From Rhodococcus sp. 105337 (GTDB lineage: Bacteria; Actinomycetota; Actinomycetes; Mycobacteriales; Mycobacteriaceae): a DNA stretch of 64,000 bases. The stretch covers positions 124,001 through 188,000 of the forward strand of contig NZ_JABAGQ010000003.1 of assembly GCF_012844225.1 (NCBI RefSeq), written 5' to 3'. Below the pieces are notes generated by a model that made no database searches, was not told the origin of the DNA, and worked only from the letters and a program-made list of their open reading frames with translations. Each line of letters starts with the position of its first letter. The first letter of the stretch is position 1. Positions 1 through 64,000 of the stretch are shown here, piece by piece. The translations under genes were made by a program, and so were the position numbers.

Positions 1-83
1 CCGCCGGGATGCACGAGCCACAGCTCGAGCAGCCCGGTGTCGTCGACGCGGTAGAGCAGCAGACCTGCGCTCGTCACCGGCAT
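1..83 (-). CDS. NUDIX-type hydrolase, N-terminal fragment
   Basis: The reverse strand opens with an ATG preceded by AGGTGAG at good spacing. It encodes about 27 residues beginning MPVTSAGLLLYR and ending LWLVHPGG before the window edge. A hydrophobic first strand followed by L-x-L-V-H-P-G-G is typical of the start of NUDIX hydrolases of the MutT/ADP-ribose pyrophosphatase kind. The NUDIX box itself lies outside the window, so substrate and family placement are inferred from the N-terminus only. It is divergent from the sigma factor gene. Confidence 0.6.
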   Translation of the reverse strand, partial: MPVTSAGLLLYRVDDTGLLELWLVHPG

Positions 84-160
84 CGCTCACCTCCGTGCAC
101 CGTGTCGGATGCACCCGGAGTCCTGCCCGCGACGGTGATCCTGCTCGTAGCATCGAGAAT

Positions 161-1081
161 ATGCGCGCGTCCGGGCTTGCGGAATCATTCGAGGAACACC
201 GCGCCCACCTGCTGACGGTCGCGTACCGGCTCACGGGCAGTGTCGCCGACGCCGAGGACGCGGTGCAGGACTCCTGGCTCCGGCTCGCGACCGTCGATGC
301 CGGCGAGATCGACAATCTGCGTGCGTGGCTGACCACTGTCGTGGGCCGGCTGTGCCTCGACAAGCTCCGGTCCGCCGCGGTACGGCGCGAGAAATATGTG
401 GGACAGTGGCTGCCGGAACCGATTGTCACGCCACTCGGCGGCACCAGCCCGCCGGACCCGCTCGAACAGGTGGTGCAGCACGAGGACAGCCGGCTCGCCG
501 CGCTGATCGTCCTCGATGTGCTGCCGCCGCCGCAGCGCATCGCGTTCGTGCTCCACGACGGGTTCGGTGTGCCGTTCGACGAAGTGGCGACCGTTCTCGG
601 CATCGGATCGGCAGCGGCTCGGCAACTCGCCTCCCGCGCTCGCCGTGCCGTGGCCGACACACCGCCCCCGACCCCCACCGCCGAACACGAGAACGCCGTC
701 GCCGTGCTGGTGGCGGCTTTCGCCGCGGGAGACATCGACGGCGTGATCGCGGCGCTGCACCCCGATGCGCGGCTGATCGGAGACGCCGGTGGCACCACCT
801 CGACCGCACTCAACGTGGTGTTCGGTGCCGAGAAGTTCGCCCGGTTCTTCGCAGGGCTGATACGCCGGTACGGCCCGGAGTCGTTCGCGGCGTTCGAACC
901 GGTCCGCGTCAACGGCGAACTCGGCCTGCTCAACCACGGGCTCGGCGGCGACGGTCGGCGCGGATACCCGCCCCGCGTGACGGGATGCACGGTTCGCGAC
1001 GGCCGGGTCTGGGCCGCCTACGACCTGGCCAACCCGGAGAAATTGCGGCGCGGCGTTCTCGTACCCCTGGGCCGGCGCTGA
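161..1081 (+). CDS. sigJ: ECF41-family RNA polymerase sigma factor (SigJ-like)
   Basis: A 306-residue extracytoplasmic-function sigma factor that directs RNA polymerase to a small set of promoters. Residues 1-75 look like sigma region 2 (HLLTVAYRLTGSVADAEDAV) and about 110-165 like region 4. Between them is the WLPEP motif typical of ECF41 proteins. The last ~125 residues are a SnoaL/NTF2-like extension that ends with NPEKL, close to the NPDKL motif of the same group. In that family the extension modulates activity in place of a separate anti-sigma factor. I chose the ATG at 161 because earlier in-frame codons lack similarity to the family. The nearby AhpD-like gene is the usual ECF41 partner and carries a matching promoter. 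Confidence 0.88.
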   Translation: MRASGLAESFEEHRAHLLTVAYRLTGSVADAEDAVQDSWLRLATVDAGEIDNLRAWLTTVVGRLCLDKLRSAAVRREKYVGQWLPEPIVTPLGGTSPPDPLEQVVQHEDSRLAALIVLDVLPPPQRIAFVLHDGFGVPFDEVATVLGIGSAAARQLASRARRAVADTPPPTPTAEHENAVAVLVAAFAAGDIDGVIAALHPDARLIGDAGGTTSTALNVVFGAEKFARFFAGLIRRYGPESFAAFEPVRVNGELGLLNHGLGGDGRRGYPPRVTGCTVRDGRVWAAYDLANPEKLRRGVLVPLGRR

Positions 1082-1122
1082 TCCGTCGCCCGGACCCCGG
1101 CGCCACCGCTAGGGTCGGGCGC

Positions 1123-1539
1123 ATGGAGCAGCGTCTCAGTCTCGTGACCCTCGCCGTCGAGGACGTCGACCGCGCCCGGGAGTTCTACGTGGACGGACTG
1201 GGCTGGTCCGCAGTGGTCGAAGAACCCGGCGAAGTGGTGATGATCCGCGTCGGCGCCCACGTGATCCTGTCGTTGTGGGCCCGCACCGAATTCGAGGCGG
1301 AGGTCGGCCCGACATCGTGGAGCGGGGTTCCACCCGTCACCCTCGCCCACAACGTCGCGACCCGCGACGAAGTGGACGTCGTGCTCGAGACCGCCCGACG
1401 GGCAGGCGCCGATCCGGTGTCGGGCGGCACCGACCGCCTGTGGGGCGGTTACACCGGTTATTTCGCCGACCCCGACGGCTTTCGCTGGGAGGTCGCCTGG
1501 AATCCGGGCTCGATCGCCGAGATCGTGATACCCGAGTAA
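1123..1539 (+). CDS. VOC (glyoxalase/bleomycin-resistance fold) protein
   Basis: A 138-residue protein with two beta-alpha-beta-beta-beta units of the vicinal oxygen chelate fold. It opens SLVTLAVEDVDRAREFYVDGLGW and ends with YFADPDGFRWEVAWNPG, the usual C-terminal metal-site strand with the glutamate in WEVAW. Such proteins are dioxygenases, isomerases, glutathione transferases or binding proteins, and the substrate cannot be told here. It lies 41 nt downstream of the sigma gene in the same direction and may be co-transcribed. It converges with the AhpD-like gene with a single base between the stop codons. Confidence 0.85.
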   Translation: MEQRLSLVTLAVEDVDRAREFYVDGLGWSAVVEEPGEVVMIRVGAHVILSLWARTEFEAEVGPTSWSGVPPVTLAHNVATRDEVDVVLETARRAGADPVSGGTDRLWGGYTGYFADPDGFRWEVAWNPGSIAEIVIPE

Positions 1540-1540
1540 C

Positions 1541-2131
1541 TCACTTCCCCGCCGCCGCAGCGTCGTCCGCCCACGGCACACGACACGCATCGGTGCTGAA
1601 GCCCTGCTCCTGGATGCCCAGTGCCGAGTTCATCCGGCCCCGCATGTTCTCGAGAGCGATCTGATAGGTCAGTTCCACCACCCCGGCCCGCCCGAATCTC
1701 CGTTCGAGATCCGCGACCTGCTCGTCTGTCACGGCGGTGGCAACATCCCCGGTGACCGCGTCCGCGTATGCGATCGCAGCCTTCTCGTCGTCGCTGTACA
1801 GGTCCGACGTCGCATAGTCGGCGATCTGGGCGAGGCGCTCGGTGTCGAGTCCGTCGAGGCGCTGCAGCATTGTGCCGAAGTCGACGCACCACGAACATCC
1901 CAGAGTCCACGCTGCGCGGTACACCGCGAGTTCACGCACGTTGGCCGGAAGCACCTTCGAGGCTCGCTCGACCAGCATCTCGTGTACTCCGGTCGCGCGC
2001 ATCAACGCCGGGTGGTGCGCGAGCACCGCGAACGGCTCGGGAACCACCCCGTAGCGGCGCGCAGCAAAGGCATAGGTCGCGCGGGTGGCCAGGCCGGCCC
2101 GTTCGGGGGTGACCGGTTCGATTCGCGGCAT
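1541..2131 (-). CDS. AhpD-like/carboxymuconolactone decarboxylase-family protein
   Basis: A 196-residue, all-helical AhpD/CMD-fold protein. The redox motif C79-S-W-C82 lies in WTLGCSWCVDFG, the place of the AhpD CxxC pair. This points to peroxidase or disulfide-reductase activity rather than true carboxymuconolactone decarboxylation. The ATG at 2131 is chosen because GGAGG lies 5 nt upstream, and the longer frame has no family resemblance. Family members are the classic genomic partners of ECF41 sigma factors, and a promoter fitting the ECF41 consensus lies about 68 nt upstream. It probably acts in the cytoplasm in an oxidative or electrophile response controlled by the sigma factor at 161-1081. 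Confidence 0.85.
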   Translation of the reverse strand: MPRIEPVTPERAGLATRATYAFAARRYGVVPEPFAVLAHHPALMRATGVHEMLVERASKVLPANVRELAVYRAAWTLGCSWCVDFGTMLQRLDGLDTERLAQIADYATSDLYSDDEKAAIAYADAVTGDVATAVTDEQVADLERRFGRAGVVELTYQIALENMRGRMNSALGIQEQGFSTDACRVPWADDAAAAGK

Positions 2132-2198
2132 GACGTCCTCCGGTTTTCTCGCGGCCCCGGGACTCCTCGCCGGTCCCGGCCGAGCCGTTCGTACTGTT

Positions 2199-2225
2199 GA
2201 CGAGGCAGCCGTCCCGGATGTGACA
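2199..2225 (-). promoter_or_regulatory. candidate ECF41-type promoter for the AhpD-like gene
   Basis: Read on the reverse strand, TGTCACA (2225-2219) is followed after exactly 16 nt by CGTC (2202-2199). The ECF41 consensus I recall is TGTCACA in the -35 region and CGTC in the -10 region. The element sits 68 nt upstream of the AhpD-like start codon and points toward it. No equally good copy was found in front of the sigma gene itself. Confidence 0.65.
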
Positions 2226-2247
2226 GGGCGGACGATAGGCTTCACGA

Positions 2248-3444
2248 GTGGCTGATTCGAGGAGACCGGCAGCGGCAGTGCGCACCGTCGCCCGGCTACG
2301 ACCGTTCGCCTCGACGATCTTCGCCGAGATGACCGACCTGGCGATCCGGCACGACGCGATCAACCTGGGCCAGGGTTTCCCCGATGTCGACGGTCCACCG
2401 CAGATGCTCGAGATCGCGCGACAGGCCATCGCCGACGGGGTCAACCAGTACCCGCCCGGGTCGGGTATTCCCGCGCTCCGGCAGGCCGTCGCCGCGGACC
2501 GCGCCGACCGCTACGGCATCGAACACGATCCCGACTGCGAAGTACTCGTCACCGTCGGAGCCACCGAAGCCATCAGCGCGGCTGTCCTCGGGCTCGTCGA
2601 GCCGGGCGAGGAAGTGCTGCTCACCGAGCCGTACTACGACTCGTACGCCGCCGCGGTCGCGCTAGCCGGCGCGACTCGCCGCACCGTCCCGCTCGCCCGG
2701 GCGGGAGCCGGCTTCGTGCTGGACGTGGACGCCCTGCGCGCCGCGATCACCGACCGCACGCGCATGCTCATCGTCAACACCCCGCACAACCCCACCGGCA
2801 CCGTGTACGACGAGACGGCCCTGACGGCCCTGGCCGAGTTGGCGTGCGAACACGACCTTCTGGTGCTGTCGGACGAGGTGTACGAACACCTGGTGTTCGA
2901 CGGCCGCCGGCATATCCCGCTCGCGTCGCTGCCGGGAATGGCGGAGCGCACGGTCACCGTGTCGAGTGCCGCGAAAACGTTCAACGTCACGGGATGGAAG
3001 ATCGGCTGGGCGCTCGGGCCCCGCGAGCTGATCGACGCCGTGCGCGCCGCGAAGCAATTCCTGACCTTCGTGGGCGGCGCACCCTTCCAGCCCGCAGTCG
3101 CCCACGCCCTGACCCACGAGCAGGACTGGATCAGGTCGATGCGCGACGACCTGCAACGCAAACGCACTCTGCTGTCCGATGCATTGAAGGGCGCCGGGTT
3201 CGGCGTACTCGACTCGGCCGGAACATATTTCGTGTGCGCCGATCTCACGCCGCTCGGTTACCGCGACGGTGTCGCATTCTGCCGTGAACTGCCGGAACGG
3301 ATCGGGGTGGCCGCGGTCCCCGTGAGCGTGTTCGTCGACGACACGCAGGCCTGGAACCATCTGGTGAGATTCGCGTTCTGCAAGCGGGACGACGTGCTCG
3401 CGGACGCGGTCGATCGGTTGCGCACGCTGCAGGAGGCCCTCTAG
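2248..3444 (+). CDS. PLP-dependent class I/II aminotransferase
   Basis: A 398-residue fold-type I aminotransferase. Visible landmarks are NLGQGFPDVDGP near residue 40, the substrate-loop YPPGSG, NTPHNPTG near 178-184, the PLP-contacting SDEVYEHL near 208, and the Schiff-base lysine K243 in SSAAKTFNVTGWKIGW. This pattern is seen in succinyldiaminopimelate, methionine and kynurenine-type aminotransferases, so the exact amino donor is open. Translation probably starts at the GTG at 2248, because the first residues already match the family (VARLRPFASTIFAEMTDLA). It is divergent from the AhpD-like gene and 3 nt ahead of the AraC-type regulator, so the two are probably one unit. Confidence 0.85.
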   Translation: MADSRRPAAAVRTVARLRPFASTIFAEMTDLAIRHDAINLGQGFPDVDGPPQMLEIARQAIADGVNQYPPGSGIPALRQAVAADRADRYGIEHDPDCEVLVTVGATEAISAAVLGLVEPGEEVLLTEPYYDSYAAAVALAGATRRTVPLARAGAGFVLDVDALRAAITDRTRMLIVNTPHNPTGTVYDETALTALAELACEHDLLVLSDEVYEHLVFDGRRHIPLASLPGMAERTVTVSSAAKTFNVTGWKIGWALGPRELIDAVRAAKQFLTFVGGAPFQPAVAHALTHEQDWIRSMRDDLQRKRTLLSDALKGAGFGVLDSAGTYFVCADLTPLGYRDGVAFCRELPERIGVAAVPVSVFVDDTQAWNHLVRFAFCKRDDVLADAVDRLRTLQEAL

Positions 3445-3447
3445 ATC

Positions 3448-4452
3448 ATGTCGCGGCCCACCATTCCGTCCGACTTCGTATCCCGGGCGGTACGCACCGG
3501 CGCGGACGCCGGAGTCGATCTCCAACCGGCGCTGGACGCGGCCAGAATCAGTCGCGCGGTCCTCGCGCACCCTCACGCGCGCCTGACGCCGGCACAGGTG
3601 AGCCGGTTCACCCAGATGGCGTGGCAGATCACGGACGACGAACTGTTCGGGTTGGCGCCCGGTCCGGTCCCCCGTGGAATGTTCCGGGTGATGTGCCTGA
3701 CGCTGATCCACTGCCCCGATCTCGCGCGCGCGCTCAGCCGCATGGTCGAGGTCAACCGGGTGGTCCGGTCGCTCCCCCAGTTGTCGCTGACCCCGGGTGA
3801 CACCACCACGTACCTCGATGTCGCGCTGCCGGAGGTGGTCGACGAGAAGACACGCGTCACCGTCGACTTTCTCCTCATGCTGCTGCACCGCTTCGCGGCC
3901 TGGCTGGTCGGCGGCAGAGTCCGGCTGGAATCGGTGATGTTGCCGTACGCCGAACCGGATCCGGTTCTTGCTCGTAGTTACGATTCGATGTTCGGTGTCC
4001 CCGTGACCTTCGGAGCGGGCCGCGCAGCGCTCGAAATCCACAATTCCGCACTGACGTCGCCGCTCGTGCAGTCGGAGGAGTCGCTCGACGAGTATCTCCG
4101 CGACTCCCCGAATCTCATTCTGTCGGAACGGGATTACGAGTCGACCGTGTCGTCGCAGGTGCGCCGCATCTTCGAGTCGGGAATCAACGGACGCACTGCC
4201 ACCGCCGAGGACATTGCGGGAATGCTCACCGTGAGCACCCCTCACCTCCGCCGGCTACTGCGCCAGGAGGGCACGTCACTCGGCCAATTGCGCGAGGAAG
4301 TACTCCGCGATCTCGCCATCGCCGGGCTGCGGCGCGGCGAGTCGGTCGACGACCTCTCGGCCCGACTCGGGTTCTCCGAGCCGAGTGCCTTCAGGCGCGC
4401 GTTCAAGCGGTGGACGGGCAACACCCCGAGCAGTTACCGCTCACCGCGGTAA
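3448..4452 (+). CDS. AraC-family transcriptional regulator
   Basis: A 334-residue regulator of the OruR/ArgR-like AraC group. An N-terminal domain of roughly 200 residues (arabinose-binding-like) is followed by two helix-turn-helix motifs between about 235 and 332 (ATAEDIAGMLTVSTPHLRRLL and DDLSARLGFSEPSAFRRAFKRW). The ending FRRAFKRWTGNTPSSYR is the classic AraC C-terminus. It starts 3 nt after the aminotransferase stop, so translation is probably coupled. The effector is unknown. The pairing suggests it senses an amino acid or its keto product. Confidence 0.88.
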   Translation: MSRPTIPSDFVSRAVRTGADAGVDLQPALDAARISRAVLAHPHARLTPAQVSRFTQMAWQITDDELFGLAPGPVPRGMFRVMCLTLIHCPDLARALSRMVEVNRVVRSLPQLSLTPGDTTTYLDVALPEVVDEKTRVTVDFLLMLLHRFAAWLVGGRVRLESVMLPYAEPDPVLARSYDSMFGVPVTFGAGRAALEIHNSALTSPLVQSEESLDEYLRDSPNLILSERDYESTVSSQVRRIFESGINGRTATAEDIAGMLTVSTPHLRRLLRQEGTSLGQLREEVLRDLAIAGLRRGESVDDLSARLGFSEPSAFRRAFKRWTGNTPSSYRSPR

Positions 4453-4612
4453 CCGGGGTTCGCAATCCCGCTCCTACCGGGACACGACGACGCACCCGGG
4501 AACCCGGTGCCCGGAACCGGCACGGAATCCACCCGGGTTGCATAACGTGGCGGTGAGTGGGTAAGTCTGGAAGGCGAAGCTCTGTCGACCTGGGAGAGGG
4601 TGAAACACCGTT

Positions 4613-5503
4613 ATGCGCGCTGCGGTACAGGATGAGTATCCGACCCGGAGCCGAGCGAAGTGCGAATCGTTCGCGAGGCCGGATCCGGTCGTGTGGGGAA
4701 GTGCGGCCGAGGGGCCGTTGCCCGCCGAGGCGGTCACCGAATACGACCGCCGAGGATTCCATACTGCAGAAGCGCTTCTTCCCGCGAACGACGTGGGAAA
4801 CCTCCTGGAAGAAACATCACGGCTCGGCGGTGAACTGGGTGACGACGCGCGTGTGATCCGCGAGCAGGGTAGCGGCGACGTCCGTTCCATCTTCGACGTC
4901 CATCTGCTCAGCGATCTCGTGGCCTCTATTGTCCGCCGTCCCGAAATAGCCGGGATTGCACGGCAATTGCTCGGCTCCGACGTGTACATCCACCAATCGC
5001 GACTCAACGTCAAACCAGGCTTCCGCGGCGGGCCGTTCTACTGGCACTCGGATTTCGAGACCTGGCACGCCGAGGACGGAATGCCCAAGCCACGGGCGCT
5101 CAGCATCTCGCTCGCCTTGACCGAGAACTACGGCTACAACGGCGGTTTGATGATCATGCCGGGTTCGCACCGCACCTACGTCTCGTGTGCGGGAGAGACT
5201 CCGGAGGACTACTACCGCGAGTCGCTCGTCACCCACGCGCCGCAGACCGGGTCTCCCGACGAAGACAGCCTCACCCGGATGGCCGCCGAGTACGGCATCG
5301 CCACCTTCACGGGATCCGCAGGTTCCGCAACGGTATTCGATTCCAACTGCATGCACGGCTCCAACGGGAACATCACCCCGTTTCCGCGCTCGAATCTCTT
5401 CGTGGTGTTCAACAGCGTGGAGAACACCCTGGTAGAGCCGTTCGCAGCGAAGAACCCGCGCCCGCCCTATCTGGGGAGCCGGGACTTCACACCGCTGTCC
5501 TGA
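4613..5503 (+). CDS. ectD: ectoine hydroxylase
   Basis: A 296-residue Fe(II)/2-oxoglutarate dioxygenase of the phytanoyl-CoA hydroxylase fold. It converts ectoine to 5-hydroxyectoine in the cytoplasm. The signature FYWHSDFETWHAEDG with iron ligands H145 and D147 is the EctD hallmark, and H248 in CMHGSNGN supplies the third ligand. The spacing and length match known EctD proteins. No ectABC genes are in the window, so the gene is separated from ectoine synthesis here. The 3' end overlaps the glycosyltransferase gene on the other strand by 37 nt. A purine-rich GGGAGAGGG lies upstream of the ATG at somewhat long spacing. Confidence 0.9.
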   Translation: MRAAVQDEYPTRSRAKCESFARPDPVVWGSAAEGPLPAEAVTEYDRRGFHTAEALLPANDVGNLLEETSRLGGELGDDARVIREQGSGDVRSIFDVHLLSDLVASIVRRPEIAGIARQLLGSDVYIHQSRLNVKPGFRGGPFYWHSDFETWHAEDGMPKPRALSISLALTENYGYNGGLMIMPGSHRTYVSCAGETPEDYYRESLVTHAPQTGSPDEDSLTRMAAEYGIATFTGSAGSATVFDSNCMHGSNGNITPFPRSNLFVVFNSVENTLVEPFAAKNPRPPYLGSRDFTPLS

Positions 5504-6478
5504 TCGGCAGACCGTCCGGGACTGTCGGGGAAGTCGGCGCGTCCCTGTCCGTCTCCACGTGCGTCGGTTCCCGGTGCGTCGCTTCCGGCGGGCAGGCTCG
5601 TCTCCGGCGTTGCCCCTCCGTCCCCCACGGGCATGGCGCGACCGGCACCGGCGGAGAGCAACCGTCCGAGCGTGAACCTGCCTCGGTCCGGGTCGTAAGG
5701 ACGATATCCGGCGTAGGCGAAGAGGTGGAAAAGCCACTGCCAGCGCACAACTTTCACGACTTCCGGTGTCAACCGTCCGTGTAGCTCGTACGTGCGCACA
5801 ACGGACCGGCTGTACTCGGCGAACTCGCGCGGCGGGGTCAGCGCCCGACGGGGAGAGATGTCGACGAACAGATCTGTCAATTGGGCGATCTCGATGTCGT
5901 GCTCGCGCAGACACAAGGCAAGGTCCACGTCCTCGTGGATGCCGGAGTGGATGCTGACCGCGTCTCGCACGTGCTCCCATGCGGAGCGCCTGATCACCAT
6001 GTTGGCGCCGTGGATGTTGTTGACCCGCCGTTCCCCGCCGGACAAGCCCTTCGCGACCTGCTTTTCGAAGTACCGTTTCTTCAACCCGCGGTAGGGCGAG
6101 TCGTACGAGTTGTTGAGACCGCTGACCGCGCCGACGGCTGCCACGTCGTCTCTGGCGAAGAACTCCCGTGCGGTTCGTGCCCACCCCGGGCGCACACGCG
6201 TGTCCGCGTCTATCCGCCCGAAGATCGAACCCTCGGCGGCATCGAAACCCGCGTTGCGGGCGAACGCCACACCGGGGCGTTTCTCCGTTACGAGGCGGAC
6301 GATCGGATTACAGGCCGCAATGGCCTCGACGATCTGCACCGTGTTGTCGGTGGAATTATTGTCCACCACAACGATTTCGAAGATCTCGTCCTTCTGAGCA
6401 AGGAGGGCCGACAGACACGGCCCGATAGCGCTCCTCATTTCGAGCCGGCACGACGATAGACAACGTCTCCCCATCCAT
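5467..6478 (-). pseudogene. family 2 glycosyltransferase with an apparent frameshift near the N-terminus
   Basis: The main frame encodes a GT-A glycosyltransferase with EIVVVDNNSTDNT, a DXD-like GRIDADTRVRPGW and a long C-terminal region. It lacks the opening strand of the domain. That strand is present one frame over: from the ATG at 6478 one reads MDGETLSIVVPARNEE, which then runs out of family resemblance. Removing one C near 6426-6432 joins the two frames smoothly as ARNEE-AIGPCLSALLAQ. I infer a one-base insertion that breaks the gene, or else a sequencing error. The 3' end overlaps ectD. Donor and acceptor sugars are unknown. Confidence 0.75.
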
Positions 6479-6700
6479 GCTTCGCACGCTACCGCAAGTC
6501 GTTTCACCTCTCCTTGTGCGCAGAACGACATTCCCTATTCGCCCGAATTATCCGCTCAGGTACTGGGAATGAAAAGCGGGATAGCGTGTGTCGCTCCCCA
6601 GCACACCGGGCCACGCCCGGCCGATCGATCGTGCAAGAAACCACTTCTCAGGACGCCGCTGACCGCTGCGATTGCGAGTGACGCGCGATGGACGGGACGA

Positions 6701-7426
6701 TCAGTTGCCCGATTGCCAACGGTCCCTGCCGTCGGATCCGGGAGCACACACCATCGGGACACCCTTGACGGTGATCCCCACCGCGCCCGGCGTGCTGCAG
6801 AAAGAGCCGGGGTGCACGGTCAATCCCGATTGCTCAGGCGGGGCAGGTGGCGGTGGCGTGTACTCCGGGGCAGGTGGCGACGGCGTGTACTCCGGGGTCT
6901 GCGATCGCGTCGGGGGCGTCCACGGTGCTCCACACAATCTGTCGCCCTCAGCACCCATCGATTCCCTCCAGGCCGCGTCGCTGCAAGAGAACTCGAGGGG
7001 CGCAGCACTGGTAGGGGTCGGCGTGAATTCCGACGTACGTTCGGATGTGCCAGGCGCTTGCGAAGCAGGAACCGTACTCGTAACAGGAGGGGACGTGGTG
7101 GTTTGGGGTGCGGTCGCGCTCGCCGAAGGAGTGACCGAATCAGTTGTGCCCGTTTGGTCCGAGTCCGGGTTCCGTGTCTCGTCCTCGCCGAACATCGCCC
7201 CGAGTGCTATGAGTCCCACGAGGACAACCGCAACGATCCACGGCCACTTTCGGTGTTTCTTCCCTTCACCTCGGGACGGATCACCCCCCTGAGCGGCGGG
7301 GCCGGGGCCTTGCGCAGGGGTTTCAGTACCTCTCGGCCTGATTCGGTCTGTCCACTGATTGCCATCCCAGAAACGGTCGATTGACGGGTCATAGGGATCT
7401 GGATGCCAGCCTGCAGGAGGATTCAT
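6701..7426 (-). CDS. DUF2510 single-pass membrane protein
   Basis: A 241-residue protein. The N-terminal DUF2510 motif is PAGWHPDPYDPSIDRFWDG followed by NQWTD. A basic stretch (KKHRK) precedes one transmembrane helix at about 61-79. After it comes a Ser/Thr/Pro-rich linker and a small C-terminal extracytoplasmic segment with three cysteines. The linker contains a duplicated PEYTPxPPA unit. The start codon is the ATG at 7426 because DUF2510 begins there; the longer frame is unlike the family. The function is not known. DUF2510 proteins are common in actinobacteria and are thought to be cell-envelope or signalling modules. Confidence 0.75.
   Translation of the reverse strand: MNPPAGWHPDPYDPSIDRFWDGNQWTDRIRPRGTETPAQGPGPAAQGGDPSRGEGKKHRKWPWIVAVVLVGLIALGAMFGEDETRNPDSDQTGTTDSVTPSASATAPQTTTSPPVTSTVPASQAPGTSERTSEFTPTPTSAAPLEFSCSDAAWRESMGAEGDRLCGAPWTPPTRSQTPEYTPSPPAPEYTPPPPAPPEQSGLTVHPGSFCSTPGAVGITVKGVPMVCAPGSDGRDRWQSGN
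6844..6897. repeat. 27-bp tandem repeat, two copies, inside the DUF2510 gene
   Basis: Two adjacent 27-bp units with two mismatches share the core GGCGTGTACTCCGGGG. They encode the repeated PEYTP(S/P)PPA segment of the linker. This is a likely slippage-prone site that could vary the linker length. Confidence 0.8.
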
Positions 7427-7522
7427 CGTCGGGTCCGTTCGGAAGGTGCGTTCCGTCAGGAGTTCGCAAACGCCGACCGGTTTGTTACAGGCGGGATGGA
7501 AGACGGTGAGGCACCTTCGAGA

Positions 7523-7558
7523 TCCTCCAGCGGATACATCGCGGTATCCGCTGGAGGA
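7523..7558. terminator. hairpin terminator downstream of DAHP synthase
   Basis: A perfect 14-bp stem (arms TCCTCCAGCGGATA at 7523-7536 and its complement at 7545-7558) encloses an 8-nt loop. It lies 34 nt past the stop codon of the DAHP synthase gene and before the DUF2510 gene, both on the reverse strand. There is no long U-tract, as is common in high-GC actinobacteria. Confidence 0.75.
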
Positions 7559-7591
7559 CTTTCGCCCTTCGGTCACGACCCCCAGGAGCGG

Positions 7592-8674
7592 TCAGCCGCG
7601 ACGCGCCCGGACAGCCTCGGCGAGGCGGTCGAGCTGAACGACGGTGGTCGCCCAGTCGATGCACGCATCGGTGATGGACTTACCGTACTCGAGCTCGTCG
7701 GACGAGCCGAGCGTCAAGTCCTGCCGGCCGGCTTCGATGAAGCTCTCCAGCATCACACCGACAATGCCTTGTTCTCCGGCTTCGAGACGCTCGGCGATGT
7801 CGGTCACGACGTCGACCTGCTTCTCGTGGTTCTTGCTGCTGTTGCCGTGGCTCGCGTCGATGACCACCCGTTCCGGCAACCCACCCTTGCGCAGGCGCGC
7901 CATCGTGTCGGCGACGGTCTCGGCATCGTAGTTCGGGCCGGCGCTGCCGCCGCGGAGGATGACGTGGCAGTCCGGGTTGCCGACGGTCTGGATGAGCGCG
8001 GCCTGGCCGTCGAGGTCGGTGCCGGGGAACACGTGGCTCGCACCTGCGGCGCGGGTTCCGTCGACCGCGACCTGCACGTCGCCTTCGGTGGAGTTCTTGA
8101 TCCCGACCGGCATCGACAGGGCGCTGCACAGCTGACGATGCACCTGGCTGGCGGCAGTGCGTGCACCGATCGCGCCGTAGGTGACCAGGTCGGCGTAGTA
8201 CTGCGGGAGGATCGGATCGAGGAACTCGCAGCCGACGGGCAGTCCCAGGCTCGACACGTCGAGCAGCAACTTCCGGCCGATTCGCAGGCCGGTGTTGATG
8301 TCGTAGCTGCCGTCGAGGTGCGGGTCGTTGAGCAGACCCTTCCAGCCGAGCGTGGTGCGCGGCTTCTCGAAGTACACACGCATCACGATGTGCAGGTCGT
8401 CGCGCAATTCGTCAGCCTTCGCGGCGAGCCGGCGAGCGTAATCCATGGCTGCGGCGGGGTCGTGGACCGAGCACGGGCCGACGACCACGACGAGGCGGTC
8501 GTCGGTGCCGTTCAGGATATTGACGGTGTCGGCGCGGCCGGATCGCACGGTCGCCGCCACGACGGCGTCGGGGGCGTATTCGGCGCGGATCTCCGACGGC
8601 GCGGCGAGCGGACTCACCCGCACGGTGCGCTGCTCGTCGAGATTGGTGGTGGAGATTCCAGTGGTGGAGCTCAT
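7592..8674 (-). CDS. aroG: 3-deoxy-7-phosphoheptulonate synthase, class I (DAHP synthase)
   Basis: A 360-residue class I (AroFGH-like) DAHP synthase. It condenses phosphoenolpyruvate and erythrose 4-phosphate in the first step of the shikimate pathway. Diagnostic segments are VVVVGPCSVHDP, RVYFEKPRTTLGWKGLLNDP, GARTAASQVHRQ, GIKNSTEG and the metal-site IDASHGNSSKNH. It differs from the class II enzyme typical of mycobacteria. The gene is preceded by a short reading frame rich in Tyr, Phe and Trp codons (8768-8836) and a hairpin, indicating attenuation by aromatic amino acid supply. A strong hairpin follows the gene. Confidence 0.93.
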   Translation of the reverse strand: MSSTTGISTTNLDEQRTVRVSPLAAPSEIRAEYAPDAVVAATVRSGRADTVNILNGTDDRLVVVVGPCSVHDPAAAMDYARRLAAKADELRDDLHIVMRVYFEKPRTTLGWKGLLNDPHLDGSYDINTGLRIGRKLLLDVSSLGLPVGCEFLDPILPQYYADLVTYGAIGARTAASQVHRQLCSALSMPVGIKNSTEGDVQVAVDGTRAAGASHVFPGTDLDGQAALIQTVGNPDCHVILRGGSAGPNYDAETVADTMARLRKGGLPERVVIDASHGNSSKNHEKQVDVVTDIAERLEAGEQGIVGVMLESFIEAGRQDLTLGSSDELEYGKSITDACIDWATTVVQLDRLAEAVRARRG

Positions 8675-8732
8675 CGGGTTGCGTCCTGTTCTCGGTGAAG
8701 GAAGCCGACCCGGAAGAACCCTGAGATCCCGT

Positions 8733-8755
8733 CGAGCCGGTCTGTATCCGGCTCG
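8733..8755 (-). promoter_or_regulatory. leader hairpin between aromatic leader peptide and DAHP synthase
   Basis: An 8-bp perfect stem, CGAGCCGG with its complement around a 7-nt loop, lies just after the leader peptide stop codon and about 60 nt before the DAHP synthase start. It could be a terminator or anti-terminator arm in a ribosome-mediated attenuator. No uridine tract follows, so control of ribosome access is equally possible. Confidence 0.45.
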
Positions 8756-8767
8756 TGGGTGAGGAAG

Positions 8768-8836
8768 TCAGCGCGCGGTCACGCCGACCGACCCACCCAG
8801 GGCCGGCCCGCTAAACCAAAAATAGGTGCGCTGCAT
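8768..8836 (-). CDS. aromatic leader peptide of the DAHP synthase gene
   Basis: A 22-codon frame encodes MQRTYFWFSGPALGG and a short tail. Residues 5-8 are Tyr-Phe-Trp-Phe, a run of all three aromatic amino acids, just upstream of the gene that commits carbon to them. This is the pattern of a ribosome-stalling leader. A possible -10 hexamer TAGAGT ends 8 nt before the ATG, so the transcript may be leaderless. No convincing ribosome binding site or -35 was seen. Function is inferred from composition and position. Confidence 0.72.
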   Translation of the reverse strand: MQRTYFWFSGPALGGSVGVTAR

Positions 8837-9053
8837 AGCGACGGACTCTACCAGAACTCGCCGAACCGGTTCTGTGACGCGGCACACCGACTCGCCCCGA
8901 CGCTCCCCGGCAGGAACTTCGGGTCCGGGTGCATCTTCGCCGAACCTGTTCCCGGGCAAGCAGACACCTCCGCGAGGCGGCCGTATGCGACGCCGTTCCG
9001 CTCCCCGGTGCCGAGCAACGGATCGTCATTCGGCGGCGCGAACGAGACGGTCC

Positions 9054-10238
9054 CTACCGCCACGGCACTCGCTCCGGGTCGCGCAGCATCCGGCGGGCGG
9101 TCGACATGCGATGCACCTCGTCGGGGCCGTCGTAGATGCGCGCATACCGTGCCCGCCGGTACATGGCCTCGAGGGGCGTATCCGCGGTCAGGCCCAGCGC
9201 CCCGTGTACCTGGATCGCCCGGTCGACGACGTCGTGCAGCATCCGCGCACCCCAGAACTTGATGAGACCGATCTGTACCCGGGCGTCCTCACCGGCGTCC
9301 ATGACCCGGGCCGCGTCGAGCGTCATGAGGCGCGCCGCCTGAATCTGTGCGGCCGATTCGGCGACGTACCGCTGGATCTCGCCCTTGTCGGCGAGGAACG
9401 ACCCGTGCGCGAACCGGGCGTTGGCGCGCGCACACATCAGTTCGAATGCCCGTTGCGCCTGCCCGAGCCAGCGCATGCAGTGGAAGATCCGGCCGGGTCC
9501 GAGGCGGTCCTGGGCGACCAGGAAACCGTTGCCGCGTCCCCCGAGCACGTTGTCGGCAGGAACCCTGACGTCGGTGTAGCGCACCTCGTAGTGGTCGCTC
9601 GGGTCGTACCCCATCGTGGGGATCGACCGGACGATCTCGAAGCCCGGCGTATCCGTCGGAACGATGACAGCGCTGATACTGCGGTGAAGCGGCGTCGAGT
9701 CGGGTTCGGTGCGCGCGAACACCGTGCAGTAGCCGGCCTGCCGGGCGCCGGTGGTGAACCACTTACGGCCGTTGACGACCCACTCCGCTCCGTCCAGACG
9801 GGCGGTCGTCTGCACGAGCACCGGGTCGGAGCCGGCCACGTCGGGCTCTGTCATGCCGACCGACGGCAGGATCTCGCCGGAGACGAGACCGGGAACCCAG
9901 CGACGACGCTGCTCCTCGGTGCCGTGCCGATGCAGCATCAGCGCGTCCTGCATCGACACCGACCCCACCGCGAGCTGACCGAACTCCGACCGGCCGATGA
10001 TCTCGTTGAGATAGACGAAGTCCAGGAACGGAACTCCCCCGCCGCCGATCTCCTCCGGGTGCCCGAGCGCCCACAATCCGAGGTCCTTCGCGCGGCTCTT
10101 CAGCCCGTCCAGCGCCGCGGCGCCGTCGTCGTCCTGCCGCATCAATGTCGGCTCGAGCGGGATAACCTCCTCGTCGATGAAGGAACGCATCCGGGTGCAC
10201 AGTTCGGCCACCCGGCCCTCCGGCCGATTCGCAGTCAT
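9054..10238 (-). CDS. acyl-CoA dehydrogenase family protein
   Basis: A 394-residue flavoprotein of the acyl-CoA dehydrogenase fold. It shows GMTEPDVAGSDP (FAD/substrate loop), KWFTTGA, the middle beta domain, and a C-terminal helical domain with VHGALGLTADTPLEAMYRRAR and ARIYDGPDEVHRM. The glutamate in GPDE is at the position of the catalytic base in the isovaleryl/long-chain subgroup. It probably oxidises an acyl-CoA at the alpha-beta bond and passes electrons to ETF. I prefer the ATG at 10238 over a TTG at 10247. It is a single gene, divergent from treS, with no adjacent CoA ligase or hydratase to indicate the substrate. Confidence 0.85.
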   Translation of the reverse strand: MTANRPEGRVAELCTRMRSFIDEEVIPLEPTLMRQDDDGAAALDGLKSRAKDLGLWALGHPEEIGGGGVPFLDFVYLNEIIGRSEFGQLAVGSVSMQDALMLHRHGTEEQRRRWVPGLVSGEILPSVGMTEPDVAGSDPVLVQTTARLDGAEWVVNGRKWFTTGARQAGYCTVFARTEPDSTPLHRSISAVIVPTDTPGFEIVRSIPTMGYDPSDHYEVRYTDVRVPADNVLGGRGNGFLVAQDRLGPGRIFHCMRWLGQAQRAFELMCARANARFAHGSFLADKGEIQRYVAESAAQIQAARLMTLDAARVMDAGEDARVQIGLIKFWGARMLHDVVDRAIQVHGALGLTADTPLEAMYRRARYARIYDGPDEVHRMSTARRMLRDPERVPWR

Positions 10239-10359
10239 GGGCGTCAATGTATCCGCGCACGCATGCCCTCACCTCGCTTTCAGCCGGGCCGGGTGTGGAC
10301 CGGCCGACGCCGGGGAACCCTGAGGTTCCGCCCTGCACGATGACGAGCCCGGAGGTTTC

Positions 10360-12194
<1,835 letters not shown>

Positions 12195-12198
<4 letters not shown>

Positions 12199-13586
12199 CC
12201 GAACAGAACGACAGCCGCTATCCGGACGCCGACCTCGAAGCGGGCCTGGCACACTGGCTCCCACGTCAGCGCTGGTTCGCCGCGAAGGGCCACACCATCA
12301 CCGGCGTGCGGATCGTGTTGCGGCAGACACTCGCCGACGAACCCGGGTTCGGCGCCGACCACGTCCTGGTGGCCGTCGACTTCGAGGACACTGCCGAGCA
12401 GATCTACCAGGTGCCGTTGGGGTACCGATCGCACCTGCCGGACGATCTGGCTCCGTGGACGTTGGCGACACCGGATGACGCGGGGCACAGTGTGTTCGTC
12501 TACGACGGTCTGCACGACCAGGACATCATCGGCCTGTACGCGCAGAGCCTGAGCAGTGGCCGCCCGAAGGGGCCCGTCGATCTCCATACCCTCCCGGGCG
12601 CGGAGTTCGAGGCGGGCATGCGCGGGCGCCCGCTCGGCGCGGAGCAGTCGAACACGTCCGTCGTACTCGGCGAACGCCTCCTGCTCAAGATGTTCCGTCG
12701 TCTCACGTTGGGCATCAACCCCGACGTGGAGTTGCACCTCGCGTTGACCGAAGTGGGCTGCCGCTCCGTGGCACCGATCCGTGCGTGGATCGACGCCGAT
12801 GTCGAAGGTGTCCGCACGACGCTCGCGATGGCCCAGGATTTCGCCGCCAATTCCGCGGACGGGTGGGCGATGGCGCTCGGAAGTATCCGCGATCTCCTCA
12901 TCGAAGGGGATCTCCGGGCCGACGAGGTCGGTACGGATTTCGCCGGTGAGTCCTACCGGATGGGGACGGCGGTCGCCGAGGTCCATTCGGATCTCGCCGC
13001 CGCGCTCGGGGAATCCCAGCGTCCCGCGTCCGGACTTGCGGCCGCGATGAGCCGCAGGCTCGAGGCCGCCGCCGCCGAGGTCGAGGAACTGGTGGAGTTC
13101 GTGCCCGCGATACAGGCGAGGTTCGACGAAGCCGCCGCGCTCGGTCCCGTCACGGTGCAGCGCATCCACGGCGACCTCCATCTCGGGCAGGTGCTGCGCA
13201 CACCGGAACGGTGGCTGCTCATCGACTTCGAGGGTGAACCCGCCAAGTCCCTTGTCGAACGCCGGCATCCCGACACCCCGCTCCGCGACGTCGCGGGGAT
13301 GTTGCGTTCCTTCGATTACGCCGCCCACCATTCGGTGCGAGAGCGTGATCCCGACGGCGCCACGGCGCAGCGTGAGTTCCGGGCGCGGGAATGGGCAGAA
13401 CGCAACTCCGCCGCGTTCTGCGACGGGTACGCCGCAGCATCCGGATCCGATCCGCGCGACATCGGGCCGTTGCTCCGTGCGTACGAAATCGACAAGGCCG
13501 TCTACGAAGTGGTGTACGAAGCGCGGCACCGCCCGTCGTGGCTCCGTCTGCCCCTCAATGCGATCCGGAGGTTGTGCAAAGCCTGA
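12195..13586 (+). CDS. mak: maltokinase
   Basis: A 463-residue kinase of the Pep2/Mak family that uses ATP to make maltose 1-phosphate. The N-terminal cap ([13 protein letters not shown]) is typical. The kinase core carries the Brenner-type motif [10 protein letters not shown] and the metal-binding LIDFEGEP. In some actinobacteria this domain is fused to TreS. Here the two are separate but overlap by 4 nt, so translation is coupled. The start follows from that overlap. A strong bidirectional hairpin follows. Confidence 0.93.
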
Positions 13587-13599
13587 CGACCGACGTACG

Positions 13600-13636
13600 A
13601 AAGGGCGGGTGTGTGCAGTGCACACACCCGCCCTTT
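13600..13636. terminator. bidirectional terminator between maltokinase and Clp ATPase genes
   Basis: Two 18-nt arms (AAAGGGCGGGTGTGTGCA and its exact complement) flank one central base; a 15-bp stem with a 7-nt loop is realistic. A-run and T-run at the two ends allow it to work on both strands. It sits between two converging genes. Confidence 0.9.
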
Positions 13637-13645
13637 TCCGGAATC

Positions 13646-16069
<2,424 letters not shown>

Positions 16070-16088
16070 TCCGAAGCCTTTCTCTTGA

Positions 16089-16109
16089 CTTGAGCCTTAC
16101 TCACTCAAC
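16089..16109. promoter_or_regulatory. HAIR element (HspR operator)
   Basis: CTTGAGC-N7-ACTCAAC matches the HspR consensus CTTGAGT-N7-ACTCAAG at 12 of 14 positions. It lies 20 nt upstream of the Clp ATPase start codon, where a bound repressor would block transcription. HspR control of dnaK and clpB is established in Streptomyces and mycobacteria; its use here is inferred. Confidence 0.75.
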
Positions 16110-16192
16110 TAACGTGCCGAACACTTCATCAATTCCGAAGCCCTAGGGCAAATGAAGGTGAGCTACGTCACGGCGAACGAGAAGACTTTGTA

Positions 16193-16221
16193 TTGTGCAC
16201 AACACAACGGTGCGCTACTTT
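16193..16221 (+). promoter_or_regulatory. ohrR promoter with overlapping operator palindrome
   Basis: TTGTGC (16193-16198), 17 nt, then TACTTT (16216-16221) form a plausible sigma-70-type promoter whose start site would fall at or next to the GTG at 16229, giving a leaderless mRNA. The -35 is part of the perfect palindrome TTGTGCACAA (16193-16202), a good candidate for OhrR binding and autoregulation. Confidence 0.5.
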
Positions 16222-16228
16222 ATTTCAC

Positions 16229-16684
16229 GTGTCGGATCCTTTCGCTCTCGATCAGCAGGTGTGCTTCGCGCTCTACCGCGCGTCGCGCGCCACCACGGCG
16301 GTCTACCGGCCGCTCCTGGACCGACTCGGCGTCACCTACCCGCAGTACCTGGTACTGCTCGCACTGTGGGAACGCGACGCGCGCGGAGTGCAGGACCTGT
16401 GCGACGCCCTCGACCTCGACACCGGCACACTGTCGCCTCTTCTGAAGCGACTCGAGTCGGCCGGGCTCGTCGAACGGACACGGCAACGCGACGACGAGCG
16501 ACGTGTCGTCGTACGCCTCACCGACGCCGGCAACGCGCTCCGGAAAGAAGCCGAGGGCATCCCCGGCTGCGTGGCGCGCGCAGGCCGTCTGGAACTCGAG
16601 GAACTCGCCGAACTCCGCGACACGCTCCACCGCCTGACCGCCGCGCTGCAGCACGCAGCCGGCGACACCCCCGAGGAAAGGTAG
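16229..16684 (+). CDS. ohrR: organic hydroperoxide resistance regulator OhrR (MarR family)
   Basis: A 151-residue winged-helix repressor. The sequence LDQQVCFALYRASRA carries the peroxide-sensing cysteine (C12) in the context conserved in OhrR. The recognition helix region DLDTGTLSPLLKRLE and wing RDDERRVVVRLTDAG follow. On oxidation the cysteine releases DNA and allows ohr expression. I chose the GTG at 16229 because homology begins there and a promoter lies just upstream. The stop codon is 7 nt from ohr, so the two are one operon. Confidence 0.9.
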   Translation: MSDPFALDQQVCFALYRASRATTAVYRPLLDRLGVTYPQYLVLLALWERDARGVQDLCDALDLDTGTLSPLLKRLESAGLVERTRQRDDERRVVVRLTDAGNALRKEAEGIPGCVARAGRLELEELAELRDTLHRLTAALQHAAGDTPEER

Positions 16685-16691
16685 GACCGCC

Positions 16692-17114
16692 ATGAAGATC
16701 CTCTACACCGCAGAAGCCCTCGCCACCGGAGCCGGACGCAACGGCCACGCTCGCACCAGCGACGGCAAGCTCGACGTCGACCTCGCCATGCCCACCGAGA
16801 TGGGCGGCAACGGCGAAGGCACCAACCCCGAACAGCTGTTCGCCGCGGGCTATGCGGCGTGCTTCCACTCGGCACTGCAGATGATCGCCCGTCAGGAGAA
16901 GGCCGACATCAGTGACTCCGCCGTGGGCGCCCGCGTCGGTATCGGCCCGACCGACGGTGGCGGATTCGGCCTCGCCGTCACCCTCGAGGTCACCTTGCCG
17001 AAGCTGTCCGCCGAACAGGCCCGCGAGCTCACCGAGAAGGCTCATCAGGTGTGCCCGTACTCCAACGCGACCCGCGGCAACATCGAGGTCACCCTCGAGA
17101 TCTCCGAAGACTGA
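16692..17114 (+). CDS. ohr: organic hydroperoxide reductase Ohr
   Basis: A 140-residue OsmC/Ohr-family thiol peroxidase that reduces organic and lipid hydroperoxides. The two catalytic cysteines are C57 in GYAACFHSAL and C121 in HQVCPYSNATRGN. A typical Ohr start (KILYTAEALATGAGRNGHA) supports the ATG. GGAAAGG precedes it. It is co-transcribed with ohrR. Confidence 0.95.
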   Translation: MKILYTAEALATGAGRNGHARTSDGKLDVDLAMPTEMGGNGEGTNPEQLFAAGYAACFHSALQMIARQEKADISDSAVGARVGIGPTDGGGFGLAVTLEVTLPKLSAEQARELTEKAHQVCPYSNATRGNIEVTLEISED

Positions 17115-17176
17115 CCGATTACCCGGGCCACCCGGCCTCACCACGTATCCACGCCGCGTCCGCGTAGCGTGGACAC

Positions 17177-19510
17177 GTGGGTATGCAGGACGGGTCGCGG
17201 CTCGCGAAGTTCGCGGCCGAGGTGGGATTCACGCTCGACGACTTCCAGATCGACGCCTGCCGTGCGCTGGAAGAGAACCGAGACGTGCTGGTCTGCGCCC
17301 CGACCGGAGCCGGGAAGACGGTGGTCGGTGAGTTCGCGGCCTACCTCGCGCTCGAGTCTCGTCAGAGCTCACCCACGTCCCGGGACTCCACTCCTCGCGG
17401 CACCTGCTTCTACACCACGCCCATCAAGGCGCTGAGCAACCAGAAGTACAACGACCTCGTCGAGCGATTCGGTGAGGGCGAGGTGGGCCTGCTCACCGGG
17501 GACATCACCCTTCACCCGCACGCCCCCGTCGTCGTCATGACGACGGAAGTCCTGCGCAGCATGCTGCATTCCCGCTCCCCCCTCCTCGACGGCCTCACCC
17601 ACGTCGTGATGGACGAGGTGCATTATCTGGCCGACCGGGAACGAGGCGCGGTCTGGGAAGAGACGATCCTCTACCTTCCCCGCTCGGTGCGGCTGGCCAG
17701 CCTGTCGGCCACGGTGAGCAACGCCGAAGAATTCGGGGCATGGATCCGCCGGGTGCGCGGCGAGACCACCGTGATCGTCGACGAGGTCCGCCCGGTCCCG
17801 CTCACCCAGCACATGCTCGCCGGGGGGCGGTTGTTCGCCCTCTTCTCCCCCGGCACCGGGACCATCGACGACACCCTCGACCGTTACATCGCACATCGGC
17901 AACTCGCCGACGCCGCTCCATCCCCCGGAGCGAGGAAACGCCGTAAGCGCCGGACCTCGGCACCCCTTCCCGCGGGCGGTGATCGCCCGGAGATCGTGGC
18001 GCGGCTCGAGGCCGAACAACTCCTGCCCGCCATCTGGTTCCGCTTCAGCCGGTCGGGATGCGACGCCGCCGTCACCGAATGCCTCGACTCTTCCCTGCGT
18101 CTCACCGAGGCCGCGGAGGTCCCGCAGATCCGCGCGATAGCCGACCGGCACACGGCTTCTCTGCCCCCGGCCGACCTCGACGCGGTCGGCTACTCCGACT
18201 GGATCGAGGGGCTCGAGCGTGGATTCGCCGCACACCACGCCGGCCTCGTTCCGGCATTCCGGCACGCGGTCGAGGACCTGTTCACGCGCGGGCTCGTCCG
18301 CGTGGTGTTCGCGACCGAAACCCTCGCGGTGGGGGTCAACATGCCGGCCCGCACCGTCGTACTCGAACGTCTCGTCAAACCGACGGCAGCCGGACCTGTG
18401 CGCCTGACGCCCGGGGAATACACCCAGCTCACGGGCCGCGCCGGTCGGCGCGGGATCGACGAGGAGGGGCACGCCGTGGTGCTCTGGCAGCCCGACACCC
18501 TCCCCGCCACCGTTGCCGGACTCGCCTCGACGCGCGCCTATCCCCTGCACAGCTCGCTGCGCGTGGGCTACAACACCTGCGTCAATCTGATCGACCGCGT
18601 CGGCCTCGACGGCGCACGCACACTTCTGGACCGTTCGTTCGCCCAATTCCAGGCGGAGCGATCGGTGCGCGCGCTGTCCGACGCGGTACGGACGAATATC
18701 GCGCTGATCGCCGACCTCGAAGCCGAACTCGCCGATGCAGCAGGTTTCACCGAATACCGGAGTCTGTACGAGCGTCTCGCGTTCGCGCGCACCACGGCAT
18801 CCGCGGACACCGTCACCGCGCTCGCCCGCGCGGTGCGTTCACACCCGGGCCACCGGCGGCCCGACCGGGCGCACCTCCTGGCCGTCGCGGGCCGGCTCGG
18901 CACCCTGGTCACCGACACGGAACGAATGCGCGTGCGGATCGAGGCCGTCACCGGACGTCTGCGCACCACGTTCGATCGCACCCTCGCCGTGCTCGAGGAA
19001 CGCGGCTACGTGATCCTCGACCCGGCCGGTGAGTCGGCGTACGTCACCGACGACGGGCGACGGCTCGGCCGGATCTATTGCACGAGCGACCTTCTGGTGG
19101 CCGAATGCGTGCGGACCGGAGCATGGGACGGGCTCGAACCCTGCGAGCTCGCGGCAGTGGTCTCGACTGTGCTCGGCGAGACGCGGCACCGCACCGCCGC
19201 GGCGTCCGGACGGACCACCCCGGCGGTGGACGAGGCCCTGCGCGTCACCATGCGCCTCTGGGGCGAACTGGCCGCAGCGGAACAGCGCCACGGTTTGACG
19301 GTGAGCCCCGACCCGGACCCGGTGGCCGTCGGGGCCGTCCACAGCTGGGCCCGCGGCGACGGCCTTGCCGCAGCGCTGCGCGTCGCGTCGGAATCGGGGC
19401 TCTCCGCGGGCGATCTCGTACGTCGCTACCTGCGCACCCTGGACCTCGTCGACCAGACCGGTCTGTGCCGCCGCGACGCCCTGCCTCCCGTGTCGTTCAC
19501 GTTGACGTGA
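17177..19510 (+). CDS. Ski2/HelY-like DEAD/DEAH-box helicase
   Basis: A 777-residue superfamily 2 helicase. Visible motifs are VCAPTGAGKTVVGE (Walker A, about 39-52), MTTEVLRSML, VMDEVHYLAD (DEVH box), SLSATVSNA, and motif VI-like QLTGRAGRRGIDEEGHAV. A helical C-terminal DSHCT-like region follows. This is the Mtr4/Ski2-like class called HelY in mycobacteria, thought to act on RNA. At 777 residues it is shorter than the roughly 900-residue mycobacterial HelY, so it could be a second paralogue. Translation may start at GTG 17177 or ATG 17183. The 3' end overlaps the converging SDR gene by 14 nt. Confidence 0.85.
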   Translation: MGMQDGSRLAKFAAEVGFTLDDFQIDACRALEENRDVLVCAPTGAGKTVVGEFAAYLALESRQSSPTSRDSTPRGTCFYTTPIKALSNQKYNDLVERFGEGEVGLLTGDITLHPHAPVVVMTTEVLRSMLHSRSPLLDGLTHVVMDEVHYLADRERGAVWEETILYLPRSVRLASLSATVSNAEEFGAWIRRVRGETTVIVDEVRPVPLTQHMLAGGRLFALFSPGTGTIDDTLDRYIAHRQLADAAPSPGARKRRKRRTSAPLPAGGDRPEIVARLEAEQLLPAIWFRFSRSGCDAAVTECLDSSLRLTEAAEVPQIRAIADRHTASLPPADLDAVGYSDWIEGLERGFAAHHAGLVPAFRHAVEDLFTRGLVRVVFATETLAVGVNMPARTVVLERLVKPTAAGPVRLTPGEYTQLTGRAGRRGIDEEGHAVVLWQPDTLPATVAGLASTRAYPLHSSLRVGYNTCVNLIDRVGLDGARTLLDRSFAQFQAERSVRALSDAVRTNIALIADLEAELADAAGFTEYRSLYERLAFARTTASADTVTALARAVRSHPGHRRPDRAHLLAVAGRLGTLVTDTERMRVRIEAVTGRLRTTFDRTLAVLEERGYVILDPAGESAYVTDDGRRLGRIYCTSDLLVAECVRTGAWDGLEPCELAAVVSTVLGETRHRTAAASGRTTPAVDEALRVTMRLWGELAAAEQRHGLTVSPDPDPVAVGAVHSWARGDGLAAALRVASESGLSAGDLVRRYLRTLDLVDQTGLCRRDALPPVSFTLT

Positions 19511-20393
19511 GCGGCGACCGCACGTCGCACAACTGCTCGGACAGCGACCACAGGCTCGCGGCGACGCCCTGGTCGTGCGACCGCGCGTTGGACTGCACCT
19601 TCCCGGGGTGTCCTCGCATCTCGAACAGGCCGCCGGGCCCGTAGAAACCGCCGGGTTCCGCATCCACGGCGGTCGCGGCGTAGAGGGACGGGAGTGCTCC
19701 CATCGCGGCCGACTGGCCGATGACCGGAGTCACCCACTCGACGAGCTTCCCGTACCGCGACTCGCTCCGGTACTGCAGGTTCGTCGACGAGTAACCCGGG
19801 TGTACCGCAAAGGATTTCACCGGCGATCCGTGCGCGGTGAGCCGTCGCTGCAACTCGTAGGCGAACAGGAGATTCGCCAGCTTCGACTGGCCGTACGCGG
19901 GCCACCGCTCGTAGCGGCGCCGCTCCCAGTTCAGATCGTCCAGATCGATCTTGCCGATCCGGTGCATGGTGCTGCTCACGGTGACGACGCGATCGGTGAT
20001 GCGCCCGAGAAGGAGCATGGTGAGCGCGAAGTGGCCGAGGTGGTTGGTGCCGATCTGCATCTCGAAGCCGTCGGCGGTCCGCCGCTGCGGCACCGCCATG
20101 ACGCCCGCATTGTTGACGAGCACATCGATGGTCGGGTGGGTCGCGGCGAGGTCCGCGGCGAACGCACGCACCGACGACAGGTCGGCGAGGTCCACTTTGC
20201 GCACCTGCGCGTTCGGACCGATGTGCGCGGCCACCTCCTCTCCCTTCGCGACGTCGCGGCACGCCAGCACCACCTGGGCGCCGGCACGCGCGAGCGCCCG
20301 CGCCGTCTCGGCGCCGAGGCCGCTGTTCGCACCGGTCACCACGACCGTGCGGTTGCTCTGATCGGGAATGTCGTTCGCTGTCCATGCCGCCAT
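19497..20393 (-). CDS. short-chain dehydrogenase/reductase (retinol dehydrogenase-like)
   Basis: A 298-residue classical SDR. The cofactor motif TGANSGLG lies near residue 20, then NNAGVMAVPQRRTADGFE, the catalytic serine in VTVSSTMHR, and YGQSKLAN with the Tyr-x3-Lys pair. An arginine in ACRDVAKG after the second strand favours NADPH. The substrate is not identifiable. A close paralogue lies at 34054-34929 (shared AGVMAVP, TADGFEMQ, SKLANL and HPGY segments). It is a single gene on the reverse strand. Confidence 0.88.
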   Translation of the reverse strand: MAAWTANDIPDQSNRTVVVTGANSGLGAETARALARAGAQVVLACRDVAKGEEVAAHIGPNAQVRKVDLADLSSVRAFAADLAATHPTIDVLVNNAGVMAVPQRRTADGFEMQIGTNHLGHFALTMLLLGRITDRVVTVSSTMHRIGKIDLDDLNWERRRYERWPAYGQSKLANLLFAYELQRRLTAHGSPVKSFAVHPGYSSTNLQYRSESRYGKLVEWVTPVIGQSAAMGALPSLYAATAVDAEPGGFYGPGGLFEMRGHPGKVQSNARSHDQGVAASLWSLSEQLCDVRSPLTST

Positions 20394-20552
20394 ACCCCGC
20401 ACACTACGTACGCATCGGAACCGGCAACAGGGCTCGCCGGACTCTCGCCGGACCGAGGCATTCCCTGTCTGCCCCGCGCCTCGTAGAGTGCACCCGGGCG
20501 CGAGTCCCGCAGGGGCACACGGGGGCGCGGACGAAGGGGAGGGGTTGCATCG

Positions 20553-21737
20553 ATGGCGTACCGGAACGGGTCTGCCGACCGCGAGGTCGGCGAGGCACTG
20601 CGGCAGGGAGATCCCGCGGCGACAGCACGGCTGTACGACTTGTACGCGCCCGGATTGTTCGCGTACGCCTGCGGGTTCGTCGACGCATCGACTGCCTCCG
20701 ATGTCGTGCACGACTCGATCTGGATCGCGGTGCGCCGAATCGACGCTCTCCGCGACACCGGCTTGTTGCGGGCGTGGCTCTACGCGATCGTCCGCTCCGA
20801 GTGTGCGCAGCCCGGGCGTGCTGCCGGCACGGTCGGCTTCGTTCCCGCCACCGATCCCGCGGCGCCACCGCTCCGTCCCCAGTTGTACGCGGTCCGCGAC
20901 GCGGTGGGCAGCCTCGGCGCGATCGAACGCGAGGTCCTCGAACTGGCGGTGCGCCATCATTTCACCAACCAGGAGATCGACGCGATCCTCGGATCCGCCG
21001 CCGGAGACGGCCGCCCGTTCGCTCGCGCTCAGCAAGCGGTCGACCTGGCGGTACCGGCCGTTCCGAATGCGACCGGATTGTTCGCGGCCGTGCCGCCCGT
21101 CCCGCTCCCTCGCCGCCTGCGCGACCGTGTGCTCACGGCAACGCCCCTCGACACGGAACTCGCCGACATGGGACGCCGTATCGAACCGTTGAACCGGAAC
21201 GGATTCCCCGTCGCCCGCCGTGGGCGCCGGAAAACGGCAGCGATCGCCGCGGTGGCAGCGGTGCTGGTCCTCGCCGTAGTCGCCGTGGTCGTCCTGCCAG
21301 GTTCGGAACCCGAGGAATTGTCGGCACCACCCTCTCCGACGTCCCGTTCGGTGGATCTTCCCCCGTCCCAGACACCCGTCGTCACGGCCTCTCCCGTAAG
21401 CAGATCCGAGACGCCGACGACGGAACCCCCGATCTCTAGCACCACAGCCGAACCCATCGTCGAGACCACCGTCTACCCCGGTGCCGACGCCGGCGCCGGC
21501 ACGGTGATTCCGGTCGAGGAAAACGTGGTCACCACCTCTGCCCGCACCTCTCCACCCACCTCTCAGCAGGTGTCGGTCACGTCCACAACCCGCGACATCA
21601 CGCGGTACCCGCGGCGGACGAAGCCCCAGGACGACAGTCGCTCGGAGGACAAGGAGCGGGACGAGCGCCCCGCGACCACGCCCCAGCCCACGACGCGCGC
21701 CACGCTCCCGACGACCACGCGGGCAGCGGCCCCCTAG
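20553..21737 (+). CDS. membrane-anchored sigma-70-like protein with Ser/Thr/Pro-rich tail
   Basis: A 394-residue protein. Residues 10-85 resemble sigma region 2 of ECF factors (AARLYDLYAPGLFAYACGFV; AWLYAIVRSE) and 110-165 resemble a degenerate region 4 (IEREVLELAVRHHFTNQEID). A linker ending RRGRRK is followed by one transmembrane helix at about 228-249 and an outside tail of some 145 residues dominated by Ser, Thr, Pro and acidic residues. GAGGGG precedes the ATG. Fusion of a sigma-like module to a membrane anchor suggests either regulated release or a membrane-tied signalling protein. Sigma activity is not proven, since region 4 lacks a clear recognition helix. Confidence 0.7.
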   Translation: MAYRNGSADREVGEALRQGDPAATARLYDLYAPGLFAYACGFVDASTASDVVHDSIWIAVRRIDALRDTGLLRAWLYAIVRSECAQPGRAAGTVGFVPATDPAAPPLRPQLYAVRDAVGSLGAIEREVLELAVRHHFTNQEIDAILGSAAGDGRPFARAQQAVDLAVPAVPNATGLFAAVPPVPLPRRLRDRVLTATPLDTELADMGRRIEPLNRNGFPVARRGRRKTAAIAAVAAVLVLAVVAVVVLPGSEPEELSAPPSPTSRSVDLPPSQTPVVTASPVSRSETPTTEPPISSTTAEPIVETTVYPGADAGAGTVIPVEENVVTTSARTSPPTSQQVSVTSTTRDITRYPRRTKPQDDSRSEDKERDERPATTPQPTTRATLPTTTRAAAP

Positions 21738-21887
21738 CGCACCCGCCGATGCCGGTTGGTGTTCTCGGCGTCGACCGAGGGCCCGGCGACTCGTCGCTGT
21801 CACACGAGCGAGACGCAGCGGACACATCAGGGGCTTACCGTCGCGTCGTCGTCGCCCGTGTTCGCCGGACAGGAAGGAGCCACCGCC

Positions 21888-22610
21888 GTGGCGCCACGTC
21901 GCAGATCGGTGCTTGTCGACCGGCTCCGAGTGGACGTACCCGGACGGCCCCAGGACGCGATCCTCGAGGAGTTGCGGCGCGTGTTTCTCTCGGGCGCAGC
22001 ACCACCGGGCACACCTATACCGGTGGGTGAGGTCGCGGAGATGTTCGGAGTCAGCCGCATCCCCGTCCGCGAGGCACTCAAGACCCTCATCGGTGAAGGA
22101 CTCGTCACCCATCGCCAGAATCACGGGTACACCGTCGCCCAGTTGACGGCCGAGGAACTGCGCGAGTTGTATCTCGTCCGGGAAACACTCGAATCGGCCT
22201 CGCTCGCGGCGGCTGTGCACAACGCCACCCCGGAGGACTACCGGCTCGCCGAGCAATCACACAAAATACTCGAACGCGCAGTGCACGAGCACGACTCGCA
22301 CACCTATCACCGCGAGAGCCGCGTGTTCCACATGACGCTCGCTCGCCCGTCCCGGATGCACCGGCTTCTGCACATGCTCGAATATGCCTGGAACATCACC
22401 GAACCGGTCCAGCCGATGGTGCACGTGAGCGACGCGGAACGTGCCGACCTGCACCACGAACACCAGGCCATGCTCGACGCGTTCCTCGCGCGTGACACCG
22501 AGCAACTGCTCGCGGCCTACGAGCATCACAACCGGCGCCTCGACGCAGCCATCGCGACGCTTGCGGCAGGTGCCGGGCTGCTGCCCGCGGAAGATATACA
22601 GTTCGGGTAA
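21888..22610 (+). CDS. GntR-family transcriptional regulator (FadR subfamily)
   Basis: A 240-residue regulator. The N-terminal winged helix (GEVAEMFGVSRIPVREALKTL) is followed by a FCD helical effector domain with metal-site type residues (ELYLVRETLESASLAAAV; AFLARDTEQLLAAYEHHN). The GTG at 21888 is chosen because AGGAAGGAG lies 8 nt upstream; the longer frame is unlike the family. It sits 65 nt before an NCS1 transporter gene and very likely controls it together with the hydantoin-racemase-like gene. Effectors in such contexts are often hydantoins, allantoin or pyrimidine breakdown products. Confidence 0.87.
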   Translation: MAPRRRSVLVDRLRVDVPGRPQDAILEELRRVFLSGAAPPGTPIPVGEVAEMFGVSRIPVREALKTLIGEGLVTHRQNHGYTVAQLTAEELRELYLVRETLESASLAAAVHNATPEDYRLAEQSHKILERAVHEHDSHTYHRESRVFHMTLARPSRMHRLLHMLEYAWNITEPVQPMVHVSDAERADLHHEHQAMLDAFLARDTEQLLAAYEHHNRRLDAAIATLAAGAGLLPAEDIQFG

Positions 22611-22675
22611 TCCTGCGGCAACCTCGCGCAATTAGCGTTCGGCGCATCGAGTTTCCCCACCGCCCAGGAGCACCC

Positions 22676-24190
22676 ATGACCGAAGTGCTGATACCACGCG
22701 ACGACGCCCCCGTTCCGGGTCCGTCCGCCGCCGATTACGATCCGCGGCTCACCAACGACGACCTGGCACCGCTGAAGAACCAGCGCTGGGGCTCGTACAA
22801 CATCTTCGCGTTCTGGATGTCCGACGTACACAGCGTCGGCGGCTACGTCACGGCCGGGAGCTTGTTCGCATTGGGCCTGGCGAGCTGGCAGGTCCTCGTC
22901 GCCCTCCTGGCGGGCATCACCATCGTCTACTTCTTCTGCAACCTCGTGGCCAAACCGAGCCAGGCCACCGGTGTTCCCTATCCGGTGATCTGCCGCAGTG
23001 TCTTCGGCGTGCTGGGTGCGAACATCCCCGCCATCATCCGCGGACTGATCGCGGTGGCGTGGTACGGGATTCAGACTTTTCTCGCCTCGGCCGCACTCGA
23101 CGTGGTGCTCATCAAGCTGTTTCCCTCGCTCGCCCCGTACGCCGTGGTCGCCGACTACGGGTTCGCCGGGCTGTCCGCTCTCGGCTGGGTCAGCTTCCTC
23201 ACCCTGTGGGTGCTGCAGGCATGCGTGTTCTGGCGCGGCATGGAGTCCATCCGGCGCTTCATCGACTTCTGTGGGCCCGCCGTGTACGTCGTGATGTTCC
23301 TGCTGTGCGGATACCTGATCTCGAAGGCCGGCTGGAGTGCGATCGACCTGACGCTGGGCGATGTCACGCACACCGGCTGGTCGTCGGTGCCGGTCATGCT
23401 CGGCGCAATCGCCCTGGTGGTCTCGTACTTCTCCGGCCCCATGCTGAACTTCGGAGACTTCTCCCGGTACGGCAAGTCGTTCGGCGCCGTCAAGAAGGGC
23501 AACTTCCTCGGCCTCCCCCTCAACTTCCTGGTCTTCTCGCTGCTCGTGGTGATCACCGCGTCGCTGACGCTCCCGGTCTACGGCGAACTGATCACCGACC
23601 CGGTCGAAACCGTCGCCCGTATCGACTCCACCTTCGCTATCGTCCTCGGAGCACTCACCTTCGCGATCGCCACGATCGGCATCAACATCGTCGCGAACTT
23701 CATCTCGCCGGCGTTCGACTTCTCGAATGTCAGCCCGCAGAAGATCAGCTGGCGGGCGGGCGGCATGATCGCCGCGGTCGGTTCGATCCTCATCACCCCG
23801 TGGAATCTGTACAACAACCCGGAGGTCATCCACTACACCCTGGAAACCCTCGGTGCGTTCATCGGCCCGTTGTTCGGCATTCTCATCGCCGACTACTACC
23901 TGGTCCGCAAGCAGAAGGTGATCGTCGACGATCTGTTCACGATGTCCGAGAAGGGGGCCTACTGGTACAGCAAGGGCTACAACCCCGCTGCAGTCGTTGC
24001 CACCGTCGTCGGTGCGGCTGTCGCGATGACCCCGGTGCTGTTCAACAACGCCCCCGGCATGAGCGCCGCTGCGCAGTACAGCTGGTTCATCGGGTGCGGG
24101 CTCGGCTTCGTCGTCTACCACCTGCTCGCGACCCGCACCCGGTGGGCAGTCCGCATCCCCGAGACCGCCCCCGCGCAGGAAGCCGTCTGA
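22676..24190 (+). CDS. NCS1-family nucleobase/allantoin/hydantoin transporter
   Basis: A 504-residue inner-membrane transporter with about 12 transmembrane helices. The opening KNQRWGSYNIFAFWMSDVHS is the conserved N-terminal motif of the NCS1 family (allantoin PucI, cytosine and Mhp1-like proteins). GPMLNFGDFSRYGKSF and IADYYLVRKQK are also family landmarks. It imports a nitrogen heterocycle with a cation. A racemase of the hydantoin type begins 4 nt downstream and a GntR gene lies upstream, so a hydantoin or allantoin-like substrate is most likely. Confidence 0.88.
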   Translation: MTEVLIPRDDAPVPGPSAADYDPRLTNDDLAPLKNQRWGSYNIFAFWMSDVHSVGGYVTAGSLFALGLASWQVLVALLAGITIVYFFCNLVAKPSQATGVPYPVICRSVFGVLGANIPAIIRGLIAVAWYGIQTFLASAALDVVLIKLFPSLAPYAVVADYGFAGLSALGWVSFLTLWVLQACVFWRGMESIRRFIDFCGPAVYVVMFLLCGYLISKAGWSAIDLTLGDVTHTGWSSVPVMLGAIALVVSYFSGPMLNFGDFSRYGKSFGAVKKGNFLGLPLNFLVFSLLVVITASLTLPVYGELITDPVETVARIDSTFAIVLGALTFAIATIGINIVANFISPAFDFSNVSPQKISWRAGGMIAAVGSILITPWNLYNNPEVIHYTLETLGAFIGPLFGILIADYYLVRKQKVIVDDLFTMSEKGAYWYSKGYNPAAVVATVVGAAVAMTPVLFNNAPGMSAAAQYSWFIGCGLGFVVYHLLATRTRWAVRIPETAPAQEAV

Positions 24191-24194
24191 TCGC

Positions 24195-24932
24195 ATGTTC
24201 CTCAAGGTCGTCAACCCGAACACCACGTGGGCGATGACCGCCAAGATCGAGGCGTGTGCCCGGGCCGTCGCAGGCCCGGGCACACGCCTCGAGGCGGTCA
24301 GCCCGGAGATGGGACCGCCGTCGATCGAAAGCCACTACGACGAAGCACTAGCCGTCCCTGGTCTGCTGGCGGAGATCGAGAAGGGAGAGCGCGACGGTGT
24401 CGACGGTTACGTGATCGCCTGCTTCGGCGACCCCGGTCTCGATGCGGCGCGGGAGATCGCGGCCGGACCGGTCGTGGGGATCGCCGAGGCCGCCATGCAC
24501 ACCGCGACCCTTCTGGGCCGGAGCTTCTCGGTCGTCACGACACTGGGCCGCACGACCGGGCGGGCCCGGGACCTCGCCGACCGGTACGGGATGCGCGACT
24601 CGTGCCGGGGTGTACACGCGTGTGAAGTCCCCGTGCTGGCGCTCGACACCGACCCGGACGCTCGCAAGATCGTCACGGAAGCCTGTCTCGACGCGTTGTG
24701 CGCAGACGGATCCGACGTCGTGGTACTCGGCTGCGCGGGGATGGCCGACCTGTGCGCCCAAATCTCTGCCGACCTCGGCGTCCCCGTCGTCGACGGTGTC
24801 ACCGCGGCAACGCTGACGGTGCAGTCGCTGGTCACCATGGGACTCGTCACCGGAGGGAAGCGCGGCGAGTTCGCGCCTCCGCCTCCGAAACGTTATTCCG
24901 GAATGCTGCAGAGCTTCACAACATTCCGGTGA
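24195..24932 (+). CDS. hydantoin racemase-like Asp/Glu racemase superfamily protein
   Basis: A 245-residue cofactor-independent racemase. It has the two catalytic cysteines in IACFGDPG (C76) and VVLGCAGMAD (C180), matching the Cys76/Cys181 pair of known hydantoin racemases. NPNT near the start is also a family mark. It would interconvert D- and L-5-substituted hydantoins. It follows the transporter by 4 nt in one operon. The hydantoinase and carbamoylase that usually complete the pathway are absent here. The 3' end overlaps the converging iclR gene by 17 nt. Confidence 0.85.
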   Translation: MFLKVVNPNTTWAMTAKIEACARAVAGPGTRLEAVSPEMGPPSIESHYDEALAVPGLLAEIEKGERDGVDGYVIACFGDPGLDAAREIAAGPVVGIAEAAMHTATLLGRSFSVVTTLGRTTGRARDLADRYGMRDSCRGVHACEVPVLALDTDPDARKIVTEACLDALCADGSDVVVLGCAGMADLCAQISADLGVPVVDGVTAATLTVQSLVTMGLVTGGKRGEFAPPPPKRYSGMLQSFTTFR

Positions 24933-25668
24933 GGCACCGCGACCCGTCGTGAAGGAATGTCAGCTGGTCGTACTCCGCCGGGGACACGCGCAGCGGTGAC
25001 CCCTGCAAGCAGAGCCCCCCGACCACCTCGGCATCGTGGTTGCGGATCGGCACGGCCAGCGCCGATCGTCCCACGCGGCATTCCTGATTCTCGAACGCGT
25101 GACCGACGAGCCGGGTCCTGGACAGCTCCGATTCGAGAACGTCCGGGTCGCAGACGGTGTATTCGGTCAGTCTGCGGAGTTCGAGACCCACGCTCATCCC
25201 GGGATTGTGGGCGAGCATCACCTTTCCGAGCGCGTTCGAGTGAAGGTTCTTGGCCAGCAGCGCGATACCGACGATCTCGTGGTCGGGGTCCTGATCGACG
25301 AACCGCAGCCTGCCACCGGCGAACGAGGCCACATGCAACCCGAAACGGGTGTGCGAGCGCAACTCCTCGACCGTCTCGTGCAGTGTGGGTGAGGTGTCCG
25401 CCTCCACTGCGGCCCGGGACAGTTCGGCGGTGCGCCGCCCGAGGGCGAAGCCGGACAGGTCGGGTACGCGTACCAGGAAACCCTCGGCAACAAGCAGATT
25501 GAGCATCCGGTAGGCGGTCGTGGGCGCAACATCGGCAAAGTGGGCGATTTCTTTCGCTGTGGCACCCGGTCCGAGATGCGCCACGGCTTCGAGCATTCCC
25601 AGTGCTTTCTGCACAGCCTTGGGCTGCTGCCCACCGAACCCCACTGCGGCGTCGGACTGGGTGGTCAT
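24916..25668 (-). CDS. IclR-family transcriptional regulator
   Basis: A 250-residue regulator. It has an N-terminal helix-turn-helix (ATAKEIAHFADVAPTTAYRML, about 36-56) and an IclR effector domain ending with SALAVPIRNHDAEVVGGLCL. The ATG overlaps the stop of the upstream APC permease gene by 4 nt, so the two are one operon. Repeated TTTCCACTTGG elements upstream of that operon and of the divergent amine dehydrogenase operon are its most likely targets, because known IclR sites are TGGAAA/TTTCCA palindromes. I infer control of amine uptake and oxidation. Confidence 0.87.
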   Translation of the reverse strand: MTTQSDAAVGFGGQQPKAVQKALGMLEAVAHLGPGATAKEIAHFADVAPTTAYRMLNLLVAEGFLVRVPDLSGFALGRRTAELSRAAVEADTSPTLHETVEELRSHTRFGLHVASFAGGRLRFVDQDPDHEIVGIALLAKNLHSNALGKVMLAHNPGMSVGLELRRLTEYTVCDPDVLESELSRTRLVGHAFENQECRVGRSALAVPIRNHDAEVVGGLCLQGSPLRVSPAEYDQLTFLHDGSRCLTGML

Positions 25669-27212
25669 CGCCGGTCTCCCGGCAGCGAATGAGCCGAAAC
25701 GAGTTGCGGTCGTCCGTCGTCGTCGAGTACCAATTCGCCTGCGCCGGGCAGCAGGTCGGTGGTTTCCGGGCTGTCGAAGGCGCCCATCGTCGCCAGCGAC
25801 TCCGGCCGGAGCCGCTTCAGCACGGCCGCCCACACCACGCCGGCCAGTCCGACGACGAGCACGGCGGTCGGTATCCCCCACTGCCCGTCGCTGATCCCGG
25901 AGAGCGTGAGATATCCGAGCAGTCCGGCGCCCACGCAGGCGATACCCACTGCGACCACGGTGGTCGTGCGGGCATCCTCGCCGATACGTCGCAGGAACCT
26001 CAGACACGAGACGGCGAGCAACGTGTAGGCACCGACCACGGCGACCTCGACGAAACCGTCGAACACGATCGAGTCGCCGAGGAAGATCACCAGGTACATC
26101 CACGCGCCGATCACCACCGCGGCGGTGAACACGATCACTGCGACATACGGTGTGCGGAACCGTCGATGGACACGGGACAGGCGTCGAGGAACGGTGCCCT
26201 CGATGCCCATCGCCAGCAACAGCCGCGAACCCGCCTGCGCACATCCCAGGGCGGATGCGAACCAGGAGAAAGTCACTCCGACCTTGACCGCCACCACCAT
26301 CGCGGTGCTCGCTCCCGAGGCAGTGCCCTCGAAATACGCGGCCACGACCACGTCCGCGTGCCCGGTCAGTGCGGCCCATCCGGCGAAGACGAACACCGTT
26401 CCGCACAGGATCGGGGTGACCAGCACTGCCCGGGTCACTGTGATCAGGGGTCGCCTGGCCTCGGCCCCGAAGAACGCCGCGCTCTCGAATCCCGCCATCC
26501 CGAACACCACCATCAGCGCCAGGAACGGCAACGTTGCGGAGGTGCCGGGTGCGACCGAGGAGGTCGGAGTCCCGGAGTCGGTGACCATCAGTGCGCAGAT
26601 GACCACCAGCGAACACAGTTCCACGACGAGGATCGCCCGCGTCGCGAGACGGACACCGCGCACCGCAATGGTCGCGACGACACCTGCGACGAGCACCGCG
26701 CACACCAGCAGCGGTACAGTCCCGGACACGGCACTACCGAGAGCGGTGGCGATTCCCAGCAGGCTCACCGCGGAATTGGCCAGAACCGAAATCGCGATGC
26801 CGAGATAACCGAGCAGCAGGGCCGCGCCCATGGTGAGGGTGGCACGCCGGGGAAGTCCCTGGAACGCAAAGCTGTACAACGACCCCGCGGCAGCGAGCCG
26901 GCGGGTGAACTGGGAGATGCAGAACGCGACCGCGACGACCACCGCGGTGGTGCCGAGGATCGCCGCCAGCCCTGCGACTCCAGGATCGGCGGAAATGATC
27001 CACGAGGCGATGAAGATCATTCCGGTCGCGGGGGCCACCGTCGACAGGGACTGACCGATCAGGTCGATCTGCGAGAGTTGACGTCGGTTCAGCGCCCGCA
27101 GGGGAGAAAACACCGGTGTGACGGCCGGTGCCGTATTCCGGGATCGCGCGATCGCCGCTCCCAGCGCACCACCGATCCGTGACCCACCACCGCCACGCCT
27201 GCCGCTCGCCAC
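25665..27212 (-). CDS. APC-superfamily amino acid/amine permease
   Basis: A permease of about 515 residues with 12 or more predicted membrane helices. Landmarks are LSQIDLIGQSLSTVAPATGM near the start, FVVFGMAGFESAAFFGAEAR-type helix 6 (here MVVFGMAGFESAAFF), and a SWFASALGCAQAGSRLLLAM segment as in amino acid permeases. GGAG lies 5 nt before the GTG at 27212; another GTG is at 27218. It is the first gene of the unit with iclR and faces the methylamine-dehydrogenase-like operon, so an amine or amino acid substrate related to that operon is likely. Confidence 0.85.
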   Translation of the reverse strand: MASGRRGGGGSRIGGALGAAIARSRNTAPAVTPVFSPLRALNRRQLSQIDLIGQSLSTVAPATGMIFIASWIISADPGVAGLAAILGTTAVVVAVAFCISQFTRRLAAAGSLYSFAFQGLPRRATLTMGAALLLGYLGIAISVLANSAVSLLGIATALGSAVSGTVPLLVCAVLVAGVVATIAVRGVRLATRAILVVELCSLVVICALMVTDSGTPTSSVAPGTSATLPFLALMVVFGMAGFESAAFFGAEARRPLITVTRAVLVTPILCGTVFVFAGWAALTGHADVVVAAYFEGTASGASTAMVVAVKVGVTFSWFASALGCAQAGSRLLLAMGIEGTVPRRLSRVHRRFRTPYVAVIVFTAAVVIGAWMYLVIFLGDSIVFDGFVEVAVVGAYTLLAVSCLRFLRRIGEDARTTTVVAVGIACVGAGLLGYLTLSGISDGQWGIPTAVLVVGLAGVVWAAVLKRLRPESLATMGAFDSPETTDLLPGAGELVLDDDGRPQLVSAHSLPGDRR

Positions 27213-27281
27213 GGGCACTCCGATCGTCCGTCGGCCCGTCTTCGGACCCGGGCCACCAGCGGAAACAGTAGAACTCCCGTG

Positions 27282-27292
27282 TTTCCACTTGG
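27282..27292 (+). promoter_or_regulatory. putative IclR-type operator, copy 1
   Basis: TTTCCACTTGG. It is the exact inverse of copy 2, 62 nt away, and lies about 70 nt upstream of the permease start codon. Confidence 0.55.
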
Positions 27293-27354
27293 TTTCTTCG
27301 CCTCATTTGTCTCATTCTTTTCAGAAGTGTGGCGCACGTGACGGTCGTGTGAAT

Positions 27355-27365
27355 CCAAGTGGAAA
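27355..27365 (-). promoter_or_regulatory. putative IclR-type operator, copy 2
   Basis: CCAAGTGGAAA on the plus strand, a perfect inverted copy of 27282-27292. The pair forms an 11-bp dyad with a 62-nt centre, suited to binding by a tetrameric regulator with looping. Confidence 0.55.
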
Positions 27366-27480
27366 TCGGGGAAGCCCCCGCCACCTGCCACAACGCCGCC
27401 TTCCCGCTCTCCGCCGCGATCCGCGTCACACCCCGCCCCGGGTGACCAGCACAAACAGGTCCGGAACGTTGCAGGACACT

Positions 27481-27491
27481 TTTCCACTCGG
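27481..27491 (+). promoter_or_regulatory. putative IclR-type operator, copy 3
   Basis: TTTCCACTCGG, one mismatch from copy 1, placed 84 nt before the first mau-like gene. It would allow the same regulator to act on the operon promoter. Confidence 0.5.
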
Positions 27492-27575
27492 CGACCGCAC
27501 AGTGTTTTCCTGCGCGACGCAAAAGTGCCGCATCTGCTCATCAGGATTGGCCCGACGACAGAGAGGGCGTGATCC

Positions 27576-28154
27576 ATGTTGTGGGCGATGGTCGCATCGA
27601 TACTCGGGGGGACGCTCCTGCTCGCGGGCATTCCGAAGCTCCGCGACCGGGACGGGCTTCTGACCGTGGTGAAGGGGTACCGGCTGCTGCCGCACCGAAT
27701 GGAACGTGTGGTGGCGGGTTCGCTGCCGCTCGTCGAGGTTCTGGTGGGAACCGCATTGATCCTCGGGATCGCCGGTGTGTGGGCGGCGTCGGGCGCCGCA
27801 CTGCTGTTCGCCGCCTTCGCGTTCGGGCTGACAGCGAACCTGGCGCGGGGGCGGCGTGATCTCGACTGCGGTTGCTTCGCGTTCTCTGCCCACGAAGTGC
27901 CGAGGATCGGGTGGTTCCGCGCGGCATCGTTCGCCGTCGCCGCACTCGTCCTCGCGGCGACCGGTTCCGCGGAGATCGCTCCGCTCGAGCGACTCATCGG
28001 AGCGGCGAGCGGCCTGCTGGTCGTACTGGCTGTGGTCGCGGTCGTGCAGATCAAAGCCGTCGTGCACGTCGGCCGGCGTCCGGTCGACGACTACCTGACC
28101 TCCGCGTCGATCAAACTCCGCGCTGTGAGCGCCGAGTCGCGGTACGGCTCCTAA
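27576..28154 (+). CDS. mauE: MauE-like methylamine utilisation membrane protein
   Basis: A 192-residue integral membrane protein with four to five helices and the motif DCGCF (C98, C100) between helices. MauE proteins belong to the DoxX/VKOR-like membrane group and, with MauD, are needed to form the many disulfides of the methylamine dehydrogenase small subunit. GAGAGGG precedes the ATG. It is the first gene of an eight-gene operon and its order E-D-A agrees with known mau clusters. Its likely role is electron transfer for disulfide formation or reshuffling on the outer face of the membrane. Confidence 0.85.
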   Translation: MLWAMVASILGGTLLLAGIPKLRDRDGLLTVVKGYRLLPHRMERVVAGSLPLVEVLVGTALILGIAGVWAASGAALLFAAFAFGLTANLARGRRDLDCGCFAFSAHEVPRIGWFRAASFAVAALVLAATGSAEIAPLERLIGAASGLLVVLAVVAVVQIKAVVHVGRRPVDDYLTSASIKLRAVSAESRYGS

Positions 28155-28195
28155 CCCTCTCTTCAGCCCCACCTTGCACAGATAGGACTACTTCG

Positions 28196-28795
28196 ATGAC
28201 AACATTTCTGCTGGTGGCGGTCGTGGTGCTGACCGTCGCGGTCGCACTGCTGTTCCTCATGACCCTCGCGCTCGCACGGGAGATCGGCCGCGTCCAGGTC
28301 CGGCTCGGTCCCCTCGGAGCGAGGATGATGGATACCGGCCCGAAGGTCGAGCAGGCCGGCCCGTCGTTCGCCGGGCTCGTCGATCACGTCGGCCGCTCCG
28401 TGCGGGTGGGCGGGCACCGCGACAAGGCGCAGCTGCTCATGTTCACCGCTCCCAGCTGCAGCACCTGCAAGAGCCTGCTTCCGGGTCTGCGTGCGATGGC
28501 CCGCGCGGAAACGGATCTCGACGTCGTCATCGTCTCGGACGGCACGCCCGAGGAACACCGGGAGTTCTTGGCCGGCAGCAATATCGGCGACGAACTGAGC
28601 TACATCGACGCCCGCGACGTGGGCATCGCCTACCAGGTGGGCACCACACCGTACGGGGTGATCCTCGACGAGCACGGCAAGATCCGCGGTAAAGGCCTGT
28701 GCAACCACATGGCCCAGGTCGAGAGTCTGCTCAACGCTCTCGAGTCCGGCACTCCGTCCCTCCAGCACCTGCATGCGCAGGCGAAGTCTGCCTGA
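28196..28795 (+). CDS. mauD: MauD-like thioredoxin-fold disulfide protein
   Basis: A 199-residue protein. An N-terminal membrane helix (3-26) is followed by a thioredoxin-like domain with the redox motif C88-S-T-C91 in FTAPSCSTCKSLLP and the cis-proline loop VGTTPYGVI. MauD is a membrane-tethered disulfide oxidoreductase that acts on MauA. It follows mauE by 41 nt and precedes the small-subunit gene by 29 nt. Family role is established in methylotrophs; use here is inferred from position and motifs. Confidence 0.87.
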   Translation: MTTFLLVAVVVLTVAVALLFLMTLALAREIGRVQVRLGPLGARMMDTGPKVEQAGPSFAGLVDHVGRSVRVGGHRDKAQLLMFTAPSCSTCKSLLPGLRAMARAETDLDVVIVSDGTPEEHREFLAGSNIGDELSYIDARDVGIAYQVGTTPYGVILDEHGKIRGKGLCNHMAQVESLLNALESGTPSLQHLHAQAKSA

Positions 28796-28824
28796 CCCGT
28801 CCCGAGAGAGAAGGAGCCTATGCC

Positions 28825-29514
28825 ATGGAAGAACACAACATGACCGAGAACCGATATCCGGTCGATGAGGACACCGTCCGCGAACAAGCGGACTGGATGG
28901 CGGGCAAAGGTGGATCCTTCGTCAGCCGCACAGGACGCAAGCTGTCCGAAAGCACCTCGCGCCGTTCGATGCTCAGCAAGATCGGTCGCTGGACAATGGG
29001 TGTCTCGGGTGTCGCGCTGATCAGCTCGCTGCCGGTCACCCGTAGCGCGATGGCACAGGAACTGCCGCCGGAGCCCGCGCCCCCCGAGGTCCCGGATCCG
29101 CAGTTCATCACGTTCGACGGCAAAGATCCGGCGGAGTGCGAGTACTGGCGCTGGTGCAACATGGACGGCACCTCGTGCGCGGCGTGCAACGGCGGCGGTG
29201 TGACCACCTGCGCTCCCGGCAGCCGCCCGGGCGCCGAGTTCTGGGTGGGCTGCTGCACCAACCCGGACACCGGAAAGACCTACCTGATCGCCTATTACGA
29301 CTGCTGTGGCGCACCGTCGTGCTCCAACGCCTTCTGCGGCGAACCCGACATGCAGGCCATCATGTACAACCCCGTCTCCGGCAGCTACGACCAGGAGATC
29401 ATCTGGTGCGTCTCGGACGAGTCCCAGGCGTACACCTGCACGATGGCGCCCATCATCGGCGAGGACTGCCAGACCCGCCCCGCAGCTCGTCCGAAGGTCG
29501 GTGCCGGAGCATGA
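28825..29514 (+). CDS. mauA: methylamine dehydrogenase-type small subunit (TTQ protein)
   Basis: A 229-residue precursor of the quinone-bearing subunit. The long leader has SRRSML, a twin-arginine-like motif, and cleavage is likely near AMAQ (about 78). The mature part has 14 cysteines in the MauA pattern. W140 (in EFWVGCC) and W194 (in IIWCVSDE) match the two tryptophans that form tryptophan tryptophylquinone (Trp57 and Trp108 of Paracoccus), and D114 and D159 match the catalytic aspartates 32 and 76 with conserved spacing. AAGGAG lies 8 nt before the ATG. It should oxidise a primary amine to aldehyde and ammonia outside the membrane. Confidence 0.9.
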   Translation: MEEHNMTENRYPVDEDTVREQADWMAGKGGSFVSRTGRKLSESTSRRSMLSKIGRWTMGVSGVALISSLPVTRSAMAQELPPEPAPPEVPDPQFITFDGKDPAECEYWRWCNMDGTSCAACNGGGVTTCAPGSRPGAEFWVGCCTNPDTGKTYLIAYYDCCGAPSCSNAFCGEPDMQAIMYNPVSGSYDQEIIWCVSDESQAYTCTMAPIIGEDCQTRPAARPKVGAGA

Positions 29515-30824
29515 CATCTCGATCCAGCAAGCGCATTCCCCGTACCGCCGCGATCGCCGTTCCGCTCGCCGCCGCGATCGTTCTCACCGGATGCAGTTCG
29601 GGCGACGACGAAAGTCCCGCCGCCGGCGAGGTCACCTATCCGACCGTGCCTTTCACGACACCCGGTGAGGGCATCGGTCTCGGTAGCGAGGACCAGGAGA
29701 TCGGCTCCACCTTCCCCGAACCGGTGCACGTTTCCGAGATCGAGCCGATCAAGTCGACCGAGTTGCTTGCCGTCGGTGACGGTTACGGTCTCGAGATCGG
29801 CCTCAATGCGCTCGATCCCGTGACCGGCGTCGCGGGAAGCCGTTTCGTCGTGGGCCCGGGCATCTGGGATCCGGTGATCCACGGATTCGTCGGTAATACG
29901 CCCGATGACCCCGCCGTTCTCGCGGCCGAGGTGTGGCGTCCGCGCGGTTCCCGCGGTGCCGCCGACTTCACCGTCAGCACCTATTCGGGCAACCTGCTCG
30001 AGCCGTCGGAAGCCCTCCTCCCCGACTACGCGCGCGTGCACTCACGGCCGGGCTCGAACGCGGTGACCTCGGACGGAAAGTACTTCGTGACCTGGGACGA
30101 CGGCCTCTACGGCGTGCGTGTGGTCGATCTGGAGGCGAAGAAGGAAAGCGGCGCACTGCAGATCATCGGCTGCGGACCGTTCACCTGGATGGTCGGACAC
30201 GAGCTCTACAGCGTCTGCGAAGACACGCGCGAGCTGATCCAGATCTCGATCGACGACGCGGGTGTTCCCACCGAGACCGCGCGGGCCCAGGTCCTGCCCG
30301 ACGATTTCGTCAGCAACCGCACGGTCACCTGGGCCGACGACGCCGACTCGGCACTGCTGGTGGGGGCGAACGGCGACGTGTTCGTCCTCGATTTCTCGAA
30401 CGGTCTCCCGTCGGACCCCGTAACGCCGATCGGCAACGCGGGGCAGGACTCCGGGCGGTTCGCGGGCAATGCCATCAACAACACCGGAACCCGGATCGCA
30501 ATCGAGTACACCGACTCGGTGGTCCACCCCCACTCCGCTCGCGGCGGTGACGTCGTGAAGATCGACCTCTACGACGCAGCCACGTTCGCGCCCGTGAAGA
30601 CCCTCGATCTGGCGACGCTCGGGCTCACCGGCATCTCGAGCATGGCCTTCTCGGTCGACGGCAAGACGCTGTACGTGGTGGGATCCGGCCCGGAGGTGGA
30701 CGGTGAATCCGCGCAGACGATCGTGGGGATCGCCGCCGAGACCGGCGAACAGGTCAGTTCGGTGGAGGTCACGGGAACCGTCGAAGACGTCGGGACACTC
30801 CTGACACCTCAGGTGCTCGAATGA
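29511..30824 (+). CDS. mauB: methylamine dehydrogenase-type large subunit, lipoprotein beta-propeller
   Basis: A 437-residue protein with a lipoprotein signal (AAAIVLTGCSS, lipid cysteine C28) and repeated beta-propeller strands typical of the MauB large subunit. The segment IIGCGPFTW...LYSVCEDT has a cysteine pair at the place of the conserved MauB disulfide. Overall similarity looks distant. It overlaps mauA by 4 nt. The lipid anchor would hold the enzyme on the outside of the cell membrane, unlike the free periplasmic enzyme of Gram-negative methylotrophs. Confidence 0.82.
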   Translation: MTSRSSKRIPRTAAIAVPLAAAIVLTGCSSGDDESPAAGEVTYPTVPFTTPGEGIGLGSEDQEIGSTFPEPVHVSEIEPIKSTELLAVGDGYGLEIGLNALDPVTGVAGSRFVVGPGIWDPVIHGFVGNTPDDPAVLAAEVWRPRGSRGAADFTVSTYSGNLLEPSEALLPDYARVHSRPGSNAVTSDGKYFVTWDDGLYGVRVVDLEAKKESGALQIIGCGPFTWMVGHELYSVCEDTRELIQISIDDAGVPTETARAQVLPDDFVSNRTVTWADDADSALLVGANGDVFVLDFSNGLPSDPVTPIGNAGQDSGRFAGNAINNTGTRIAIEYTDSVVHPHSARGGDVVKIDLYDAATFAPVKTLDLATLGLTGISSMAFSVDGKTLYVVGSGPEVDGESAQTIVGIAAETGEQVSSVEVTGTVEDVGTLLTPQVLE

Positions 30825-32404
30825 CCCGGTCAGGACCCATCCTCGATCGGCGGGGTTTCCTCCGCATCGGCTCCTTCGGAGCCGGTGCGGTGGGCCTCGG
30901 GGTGCTCGGCCTCGGTGCCGCCTCGTGTAGCTCGGAGCAGGCGGAGCCGGCAGCAGCCCTCGACTACATCGCTCCCACCGACCCCGAGATCGCGGCGGCG
31001 GAAGCAGCTCGAGGATGGAACGGGCGCGAGGTCCCTGTCGCACTGACGGCGGCGGTGGCCACCGTGGACCTCGGTGGGCGTCTCGTCGACACGTGGTCGT
31101 ACGGCGGTCGCGCGGTGGCACCCGAACTGCGGGCGAGCGTGCGAGACAAGATGCTCGTGTCGGTGCGCAACGACCTGCCCACGGACACGACTCTGCATTG
31201 GCACGGCATCCGTATTCGCAACGACATGGACGGTGCCGCTCCGGTTACCCAGGACCCGATCGGGACCGGGGGCGACTTCCTGTACGACTTCGTCGTCCCG
31301 GACCCGGGCACCCACTGGTACCACTCGCACAGCGGCCTGCAAGCAGATCGTGGCCTGTTCGGTGCGCTGGTGATCGAGGATCCGGACGACACGTCCGGCG
31401 CCGATGTCGACGCGGTACTCGTTCTCGACGACTGGGTCGACGGACTCGGCACCACTCCCGAGGCCGTCCTGTCCGCGCTCAATCCCGCGATCTCCGGCGG
31501 TCACGGCGGTCACGGGGGCCACGGGGGTGGCGCTGCGGTGGAACACACCGCCGACGAGAGTTCTGCCGCACTGGCACTGGTCTCCGGGGGCCACGGTTCA
31601 TCCGATCCGTTGGGCGGCATGACCCAGCACATCGGATACCCGCTGCACCTGATCAACGGACGGCCGCCGAACGACCCCGAGGTCGTCACGGCTGCACCCG
31701 GCAGCCGCGTGCGGTTGCGGATCGTCAATGCCGCCGCCGAGACGCCGTACCGGTTCGCGGTGGCGGGCCACGAACTGACCGTGATCGCCGCCGACGGCTT
31801 CGACGTCACGCCCACCACCACCGACACCCTCATCATCGGGATGGCGCAGCGGTACGACGTGCTCGTCACGCTGAAGTCTGGTTCGTGGCCGATCGTCGCG
31901 AAAGTCGAGGGCCGGGACGGGTATGCGTCGTCGGTACTGCGTTCGAACGACGCCGCGCCGCTGCCGAACCCCGACGTCGGGGGTTCGATCGCAGAACTCG
32001 GCGGACGTCTGCTTCCCGAGAGCGCACTGCGGCCGGCCGATTCGGTCCGCCTGGAATCTCGTTCGCCCGACAGGGATTACCGGGTGGAGCTGATCCAGGC
32101 CGGGGACCGCTACGTATGGGGTATGGCCGGGCCGGACGCCGGAAAACTGGTGATGCGCGAAGGCGAACGGATCCGCATCACGATGGCGAACAACAGCACG
32201 ATGTGGCACCCGATGCACACGCACGGACACACCTTCGCGGTGCCGGAGTACGGAGGACTCCGGCGCGACACCGTCAACGTGCTCCCCGGCACCGAACTCG
32301 CGATCGAGTTCGATGCCGACAACCCTGGCGAGTGGATGTTCCACTGCCACAATGCCTATCACTTCGAGGCAGGGATGACCGCGAACCTGCGGTACATCCG
32401 ATGA
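30821..32404 (+). CDS. Tat-exported multicopper oxidase in the amine dehydrogenase operon
   Basis: A 527-residue three-domain multicopper oxidase. It has a twin-arginine signal (DRRGFLRIG) and a possible lipobox ending at C36. All copper motifs are present: HWHG (126-129), HWYHSHSG (165-172), HPMHTHGH (463-470) and HCHNAYHFEAGM (508-519), giving type 1 ligands H463, C509, H514 and M519. A His/Gly-rich insertion (GGHGGHGGHGGG) lies between domains. It overlaps mauB by 4 nt. It could take electrons from the cupredoxins and reduce O2, or oxidise the tryptophans during TTQ formation. Neither role is established for this family. Confidence 0.9.
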   Translation: MTRSGPILDRRGFLRIGSFGAGAVGLGVLGLGAASCSSEQAEPAAALDYIAPTDPEIAAAEAARGWNGREVPVALTAAVATVDLGGRLVDTWSYGGRAVAPELRASVRDKMLVSVRNDLPTDTTLHWHGIRIRNDMDGAAPVTQDPIGTGGDFLYDFVVPDPGTHWYHSHSGLQADRGLFGALVIEDPDDTSGADVDAVLVLDDWVDGLGTTPEAVLSALNPAISGGHGGHGGHGGGAAVEHTADESSAALALVSGGHGSSDPLGGMTQHIGYPLHLINGRPPNDPEVVTAAPGSRVRLRIVNAAAETPYRFAVAGHELTVIAADGFDVTPTTTDTLIIGMAQRYDVLVTLKSGSWPIVAKVEGRDGYASSVLRSNDAAPLPNPDVGGSIAELGGRLLPESALRPADSVRLESRSPDRDYRVELIQAGDRYVWGMAGPDAGKLVMREGERIRITMANNSTMWHPMHTHGHTFAVPEYGGLRRDTVNVLPGTELAIEFDADNPGEWMFHCHNAYHFEAGMTANLRYIR

Positions 32405-32414
32405 GAGGACAGCT

Positions 32415-32756
32415 GTGAAGAAACTGATTCCGTTTGCCGTGGCGCTCGCCGCCTCCGCCGTACTGACCGCGTGCGGTTCGTCCGACACCTCGGACGAACC
32501 TGCCGTGGTCATCGACGTGGCGAACATGGCCTATTCGCCCGCCTCGGTCACGATCGAGGCCGGACAGACCGTGCAGTGGCGCTTCGACGACAACGGCCTG
32601 CCCCACGACGTCGCGGGTGACGGTCCGCTCGAAGGCATTCTGCAGAGCGAACTGCTCACCGAGGGCACGTACGAGTACACCTTCGACGATCCGGGCACCT
32701 ACACGTACCACTGCACGCCGCACAAGTCGATGGTCGGCACCGTCATCGTCCAGTAG
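32415..32756 (+). CDS. mauC: amicyanin-like cupredoxin lipoprotein 1
   Basis: A 113-residue lipoprotein (lipobox AVLTACGS, C20) with a small blue copper fold. The copper ligands are H64, C100, H103 and M106. YHCTPHKSM has the short Cys-x2-His-x2-Met loop that defines amicyanin (CTPHPFM in the methylotroph protein). Amicyanin is the natural electron acceptor of methylamine dehydrogenase. It starts with GTG after GAGAGGA, 10 nt after the oxidase gene. It is anchored outside the membrane near the lipoprotein dehydrogenase subunit. Confidence 0.88.
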   Translation: MKKLIPFAVALAASAVLTACGSSDTSDEPAVVIDVANMAYSPASVTIEAGQTVQWRFDDNGLPHDVAGDGPLEGILQSELLTEGTYEYTFDDPGTYTYHCTPHKSMVGTVIVQ

Positions 32757-33154
32757 TGCGGCAGCCGGTAATGCTGCACCACAACCGAATCGGACACTGG
32801 GCGATCACCGCCGGGATCGCCGCAGTGCCCCTGACAGGATGCGCCGTCGCAGACACTCCCGACGCGGTGATCGAGATCAGCAATGTGCAGTTCAGTCCGA
32901 TGGACGCCACGGTCGGAGTCGGCGACACCGTCGAATGGCGGTTCGACGACGGCGGCCTCCTCCACCACGTGGAGTCGCCCGGCGAGTTCGACAGCGGGAT
33001 CACCGGCGACGGCACCTATTCGTACACGTTCGACCGTCCCGGCACCTACACCTATACCTGCTCGATCCACCCGTACATGACCGGAACGGTCACCGTCCGC
33101 CGAGAAACGAGCGGGACTTTCGTACACAGCAACGACTCTGGAGGTTTCCGATGA
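32756..33154 (+). CDS. amicyanin-like cupredoxin lipoprotein 2
   Basis: A 132-residue (127 from ATG 32771) second cupredoxin. It has a lipobox VPLTGC (C29) and copper ligands H71, C102, H105 and M108 in YTCSIHPYM, again the amicyanin loop length. It is clearly related to the gene just upstream (shared FSP, GDTVEWRFDD, and TYSYTFDRPGTYTY-type strands). The GTG at 32756 overlaps the previous stop (TAGTG), favouring coupled translation. The stop overlaps the next gene by 4 nt. Two such carriers in one operon suggest a relay between the dehydrogenase and the multicopper oxidase. Confidence 0.83.
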   Translation: MRQPVMLHHNRIGHWAITAGIAAVPLTGCAVADTPDAVIEISNVQFSPMDATVGVGDTVEWRFDDGGLLHHVESPGEFDSGITGDGTYSYTFDRPGTYTYTCSIHPYMTGTVTVRRETSGTFVHSNDSGGFR

Positions 33155-33987
33155 CCACCGTCCTCACCCACGAACCGATCTCCACCGATCTCCCCGATAT
33201 CCGCCCGACGCTCGCGGGCGCCGTATCCACCACTGCGCGGCTCGGCCTGGCCGCCGGTGCCGCAGTGGCCGGCGCCGGTGCCGCGACGCTCGCGGCACCG
33301 ACGGCGGCGACGGCTCTGACCGCCGCAGTCGTCGGCGCCGGGCTCGTCACCTCGCTCGCGGCGAACTGGTCAACCTGCGGAATGTCCGTGGCCGGTGTCG
33401 TCGCGGCCCCGAAACAGCCCGGCCGCAAAGGAGCATCGACCCCGCTCCGACGACTGGGCTGGCACGCGCTCGGATCGGTAAGCACCGGTGCCGTCACCGG
33501 CGCCGTCCTCGGTGCACTCGGTTCGGTCACGGCGGCGAACCTGTCCCCGTTGTGGTTGCTGTTCGGATGGGCCGTGTTCGCGCTGGCCTACGGCTTGCAC
33601 GAGATCGGCGTCGTGTCGATGCCTGCTCCGATGCGACGGCAGCAGTTGCCCCGGCACCTGCGGCGGACCATGTCTCCGTGGAAGGTGTCGCTGCTGTTCG
33701 GCGCGATCATCGGCCCCGGATTCCTGATCTTCATCCGGTCCAGCGCGTACTACCTGCTCGTGCTCGGTGTGCTCGCCGTCGGGTCGCCCGCCCTCGGCGC
33801 CGCGATGTTCACCGTCGTGTCCCTCGGCCGGTGCATGCCGAGTGTCGCAGCGATCGCGCACACCCGTCGCGGTGGCTCGATGCCGGGCTTCCTGTCGGTG
33901 ATGTGTGTCGTCGACCGCCGCGTGCAGGCCGTGACGGGTGCCGCCCTGGTGGGCCTCGCCGCGTTCGCCGCGATCTCGCTGATCTGA
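33151..33987 (+). CDS. polytopic membrane protein, possibly MauF-like
   Basis: A 278-residue membrane protein with about six to seven predicted helices, several rich in Ala and Gly, and conserved-looking cysteines in NWSTCGMSVAG, SLGRCMPS and VMCVVD. Its place at the end of a mau-type operon, size and topology fit MauF, a membrane protein needed for methylamine dehydrogenase maturation. I cannot confirm homology from sequence memory alone. GGAGG lies 6 nt before the ATG, which overlaps the cupredoxin stop. A strong hairpin follows. Confidence 0.6.
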   Translation: MTTVLTHEPISTDLPDIRPTLAGAVSTTARLGLAAGAAVAGAGAATLAAPTAATALTAAVVGAGLVTSLAANWSTCGMSVAGVVAAPKQPGRKGASTPLRRLGWHALGSVSTGAVTGAVLGALGSVTAANLSPLWLLFGWAVFALAYGLHEIGVVSMPAPMRRQQLPRHLRRTMSPWKVSLLFGAIIGPGFLIFIRSSAYYLLVLGVLAVGSPALGAAMFTVVSLGRCMPSVAAIAHTRRGGSMPGFLSVMCVVDRRVQAVTGAALVGLAAFAAISLI

Positions 33988-34000
33988 CGCGGGCATACCG

Positions 34001-34042
34001 ACGCAGGTGCCCCGGATCTTCACGGATCCGGGGCACCTGCGT
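34001..34042. terminator. terminator between the mau-like operon and the converging SDR gene
   Basis: An 18-bp perfect stem (left arm ACGCAGGTGCCCCGGATC, 34001-34018; complement 34025-34042) with a 6-nt loop. It lies 13 nt past the last mau-like gene and 11 nt from the end of the gene on the other strand, so it can serve both. Confidence 0.9.
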
Positions 34043-34053
34043 CGAACCTGTTC

Positions 34054-34929
34054 TCAGAGACCGAACTGCACACCCGTGACGCGCTCGGACAGCTCCCACA
34101 GCCGGCGTGCCGCCTCGGGATCGCGAGCCCGCGCGGAGCAGCCCGCGGTGTGCGGCGACCCGTAGAGTTCGAGAAAACCGTCGGGACCGATGTAGCCGCC
34201 TCGCAGTCCCGGCTCGGTGGCGGCGTAGAGCACGGATTCGGCGCCCTGCTCCGGGGTCCGCTGCAGAATCTTCTTGCCGAACCCGAAGAGCCGGTCGAAC
34301 CAGGTGCCGGTGTGGCTTCCGACCTCGGTGGCCGCATATCCCGGATGTGCGGCGAGCGACCTGACCGTTGATCCGCTCGCGTCGAGTCGCCGAGCCAGTT
34401 CGAAACTGAACATCAGGTTTGCGAGCTTCGACTGGGCGTACGCGGCAGCGCGGTGGTACCGCCGCTGCTCCCAGTTCGGATCGTCCAGATCGACGCGCCC
34501 GAGGCGATGCGCGGCGCTGGAGACGGTCACCACCCGATCCGTGACCATGTCCAGCACCAGTCCGGTCAACGCGAAGTGCCCGAAGTAGTTGGTGCCCATT
34601 TGCATCTCGAATCCGTCGGCGGTCCGCTGCAGCGGTACGGCCATCACACCGGCGTTGTTGATGAGCACGTCGATCGTCTCGTGGGTGTCCCGCAAGCCGC
34701 ACGCGAACTTGCGCACCGAGGCCAGTTCGGACAGGTCCAATCGGTGCACCGACGCCCTCGGGCCTATCGTCTCGGCGACGCGCGCACCTTTGTCCACGTT
34801 GCGGCACGCCAGGACGACGTTGGCGCCGGCAGCACCGAGCGCTATGGCCGTCGCCTCCCCCACGCCGCCGGTCGGACCGGTCACCACGAAGGTCCGGCCC
34901 ACCTGCGACGTGGACGCGTCAGGCGCCAA
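34054..34929 (-). CDS. short-chain dehydrogenase/reductase
   Basis: A classical SDR of about 291 residues with TGPTGGVG (cofactor loop), NNAGVMAVPLQRTADGFE, VTVSSAAHR and YAQSKLAN. It is a paralogue of the SDR at 19497-20393. The cofactor motif has a Pro-Thr-Gly-Gly in place of the usual Ala/Ser-Ser-Gly-Ile. The frame opens with a TTG overlapping the mycolyltransferase stop by 11 nt. A GTG at 34902 is the alternative. The two genes form one transcript. Substrate unknown. Confidence 0.83.
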   Translation of the reverse strand: MAPDASTSQVGRTFVVTGPTGGVGEATAIALGAAGANVVLACRNVDKGARVAETIGPRASVHRLDLSELASVRKFACGLRDTHETIDVLINNAGVMAVPLQRTADGFEMQMGTNYFGHFALTGLVLDMVTDRVVTVSSAAHRLGRVDLDDPNWEQRRYHRAAAYAQSKLANLMFSFELARRLDASGSTVRSLAAHPGYAATEVGSHTGTWFDRLFGFGKKILQRTPEQGAESVLYAATEPGLRGGYIGPDGFLELYGSPHTAGCSARARDPEAARRLWELSERVTGVQFGL

Positions 34930-35911
34930 TCGAGTTCTTCATCATCGGAAGCATCGCCCACAGTTCGTCCTGCCAGTAGCCCCACGAGTGGGTGCCGGCG
35001 ATCGGGAACGAGAAGTGGGCGGTGTCGATTCCGAGCGTGGCGAGCCGTATCTGGAATGCGCGGTTCTGGACACGGGCAATGGACTCGAGACCCATCGCAT
35101 TCGCCGTGTTGAACACACCGATCGCCGAGTCGGGGCGGTCGTGCTGTCCGGGAAGACCGGTCGACGCGGAGATCCACATCGGCAGTCCCCGCAGCATGGG
35201 AGCGGCGACGAAGGGATCGTGCCGGAGCCACGCCGGATCCCACGGCGGGCCCCACATCGCGTCGGAGTTGTAGCCGCCGGCGTCGAGCATCGCCAACCGG
35301 ATGGCTTCCCGCATGCCGGGTGCCGACAGGTTGAGGTATCCGGACATCGACCCGGCGAACGTGAACTGGTCGCGGTGATGAGCCGCGAGGATCAGTGCCG
35401 CGTTGCCGCCCATCGACAACCCGACCACGGCATTGCTGCCGCGACTGATCCCGTAGACGGCGGCGAGATGGTCGGGAAGATTCCGGGTCAGGAACGATTC
35501 CCACTTGTACGTGTAGGGCTGCGCGTTGAAGTTGCTCGGGGCGTACCAGTCCGCGTAGAAACTCGACTGACCACCGACCGGCATGATCACGTTGACGCCG
35601 TGGTCCGAGAGCCACGCGGCGTTGGTCTCGTGTTCCCACCCGCTGACGTTGTCGGTCGCACGCAACCCGTCGAGTAGGTAGACCGCCTTGTTGCTGCCGT
35701 TGTTCGCGCGCCAGATGCGAACCTTGATCTGGCCGACGCCACCGGGCGCTGCGACCCAGTCCTCGTGGAATCGCGAATACGGGTCGGCGGATGCGGTGCC
35801 CGCACTCACCCCCGTGAACACGAGCGTCAGCGGAAGAACCACGGCCACGAGCAGGCGGACGAGAGCGCGCCGACTCGGTCGCCGGCTCATAGTTCCGGAC
35901 GAGTTCTTCAC
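34919..35911 (-). CDS. antigen 85-type mycolyltransferase/esterase
   Basis: A 330-residue secreted alpha/beta-hydrolase. A signal peptide (RRALVRLLVAVVLPLTLVF ... GTASA) is followed by the Fbp/antigen 85 fold. The nucleophile is the serine of GLSMGG, and the probable catalytic histidine is in GTHSWGYWQ. Such enzymes transfer mycolic acids between trehalose monomycolate molecules or to arabinogalactan in the cell envelope. The GTG at 35911 is chosen because AGGGGGA lies 5 nt upstream; ATG at 35890 is possible. Its presence supports a mycolic-acid-containing organism. Confidence 0.88.
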   Translation of the reverse strand: MKNSSGTMSRRPSRRALVRLLVAVVLPLTLVFTGVSAGTASADPYSRFHEDWVAAPGGVGQIKVRIWRANNGSNKAVYLLDGLRATDNVSGWEHETNAAWLSDHGVNVIMPVGGQSSFYADWYAPSNFNAQPYTYKWESFLTRNLPDHLAAVYGISRGSNAVVGLSMGGNAALILAAHHRDQFTFAGSMSGYLNLSAPGMREAIRLAMLDAGGYNSDAMWGPPWDPAWLRHDPFVAAPMLRGLPMWISASTGLPGQHDRPDSAIGVFNTANAMGLESIARVQNRAFQIRLATLGIDTAHFSFPIAGTHSWGYWQDELWAMLPMMKNSIGA

Positions 35912-36077
35912 ACCAAGATCCCCCTTGCACATGTGTAACATTCGTCACTTCCGACCCAGGCTATGTGGGTGCGGATACCCGTTGAAGGCTTACACACAAT
36001 CGTTATCCTGCAAAGCTCAACCGTTATCCCGCGGAGCCCCAGAAGGCGCGGAAACACGCCCCGCTACCGTGGGAGTC

Positions 36078-36998
36078 GTGCCCGACGCTCCGCTCCCCAT
36101 CCGCGACGGTCTGAACCCGTCACGACTCCGTCTACCGGAAAACACCAGGTGGGCCACGGTAGCCGAGTATCTCGTCGAGCGCTTCCCGGATGACGCCCGT
36201 CGAATCCGGGAGAAAATCCGAGACGGCGAAGTGGTCGGTGGAGACGGAACCGTGATTACCTTCGGTACGCCCTACCGCGAGCGTTCGTTCGTGTATCTCT
36301 ACCGTGATCCTCCGGTGGAATCACGCGTGCCCTTCGACATCGACATCCTGTATCGCGACGACACTCTCCTCGTCGTCGACAAGCCCCACTTCCTGGCGAC
36401 GACACCCCGCGGATCCTGGGTGGCCGAAACCGCTCTGGTGCGACTGCGCCGGGAACTCGATCTGCCGGAACTCTCGCCGGTCCACCGGCTCGACCGGCTG
36501 ACCGCCGGTGTCCTCGTCTTCACCGTCCGTCGCGAGGCTCGTCGCGCCTACCAGATGATGTTCGAACAACGCCTCGTCGAGAAGGAATACGAGGCGATCG
36601 CACCCCGCACTGACGACCTCGTCTTTCCCCGCGAGGTGAGCAGCCGCATCGTCAAGGAGAGGGGCTCGCTGCAGGCACGGGAGGTGCCGGGGCCGGTCAA
36701 CGCGGTGACGCGGATCGACCTTCTCGACACGGACGGTGACATCGCCCGGTACCGCCTGCGTCCCCGGACCGGAAAGACGCATCAGCTTCGGGTCCACATG
36801 AGTTCGTCGGGCATCCCGATTCTCGGCGACAATCTGTATCCGGATGTGTACGACGTTGCCCCCCGGGACTATTCGAACCCCCTGCAGTTGCTCGCCGCTG
36901 CCGTCGAGTTCGACGACCCCGTGACGGGTCGCCGGACCCGCTTCGCAAGCCGCAGAAACCTGTCAGCATGGAGGCACCACACACCAGGACCCCGTTGA
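36078..36998 (+). CDS. RluA-family RNA pseudouridine synthase
   Basis: A 306-residue pseudouridine synthase. The catalytic aspartate is in SPVHRLDRLTAGV, with VVDKPHFLATTP before it and RPRTGKTHQLRVHM after it, the three conserved blocks of RluA/RluC/RluD enzymes. It isomerises a uridine in rRNA or tRNA; the exact site cannot be told. The GTG at 36078 is preceded by GGGAG. The region 35912-36077 between it and the divergent mycolyltransferase is AT-richer and probably holds both promoters. Confidence 0.9.
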   Translation: MPDAPLPIRDGLNPSRLRLPENTRWATVAEYLVERFPDDARRIREKIRDGEVVGGDGTVITFGTPYRERSFVYLYRDPPVESRVPFDIDILYRDDTLLVVDKPHFLATTPRGSWVAETALVRLRRELDLPELSPVHRLDRLTAGVLVFTVRREARRAYQMMFEQRLVEKEYEAIAPRTDDLVFPREVSSRIVKERGSLQAREVPGPVNAVTRIDLLDTDGDIARYRLRPRTGKTHQLRVHMSSSGIPILGDNLYPDVYDVAPRDYSNPLQLLAAAVEFDDPVTGRRTRFASRRNLSAWRHHTPGPR

Positions 36999-37027
36999 CG
37001 GCACGGGTTCACGTCTTGGAGGTTCTC

Positions 37028-37534
37028 ATGGAGATCGGCTCCGTTTCGCGTACCTACGACGGCCGCGTCGCCCTGCGTTTCCAACGGGCCTTCCCCTATT
37101 CGCCGGATCGGGTGTGGAGGGTGCTCACCGACCCCGAATGCCTTCGGTGCTGGTTTCCCGCGGCCGTCGAATTCGAACTCGCGCCCGGCATACCCGTCGA
37201 GTTCCACCGCGCCGACGAGCGCGCCGGTGGTTCGGGACCGCTTTCGGGGCACACCAGCGACGGCAGCATCCTGGTGGTGCGGCCGGGCCACGTCCTCGAG
37301 TACCTCTGGGATTCGGACGTGGTGCATTGGGAGATCGCCCCGGACGGCTCCGGCGGGTGCTGGCTCACCCTCACCCACACAGCCGAGGACGAGGACGACG
37401 CGCTCGCGCACGGCGCGGGCTGGCATGCCGGGTTCGAGGTGATAGAAGCTCAGCTCGAGGGCCGGCCCATCGACTGGTCACCCCGGGAACGGGCGGCCGA
37501 GCTGGCCGAGCACTACCGCCGGCCGTCGGCCTGA
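37028..37534 (+). CDS. SRPBCC (AHSA1-like) domain protein
   Basis: A 168-residue helix-grip protein of the AHSA1/START superfamily (LRFQRAFPYSPDRVWRVLTDPE at the start; WHAGFEVIEAQLEG near the end). Such proteins bind hydrophobic ligands. The function here is unknown. GGAGG lies 5 nt before the ATG at 37028, which rules out the earlier ATG. The 3' end overlaps the converging flavodoxin gene by 22 nt. Confidence 0.83.
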   Translation: MEIGSVSRTYDGRVALRFQRAFPYSPDRVWRVLTDPECLRCWFPAAVEFELAPGIPVEFHRADERAGGSGPLSGHTSDGSILVVRPGHVLEYLWDSDVVHWEIAPDGSGGCWLTLTHTAEDEDDALAHGAGWHAGFEVIEAQLEGRPIDWSPRERAAELAEHYRRPSA

Positions 37535-38058
37535 CCCGCCGTGACGATGTGGTTCTCCTCCGGCGCGTCGCGTTCCGACACCCTGTCGACAATTTCCGTG
37601 GCCCACGATCCGATCGCGTCCCAGTCGCGGAAGTCACCGGCCTTGACGCCCCACATCCGCGCAATCGCACGCTCGCCCGCACCGAGAGTCGACGGGTCGA
37701 GCTTGCCCGTCAGCATCCGGTGCCCGCGCGCACCCGTCCGATTCTCGACGGACGACACCCCGTACGAGCTGTTCGCAGCGCGAAGGCCCTTGGTCACGGG
37801 AACGGATGAGAAGAGGAAGACGTCTCGATGACGCAACGCGTCCTCGTGCGCACGCACGAACGCCCGAGCCGCCCGGAGCCATCGGAACCGGTACACCGGG
37901 CTTCCGAGCACGACGGCGTTGTACCCGTCGAGGCTGCCGACCTGCTCGGGGGGCACCACGTCGACCTGCGCACCGCGGTGCCGCATCGCCGCGGCCAGCG
38001 CCGTGGCGATCTCCGCCGTGGAGCCGTGCTTGCTCGCCGCCGCCACCAAAATCCTCAT
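37513..38058 (-). CDS. flavodoxin-domain protein
   Basis: A 181-residue FMN-binding flavodoxin-like protein. The phosphate loop is SKHGSTAE (near residue 9) and the second loop VLGSPVYRFRWLRAAR. Related proteins include HemG-type protoporphyrinogen oxidase and stress flavodoxins. GGAGG lies 6 nt upstream of the ATG at 38058, so that start is preferred to the ATG at 38064. Confidence 0.85.
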   Translation of the reverse strand: MRILVAAASKHGSTAEIATALAAAMRHRGAQVDVVPPEQVGSLDGYNAVVLGSPVYRFRWLRAARAFVRAHEDALRHRDVFLFSSVPVTKGLRAANSSYGVSSVENRTGARGHRMLTGKLDPSTLGAGERAIARMWGVKAGDFRDWDAIGSWATEIVDRVSERDAPEENHIVTAGQADGRR

Positions 38059-38241
38059 GCCCATCCTCCGCTACTCGCGAGTACGCACCATGATCACGTG
38101 CCACATTCTGTTCGGCCAGGGTCGAAGGACCCTTCGCCCGCCCGTTTCGCGTCACATACGCCGACGATTCGGGACATTCCGGACACGGGATGGCAGTGTG
38201 GGATTCGGGTACCCACCACAGACCCGAACAGGAGTTCATAG

Positions 38242-39783
38242 ATGCCTCAGCGCCCCACCGTGTCGTCGGCCACCGAAACGGAACGGAAATACACGGCCGG
38301 AGGCTCGGCGTCACTGCCCGACCTGACCGGACTTCCGCGCGTGTCCGTCGTCGAGGTGGATACGGTGGAGTTGTCCGCGCAGTATTACGACACCGCCGAC
38401 CTACGGCTCCTGCAGTCGGCAATCACCCTGCGACGACGTGAGGGCGGAGACGACGCCGGCTGGCACGTCAAGCTCCCCAACGGGGCGGACACCCGGACCG
38501 AACTTCACTTTCCCCTGGCCGACGCGGACGGGAAGTCCGCGGACGAGCCCCCTGCCGAATTGATGAATCTTCTCGTCGGAGTGCGGCGCGGACTGCCGGT
38601 CTCCCTCGCGGCACTTCTCACGACGACCCGGCATCGCCACCGGATTCGCGGGAAGGACGAGACGCTGCTCGCAGAAGTCGTCGAGGACGATGTCGTAGCG
38701 GTGCGCGGCGGCGACGACGAAGAAATGCACTGGCAGGAGATCGAGGTCGAAGCGGGCTCTTCGCTGGGCCGCGGCGACCGGTCCACACTGCTCGACGCCA
38801 TCGAGGAACGTCTCACCGCCGCCGGGATCGTCCGCTCGCCCAGCCCGTCCAAGGTGCACCGCGTTCTGGGCGACCTCCTCCCTGCGGCACCCGAACTCGG
38901 CGAGGCCGCCCGCTTCCTGCGCGACTATCTCGCGCGCGAACTCCACGCGCTGGAACTGTCCGACATCGCGGTACGCCGCGACGAGCCCGACGCGATCCAC
39001 AGCATGCGCAAGGCCTCTCGTCGTATCCGGAGCGCCCTGCACACCTACGCCGACGATTTCGCTCTCGGCGACGCCCTCGTCGACGAACTCCGGTGGTTCG
39101 GCCGCCGGCTCAGCCCGTCGCGCGATCTGGAAGTGCAGTGGAAACGCCTGGCAGGCCAGGTCGACGAGATTCCGGGCGACCGCCACCGCGAAGCAACGAA
39201 ATCACGTATCGACGAGTACTTTTCGGCCAAGACGGGCGCGGCGCGCACCGCTGCACTCGCGACCCTCGATTCGGAGCGGTATCTCGTGATGCTGCGTTCC
39301 CTCGACGACCTCGTCGGCGGGTTGGGGAGCACCCCTCCGGCGCGATCCCGTAAGTCCGCGCTGGACCCGGAGAAACTGACGCGCAGCGTCGCTACGGTGG
39401 CGAAGAAGGTCGACAAACGTGTTGCCCGCGTTCGGAAAGCACACGATCCGCACGAACGTGACGAACTGATGCACCGGGCACGCAAGGGCGCCAAGCGGAT
39501 GCGCTACGCGATCGAGGTGATCGCTCCTCTGCATCCGAAGCGCACCGCCCGGATCCTCGACCGATTCGACGAATTCCAGGACATGCTCGGAGAGTTCCAG
39601 GACTCCGTCGTTTCCCGAGAACACCTGTTGGACATCGTCTCCGATCAAGGTCACACCGCCGAGTCCAGCTTCGGCCTGGGAATCCTGTATCGGCTCGAGA
39701 CCGAGGTGGGCCGGCGCCAGGCAGCCCAACTGGAACCCGCGTGGAAAAGTGCCCTCGGATCGGCCGGGAAGCTCTGGGAATGA
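38242..39783 (+). CDS. CYTH and CHAD domain protein
   Basis: A 513-residue two-domain protein. The CYTH triphosphatase-like domain (about 10-205) has the signature E12-x-E14-x-K16. The CHAD domain (about 225-505) is helical with many histidines and basic residues (AIHSMRKASRRIRSAL; MHRARKGAKRMRYAIEV). CHAD domains bind inorganic polyphosphate and often pair with CYTH phosphatases, so a polyphosphate-linked role is likely. AGGAG precedes the ATG. Confidence 0.9.
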   Translation: MPQRPTVSSATETERKYTAGGSASLPDLTGLPRVSVVEVDTVELSAQYYDTADLRLLQSAITLRRREGGDDAGWHVKLPNGADTRTELHFPLADADGKSADEPPAELMNLLVGVRRGLPVSLAALLTTTRHRHRIRGKDETLLAEVVEDDVVAVRGGDDEEMHWQEIEVEAGSSLGRGDRSTLLDAIEERLTAAGIVRSPSPSKVHRVLGDLLPAAPELGEAARFLRDYLARELHALELSDIAVRRDEPDAIHSMRKASRRIRSALHTYADDFALGDALVDELRWFGRRLSPSRDLEVQWKRLAGQVDEIPGDRHREATKSRIDEYFSAKTGAARTAALATLDSERYLVMLRSLDDLVGGLGSTPPARSRKSALDPEKLTRSVATVAKKVDKRVARVRKAHDPHERDELMHRARKGAKRMRYAIEVIAPLHPKRTARILDRFDEFQDMLGEFQDSVVSREHLLDIVSDQGHTAESSFGLGILYRLETEVGRRQAAQLEPAWKSALGSAGKLWE

Positions 39784-39857
39784 GCAGGTCCTCCGACTCT
39801 GGCACGGTGCTCGCCGAACCGACATGATGGAGAACAGGCGACTGAGGAGGTAGCCAC

Positions 39858-40868
39858 ATGGGCGTCCCCGACACGATGCGGGCATGGCGCGTCGAGTCCC
39901 CGGCTCCGATCGAGGCTCGACCCCTGAAGTCCGTGCGCGTTCCGGTCCCCAGGCCGGGACCCGACGAATTGCTCGTACGTGTCCTCTCGTGCGGGGTGTG
40001 CCGAACCGACCTGCACGTCGCCGAAGGAGACCTCCCGGTCCACCGCCCGGGCGTCGTGCCGGGCCACGAGATCGTCGGGGAGATCGTCGGCGGCGACCTG
40101 GGAGCCCATCGCCTCGGTGACCGGGTGGGGATTCCGTGGTTGCGGAGCACGTGCGGACGGTGCCGGTATTGCCGCCGCGGAGACGAGAACCTCTGCCCTC
40201 GTTCGACATACACCGGATGGGATGCAGACGGTGGTTACGCCGAATACGCCACGGTTCCGCGCGACTACGCTCTCGCGCTGCCCGCGGGATACACCGACGC
40301 GGAACTCGCGCCGCTGCTGTGCGCGGGGATCATCGGGTACCGGGCACTGCTGCGTGCGTCCGTTCCGGAAGGCGGTGTCCTCGGTGTCTACGGCTTCGGT
40401 GGCAGCGCCCATCTCGCCTCCCAGGTCGCGATCGCACGCGGTGCGCGAGTACACGTGATGACACGCGGCGCAGATGCCGCATCGCTGGCGCTCGAACTCG
40501 GCGCGTCCTCCGCGCAGGGCGCCTACGACCCTCCACCCGAGCCCCTGGATTCGGCGATCCTGTTCGCCCCGGTGGGAGATCTGGTACCGCTTGCCCTGTC
40601 CGCGTTGGATTCCGGCGGAACACTCGCTATCGCAGGGATCCACCTGAGCGATATCCCGACGCTGAACTATCAGCGACATCTGTTCAGGGAGAGGCAGATT
40701 CGAAGTGTCACCGCCAACACCAGATCGGATGCGCAGGCTTTTCTCGAGTTCGCGGGCGAGCACAGAATGCACGTGACCACGACGCCTTACCCGCTCGAGC
40801 ACGCCGACCGCGCCTTGGCCGATCTCGCGGCCGGCCGATTCGCCGGAGCTGCGGTCATCGTGGCGTAG
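39858..40868 (+). CDS. zinc-dependent alcohol dehydrogenase (AdhA-like)
   Basis: A 336-residue MDR-family dehydrogenase. The catalytic zinc site is CGVCRTDLH plus GHEIVGEI, and the structural zinc site is [15 protein letters not shown]. The Rossmann loop [15 protein letters not shown] lacks the common GxGxxG spacing but fits the AdhA group. It oxidises alcohols or reduces aldehydes with NAD(P). GGAGG precedes the ATG. It lies 84 nt before a universal stress protein gene, the kind of pairing found in hypoxia regulons of mycobacteria, though no DosR box was found. Confidence 0.88.
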
Positions 40869-40952
40869 CGTAATCCCCGTAGTCGATCACGGCGCGCGGC
40901 CGGACACGGCAGCGCCGATCGTCACACAATGAAAACGAACAAGGAGACATCG

Positions 40953-41846
40953 ATGAGCACACCGAGCAACCGAAACGCTGTCGTCGCAGGCGTCGACGGT
41001 TCCGATACCGCGGCAGCGGCCGCCCGGTGGGCCGGCGCTCTTGCCGCACGTCTCGAGGCACCGCTGCACCTGGTGCACTCGCTGCCCAGCGAGGGCATCT
41101 TCTACAGCGAAGCTGCCGTCCTGATCCAGTCACAGATGGTCGAACAGCTCAAGGCGGACGGTGAGGCGCTCCTCCGGGACATCACCGCGAAGGTTCACGC
41201 CGACCAGCCGGATCTCGAGATCAAGAGCTTCATCGGCCCCGGACCCGCCGCCACGTCGCTGCTCGAAGCCGCCGACGACGCACGGATCGTGGTGCTCGGC
41301 GCCACCGGCGCCGGTGCCGTCGAGAACTTCCTGCTCGGCTCGACCGTGCTGCGCGTCGCGAACAACGCACCGTGCCCGGTCGTGGTGTGGCGTGGCGACA
41401 CCGCCAACCCGCTGCCCGATGCCCGACCCATCGTGGTCGGAGTCGACGGAAGCGAACTGTCGGCTGCCGCAGTCCGTTACGCGTTCCAGGTTGCTTCCTT
41501 CCTCGGCGCACCGCTCACGGCCGTGCACTCCTGGATCGGAGACTCCGCCCTCGGGGTGGGCGCCACCGCCGCGCTCGTCGACTGGGATGCTGTCGCCGAA
41601 TCCGAATCGGCCGTGCTCGCCGAGGCACTGGCAGGCTTGCAGGAGGAGTACCCCGACGTCGAGGTCCAGCGCGTCCTCGACCGCGGCCCCGCGGCACGAG
41701 TGCTGCTGCGGCACCTGGGCGACGCCCAGCTCGCCGTCGTCGGCAGCCACGGCCGCGGTCAGTTCCGTGCCGCACTGCTCGGCTCCACCAGCCAGAATCT
41801 GCTGCACAAGGCACCGTGCCCCGTGCTCGTCGCACGCAAGATCTGA
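40953..41846 (+). CDS. tandem universal stress protein (two Usp domains)
   Basis: A 297-residue protein with two UspA domains (about 8-145 and 155-296). Both keep the ATP-binding signature: GATGAGAVENFLLGST in the first and GSHGRGQFRAALLGSTS in the second. Each begins with VxGVDGS. Such tandem Usps are stress or dormancy proteins in actinobacteria. AAGGAG lies 6 nt before the ATG at 40953. The stop codon is part of a 16-bp tandem duplication, followed by a terminator hairpin. Confidence 0.92.
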   Translation: MSTPSNRNAVVAGVDGSDTAAAAARWAGALAARLEAPLHLVHSLPSEGIFYSEAAVLIQSQMVEQLKADGEALLRDITAKVHADQPDLEIKSFIGPGPAATSLLEAADDARIVVLGATGAGAVENFLLGSTVLRVANNAPCPVVVWRGDTANPLPDARPIVVGVDGSELSAAAVRYAFQVASFLGAPLTAVHSWIGDSALGVGATAALVDWDAVAESESAVLAEALAGLQEEYPDVEVQRVLDRGPAARVLLRHLGDAQLAVVGSHGRGQFRAALLGSTSQNLLHKAPCPVLVARKI

Positions 41847-41875
41847 TCCGCTCAGCGACTGATCCGCTCAGCGAC
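41844..41875. repeat. 16-bp perfect tandem duplication across the Usp stop codon
   Basis: TGATCCGCTCAGCGAC occurs twice without a gap. The first copy starts at the gene's TGA stop, and the last bases of the second copy begin the terminator stem. Confidence 0.95.
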
Positions 41876-41912
41876 GCGGAGCCGGTTCCCGTTCACGGGC
41901 GGCTCCGCGTCG
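41872..41912. terminator. terminator between the Usp gene and the converging kinase gene
   Basis: A 12-bp perfect stem (CGACGCGGAGCC and its complement at 41901-41912) with a 17-nt loop, between converging genes. Confidence 0.75.
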
Positions 41913-41940
41913 CGCCGGCAGGGCGCTCCCGGTCGAGCTC

Positions 41941-43443
41941 TCACCAGGGAGCGAGTCCGAGTTCCCTCTCGAGCCATGCCTTGTCGACCGCGCTGCCTTC
42001 GGTCGTGTCCACCACGAGCGCGGCGGGCCACTCGTCCCGGCGTCGCAGTTGCACGGCAAGCACTGCTGGTGTGGCGTCGGACGGATCGTCGTTCCGTTCC
42101 GCGCGGGCACGGATGCGTTGCTCCAGTACCGCCGGGTCGGCACGGCATTCGATCTCCACGACATCGGCGGACGCCGCCGCTGCAACCTCGCGGGCGCGGA
42201 CCCGCTGCGGCTCCGACAGCCACGTCGCATCCAGGACCGCCGACCGTCCGTGAGCAAGTTCGGACGCGGCCCTCGCCAGCATTTCCTCGTACGTCGCGCG
42301 CGTATGCCCGGACGAGTAGAGCCCACTGTCGACGCCGTCGCCGGTGCGGTCCGTCGGGTCGATCCCGGCGAGTTCTTTGCGGATGACATCGCTGCGCAAC
42401 ACGGATGCGTCCAGATACTCACCGATCGTCCGGGAGAGTGTGGACTTCCCCGTGCCCGTCACACCGCCGACCAGCACGAGCCTCACACGCGCGCGCTCGA
42501 GGTTGCGTTCGACCTGCTCGACGAAGTTCAGCGCGACCGCGCCGGACGCCTCGTCGCCCTGTTCGTGCCGAAGTGCGGTCACCTTGGCGCGCACCAGCGC
42601 GCGATAGGCGACGTAATGGTGCACCAGCGAGCGCGACGGTGCGTCGCCGGAGGCCGCCGCGTAACAGCGGAGCAGGTTCCGAGCGGAGTCGACGGCACCG
42701 GATCTCTCGAGATCCATTGCAAGAAAGGCGATGTCGAGAAGACCGTCACCGTAGCGCAGTTCGTCGTCGAATTCGAGGCAGTCGATGATCCGCGGTCCGT
42801 CGTCGAGACAGAAGATGTCGTCCGCCAAAAGATCACCGTGACCGTCGACCGCACGCCCCGAGGCGATCCGCTCGGTGAACAGCGGCGCCCTGCCGTCGAG
42901 GTAACGGGTCGCGGCGGACCGGATGCGCGCGACCGTCGCCGCGGCCGTACCGCCCACCTTCAACCGTTCGAGATGGTCCAGGCTCAGCGTCCAGAGTTCG
43001 CGAAGGAACTCGACCGACGCGCACCGGTCGATTGCCGGGTCCCGGGGCGACGCGGCATGCAGGTCCGCCACCTGCCGCGCGACCGACTCGATGACCTGCT
43101 CGACGTCCTCACCGCGCCGGACCAGCATGGCCAACCGCCGGTCGTCGGGCAACCGGACCATCTCGACGAGGTGTTCGCACACCTGCCCGTCGGGTCCGTG
43201 GACATCGGCAACACCCAGATAGACGTCCGGTGCCATCCGCCGGTTGAGATCGACCTCGCGGTGGCAGGCACGCTCGCGCGCTGCCCGGGTCCGGTTGTCG
43301 AGAAAGCCCAGATCCAGTGGCTTCTTCATCTTGTGCACACGATCACCGACGAGGAAGAGCACCGACGTGTGCGTCTCCCGCATCGCCGCATATCCGGCAC
43401 CGCCTGTTTCGGTGAATCCTGCCAAAGCCGATCTCCCGTCCAT
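41941..43443 (-). CDS. bifunctional aminoglycoside phosphotransferase-like/AAA ATPase protein
   Basis: About 500 residues. The N-terminal two-thirds resemble a phosphotransferase (APH) fold with the catalytic segment VDGHGDLLADDIF and metal-site RIIDCLEFDDELRYGD. The C-terminal third is a kinase-like P-loop domain with GVTGTGKSTLS. The arrangement matches M. tuberculosis Rv2004c, a dormancy-regulon gene beside a universal stress protein, which agrees with the neighbour here. The substrate is unknown. Start is ATG 43443 or an in-frame GTG at 43470. Confidence 0.82.
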   Translation of the reverse strand: MDGRSALAGFTETGGAGYAAMRETHTSVLFLVGDRVHKMKKPLDLGFLDNRTRAARERACHREVDLNRRMAPDVYLGVADVHGPDGQVCEHLVEMVRLPDDRRLAMLVRRGEDVEQVIESVARQVADLHAASPRDPAIDRCASVEFLRELWTLSLDHLERLKVGGTAAATVARIRSAATRYLDGRAPLFTERIASGRAVDGHGDLLADDIFCLDDGPRIIDCLEFDDELRYGDGLLDIAFLAMDLERSGAVDSARNLLRCYAAASGDAPSRSLVHHYVAYRALVRAKVTALRHEQGDEASGAVALNFVEQVERNLERARVRLVLVGGVTGTGKSTLSRTIGEYLDASVLRSDVIRKELAGIDPTDRTGDGVDSGLYSSGHTRATYEEMLARAASELAHGRSAVLDATWLSEPQRVRAREVAAAASADVVEIECRADPAVLEQRIRARAERNDDPSDATPAVLAVQLRRRDEWPAALVVDTTEGSAVDKAWLERELGLAPW

Positions 43444-43487
43444 GGGTACCGCGCCCTGCGCGCCCTCCACATTCTCGTCCCGACCGC

Positions 43488-43506
43488 CGAACCGTACACC
43501 GGTTCG
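43488..43506. promoter_or_regulatory. palindrome in the divergent promoter of the kinase and plsB genes
   Basis: CGAACCG-N5-CGGTTCG, a perfect 7-bp dyad with 5-nt spacer, 45-63 nt from the kinase start and 87 nt from the acyltransferase start. It may be a regulator site; the regulator is unknown. Confidence 0.4.
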
Positions 43507-43592
43507 TACCGGCTTTTCTCACGCAGATGCGCCGAGTGAACCCGCCTCGTCGGGGTAGTTTTCACATTGGGGAATCGAACGAACGGGGCGAC

Positions 43593-45953
43593 ATGAGGGA
43601 CGACGAGCAGCGTGGCTCGCACACACCGACACGTCCGACCGTGGTGGTTGCGGCTGCGACCACCCCGATCGAACGAAGGCTCATCACGGAGTGGCTCCAC
43701 TCCGATCGAGTGCCTGCCGAACACCGCACGGCAGCACGCCCCGAGGCGCTCGACCTCGATTCCCAGATCTTCACGACCGAACTGCTCAGCCGCACCGACG
43801 ATCCACTCGTGCTGCCGGTGCGGGTGGTCTGGCTTCCCGCCGAGCGCGACGGCGCACGCCGGGCGCGGTTCTCCGATGTCCTCGCACTCACCAACCCCCG
43901 CAACCCGAACCGGCTGATCCAGAAATGGCTCGTGGGGAAGGGAGCCGACCGCTACCGGATCGTGGTGGCACAACCGGCGCCCCTGAGCGAACTCCGCGGC
44001 GACTTTGCGGCCGAGTACGGCTCCGACGCGGTCGAAGCAGGCAATCTCGCCCGGTACATCATGCGCCGGGCGGTGGTGGCCCTCGAACGAGCCGAGCGCG
44101 CCGTGATCGGTGACCGGTACAAGGTGCCGCGACTCGTCGCCGAACAGATCATGGATTCGTCGGCGTTCCGGCAGCGGCTCGACGCCCTCGCGGCCGAGTT
44201 GCGCGTGTCTCGCAGCGATGTGGACGCGCGGGCACGCAGTGCTCTCCGTGAACTCGTGGCCGTGCAGTCACGCCTCGTCACCGACCTGTTCACCCAGGCG
44301 ATGCGGCCGCTGCACACGTCGGCATGGACGGTGCACGCGGACGAATCCGGTTTGCGCTCGCTTCGCGGACTCAACCGGACGCGCCCACTGGTGTTCCTGC
44401 CGTCGCACCGGTCGTATGCGGACGCATTAGTGCTCGGCGACATCCTGGCCGCGAACGAGTTCCCCCGCAACCACCTGATGGGTGGCGCGAATCTGACGTT
44501 CTGGCCCATCGGCCCGATGGCGCGCCGGACGGGAACTGTATTCATCCGGCGCAGTTTCGGTGACGACGCGGTCTACAAAGCGGCGCTCGAAGAGTACTTC
44601 GCGTTCTTGCTCGCCAAACGATTCAACCTCGAGTGGTACTTCGAAGGCGGGCGCACGCGTACCGGCAAGCTTCGGCCACCTCGGTACGGACTGCTCAACT
44701 ATGTAGCCAACGCGGTGCGCGCGGACCGGGTCGACGACGCGATGCTGGTACCGGTCTCCATCACCTACGAAGCGCTGGCGGAGGTCGCGGGGGTCGCGGC
44801 GGAGCAGACCGGAAGCGCGAAGAAGCCCGAGGGGCTGACGTGGCTGTTCCGGTACATGCGCAGCCAGCAGCGCAGCGCCGGCCATGTCTATGTGCGATTC
44901 GGCGAGCCGATCTCGATGCGGTCGCGTCTCGCCGCCGGCGGTGACCCCGACGTGGCCGGTGACCTCCCCGCCGACGAGACCGAACGCTCGGACCGCCGCC
45001 GGAGGGCGCTGCAGAAAGTGGCGTTCGAGGTAGCGGTCGGGATCAACTGCACCACCCCGGTGACCGTGAACTCGCTCGTGACGCTCGCCCTGCTCGGCGT
45101 GCGCGATCGATCGCTCACCCTCGACGAGGTACGCGCGGTGATCGCGCCCGTGCGGGACTACCTCGACCGCCGACGCATCCCTCACGGTGAACTCCGGATG
45201 CTCGACATGGAGGGAGGACTCGCCACGGTGCTCGCGGCGTTGACCGACGGCGGTGTGGTGACCACCTACGCCGGCGGTGACGAACCCGTGTATTCGATCC
45301 ACCGCGACCAGCACCTCGTCGCGGCGTTCTATCGCAACAGCGGCGTGCACTGGTTCGTCAACCGGTCGATCCTGGAACTCGCCGTTCTCTACGCGCACGA
45401 CAGTCCCGGTGAAGGTGATCCCGTACGCGTCGCGTGGGAGGAAGCCAAGCGTCTCCGCGATCTTCTGAAATTCGAATTCTTCTTTCCCGACCGGGACACC
45501 TTCGAAGCGCAGATGCGCGAGGAACTCGAGCTTCTCGTACCGGAATGGGGAGACGCCCTGCCCACCAAGGAAAAGGCGCTCACCGGACTCGTCGAAACCG
45601 GGTTCTTCATGTCCCATCGCACGTTGCGCTCGTTCCTCGACGCCCAACTCGTCGTCGCCGAGCGACTCGCGAAGCGAGATCCGTCCGTGGATATCGTGCA
45701 GGAGTCGTTCCTCGACGAGTGCGCGGCGGTAGGACGGCAGATGCTGTTGCAGGGCCGTTTGCACGGTTCCGAATCGGTCTCGTCGGAGTTGTTCGCCACG
45801 GCGCTGGACCTGGCCCGCAATCGAGGGCTGCTCGAGCGGGACGACTCCGTGGCAGAGAAAAGGCGCACATTCGCGGCCCAACTGCTCGCGGTGGGTGAAC
45901 GAATCGCGCTCGCCGAGTCACTCGACGTGTCGAACAGGAAGGCGAACCGGTGA
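43593..45953 (+). CDS. plsB: glycerol-3-phosphate 1-O-acyltransferase
   Basis: A 786-residue membrane-associated acyltransferase that makes lysophosphatidic acid from glycerol 3-phosphate and acyl-CoA or acyl-ACP. The catalytic H-x4-D motif is LPSHRSYAD (H272, D277), followed by FIRRSFGDD and WYFEGGRTRTGKLR, the conserved PlsB blocks. The length is close to the E. coli enzyme. GGGG precedes the ATG at 43593. It is the first gene of an operon with a HAD-acyltransferase and a flippase-like membrane protein, each joined by 4-nt overlaps. Confidence 0.93.
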   Translation: MRDDEQRGSHTPTRPTVVVAAATTPIERRLITEWLHSDRVPAEHRTAARPEALDLDSQIFTTELLSRTDDPLVLPVRVVWLPAERDGARRARFSDVLALTNPRNPNRLIQKWLVGKGADRYRIVVAQPAPLSELRGDFAAEYGSDAVEAGNLARYIMRRAVVALERAERAVIGDRYKVPRLVAEQIMDSSAFRQRLDALAAELRVSRSDVDARARSALRELVAVQSRLVTDLFTQAMRPLHTSAWTVHADESGLRSLRGLNRTRPLVFLPSHRSYADALVLGDILAANEFPRNHLMGGANLTFWPIGPMARRTGTVFIRRSFGDDAVYKAALEEYFAFLLAKRFNLEWYFEGGRTRTGKLRPPRYGLLNYVANAVRADRVDDAMLVPVSITYEALAEVAGVAAEQTGSAKKPEGLTWLFRYMRSQQRSAGHVYVRFGEPISMRSRLAAGGDPDVAGDLPADETERSDRRRRALQKVAFEVAVGINCTTPVTVNSLVTLALLGVRDRSLTLDEVRAVIAPVRDYLDRRRIPHGELRMLDMEGGLATVLAALTDGGVVTTYAGGDEPVYSIHRDQHLVAAFYRNSGVHWFVNRSILELAVLYAHDSPGEGDPVRVAWEEAKRLRDLLKFEFFFPDRDTFEAQMREELELLVPEWGDALPTKEKALTGLVETGFFMSHRTLRSFLDAQLVVAERLAKRDPSVDIVQESFLDECAAVGRQMLLQGRLHGSESVSSELFATALDLARNRGLLERDDSVAEKRRTFAAQLLAVGERIALAESLDVSNRKANR

Positions 45954-47383
45954 ACATCGAGACGGCGCTCGAACGGGTGCGTACCGGACCTCGGGGCCCG
46001 GAAACTGCGGCGTTCTTCGACTTCGACGGCACCATCGTGCACGGGTTCTCCGGTCTCCACTTCTTCCGGGATCGTCTGCTGTCCGGCAACGTCGGCGCGA
46101 CCGAACTCGCCGCGACCATGCTCAACGGCCTGCGCGGAACGGAAACCGAAGACGATTTCGAGCGGTTCGCCGGAACCGTCTTCAAGGCCTGGCGCGGCCA
46201 CACCGAGGACGAGCTGTACGACCTCGGGCAGCGTCTGTTCATGTCCACCATCGCCGGGCACCTCTACCCGGAGGCGTGGCAGCTTGTCGGAGCGCATCAG
46301 AACGCCGGCCACACCGTCGTGATCGCGTCCTCCGCGTCCCGCTACCAGATCCAGGCATGCAGCGACGCGCTCGGAATCGAGCACGTCCTGTACACCCCGC
46401 TCGAGGTTCGGGACGGCGTTCTCACCGGCCGCGTCGACGGCAGGTCGCTGTGGCGCAGCGGGAAGGCCCAGGCAGCGCGCGCCTTCATGGACGCCCACGG
46501 TATCGACAGCGAGACGAGCTACTCCTACTCCAACGGAGGTGAAGACGCGGATTTCCTTGCTGCGACAGCACATCCCACCGCGACGAACCCCGACCGCACA
46601 CTACATCGCATCGCGCTCGAACGTGGCTGGCCGGTGTTGCGTTTCCGCCCGCGAGGCACTCCGGGGGCGAAGGAATTCGTACGAACCGCCGCGGCGTACG
46701 GAGGATTGTTCGGTTCGGTCTGGGCCGGGCTCGGCCTCGGGCTGCTCAACGGAAGCAGGAAGATCGCACTCGACTCCATCCTCAACCTCGGCTCGGAGGT
46801 GTCGCTGGCACTCGCCGGTATCGATGTCCGCGTCGTCGGGCAGGCCAACGCGTGGTCCGCACGGCCGGCGGTGTTCCTCTTCAATCACCAGAGTCAGCTC
46901 GACCCGCTGGTGCTCGCGAAAGTGCTGCGCCACGACTTCACCGGAGTCGCGAAACAGGAAATGGCGCGCGACCCGTTCTTCGGGCCGCTGCTGCGATTCG
47001 GCGGCGTCACGTTCGTCGACCGAAACAACACGGAGCGAGCCCTCGCCGCGCTCGGCCCGGTGGTGGAGACTCTCCGCAACGGAACGTCGTTGGTCATCGC
47101 GCCCGAGGGCACCCGCTCGTTGACGCCGGCGATCGGCACGTTCAAAAAGGGTGCCTTCCGCATCGCGATGGCGGCGGGCGTTCCGGTGGTTCCGATCGTG
47201 ATCCGCAACTCGGGAGAGATGCTGTGGAAGCACTCGACGCTGCTGAGGTCGGGCACCGTCGACGTCGCGGTGCTCGACCCGATCGACGTCGGCGACTGGT
47301 CCCCGGACGAACTGGGTGACCGCATCGCAGAGGTCGAAGATCTCTACCGGAACACCCTCGGCCGCTGGCCGGTCGCCCGATGA
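45950..47383 (+). CDS. plsC: bifunctional HAD-IB phosphatase-like/1-acyl-glycerol-3-phosphate acyltransferase
   Basis: A 477-residue fusion. Residues 15-230 are a HAD-IB domain (FFDFDGTIVHG; SSASRYQIQ; and SYSNGGEDADFL). Residues 270-470 are a PlsC acyltransferase with NHQSQLDP (H-x4-D) and APEGTRS. The same layout is known in M. tuberculosis Rv2483c. It probably makes phosphatidic acid, the step after PlsB; the substrate of the phosphatase half is unclear. It starts at a GTG overlapping the plsB stop (GTGA) and ends in an ATGA overlap with the next gene. Confidence 0.9.
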   Translation: MNIETALERVRTGPRGPETAAFFDFDGTIVHGFSGLHFFRDRLLSGNVGATELAATMLNGLRGTETEDDFERFAGTVFKAWRGHTEDELYDLGQRLFMSTIAGHLYPEAWQLVGAHQNAGHTVVIASSASRYQIQACSDALGIEHVLYTPLEVRDGVLTGRVDGRSLWRSGKAQAARAFMDAHGIDSETSYSYSNGGEDADFLAATAHPTATNPDRTLHRIALERGWPVLRFRPRGTPGAKEFVRTAAAYGGLFGSVWAGLGLGLLNGSRKIALDSILNLGSEVSLALAGIDVRVVGQANAWSARPAVFLFNHQSQLDPLVLAKVLRHDFTGVAKQEMARDPFFGPLLRFGGVTFVDRNNTERALAALGPVVETLRNGTSLVIAPEGTRSLTPAIGTFKKGAFRIAMAAGVPVVPIVIRNSGEMLWKHSTLLRSGTVDVAVLDPIDVGDWSPDELGDRIAEVEDLYRNTLGRWPVAR

Positions 47384-48537
47384 CGGACGACGAGAACCGC
47401 GAGGACCACTCCCCCGACGAGTCGGGGAACGGGGACGAGGCAGGGAACGAGAAGGCGGAGAACGAGAACGACGAGGCCGGTGCCGGCCATACCGGGGCAC
47501 TGACCCCGAACCGGCGCAAGAAGCTCAAGTGGATCGTCGGCGGACTCCTGGTCGTGGTTCTCACCGTCGAGGTGATCTTGATCTGGCCGGAGTTGTCGAG
47601 CAGCGTCCGGGATCTGGGTGATCTGAAATGGCTGTGGGTCGCGGCCGCTGTCGTCGCGTCCATGGCCGAGATGTCGAGTTTCGCGCGGGTGCAACGGGCG
47701 CTGTTGTCCGCTGCCGGGGTGAAGGTGACGCAGCGGCAATCGTTGTCGGTGGCTCTCGCGGCGAACTCGATGAGCGTGACGCTCCCCGGCGGGCCGGTAC
47801 TCGGGACCACGTTCACCTACCGCCGGATGCGCGCGTGGGGAGCCCAGCCTGTCGTCGCGACGTGGCAGCTCGTCATGGCCGGGGTATTGCAGGCAACGGG
47901 TCTCGGGCTGCTGGGACTTGTCGGAGCCCTGCTGGTCGGGGCGACCAGCAACCCGTTCTCCCTGATCTTCTCCACCGGCGCGCTTCTCCTGATGATCGTG
48001 CTGATCCAGTACGCGGCCAGCAACCCCGGCTCGCTCGAATCCATCGGCCTGATCGCGCTACGGGGAATCAACCGGATACGCAAGAAGCCGGAGCAGTCCG
48101 GGACCCGCGCGTGGGGGAAGATCGTCGACCAGATCGGTGCCGTACAACTCGATCGGCCCCACGCCGCGCGGGCCTTCGGATGGTCGCTGTTCAACTGGGT
48201 GTGCGACGGCGCGTGCCTGATGTTCGCCGCATACGCGGTCGGAGGACACCCCAGCATCGCCGGAATTGCGGTGGCGTACGCGGCGGGCACCGCTGCGAGT
48301 CGTGCGATTCCGCTGTTGCCCGCCGGACTGGGCGTGATGGATGCGGTGCTCGTTCCTGCCCTGACCGCCAGCGGGATGAGTGGTGCCGAGGCGCTCTCCG
48401 CAGTGGTCGTCTACCGATTGATCAGCTTCGTGCTCGTCGCAGCGGTGGGATGGATCGTGTTCGCGCTCCGCTATCGCGGCACACCGGAAGACGACGCCGA
48501 ACCACCACCCGACCTGCAACTCTGGCGCGACGACTGA
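47380..48537 (+). CDS. lysylphosphatidylglycerol synthase-type (flippase-like) membrane protein
   Basis: A 385-residue membrane protein of the UPF0104/LPG-synthase TM family. An acidic, low-complexity N-terminus (about 1-45, many Glu, Asp and Asn) precedes eight or so helices. LPGGPVLGTTFTYRRMRAWG and RAIPLLPAGLGVMDAVL are the conserved family blocks. It lacks a catalytic transferase domain, so lipid translocation is more likely than lysyl transfer. Its position after plsB and plsC suggests a role with newly made phospholipid or glycolipid. Confidence 0.85.
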   Translation: MTDDENREDHSPDESGNGDEAGNEKAENENDEAGAGHTGALTPNRRKKLKWIVGGLLVVVLTVEVILIWPELSSSVRDLGDLKWLWVAAAVVASMAEMSSFARVQRALLSAAGVKVTQRQSLSVALAANSMSVTLPGGPVLGTTFTYRRMRAWGAQPVVATWQLVMAGVLQATGLGLLGLVGALLVGATSNPFSLIFSTGALLLMIVLIQYAASNPGSLESIGLIALRGINRIRKKPEQSGTRAWGKIVDQIGAVQLDRPHAARAFGWSLFNWVCDGACLMFAAYAVGGHPSIAGIAVAYAAGTAASRAIPLLPAGLGVMDAVLVPALTASGMSGAEALSAVVVYRLISFVLVAAVGWIVFALRYRGTPEDDAEPPPDLQLWRDD

Positions 48538-48678
48538 CGACGGCGCACTGCGGTCCCCGCGCGCTTTCGGCACGGCCGGGGTGACGGTTACGCGAAACAC
48601 ACAGCACCCGGGGAAGTACGCTGCTCCCGGGCCACGCACCAGTGTGACCCCATTCCGTCGAGTGGAGGGACGTCGTTC

Positions 48679-50274
48679 GTGGCACAGCAACAGGTCGCCA
48701 AGAAACGGGAGGTCTGGTCCGGGCGCTCAGTGTTCATCATGGCCGCGATCGGTTCCGCCGTCGGTCTGGGCAACATCTGGCGTTTCCCGTACATCGCGTA
48801 CGAGAACGGTGGCGGCGCGTTCCTGATCCCGTATCTGGTCGCTCTCCTCACCGCGGGCCTTCCGCTCCTGTTCGTCGACTACGCGATCGGGCACAAGTTC
48901 CGGGGATCGCCGCCGCTGGCCTTCCGCAGGCTCAGCCGCGGCGCCGAGTTCCTCGGCTGGTGGCAGGTGCTGGTGTGCTTCGTGATCGGTGTGTACTACG
49001 CCGTCATCATCGCCTGGGCGGCGCGTTACACGTTCTTCTCGCTCAGCGAAGCGTGGGGCGATGACGCGGAAGGGTTCTTCCTCGAAACGTTCCTGCAGGT
49101 CGACGGTGATTCCTCGTTCGGGATGAGCTTCGTCCCGGGTGTCGCGTGGCCTCTGCTGGCCGTCTGGATCCTCACGCTCGGTGTTCTCGCGCTCGGCGTG
49201 CAGCGCGGTATCGGCAACGCCAACCGGTTCTTCGTCCCGTTGCTGGTGCTCCTGTTCGGTGCGCTCGTCGTGCGGTCGCTCACCCTCGAGGGCGCCACCA
49301 TCGGCCTCGACGCCTTCTTCACGCCGAACTGGTCCGCGCTGACCGATACGAGCGTCTGGATCGCGGCGTACGCGCAGATCTTCTTCTCGCTCTCCGTCGC
49401 GTTCGGCATCATGATCACCTACTCGTCGTACCTGAAGCGCAAGACCAACCTGACCGGTTCGGGCCTGGTCGTCGGCTTCTCGAACTCGAGTTTCGAGGTC
49501 CTGGCCGGTATCGGCGTGTTCTCCGCGCTGGGCTTCATGGCCCAGGCACAGGGGGTGGGAGTCGACGAGGTCGTCGCCGGAGGTATCGGACTGGCGTTCA
49601 TCGCGTTCCCGACCATCGTCTCCGAGATGCCGGGCGGCCCGATCTTCGGCGTTCTCTTCTTCGGATCCCTCGTGTTCGCCGGTTTCACCTCCCTGATCAG
49701 CATCATCCAGGTCGCCGTCTCGGCGTTCGAGGACAAGACCGGCCTCGGACGCGTTCCCGCCGTCCTCACGATCGGTGGCGTGTCGGCAATCGTCTCGCTG
49801 CTGCTGTTCCCGACCACCACGGGACTCAACACGCTCGACGTCGTCGACCGCTTCGCCAACCAGTTCGGCATCGTGGGTGTCGCCTTCGTGGCGCTCATCG
49901 TGATCGCGTGGATTCTGCGGCGCCTGCCCGACCTGCGAGACCATCTCAATTCGGTGTCGTCGTTCAAGGTCGGCCGGGGCTGGCTGGTGTTCACCGGCGG
50001 CGTCACACCCGTAGTGCTGGGATACATGCTGTTCAGCGAGATCCGTGATCGGCTGAGCGAGGGCTACGGCGGACTGCCCGACGACCTCGTCCTGGTGTTC
50101 GGGTGGGGCGTCCAGGCAGTGGTGCTCGTGGCCGCCGTCGCACTCTCGTTCGTCCCGTGGCGCAAGAGCATCGACCTCGGATACGACGCCGGTGGCGAGA
50201 TTCCCACCTCCGACGTGACCGTCTCGGCCGGCACCACGGATCCCGACAGCACCACCACCGGAGGTACGAAGTGA
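48679..50274 (+). CDS. metP: sodium-dependent methionine/alanine transporter, large subunit
   Basis: A 531-residue NSS-family transporter with about 12 helices. The N-terminal sodium and substrate site is GSAVGLGNIWRFPYIAYENG. ITYSSYLKRKTNL is the conserved unwound helix 7-8 region. A 35-residue partner protein of the MetS type starts at its stop codon, which is the signature of the Corynebacterium MetP/MetS importer. GGAGGG precedes the GTG start. The 141-nt leader contains weak hairpins but no riboswitch that I recognise. Confidence 0.9.
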   Translation: MAQQQVAKKREVWSGRSVFIMAAIGSAVGLGNIWRFPYIAYENGGGAFLIPYLVALLTAGLPLLFVDYAIGHKFRGSPPLAFRRLSRGAEFLGWWQVLVCFVIGVYYAVIIAWAARYTFFSLSEAWGDDAEGFFLETFLQVDGDSSFGMSFVPGVAWPLLAVWILTLGVLALGVQRGIGNANRFFVPLLVLLFGALVVRSLTLEGATIGLDAFFTPNWSALTDTSVWIAAYAQIFFSLSVAFGIMITYSSYLKRKTNLTGSGLVVGFSNSSFEVLAGIGVFSALGFMAQAQGVGVDEVVAGGIGLAFIAFPTIVSEMPGGPIFGVLFFGSLVFAGFTSLISIIQVAVSAFEDKTGLGRVPAVLTIGGVSAIVSLLLFPTTTGLNTLDVVDRFANQFGIVGVAFVALIVIAWILRRLPDLRDHLNSVSSFKVGRGWLVFTGGVTPVVLGYMLFSEIRDRLSEGYGGLPDDLVLVFGWGVQAVVLVAAVALSFVPWRKSIDLGYDAGGEIPTSDVTVSAGTTDPDSTTTGGTK

Positions 50275-50378
50275 GCACATCCGCCATCGCCCTCATGATC
50301 TTCGCCCTGGTCACGCTCTGGGGCGGTCTCATCCTCAGCATCGTGCACCTGCACAACCATCCCGACGAACCCGAGTGA
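50271..50378 (+). CDS. metS: MetS-like small subunit of the methionine/alanine transporter
   Basis: A 35-codon gene encoding STSAIALMIFALVTLWGG then a histidine- and proline-containing tail ending HPDEPE. It has a single membrane helix. Its GTG overlaps the metP stop (GTGA). Small proteins of this type are required for MetP function in Corynebacterium glutamicum. It is easily missed because of its size. Confidence 0.88.
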   Translation: MSTSAIALMIFALVTLWGGLILSIVHLHNHPDEPE

Positions 50379-50409
50379 TTCCCGGCAGATAAAGGGACAC
50401 AGTCGGCCG

Positions 50410-50452
50410 GCAGCGGGGGCGGCGCTTCGAACAGGAGCGCCGCCCCCGCTGC
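50410..50452. terminator. terminator after metPS
   Basis: A 17-bp perfect stem (left arm GCAGCGGGGGCGGCGCT) with a 9-nt loop, 31 nt past metS and between converging genes. Confidence 0.88.
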
Positions 50453-50516
50453 GTACCCATGAGGTCATGAGCGCCGTCTCGTTCGCGGCGGAGTGCGCGT
50501 CGCGCCGGCCGGCAGG

Positions 50517-51170
50517 TCAGCCGGCGCGCTGCAACCGCTCGAGGCGGTCGAACACCAATGTCACCGCGGTATCGGTGTGCGCGAGCACCTCGCGCGTGCT
50601 CTGCCGCCCGGCAGCCCAGCTCACGAGGGTGGACATCCACACGTCGGCGATGATGTGCACCGCGTTGAGAACCTCTTCGGTGACGGCGTCGATTCCGGCA
50701 GCGCGGGCGAACAGATCGGTGAGGACATATCCGAGGTGGTCGAGTTCGGGGGCCGACGACGCATCGGCGAACATGGTGGCTCGCACCAGAGCGTCGTACA
50801 GGCGCGGATTCTCCTCGAGTTGCGCGACCGATGCCCGGAACACCACCATGATCCGGTCGTGCGGGGTGTCGCCGGGAAGCTCCGCCTCGGCAAAGCGCCG
50901 GGCGGCCGTTTCGAACTCGAGCACCAGCGCAACCACCAGCAGATGGTTCTTCGACGGGAAGTAGCGGTACACCGTGCCGAGAGCCACGCCGGAGCGGTCG
51001 GCTACCGAACGCATCTGCACGGCCTCGTACCCGCCCTCGGACGCAAGCTCCTTCGCCGACCCGATGATGCGCATGTAGCGGGCTCGCTGAGCGGGCCTCA
51101 GATCTGCGCCCGGTGTCGAAAAAGCCCGCTGTCTCGTGTGCGCAACCTCCGTAGTCGGGTCGTCCGCCAT
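50517..51170 (-). CDS. KstR-like TetR-family repressor
   Basis: A 217-residue TetR regulator. The HTH region GGYEAVQMRSVADRSGVALG and TVYRYFPSKNHLLV, and the later MFADASSAPELD and HIIADVWMSTLVSW, agree closely with KstR, the repressor of sterol catabolism in mycobacteria and rhodococci. The ATG at 51170 has AAGGTG 5 nt upstream. It is divergent from an F420-type oxidoreductase and a KstD-superfamily flavoprotein. The shared promoter holds a KstR-consensus site and a second palindrome. It may be KstR or a paralogue acting on this cluster. Confidence 0.85.
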   Translation of the reverse strand: MADDPTTEVAHTRQRAFSTPGADLRPAQRARYMRIIGSAKELASEGGYEAVQMRSVADRSGVALGTVYRYFPSKNHLLVVALVLEFETAARRFAEAELPGDTPHDRIMVVFRASVAQLEENPRLYDALVRATMFADASSAPELDHLGYVLTDLFARAAGIDAVTEEVLNAVHIIADVWMSTLVSWAAGRQSTREVLAHTDTAVTLVFDRLERLQRAG

Positions 51171-51251
51171 CACGTCACCTTCCGTTCATCCCTGTTCGAG
51201 GATAGTTCAGGCACCGATGCGGCCTTCACGACCAGCCTTCCGGCGACTCAT

Positions 51252-51268
51252 CTAGACAGGTGTCCGGA
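51252..51268. promoter_or_regulatory. 17-bp operator-like element shared with 61292-61308
   Basis: CTAGACAGGTGTCCGGA, with core palindrome GACA-GG-TGTC. Fourteen of 17 bases match the element in front of the second TetR gene. It lies 82 nt upstream of the KstR-like start codon and 65 nt upstream of the oxidoreductase gene. Confidence 0.55.
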
Positions 51269-51287
51269 AACCCCTTCCCTCCAGAGG

Positions 51288-51301
51288 TAGAACGCGTTAC
51301 A
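51288..51301. promoter_or_regulatory. KstR-consensus operator
   Basis: TAGAACGCGTTACA fits the KstR site TNNAACNNGTTNNA at every fixed position. It is 31 nt upstream of the oxidoreductase GTG, where it would overlap or follow the promoter. Confidence 0.65.
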
Positions 51302-51332
51302 TTTTCTTCGTCATCCGACGAGAGGGGCCGCA

Positions 51333-52178
51333 GTGCGCCACGGAATCACCCTGTTCACCAGCGACCGGGGAATCCGACCCGATGTCGCCGCGACAGCCGC
51401 GGAGAGTCGCGGGTTCGACAGCTTCTACGTTCCCGAACACACCCACATCCCGGTGCGGCGCGAATCCGCGCACCCGGGGACCGGCGACGAGACGCTGCCC
51501 GACGACCGGTACATGCGCACCCTCGACCCGTGGGTCTCGCTCGGTCTCGCAGCCGCCGTGACCTCCACGATCAGCTTGGGTACGTCCGTCGCCTTACCGC
51601 TCGAACACGACCCGATCACCCTGGCGAAGACGATCGCCACGCTCGATCACCTCTCCGGCGGACGAGTGATCCTGGGGGCCGGCTTCGGCTGGAACGCCGA
51701 AGAACTCGCAGACCACGGGGTTCCCCCCGGTAAGCGTCGCACCGCCCTGCGGGAGTACCTCGAGGCGATGCAGGCACTGTGGACCCAGGAGGAAGCGTCC
51801 TACGACGGCACCTTCGTCTCCTTCGGCCCGAGCTGGGCGTGGCCCAAGCCGGTACAGCAGCCCCGGCCCCCCGTGCTCATCGGCGCGGGCGCGACCGAGC
51901 GGAACTTCGCATGGATCGTGCGCTCGGCCGACGGCTGGATCACCACCCCCACCGAGCGAGACACCGTGGACAACGTGCACCGGCTCCACAAGATGTGGGC
52001 AGACGCCGGTCGCACCGGGACTCCGACGGTCGTCGCGCTCGCCGGACGCCCCGATACCGAGCAACTGAGCCGGTGGAGCGACGCGGGCGTGAACGAGGTC
52101 ATCTTCGGTCTCCCCGATCGCACGGAGGACGAAGTCGTCGCCTACATCGACCGGCTCGCCGGCAAACTCGACCACTGA
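51333..52178 (+). CDS. LLM-class F420-dependent oxidoreductase
   Basis: A 281-residue TIM-barrel flavin/F420 oxidoreductase. Landmarks are SFYVPEHTHIP, GTSVALPLEHDPITLAKTIAT, LDHLSGGRVILGAGFGWN and PPVLIGAGATER. It likely uses reduced F420 to act on a steroid or acyl intermediate. The gene starts with GTG behind a KstR-type operator and precedes a KstD-superfamily flavoprotein by 26 nt in one operon. Confidence 0.88.
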   Translation: MRHGITLFTSDRGIRPDVAATAAESRGFDSFYVPEHTHIPVRRESAHPGTGDETLPDDRYMRTLDPWVSLGLAAAVTSTISLGTSVALPLEHDPITLAKTIATLDHLSGGRVILGAGFGWNAEELADHGVPPGKRRTALREYLEAMQALWTQEEASYDGTFVSFGPSWAWPKPVQQPRPPVLIGAGATERNFAWIVRSADGWITTPTERDTVDNVHRLHKMWADAGRTGTPTVVALAGRPDTEQLSRWSDAGVNEVIFGLPDRTEDEVVAYIDRLAGKLDH

Positions 52179-52204
52179 TCCACCGCACCAGAACGGGACC
52201 CACA

Positions 52205-53668
52205 TTGAGCACCGACTTGCATCCCCTCCACGCCGACCGGATCACCGCCTGGCACCACGAGGCCGACGTGGTGATCGCCGGATACGGCATCGCCGGAGTG
52301 TCCGCGGCCGTCGAGGCCGCGCGCACCGGCGCCGAGGTACTGGTTCTCGAACGCACCGGCGGCTGGGGCGGGGCCGCATCGTTGTCCGGGGGCATCATCT
52401 ACCTGGGCGGTGGGACGGGTCTCCAGAAAGCGCTCGGGTTCGAGGACACCCCCGAGAACATGAAGACCTTCATGCTCGCAGCGCTCGGACCGGGAGCAGA
52501 CGAAGCGAAGATCTCCGAATACTGCGAGGGCAGCGTCGAGCACTACGACTGGCTCGTCGACAACGGCGTGGTGTTCAAAGAGAGCTTCTGGGGTGAGCCC
52601 GGCTGGGAGATCCCGGGCGACGACGGCCTGATGTACTCCGGCGGCGAGAACGCCGCGCCCTTCAACGACATCGCGACTCCCGCTCCCCGCGGCCACGTCC
52701 CCCAGATGGCGGACAAGCGCACCGGCGAGAAGGGCGGCGGATTCATGCTCATGCAACCGCTGTCGCAGGTCGCCGAGAGCCTCGGGGTCCGAGCCGAATA
52801 CGACGTCCGGGTGCAGCGTCTGATCGTCGACGAGGACGGCAAGGTCGTCGGCATCGCCGCCAAGCAGTACGGCAACGAGGTCTATGTCCGGGCACGTCGC
52901 GGCGTCGTCCTCGCGACCGGGAGTTTCGCCTACAACAAAGAGATGATCTCGGCGTATGCGCCCCAGCTGGAGGGGCGTCCGGGTGCTGCGATCGAGGAAC
53001 ACGACGGTCGTGCGATCCGGATGGCCCAGGCGCTCGGTGCCGACCTCGCCCACATGGATGCCACCGAGGTCGCATTCTTCGGGGATCCCCAGTTGATGGC
53101 GCGCGGCATTCTCGTCAACGGCCGCGGGAACCGGTACGTGCCCGAGGACACCTACCCCGGCCGCATCGGGCAGTTGACCCTGCTCAAGAACGACAATCAG
53201 GCGTTCCTCGTCATCGACGAGGCCGCGTACGAAGACGGCTGTGCCGCAACCAGTTCCACGCCCTTCTTCCGTTTCCGGCCGAAATGGGTCGCCGAGACGG
53301 TCGAAGAACTCGAATCCGATATGGGATTGCCGGCGGGAACACTGCAGGCAACCGTCGAGGTCTACAACCGGCACGCAGAGACCGGGACCGATCCCGTCCT
53401 CGGCAAGAAGAGCGAATGGTGTGTTCCGATCGGTTCGCCGATCGCCGCGATCGACCTGCGCAACTGCACCGCCGGATTCACTCTCGGTGGCCTGCGCACG
53501 ACCGTCGACTCCGAGGTTCTCCACGTCTCCGGCGAACCGATCCCCGGCCTGTTCGCGGCGGGCCGTTGCACATCCGGGGTCTGCGCCTGGGGATATGCGA
53601 GCGGAACGTCGCTCGGCGACGGCAGTTTCTTCGGTCGACGGGCGGGCGTCTCCGCGGCCAAGGGCTGA
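52205..53668 (+). CDS. FAD-dependent oxidoreductase of the fumarate reductase/ketosteroid dehydrogenase superfamily
   Basis: A 487-residue flavoprotein. The dinucleotide loop is VVIAGYGIAGVSAAVEAART with ALVLE-type end of strand 2 (VLVLERTGG). GGAASLSGGIIYLGGGTG and the C-terminal LFAAGRCTSGVCAWGYASG are like KstD and related fumarate-reductase flavoproteins. True KstD motifs are not fully matched, so a delta-dehydrogenase acting on another ring system is possible. Start is inferred to be a TTG at 52205, as no ATG or GTG precedes the FAD motif at suitable distance. Confidence 0.8.
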   Translation: MSTDLHPLHADRITAWHHEADVVIAGYGIAGVSAAVEAARTGAEVLVLERTGGWGGAASLSGGIIYLGGGTGLQKALGFEDTPENMKTFMLAALGPGADEAKISEYCEGSVEHYDWLVDNGVVFKESFWGEPGWEIPGDDGLMYSGGENAAPFNDIATPAPRGHVPQMADKRTGEKGGGFMLMQPLSQVAESLGVRAEYDVRVQRLIVDEDGKVVGIAAKQYGNEVYVRARRGVVLATGSFAYNKEMISAYAPQLEGRPGAAIEEHDGRAIRMAQALGADLAHMDATEVAFFGDPQLMARGILVNGRGNRYVPEDTYPGRIGQLTLLKNDNQAFLVIDEAAYEDGCAATSSTPFFRFRPKWVAETVEELESDMGLPAGTLQATVEVYNRHAETGTDPVLGKKSEWCVPIGSPIAAIDLRNCTAGFTLGGLRTTVDSEVLHVSGEPIPGLFAAGRCTSGVCAWGYASGTSLGDGSFFGRRAGVSAAKG

Positions 53669-53692
53669 ACCGGATCCCGACCGGTCCCGGGC

Positions 53693-55261
53693 TCAGAACA
53701 CCACACCGGCATCGCGGCGGACGATCTCGTCCGCACCGTACTCCGCGAGCGCGGCGATCGTCATGGACGGATTGCACGCGCCGGTCGAGCCCGGGATCTT
53801 CGCCCCGTCCACCACGTACAACCCGCGCTGCCCGAGCACGCGGCCCGCCTCGTCGCACACCGGTCCCATCGGCGCTCCCCCGAGCGGATGGAACGTGTTG
53901 ACGTCCACCGCATTGATGTCGACCACGAGTGCGGCAGGACCGGCGATACGGCGGATACGTGTTTCGATGGCCCGGGTCAGCTCACGGTCGAATTTCTGAT
54001 CCCACTGCAGCACAGCATCGTCGGTGGCGGCGTCGTACTGCCATCGCCCGAGCCCGCGCACGACCCCCAGCCCGATCACCGATGTGGTGCCGATGTCGGC
54101 CGGCCACGGCACCGGTCCGGTCACGATCATCAGCGCGCCGGCGGGATCGGAATAGTCCTTCATCCCGACGCACGCCGGCCCACCCTGGAACTCCCCCGGA
54201 CTCGACAGCGGTGTGGTCACCGAGAACACGCGGTCGCCGTTGTTGCCCCACCCCGTTCCCACCTCGTCCGGCAGGTCCGGGACGAGGTTCTTCACGTGGG
54301 CCTTCATCAGCAACCGGGTCGTGCCAGCCGATCCCGCACCGAGGAATACCGCCTCCGACAGGAGCCTTTTGCGTTCGAGAATCGTTCCGTCGGTGTGGAT
54401 CCGGTCGACATGCGTGATCCACGTTCCGTTCGGTGCCCGCTCGATGTCGGTGACGCGATGCAGCGGCGCAACCGACACGTTGCCGGTGTTCTCGGCCGCG
54501 GCCAGATAGGTCACATCCACCGAGAACTTCCCACCGTTGTTCACGCCGTAGATGACGTCACCGGTCGTGTAGGACGGTTTCAGTTCGCCCGTGAGTTCGC
54601 GACGCGCGAAATCCCAGTCGATGGACATCGGCACCCGGAACGTGTCGAATCCCTCGCGCCCGGCCCGGTCGAGGAATTCCCGCGACGACCGGTAGCGAGG
54701 GTGTGCGAGCAGGTCGTCGGGGATCTCCGCGACGCGCAGCATCCGCGCGACCCGCGGGTAATACTCCCGGTCGAGGAGGTCGTAGTCGAGGCTCGGCGAC
54801 ACGGACGCCGCGAACCGTGCACCGTCCGGTTGCAGCGTCATCCCGTGGTACGCGAGCGAACTGCCACCGACGCCCGCGCCGCACAGGATATCGATTCCGT
54901 TGCCGCGCACCCGTTCCATCAGGCCCGTGTACGGCTCCGACGGAATCGGCGGCGCACCGGTCATCACCGGCATCGGTGACAGCCACGACGCACGCCGGTC
55001 GGGCGCGAACATGCGGGGGAACGTTTCCGCATTCGGGCCTGTGGGCCAACGGATCCCACGCTCGAGCACAACCGTCTCCACCCCCGCACGCCCGAGGTGC
55101 ATCGCGGTGATCGCGCCGCCGAAACCGCTTCCGATCACCACCGCGCGATGGCGTTCCTCGGTGACCTCCGCCCGGGCGCGGGGAACCGCCACCACCGTCA
55201 AGGCCACTGCCGCGGCAGCAGCGGTCCCCAGAAAAGTACGACGCGACAGAGCGGTGTCCAC
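53693..55261 (-). CDS. cholesterol oxidase-like GMC oxidoreductase, exported
   Basis: A 522-residue flavoenzyme. A Tat signal (LSRRTFLGTAAAAAVALTVV, cleavage near ARAEV) precedes the FAD motif VIGSGFGGAITAMHLGRAG. GGSSLAYHGM and the C-terminal NTFHPLGGAPMG, LYVVDGAKIPGSTG and NPSMTIAALAE blocks match class I cholesterol oxidases of Rhodococcus, Streptomyces and Brevibacterium. It would oxidise the sterol 3-hydroxyl and isomerise the double bond outside the cell. AGGAG lies 5 nt before the GTG at 55261. It is the last gene of the CYP51 operon, 62 nt after an unknown gene. Confidence 0.87.
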   Translation of the reverse strand: MDTALSRRTFLGTAAAAAVALTVVAVPRARAEVTEERHRAVVIGSGFGGAITAMHLGRAGVETVVLERGIRWPTGPNAETFPRMFAPDRRASWLSPMPVMTGAPPIPSEPYTGLMERVRGNGIDILCGAGVGGSSLAYHGMTLQPDGARFAASVSPSLDYDLLDREYYPRVARMLRVAEIPDDLLAHPRYRSSREFLDRAGREGFDTFRVPMSIDWDFARRELTGELKPSYTTGDVIYGVNNGGKFSVDVTYLAAAENTGNVSVAPLHRVTDIERAPNGTWITHVDRIHTDGTILERKRLLSEAVFLGAGSAGTTRLLMKAHVKNLVPDLPDEVGTGWGNNGDRVFSVTTPLSSPGEFQGGPACVGMKDYSDPAGALMIVTGPVPWPADIGTTSVIGLGVVRGLGRWQYDAATDDAVLQWDQKFDRELTRAIETRIRRIAGPAALVVDINAVDVNTFHPLGGAPMGPVCDEAGRVLGQRGLYVVDGAKIPGSTGACNPSMTIAALAEYGADEIVRRDAGVVF

Positions 55262-55323
55262 ATGATCTCCTGAACGAATGGGGTTCGATCGTGAAGAGCG
55301 GAAAGCCTGGCAGAGCCGGAACG

Positions 55324-56580
55324 TCAGAGAACGGTGAGCGGTAGCGGAATCCCGCGGTCGGCGAACACGAAATCGGTGCCGGAACTGAAGCGGGTGATCG
55401 CCACCTCGCCGCATTCCTTCGCGGGCGTGTCCTCACGCACGACACCGACGACGAGGAAGTCCTCGGTTTCCGACTCCACCCGGACGGAAAAGTGTGCGTC
55501 CACGCCCCGCACGAGCGCATCGAGAGCACCCAGGTGATCGGAGTCGACCAGTGTCGGCCACGCCCCGTCCACGTGCGCCCCACCCCGCCGGTGGATGTGC
55601 AAGGTCAGACCGTGCGAGTCGTGCTCGACGGTGCGTTCGACATAGTGGTAGGGCGACAACACGGGATGAACGTCGAGGACGGCCGCGAGTCCTGCGAACG
55701 ACTGCGGCGTTCCCAGCGCCCGATGGATCCGCTCCGACGCGATGCCCGCAATCCCGGTGAGCTGTTTGCGGGCGAGATCGAGCGCGGACGCTTCGTCGGT
55801 GCGCTTGCGCACGCCCATGAGAAATCCCAGCGTGAGCATGTGCTGTTGCAGGCATACCTCTTCGGCGATCCGCACCAGCGCAGATTTCGAGAAGTCCGCG
55901 AACCGCAGGTCCGACAGGAGCGGACCCGAATAGTCGTGGTTCCCTTCGCCGTCGCCGTCGATCGGACTCAGCTCGGCGGCCACGGCCGCGGTGCGCCCGA
56001 GTGCTTCGGTGTGCGGTTCCATCTTCGGCGGCACGTGCGACGGATCGATGGTGACCGTCCACGCGCAGTGCGGGTGCCGGTCCTCGGGAACCCGCGGCGG
56101 CCGGTGGATTGGCCGCACCTGCGCGTACGGATTGGTGGCGAGCGCGGTCGCGTCGAACGTCGGGTCCTCGATGTCGTGGCACATGGCCGTGACGTACGCG
56201 TCGCCGAGCGGTTCGACGTCCATGAGTGCGCCACAGTGATCGAGCTGGAACTCGCCGTGGTTGCGGTCGTCGACGCGGTACCGGAAGTCCATGAACTGCG
56301 GCGGTGCACCGATGTCGAGTTGCAGACCCTTGAAGATGGTGACGACGTCGTCACCCTCGTAGTTCAGGGCCCGCTGCATCCGCCGGGTGTACCAGGGCGA
56401 CGCCGCCTGCCATTCCTCGATCGCGACTTCGGCCATTCCCTCACGACCGAAGGCCGAGATGAGGTGCGCCATGCCCGAGCGGTCGATGAGTTGTCCGCAC
56501 AGCAGCAGTTCGGGCACCAGCACGGCCAGGTCGGCGCGCGAGAGCGCCGCAAACGATCCCCCCGTGCGCGCCGGGCTCAC
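55324..56580 (-). CDS. conserved protein of unknown function in the sterol P450 operon
   Basis: A 418-residue soluble protein without a domain I recognise. It has no signal peptide or membrane helix. It contains many aromatic and histidine residues, for example QFMDFRYRVDDRN, HPHCAWTVTIDPSHVPP, SPYHYVERTVEHDSHGLTLHIHRR and the ending DFVFADRGIPLPLTV. The start GTG at 56580 overlaps the SnoaL-like gene's stop by 4 nt (GTGA). The tight operon position between a SnoaL-like gene and a cholesterol oxidase suggests a steroid-related role. It is a good candidate for a new enzyme or ligand-binding family. Confidence 0.75.
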   Translation of the reverse strand: MSPARTGGSFAALSRADLAVLVPELLLCGQLIDRSGMAHLISAFGREGMAEVAIEEWQAASPWYTRRMQRALNYEGDDVVTIFKGLQLDIGAPPQFMDFRYRVDDRNHGEFQLDHCGALMDVEPLGDAYVTAMCHDIEDPTFDATALATNPYAQVRPIHRPPRVPEDRHPHCAWTVTIDPSHVPPKMEPHTEALGRTAAVAAELSPIDGDGEGNHDYSGPLLSDLRFADFSKSALVRIAEEVCLQQHMLTLGFLMGVRKRTDEASALDLARKQLTGIAGIASERIHRALGTPQSFAGLAAVLDVHPVLSPYHYVERTVEHDSHGLTLHIHRRGGAHVDGAWPTLVDSDHLGALDALVRGVDAHFSVRVESETEDFLVVGVVREDTPAKECGEVAITRFSSGTDFVFADRGIPLPLTVL

Positions 56581-57128
56581 CACAGCGGAACCGGCGACTG
56601 TCCGACGCGGTACCAGCCGGGCAGCGGAGTCTTCGAGGTGGACCGTTCGATCCGCTTGCTCATCCCGTCCGACAGTTTGTTGTCGGTGATCATCTCGAGG
56701 AACAGATGGGAGACGTTGCCGAAGTCGAAGAAGTCGCGCTGCCAGGACCACTGGAAGTTTCCGCCGTAACGGAACCAGCTGCCCCCGATGCCCTGCACCG
56801 TGTAGGGCTCACCGTTGTCGCGGGTCTCGTCCGCGGTCTGCTTCCAGAAACCGATGACGTCCCCGGACCGCTCGTCGACGACGAACTGCTGATAGGGGTA
56901 CTGCCACCCTTCGAGTCCCTCCATCTCCTGTCCGAGCGCGATGTCGCGGATCTCGTCGCGGCCGACCGCCATGAACTCCTGCTTCGGTCCGTAATTCCAG
57001 CCGTAGGTCGCGTCCTCGGTATACATGTCCGCCAACGGCTTCCAGTCGCCCTCGGCCTCGGCGCGCTTGTTGGCGTCGGTCCAGCGGGCGATCATCTCGT
57101 CGAGCTCGGCACGATCGAACGTAGCCAT
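56577..57128 (-). CDS. SnoaL/NTF2-like protein
   Basis: A 183-residue protein of the NTF2/SnoaL fold (RAELDEMIARWTDANKRAEAEGDWKPLADMYTEDATYGWN). Ketosteroid isomerases share this fold, and M. tuberculosis Rv0760c at the end of the homologous cyp51 locus is such a protein. A tryptophan- and tyrosine-rich middle (GWQYPYQQF; SWFRYGGNFQWSW) may line a sterol pocket. It lies 18 nt downstream of the ferredoxin gene. Confidence 0.83.
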   Translation of the reverse strand: MATFDRAELDEMIARWTDANKRAEAEGDWKPLADMYTEDATYGWNYGPKQEFMAVGRDEIRDIALGQEMEGLEGWQYPYQQFVVDERSGDVIGFWKQTADETRDNGEPYTVQGIGGSWFRYGGNFQWSWQRDFFDFGNVSHLFLEMITDNKLSDGMSKRIERSTSKTPLPGWYRVGQSPVPLW

Positions 57129-57146
57129 GGGTCGGTCTCCTGGGTC

Positions 57147-58709
<1,563 letters not shown>

Positions 58710-58710
<1 letters not shown>

Positions 58711-59492
58711 CAGGAATCCTTCTTCAGTGGGGCCTCGGGCTGAACTTCGATGAGCACGATGTGGGCGCCACGCGGTGCCGAGACGACCGCCACGGCCGCG
58801 TCCGCGATGTCCGACGCCCGGAGGAAGTACGGGTGCCGGGCGAGCCCCCATTTGGTCCAGTCGTTCAGCAGCGGTTCGAGGATTTCCGCGGGTGCCGTCA
58901 TTCCGGCCGCGGTCTGTGTGGGTCCGGGACGCACCACCGACGCGCGCACTCCGGTGCCCTCGAGTTCCATGCGCATCTCCCGCGCGAGCGCTTCGAGACC
59001 GGTCTTGGCCGCGACGTAGGCGCCCATCCACGGACGTGCCACGTCGGCGCAGTCGGACCCGATGACGACGAAATCACCGCGCCGGCGTTCGATCATGCCG
59101 GGTATCACCCGGTGGGCGAGCCGCTGAGTGCCCATGAGGTGCACGCTGACCTGGAAGGCGAATCGGTCGGGGTCCATCTCGTGGGCAAGCGAGAAATCCA
59201 TGTCGCCGGCACCGGACACGACGATCTCGGTGGGGCCGAGTGCGTTCTCGGCCGCGGCGACGAACTCGTCCACCGACTCGGTCGAGGACACGTCGAGCCG
59301 ATGGGCGAAGGCTTCGCCTCCTTCGCCGCGGATCTTCTCCGCGACGGCCTCGCACTCGTCGACGCGGCGAGCACCGAGAGCGACAGGATGCCCGAGTTCG
59401 GCGAGGGCGTACGCGGTGGCGGTGCCGATACCGGAGGACGCTCCGGTGACGATCGCCGGGCGACGAGAGGGGTGGGGTTCGAATCTAGGCAT
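58710..59492 (-). CDS. short-chain dehydrogenase/reductase in the CYP51 operon
   Basis: A 260-residue SDR with VTGASSGIG at about 15-23, an SGAGD segment in place of the usual NNAG, a VVIGSDCAD active-site strand, and YVAAKTGLEAL carrying the Tyr-x3-Lys pair. M. tuberculosis has an SDR (Rv0765c) at the same position between cyp51 and cyp123. It may oxidise or reduce a sterol hydroxyl group produced by the P450s. It overlaps the upstream P450 gene by 8 nt. Confidence 0.88.
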
Positions 59493-60711
59493 GTCGATCG
59501 GTGACCTTCATGGGCAGGGCGGCGAAGCCTCGGACGTTGGTGGAGTGCACACGCTCGCATCTGTCGAAGTCGACCTCGTAGTCGGCGACCCGGCGTGCGA
59601 ACTGCCCGAGCGCGATGTTCGCCTCCAGTCGGGCGAGGTGCGCGCCGAGGCAGAAGTGCACGCCCCCTCCGAAACTCGCGATCTTCTGGGAACTGCTCCG
59701 GCCGATCCGGAACGTGTCGGCATCGTCGAACACCTCCGAGTCGCGATTGGCGGACCCGATGAGCAGGAGCACCTTGTCACCGGCGCCGATGGTGGAGCCG
59801 TGCAGGTCGATGTCCTCTGCGGCGGTGCGCGCGACGAGTTGGCTCGACGTGTCGTACCGCAAAGTCTCCTCGACCCACTCCGGAGCCCGGTCGGGTTCGG
59901 ACAACACCCGTCGCACTTCCGTCTTGTTGTGCGCGCCCCAGAACATGGCGTTGCCGAGCAATTTCGTGGTGGTCTCGTTGCCCGCGACCACCATCAGGAA
60001 CATGAATCCGATGATCTCGTCGTCCGACAACCGGTCGCCGTCGATCTCCGCACCAAGCAGAGCCGAGGTCAGATCGGAGGTTTCCTTCGCGCGGCGCTCG
60101 GTGATCATCTGTGCGTAGTAGCCGACGAGATTCAAGGACGCGTCCATGGCGGCGACGGGGACGTCGAGAACGCCCTCCTCGCGGTGCACGACGAGGTCGG
60201 CGAGCCTGCGGATCTCGGCGCGATCGGACTTGGGAACGCCCATGAGTTCGGAGATCACGTCCATCGGCAGCTTGCCGGCGACCTCGGAGATCCAGTCGAA
60301 CTCCCCTGCCCCCAAAGCGGGTTCGAGGTATTCGAGGGTGAGTTCGAGTATCCGGCCTTCGAGATCCGCCACACGGCGCGGCGTGAAGCCCTTCGAGACC
60401 AACTGGCGCATCCGCATGTGTCGCGGGTCGTCCATCGCGAGAAAGGACATCACCTTGTGGGCGTTGGGCCCGTACGCCGACGGATCCAGCGAGACGCCGT
60501 TGGCACTCGAGAGCCGGGTGCCGTCACGGAACGCCGCAACCACGTCGGCGTGGCGAGACAACGCCCAAAATTCCAGGTCGGGGTTGTAGTACAGCGGCGC
60601 TTCCTCGCGCAGCCGGCGGTAGGTGGGGTACGGGTCCTCGTGGAACGAGTAGTCGTACGGGTTGAAGGTCGGCGGGTCGAGCGATGAGGACTCCAGGGAG
60701 GCCTGAATCAT
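59485..60711 (-). CDS. cytochrome P450, CYP123-like
   Basis: A 408-residue bacterial class I P450. The I-helix is FLMVVAGNETTTKLL, ExxR is VEETLRYD, and the heme loop is FGGGVHFCLGAHLARLE. Position next to the SDR and CYP51 equals that of cyp123 (Rv0766c) in M. tuberculosis. Substrate unknown. It begins 3 nt after the TetR gene's stop, so it is in the same operon. Confidence 0.87.
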   Translation of the reverse strand: MIQASLESSSLDPPTFNPYDYSFHEDPYPTYRRLREEAPLYYNPDLEFWALSRHADVVAAFRDGTRLSSANGVSLDPSAYGPNAHKVMSFLAMDDPRHMRMRQLVSKGFTPRRVADLEGRILELTLEYLEPALGAGEFDWISEVAGKLPMDVISELMGVPKSDRAEIRRLADLVVHREEGVLDVPVAAMDASLNLVGYYAQMITERRAKETSDLTSALLGAEIDGDRLSDDEIIGFMFLMVVAGNETTTKLLGNAMFWGAHNKTEVRRVLSEPDRAPEWVEETLRYDTSSQLVARTAAEDIDLHGSTIGAGDKVLLLIGSANRDSEVFDDADTFRIGRSSSQKIASFGGGVHFCLGAHLARLEANIALGQFARRVADYEVDFDRCERVHSTNVRGFAALPMKVTDRHA

Positions 60712-60714
60712 GGA

Positions 60715-61311
60715 TCACTCCAGTAAAAGTCGGGCTGAGACTTCCAACCTGTCGGCGAGCTTTTCGTACGTGCCGTAACCCATACCGGCGCGCACGAGGG
60801 CACCGGCGTAGAGCAGTTCGAGTGCTTCGAGTTCGTCGGGGTCGGCGCCGGGTCCGAGCGCGGCGGAGAGCCGCTCCCGGATCTCGAGACCGATTCGTGC
60901 CCGCAGATGCTCGACGTCCGGATCCTGGCCGAGCAGCGCGCTGGTCACCGCGGCCGCCAGTTCCGGTTCGCCGGCCATCAGCAGCGCGATCCCCCGGAGC
61001 ACTGCCGACACCCGGTCGGCTCGGTTCCCGTCGGCCTGCCCCGGCGCCGGCTCGACGGCCGCCTCCGTGGCGAGCCGCCGCCAGAACACCTCGGCGACGA
61101 GATGCTCTTTCGACGAGAAGTACGTGTAGGCGGTCGCCGGTGCGACACCCGCACGGGAGGCAACCATCCGGACCGTCAGTCCTGCGAATCCCTCTTCGCG
61201 CAACACCTCGACCGCGGCCTGCGTGAGGCGCTGCACGGTATCGGCCTGCCTCTCGGTCAGACGGCGGCGAGTCGATTCGAGATTCACATTTCTGGACACG
61301 TGTCTGGACAT
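60715..61311 (-). CDS. TetR-family regulator heading the CYP123-CYP51 operon
   Basis: A 198-residue TetR protein with the HTH at about 40-60 (FAGLTVRMVASRAGVAPATA then YTYFSSKEHLV). It is the counterpart of Rv0767c at the mycobacterial locus. The ATG at 61311 overlaps a strong palindrome, so a GTG at 61287 might be the true start, which would place the palindrome in the promoter. Autoregulation through that site is likely. Confidence 0.83.
   Translation of the reverse strand: MSRHVSRNVNLESTRRRLTERQADTVQRLTQAAVEVLREEGFAGLTVRMVASRAGVAPATAYTYFSSKEHLVAEVFWRRLATEAAVEPAPGQADGNRADRVSAVLRGIALLMAGEPELAAAVTSALLGQDPDVEHLRARIGLEIRERLSAALGPGADPDELEALELLYAGALVRAGMGYGTYEKLADRLEVSARLLLE
61292..61308. promoter_or_regulatory. 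17-bp operator-like element shared with 51252-51268
   Basis: CTGGACACGTGTCTGGA, with the perfect 10-bp palindrome GACACGTGTC (61295-61304) and a TCTGGACA direct repeat around it. It lies at the start of the TetR-CYP123-CYP51 operon. Confidence 0.6.
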
Positions 61312-61367
61312 TACTACGGCAGGTCGGGTCCGGCAATGCCGATACTGGGCGGTACGCACCGAATTCG

Positions 61368-62591
61368 TCACCCGCGCGGGTGGATCCGCACGGGCATGGC
61401 CTTGACCCCGTTGATGAAGTTGGACCTCAGCCGTCGCACCGGCCCTGCGGATTCGACACGGTCGAGGCGCGTCGCGAGCGTCTCGAACATCACCCGCAGT
61501 TCCAGACGGGCGAGATGCGCTCCGACACAGAAATGGACCCCGCTGCCACCGAAGGCGACGTGCGGGTTGTGTTCCCGGCCGATATCGAAGACCTGCGCGT
61601 TCTCGAACACGTCCTCGTCGCGGTTCGCACTGGGGTAGTACACGACCACCTTGTCGCCGCGCTCCACCGCCTGGCCACCGATCGACGCCGGACAGGTGGG
61701 GGTGCGACGGAACGCCACTACGGGAGTCACCCAGCGCAGGATCTCCTCCACCGCGCTGTCGATCAACTCGGGCCGGTCCTGGAGTCTGCGCCATTGCTCG
61801 GGATGGTCGATGAAGGCCTGCATACCGCCGGTGATCGCGTTGCGGGTGGTCTCGTTGCCCGCGATCACGAGGAGCACGAAGAACATGTCGAACTCCACCT
61901 CGGACAGCGTGTCGCCGTTCTCGTCGGGACGAACGAGCGCGGAGACGATGTCGTCGCGTGGCTCCGCTCGCCGTCGGGCGGCAATCTCGTTGGCGTACAG
62001 GAAGACCTCTGCTGCGGCGAGCTCACCGTCCTCCTGCGTGCTCCCGTATTCGGGGTCGTCCCAGCCGATCATCCGGTTCGACCACTCGTAGAGTTTGCCG
62101 ACATCCTCGGTGGGTGCCCCGAGCAACTCGGCGATCACCTCGAGCGGCAGCGGCGCCGCCACCGTCGGCACGAAGTCGACGACGGCACCGTCCCGTCCGG
62201 CTTCGACGACCTCGTCGACGATCCGGTCGCACACCTCTCGGATGTGCGCCTCGAGCGTCTTGACCATCCGCGGCGTGAAGCCACGACTGACCAGTTGCCG
62301 CAGGCGGGTGTGGTCCGGGGGATCGAGATTGAGGAGCATCGCGGCCTGCTTGAGGCGCGTTTCCTCGTCGAAGTCGTCGACCTGGGTGGTTCCCAATGCC
62401 GACGAGAACGTGCTGCTGTCGCGGGAGACAGCGACGACGTCGGCGTGCCGGGTGACGGCCCAGAAACCGGCACCCCCCTCTTCCGGCTGCCGCGGCACCG
62501 GGCAGACGCGGCGGAGTTCGGAGAAGTACGCGTGGGGAATCCCCTCGAGGTAGAGATCGGGGTTCTTGAGATCGATGCGGGAGGTGGTCAT
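61368..62591 (-). CDS. cytochrome P450 of the CYP125/CYP142/CYP124-like group
   Basis: A 407-residue P450. It has MLLNLDPPDHTRLRQLVSRG and FTPRMV, LLVIAGNETTRNAITGGMQA (I-helix), EEILRWVTPVVAFRRT, and the heme loop FGGSGVHFCVGAHLARLE. The NETTRN and RWVTPV segments and the closing NFINGVK resemble CYP125 and CYP142, which hydroxylate the sterol side chain, and CYP124. The exact family is uncertain. Start ATG 62591 follows GGTAAGG. It lies 56 nt upstream of the TetR gene and is divergent from a second TetR gene. Confidence 0.85.
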   Translation of the reverse strand: MTTSRIDLKNPDLYLEGIPHAYFSELRRVCPVPRQPEEGGAGFWAVTRHADVVAVSRDSSTFSSALGTTQVDDFDEETRLKQAAMLLNLDPPDHTRLRQLVSRGFTPRMVKTLEAHIREVCDRIVDEVVEAGRDGAVVDFVPTVAAPLPLEVIAELLGAPTEDVGKLYEWSNRMIGWDDPEYGSTQEDGELAAAEVFLYANEIAARRRAEPRDDIVSALVRPDENGDTLSEVEFDMFFVLLVIAGNETTRNAITGGMQAFIDHPEQWRRLQDRPELIDSAVEEILRWVTPVVAFRRTPTCPASIGGQAVERGDKVVVYYPSANRDEDVFENAQVFDIGREHNPHVAFGGSGVHFCVGAHLARLELRVMFETLATRLDRVESAGPVRRLRSNFINGVKAMPVRIHPRG

Positions 62592-62664
62592 GCCCTTACC
62601 CTCGTCCGGATATACGAATGTGTGTCGCACTTAAACTACAGATCTTCGTTTGATGCGGAAGACC

Positions 62665-62675
62665 CTTAGACTAAG
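62665..62675. promoter_or_regulatory. operator-like palindrome between the P450 and TetR genes
   Basis: CTTAGACTAAG, a perfect 5-bp dyad with one central base, 4 nt upstream of the TetR ATG in an AT-richer 87-bp divergent promoter. Likely bound by the TetR protein at 62679-63275. Confidence 0.5.
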
Positions 62676-62678
62676 TTC

Positions 62679-63275
62679 ATGGCACGCGACAATTCCCGGC
62701 CCGTCCGGCGGCGCACCCTCACGCGCGAGAAAGTTGTCGCCACAGCGCTCGACATCGTCGAGGAACTGGGCTGGGAGCAACTCACGATGAGCACCCTGTC
62801 GGCTCGCCTGGGCATCGTCGCGGCCTCGCTGTACAACCACGTGCGCAATCTCGACGACGTGCGGTCCGCCGTCCAGGTCCGCGCCATGACCGATCTGGGC
62901 CTCCACCTGCGTGAGGTGGCGATGGGCCGGAGCGGACTCGCCGGCCTGCGTGCCTTGATCGATGCCCACCGGGCATGGGCCGTCGAGCATGCCCGACTGT
63001 ACGGCGCCCTGACCGCCGCACCGGTCGACCGCGACGCGCTCGTCGGCGCCGCACTCGACGCGAATGTCGCGCTGCGGACCATGCTGTCCTCGTGCGGAGT
63101 CCCGGCCACCGAATCGCTCGAGGTCGCCATCAGCATGTTCGCAGCGCTGCACGGCTTCGCCACGCTCGAGGGGAGCGGATTCCTCGGTGACGAACTGGAC
63201 CTCGACCAGATCTACGACACCGTGGTGCGGGGCGTTCTGGCAGGAGTTCCCGCCACGGGCACGCACACGGGCTGA
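62679..63275 (+). CDS. TetR-family regulator (WHG/TetR_C_33 type)
   Basis: A 198-residue regulator. HTH residues about 30-60 include LTMSTLSARLGIVAASLYNHVR. The C-terminal domain has the WHG-like pattern (HRAWAVEHARLYGALTAAP; FAALHGFATLEGSGF). It is divergent from the P450 at 61368-62591, which it probably represses. The MpaB-type gene starts 44 nt downstream in the same direction. Confidence 0.87.
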   Translation: MARDNSRPVRRRTLTREKVVATALDIVEELGWEQLTMSTLSARLGIVAASLYNHVRNLDDVRSAVQVRAMTDLGLHLREVAMGRSGLAGLRALIDAHRAWAVEHARLYGALTAAPVDRDALVGAALDANVALRTMLSSCGVPATESLEVAISMFAALHGFATLEGSGFLGDELDLDQIYDTVVRGVLAGVPATGTHTG

Positions 63276-63319
63276 GCGAACCGTAGGCTGAATACGGCCG
63301 TTGTCGGAGGGAGGGTCCC

Positions 63320-64000
63320 ATGGCAACCATCCGCTCCCTCGGAGATCTGGTGTCACCGCTCGGCGGCACGATCAACGTGGCGAACGTGATCATGCAGTTG
63401 GCTCTGCCGGGGGTTGGTCAGGGTGTCGTCGACAGCGCGGTGGACTCCGGTCGAGCCGACCTGCATCCGGTGAAACGCGCCCGGACCACCGGCGCATATC
63501 TGGCGGTCGCGGTCTTCGGCAACGACGACGATCGTGCGTATGTCCGGGAAGCCGTGCGCCGCATCCACTCCCAGGTCACGTCCGCTCCGGGAGCCCCCGT
63601 TGCGTACAGCGCCAACTCTCCCGTGCTGCAGTTGTGGGTCGCGGTGTGCCTGCTCACGTACTTCGTGGACCAATACGAATTGCTGCACGGGCCGCTGAGC
63701 GAGGACGAATTCCGGCGCGTACTGCGCGACGGCGCGAGTCTCGGCACCACCCTCAACGTTCGCCCGGAGTCCTGGCCCACCACGCGGGAGGAGTACGACG
63801 AACTCTGGCGCGCAGGCGTGGACAGCATCTCGATGAACGACGACGTCCGCACCTATCTCACCCACCTGGCGGAACTCAGTTTCCTCGAAGTACGGCTGGG
63901 ACGCCTCGGCCGGGTCATCCACCGCGTGTTCGGTCGTTCCTTCGAGTTCGTCACCCGTGGAGCACTCCCACCGGAGTTCCGGGACGTCATGCACTACGAG
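63320..64000 (+). CDS. MpaB/latex-clearing-type oxygenase family protein (DUF2236), 5' part
   Basis: The first 227 codons of a gene that runs off the window. The translation begins MATIRSLGDLVSPLGGTINV and includes LALPGVGQGVVDSAVDSGRA, the arginine and histidine segment KRARTTGAYLAVAVFG, VREAVRRIHSQVTSAPG and PVLQLWVAVCLLTYFV. These are the heme-binding helical motifs of the DUF2236 family, which includes fungal MpaB and the rubber oxygenase Lcp. Function is likely oxidative cleavage or an unknown oxygenase. GGAGGGAGGG precedes the ATG. Confidence 0.78.
   Translation, partial: MATIRSLGDLVSPLGGTINVANVIMQLALPGVGQGVVDSAVDSGRADLHPVKRARTTGAYLAVAVFGNDDDRAYVREAVRRIHSQVTSAPGAPVAYSANSPVLQLWVAVCLLTYFVDQYELLHGPLSEDEFRRVLRDGASLGTTLNVRPESWPTTREEYDELWRAGVDSISMNDDVRTYLTHLAELSFLEVRLGRLGRVIHRVFGRSFEFVTRGALPPEFRDVMHYE

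Follow-up and report, generated by a model that had tools for sequence, protein, structure and literature searches.

The locus described here raises the question of whether a Rhodococcus strain can oxidise amines outside its membrane by means of TTQ, the two-tryptophan cofactor of methylamine dehydrogenase (MADH), and, if it can, how the cofactor is completed and by which route the electrons leave. According to the relevant portion of one review, Gram-negative bacteria have methylamine dehydrogenase and Gram-positive ones methylamine oxidase (PMC8292978), a split that an intact TTQ module in the soil genus Rhodococcus cuts across. A literature search of titles and the starts of abstracts returned no paper on a TTQ enzyme in Rhodococcus; most subscription papers were out of reach, so that absence from print is unproven.

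Organisation of the module

The window, that is the whole stretch of 64,000 nucleotides that was analysed, comes from a genome of 4.46 Mb in 34 contigs. It contains eight genes, all on the plus strand between positions 27576 and 33987, in the order mauE-D-A-B-MCO-cup-cup-mauF (MCO, multicopper oxidase; cup, cupredoxin; Table 1). The original prediction of eight co-directional genes, among them mauE, mauD, an MCO gene and two cupredoxin genes, was confirmed by profile matches. From mauA onward, most neighbouring genes share a few bases, 4 in each of the pairs mauA/mauB, mauB/MCO and cup2/mauF. A promoter and terminator scan of the locus found no site, such a scan being uninformative in high-G+C DNA.

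Table 1 Genes of the Rhodococcus module and of the divergent pair upstream (positions in the window).
Gene	Position	Strand	Product and features	Evidence
IclR-type regulator	24916..25668	-	start overlaps stop of APC gene (ATGA)	PF01614 56 bits; PF09339 42.1 bits
APC-superfamily permease	25665..27218	-	transcribed away from mauE	PF00324 40 bits (cut-off 24.6)
mauE	27576..28154	+	MauE/DoxX-kind membrane protein	PF07291 81.8 bits, passes Pfam cut-off
mauD	28196..28795	+	thioredoxin-like, CSTC motif	TIGR02661 171.6 bits, just under cut-off 188.6
mauA homologue	28825..29514	+	candidate TTQ-bearing small subunit, twin-arginine leader	PF02975 109.3 bits (cut-off 25)
mauB-like large subunit	29511..30824	+	beta-propeller lipoprotein, lipobox LTGC	AlphaFold2 model, Foldseek, VIA-align
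MCO	30821..32404	+	three-domain multicopper oxidase, twin-arginine leader, conserved Cys36	PF07732, PF00394, PF07731
cup1	32415..32756	+	amicyanin-like lipoprotein cupredoxin, short CxxHxxM copper loop	PF00127 52.3 bits
cup2	32756..33154	+	second amicyanin-like lipoprotein cupredoxin	PF00127 31 bits; TIGR02657 37.1 bits, below cut-off
mauF	33151..33987	+	polytopic membrane protein	hhalign to P. denitrificans MauF

A scan of named genomes yielded 36 mauA loci, hereafter the relatives: 25 from Rhodococcus (one labelled R. hoagii), three from Nocardia, two each from Prescottella and Dietzia and one each from Actinacidiphila, Microbacterium, Kineococcus and Planctomonas. The scan addressed the spread of the gene order in actinobacteria, a check suggested along with the original prediction, and the complete eight-gene order was present in 30/36. 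Three of the incomplete loci (L032, L035, L036) lie on short contigs, L030 has one cupredoxin gene and L034 has one cupredoxin gene and no MCO gene; in L033 the mauF ORF is shorter and displaced to a position between mauA and mauB. In draws from successively wider taxa, PF02975 exceeded its cut-off in 13/18 genomes of the genus, in 44/321 genomes of the GTDB family (6/31 genera, with two further matches below cut-off) and in 3/397 genomes of an even draw of the order; among 394 genomes of the class and 396 of the phylum the window's own genome was alone. Scoring in the large draws was limited to ~11 to 13 first-look candidates per genome, so that some genes may have been missed. The counts fit a trait that is often present in Rhodococcus-like genera but only sporadically in others, and it may have spread by transfer. 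PF06433, the profile of the classical heavy chain, was above cut-off in none of the 394 class genomes, with one match below it (G171). For PF02975, further matches below cut-off were G809 (phylum draw) and G1322 (family); G329 was an out-of-frame stretch of an unrelated region and was taken as chance.

The divergent APC permease and IclR genes belong to the module. The permease was found near it in 30/36 relatives by ORF clustering and in 29/36 by tblastn at E 1e-10, and IclR was matched upstream in 30/36 by tblastn, one match being weak (L031, 37% over 138 aa). Four of the six loci without the permease (L003, L032, L035, L036) are on contigs that end too near mauE; neither gene was found in Kineococcus (L033) and Planctomonas (L034), where 7.6-7.7 kb upstream of mauE were searched. 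Every other neighbour family occurred in at most 16/36 loci by ORF clustering (clusters unannotated), and therefore no aldehyde-using gene is evident. The permease matched no sequence in the PDB at E 0.01, and its NCBIfam matches all lay far below cut-off, so that its type reveals no substrate.

The candidate catalytic subunits and their accessory proteins

The MauA homologue had been predicted to carry both TTQ tryptophans and both catalytic aspartates, and alignment bore this out. W140, W194, D114 and D159 fall on invariant columns with MADH of Paracoccus denitrificans (L038) and four proteobacterial TTQ loci (L039-L041, L043), and the same four residues were matched in PDB alignments with the small subunits of MADH and aromatic amine dehydrogenase (AADH); we take them to be Trp57, Trp108, Asp32 and Asp76 in MADH numbering. 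The patterns around W140, D114 and D159 were present in 36/36 relatives and that around W194 in 35/36, the sole miss being L032, a 3-kb contig. With a PF02975 match over cut-off and all four residues in place, the protein belongs by sequence to the TTQ small-subunit family and is a candidate bearer of the cross-linked, oxygenated tryptophan pair; its closest named homologue is that of Rhodococcus coprophilus (L002, 98%). Against the MADH-specific profile TIGR02659 it reached 119.4 bits, below the cut-off of 196.85 (P. denitrificans control, 399). W194 lies in the context IIW, the same as in MADH, whereas the aligned AADH from the PDB has VNW, which hints at a MADH-like pocket without fixing the substrate. 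MauA has 14 cysteines, all downstream of the leader, where 14 are also present in 35/36 relatives. The MADH small subunit has six disulfides, as given in the pertinent lines of PMC7876137. In the alignment the two additional cysteines are C143 and C215, which may form a seventh disulfide.

The large subunit was not recognised by sequence. Window MauB gave no match to TIGR02658 or PF06433 (MADH large subunit) in NCBIfam and Pfam profile searches, in which the P. denitrificans positive controls scored 678.4 and 701.2 bits. A PDB profile search put AADH heavy chains first, at only E 0.14, and when profiles were compared, P. denitrificans MauB reached 75.3% and an AADH-type large subunit 26.8%; neither search settled its identity. 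An AlphaFold2 model built from 31 sequences (pLDDT 80.8) did match the MADH heavy chain by Foldseek and VIA-align, and the MADH ternary complex structures 2mta and 2gc4 were listed in the Foldseek search. Because the predicted fold matched where sequence searches fell short, MauB is assigned the MADH-type large-subunit fold, in agreement with the propeller originally predicted. By the curated NCBIfam cut-offs, the module is not a MADH.

MauE is 46% identical to P. denitrificans MauE over 81 aa and MauD 44% to its MauD. The last gene, predicted to be MauF-like, indeed aligned with P. denitrificans MauF by hhalign (98.9%, E 3.6e-17); mauF is present in 33/36 relatives and missing only from the short contigs L032, L035 and L036. 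No PDB structure matched a MauF model (pLDDT 81.2) with an E value of 0.001 or below; CcdA came up at E 0.81 with a probability of 0.35, which is no evidence for a CcdA fold.

Cupredoxins, multicopper oxidase and predicted surface anchoring

A short CxxHxxM ligand loop is a hallmark of amicyanin, and it was found in 34/34 relatives for cup1 and in 34/34 for cup2. Two distinct cupredoxin ORFs are present in 31/36; in L030, L034 and L036 both names fall on one ORF. The best PDB matches of cup1 were plastocyanin and amicyanin chains. Neither cup1 (54.7 bits) nor cup2 passed the cut-off of the amicyanin profile TIGR02657 (110.2). The claim that the large subunit and both cupredoxins are lipoproteins and that MauA has a twin-arginine-like signal was supported by clean lipoboxes in MauB, cup1 and cup2 of the window and by the leader as read in the sequence. 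In the relatives, a lipobox pattern was found in MauB (35/36), MCO (27/33), cup1 (33/34) and cup2 (26/34); this pattern and that for twin-arginine leaders are loose, and some of the lipobox misses are failures of the pattern or the start codon.

In the MCO the ligands of type 1, type 2 and type 3 copper are all intact, as in laccases. Its motifs HWHG, HSH and HPMHxHGH were present in 33/33 relatives and HCHNxYHxxAGM in 32/33; the exception, L025, reads HCHNAYHFETGM and is intact. The MCO of the window has a twin-arginine motif, and its C36 was invariant in an alignment of 13 sequences. An MCO occurs in 35/36 mauA genomes, in 33 at the locus, in L032 cut within the gene and in L035 on another contig. 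In Planctomonas deserti (L034) it was absent from the locus and, by a search with the A4 (MCO) profile, from the genome; the module there consists of mauE-D-A-B, one cupredoxin gene and mauF, and both TTQ tryptophans are kept. The MCO is thus not indispensable. Furthermore, R. ruber has a related MCO away from the module (496 bits, A4 profile), so that this type of MCO is not tied to the module alone.

MauG and the exit of electrons

In classical MADH, TTQ is completed by MauG. A search for MauG (PF03150) on contigs of at least 3 kb found it in neither the window's own genome (0/1) nor the relatives' genomes (0/36, of which two are metagenome bins, genome completeness not being stated); P. denitrificans MauG, the positive control, scored 153.5 bits. 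Either TTQ is thus finished in some other way, or it does not form at all. Residue conservation and the accessory genes argue that it would be made, and we consider a maturation without MauG likely.

Cytochromes c were searched with two families, PF00034 and PF13442, in 7 of 37 genomes (own, Planctomonas, R. ruber, Actinacidiphila, Kineococcus, Microbacterium and Nocardia fusca). In each of the seven all matches fell on one locus, in which two haem domains lie side by side, and no separate cytochrome c of these families was found in 7/7. The two-haem locus is presumably that of the QcrC subunit of the actinobacterial bcc complex; in the own genome it lies on a different contig from the module. 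Since this was the only cytochrome c found with the two profiles, two exits are evident, and cupredoxin electrons probably go either to the MCO of the operon or to the bcc-aa3 supercomplex.

Proposed function and alternative explanations

As judged from its genes, the module very likely encodes a TTQ amine dehydrogenase, and the conserved Rhodococcus gene set probably serves to release ammonia from amines on the outer side of the membrane by means of the two-tryptophan cofactor. Sequence, predicted fold and conserved neighbourhood support the core of the original prediction, a TTQ-type amine dehydrogenase whose parts lie outside the membrane; it had missed that no MauG and, in the seven genomes checked, no separate cytochrome c of the two families is found, as well as the APC/IclR pair. 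In the proposed mechanism, MauA, with its twin-arginine leader, and the lipoprotein MauB would form the catalytic complex, MauE, MauD and MauF would aid the folding of the disulfide-rich MauA and the acquisition of TTQ, and TTQ would be completed without MauG. The cofactor would oxidise a primary amine to aldehyde and ammonia and pass the electrons to the two lipid-anchored, amicyanin-like cupredoxins, from which they would most likely reach the MCO for reduction of O2 to water. That all three parts hold together, an extracytoplasmic TTQ amine dehydrogenase, the MCO as the most likely sink and completion of TTQ without MauG, has in our view an even chance. Against it stand the MCO-less Planctomonas, the R. 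ruber MCO outside the module, the failure of MauA and MauB at the curated MADH cut-offs, a permease that is unexplained beside a surface enzyme and the want of an evident aldehyde-using gene.

As main electron sink we prefer the MCO to bcc-aa3, with confidence divided about equally for and against. The same TTQ dehydrogenase could instead deliver cupredoxin electrons to the two-haem cytochrome of the bcc-aa3 supercomplex and so conserve energy, the MCO being secondary; we hold this as a tentative alternative. Classical MADH feeds the respiratory chain via amicyanin and cytochrome c, and this analogy favours it, as do the Planctomonas module without MCO and the possible acceptor, one two-haem c-type protein, in each of the seven searched genomes; however, an MCO gene placed between mauB and the cupredoxin genes and kept in 35/36 mauA genomes is hard to explain if the MCO is secondary. 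Possible, and likewise doubtful, is a self-contained surface chain from TTQ via cupredoxin and MCO to O2 that bypasses the respiratory chain, with TTQ completed by copper chemistry instead of MauG, either through the MCO or in an autocatalytic copper step aided by MauE, MauD and MauF.

It is unlikely that the MCO is a cuprous oxidase or copper handler whose task is to protect the cupredoxins or to supply them with copper. A His-rich loop (HGGHGGHGG) and CopA as nearest NCBIfam model favour this, but the CopA score of 239.5 bits is below the cut-off of 478.95, the best PDB scores were to laccases, and no copper pump or regulator stands out among the other neighbour families, unannotated clusters of which none recurs in more than 16/36 loci.

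Somewhat less likely still is that the MCO replaces MauG and gives the oxidising equivalents for the second hydroxylation, the cross-link and the oxidation of quinol to quinone. The finding of MauG in 0/36 and of an MCO in 35/36 genomes is in its favour. Against it, usual MCO potentials lie below ~1 V. Tryptophan oxidation, in contrast, needs about 1 V according to the part of PMC6405878 that deals with it. Also against it are three proteobacterial TTQ loci of another type, on plasmids of Cupriavidus, Novosphingobium and Paracoccus sp. SMMA_5, whose annotation tables, though incomplete, list no mauG and no MCO. In Planctomonas neither protein was detected and both TTQ tryptophans are kept, so that TTQ can do without MauG and without the MCO if the Planctomonas enzyme works. 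This weighs against a maturase role of the MCO and in favour of its being one of two possible electron sinks, an argument from one genome whose module could be decaying. That the tryptophans are unmodified and the propeller complex does something other than amine oxidation would agree with the scores below the MADH-specific cut-offs, but is very unlikely given the conservation of W140, W194, D114 and D159 and of mauD, mauE and mauF.

Since every genome checked was negative for MauG, Rhodococcus strains are a natural system for asking how TTQ would form without it, a question shared with AADH-type TTQ loci. With the MCO as sink, a TTQ enzyme would be connected to O2 by copper proteins only, with a possible use in amine sensing or detoxification.

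Comparison with known systems

With the mau cluster of P. denitrificans PD1222 (L038) the module shares mauE, mauD, mauA, the MauB fold, mauF and an amicyanin-type cupredoxin, and with its MADH the TTQ tryptophans and aspartates and IIW at the second TTQ tryptophan. Unlike that cluster, which has the order mauF-B-E-D-A-amicyanin-J-G, it lacks mauG and mauJ and has the MCO and a second cupredoxin instead. It further differs from P. denitrificans MADH in the lipoboxes on the large subunit and the cupredoxins, in the two extra cysteines of MauA (143, 215) and in a large subunit that PF06433 does not recognise.

The locus on a Cupriavidus pinatubonensis plasmid (L039), which we assigned to the AADH type, has a TTQ small subunit, a propeller large subunit, mauE and mauD in common with the module and, like it, no mauG among the annotated neighbours. 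Unlike the module, the AADH-type loci L039 and L043 have cytochromes c beside the small subunit, where L041 has a hypothetical gene, and a BLAST search of L039 and L043 gave no match to mauF or the cupredoxins of the module. The L039 large subunit matches PF06433 at 112 bits, whereas that of the module does not match; the module thus lacks both the PF06433 large subunit and the adjacent cytochrome c genes of an AADH cluster. The plasmid records name the proteobacterial relatives 'methylamine dehydrogenase light chain'. With three-domain laccases and CopA-type MCOs, the MCO shares the type 1, 2 and 3 copper motifs and three cupredoxin domains; unlike them, it is encoded within an amine dehydrogenase operon, and it scores below the CopA cut-off.

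In sum, on the evidence of its genes the module belongs to a family that is already known, and it appears to be set apart from the compared clusters by the missing MauG (relative to MADH), the MCO, the second cupredoxin, the predicted lipid anchoring, the diverged large subunit and the APC/IclR pair.

Variant modules and neighbouring genes

The module of Planctomonas deserti (L034) consists of six genes; neither the multicopper oxidase nor MauG was found at the locus or in the genome, and the permease was not found at the locus. This minimal module is a natural test case for the requirements of TTQ formation. In Kineococcus (L033), a shorter mauF-like ORF (9891-10478 of that locus) lies between mauA and mauB and not at the operon end.

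Features of the window and of two variant modules (locus coordinates for L033 and L034)
Feature	Position	Strand	Remark
NCS1-type permease, then racemase-like gene	22676-24932		PF02133, 317 bits (permease)
Short-chain dehydrogenase-like ORF	34054-34929	-	after operon, opposite strand
L034 minimal module	7725-12308		mauE-D-A-B-cupredoxin-mauF
L033 module	7610-14193

The gene following the NCS1-type permease encodes a product which we take to resemble Asp/Glu/hydantoin racemases, and the pair, possibly serving hydantoin or allantoin use, also adjoins the module in Rhodococcus coprophilus (L002) and at the loci L005 and L012. Beside the module, high-identity copies of the short-chain dehydrogenase-like ORF are confined to the loci L002, L003 and L012; sequence similar to this ORF is also contained in the ORF 19497-22256 (-).

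Conserved residues of MauA and MauF

MauA (28825-29514) has two extra cysteines, residues 143 and 215, which are kept in the aligned actinobacterial relatives but missing from the five proteobacterial sequences in the same alignment; they may form a seventh disulfide. MauF (33151-33987) is strongly conserved (mean column identity 78%, 28 sequences). A comparison of its predicted fold with the PDB gave no clear match. The motif WSTCGMS is invariant in the 28-sequence set and, as aligned by hhalign, MauF of P. denitrificans has WSPCGYS at the matching position.
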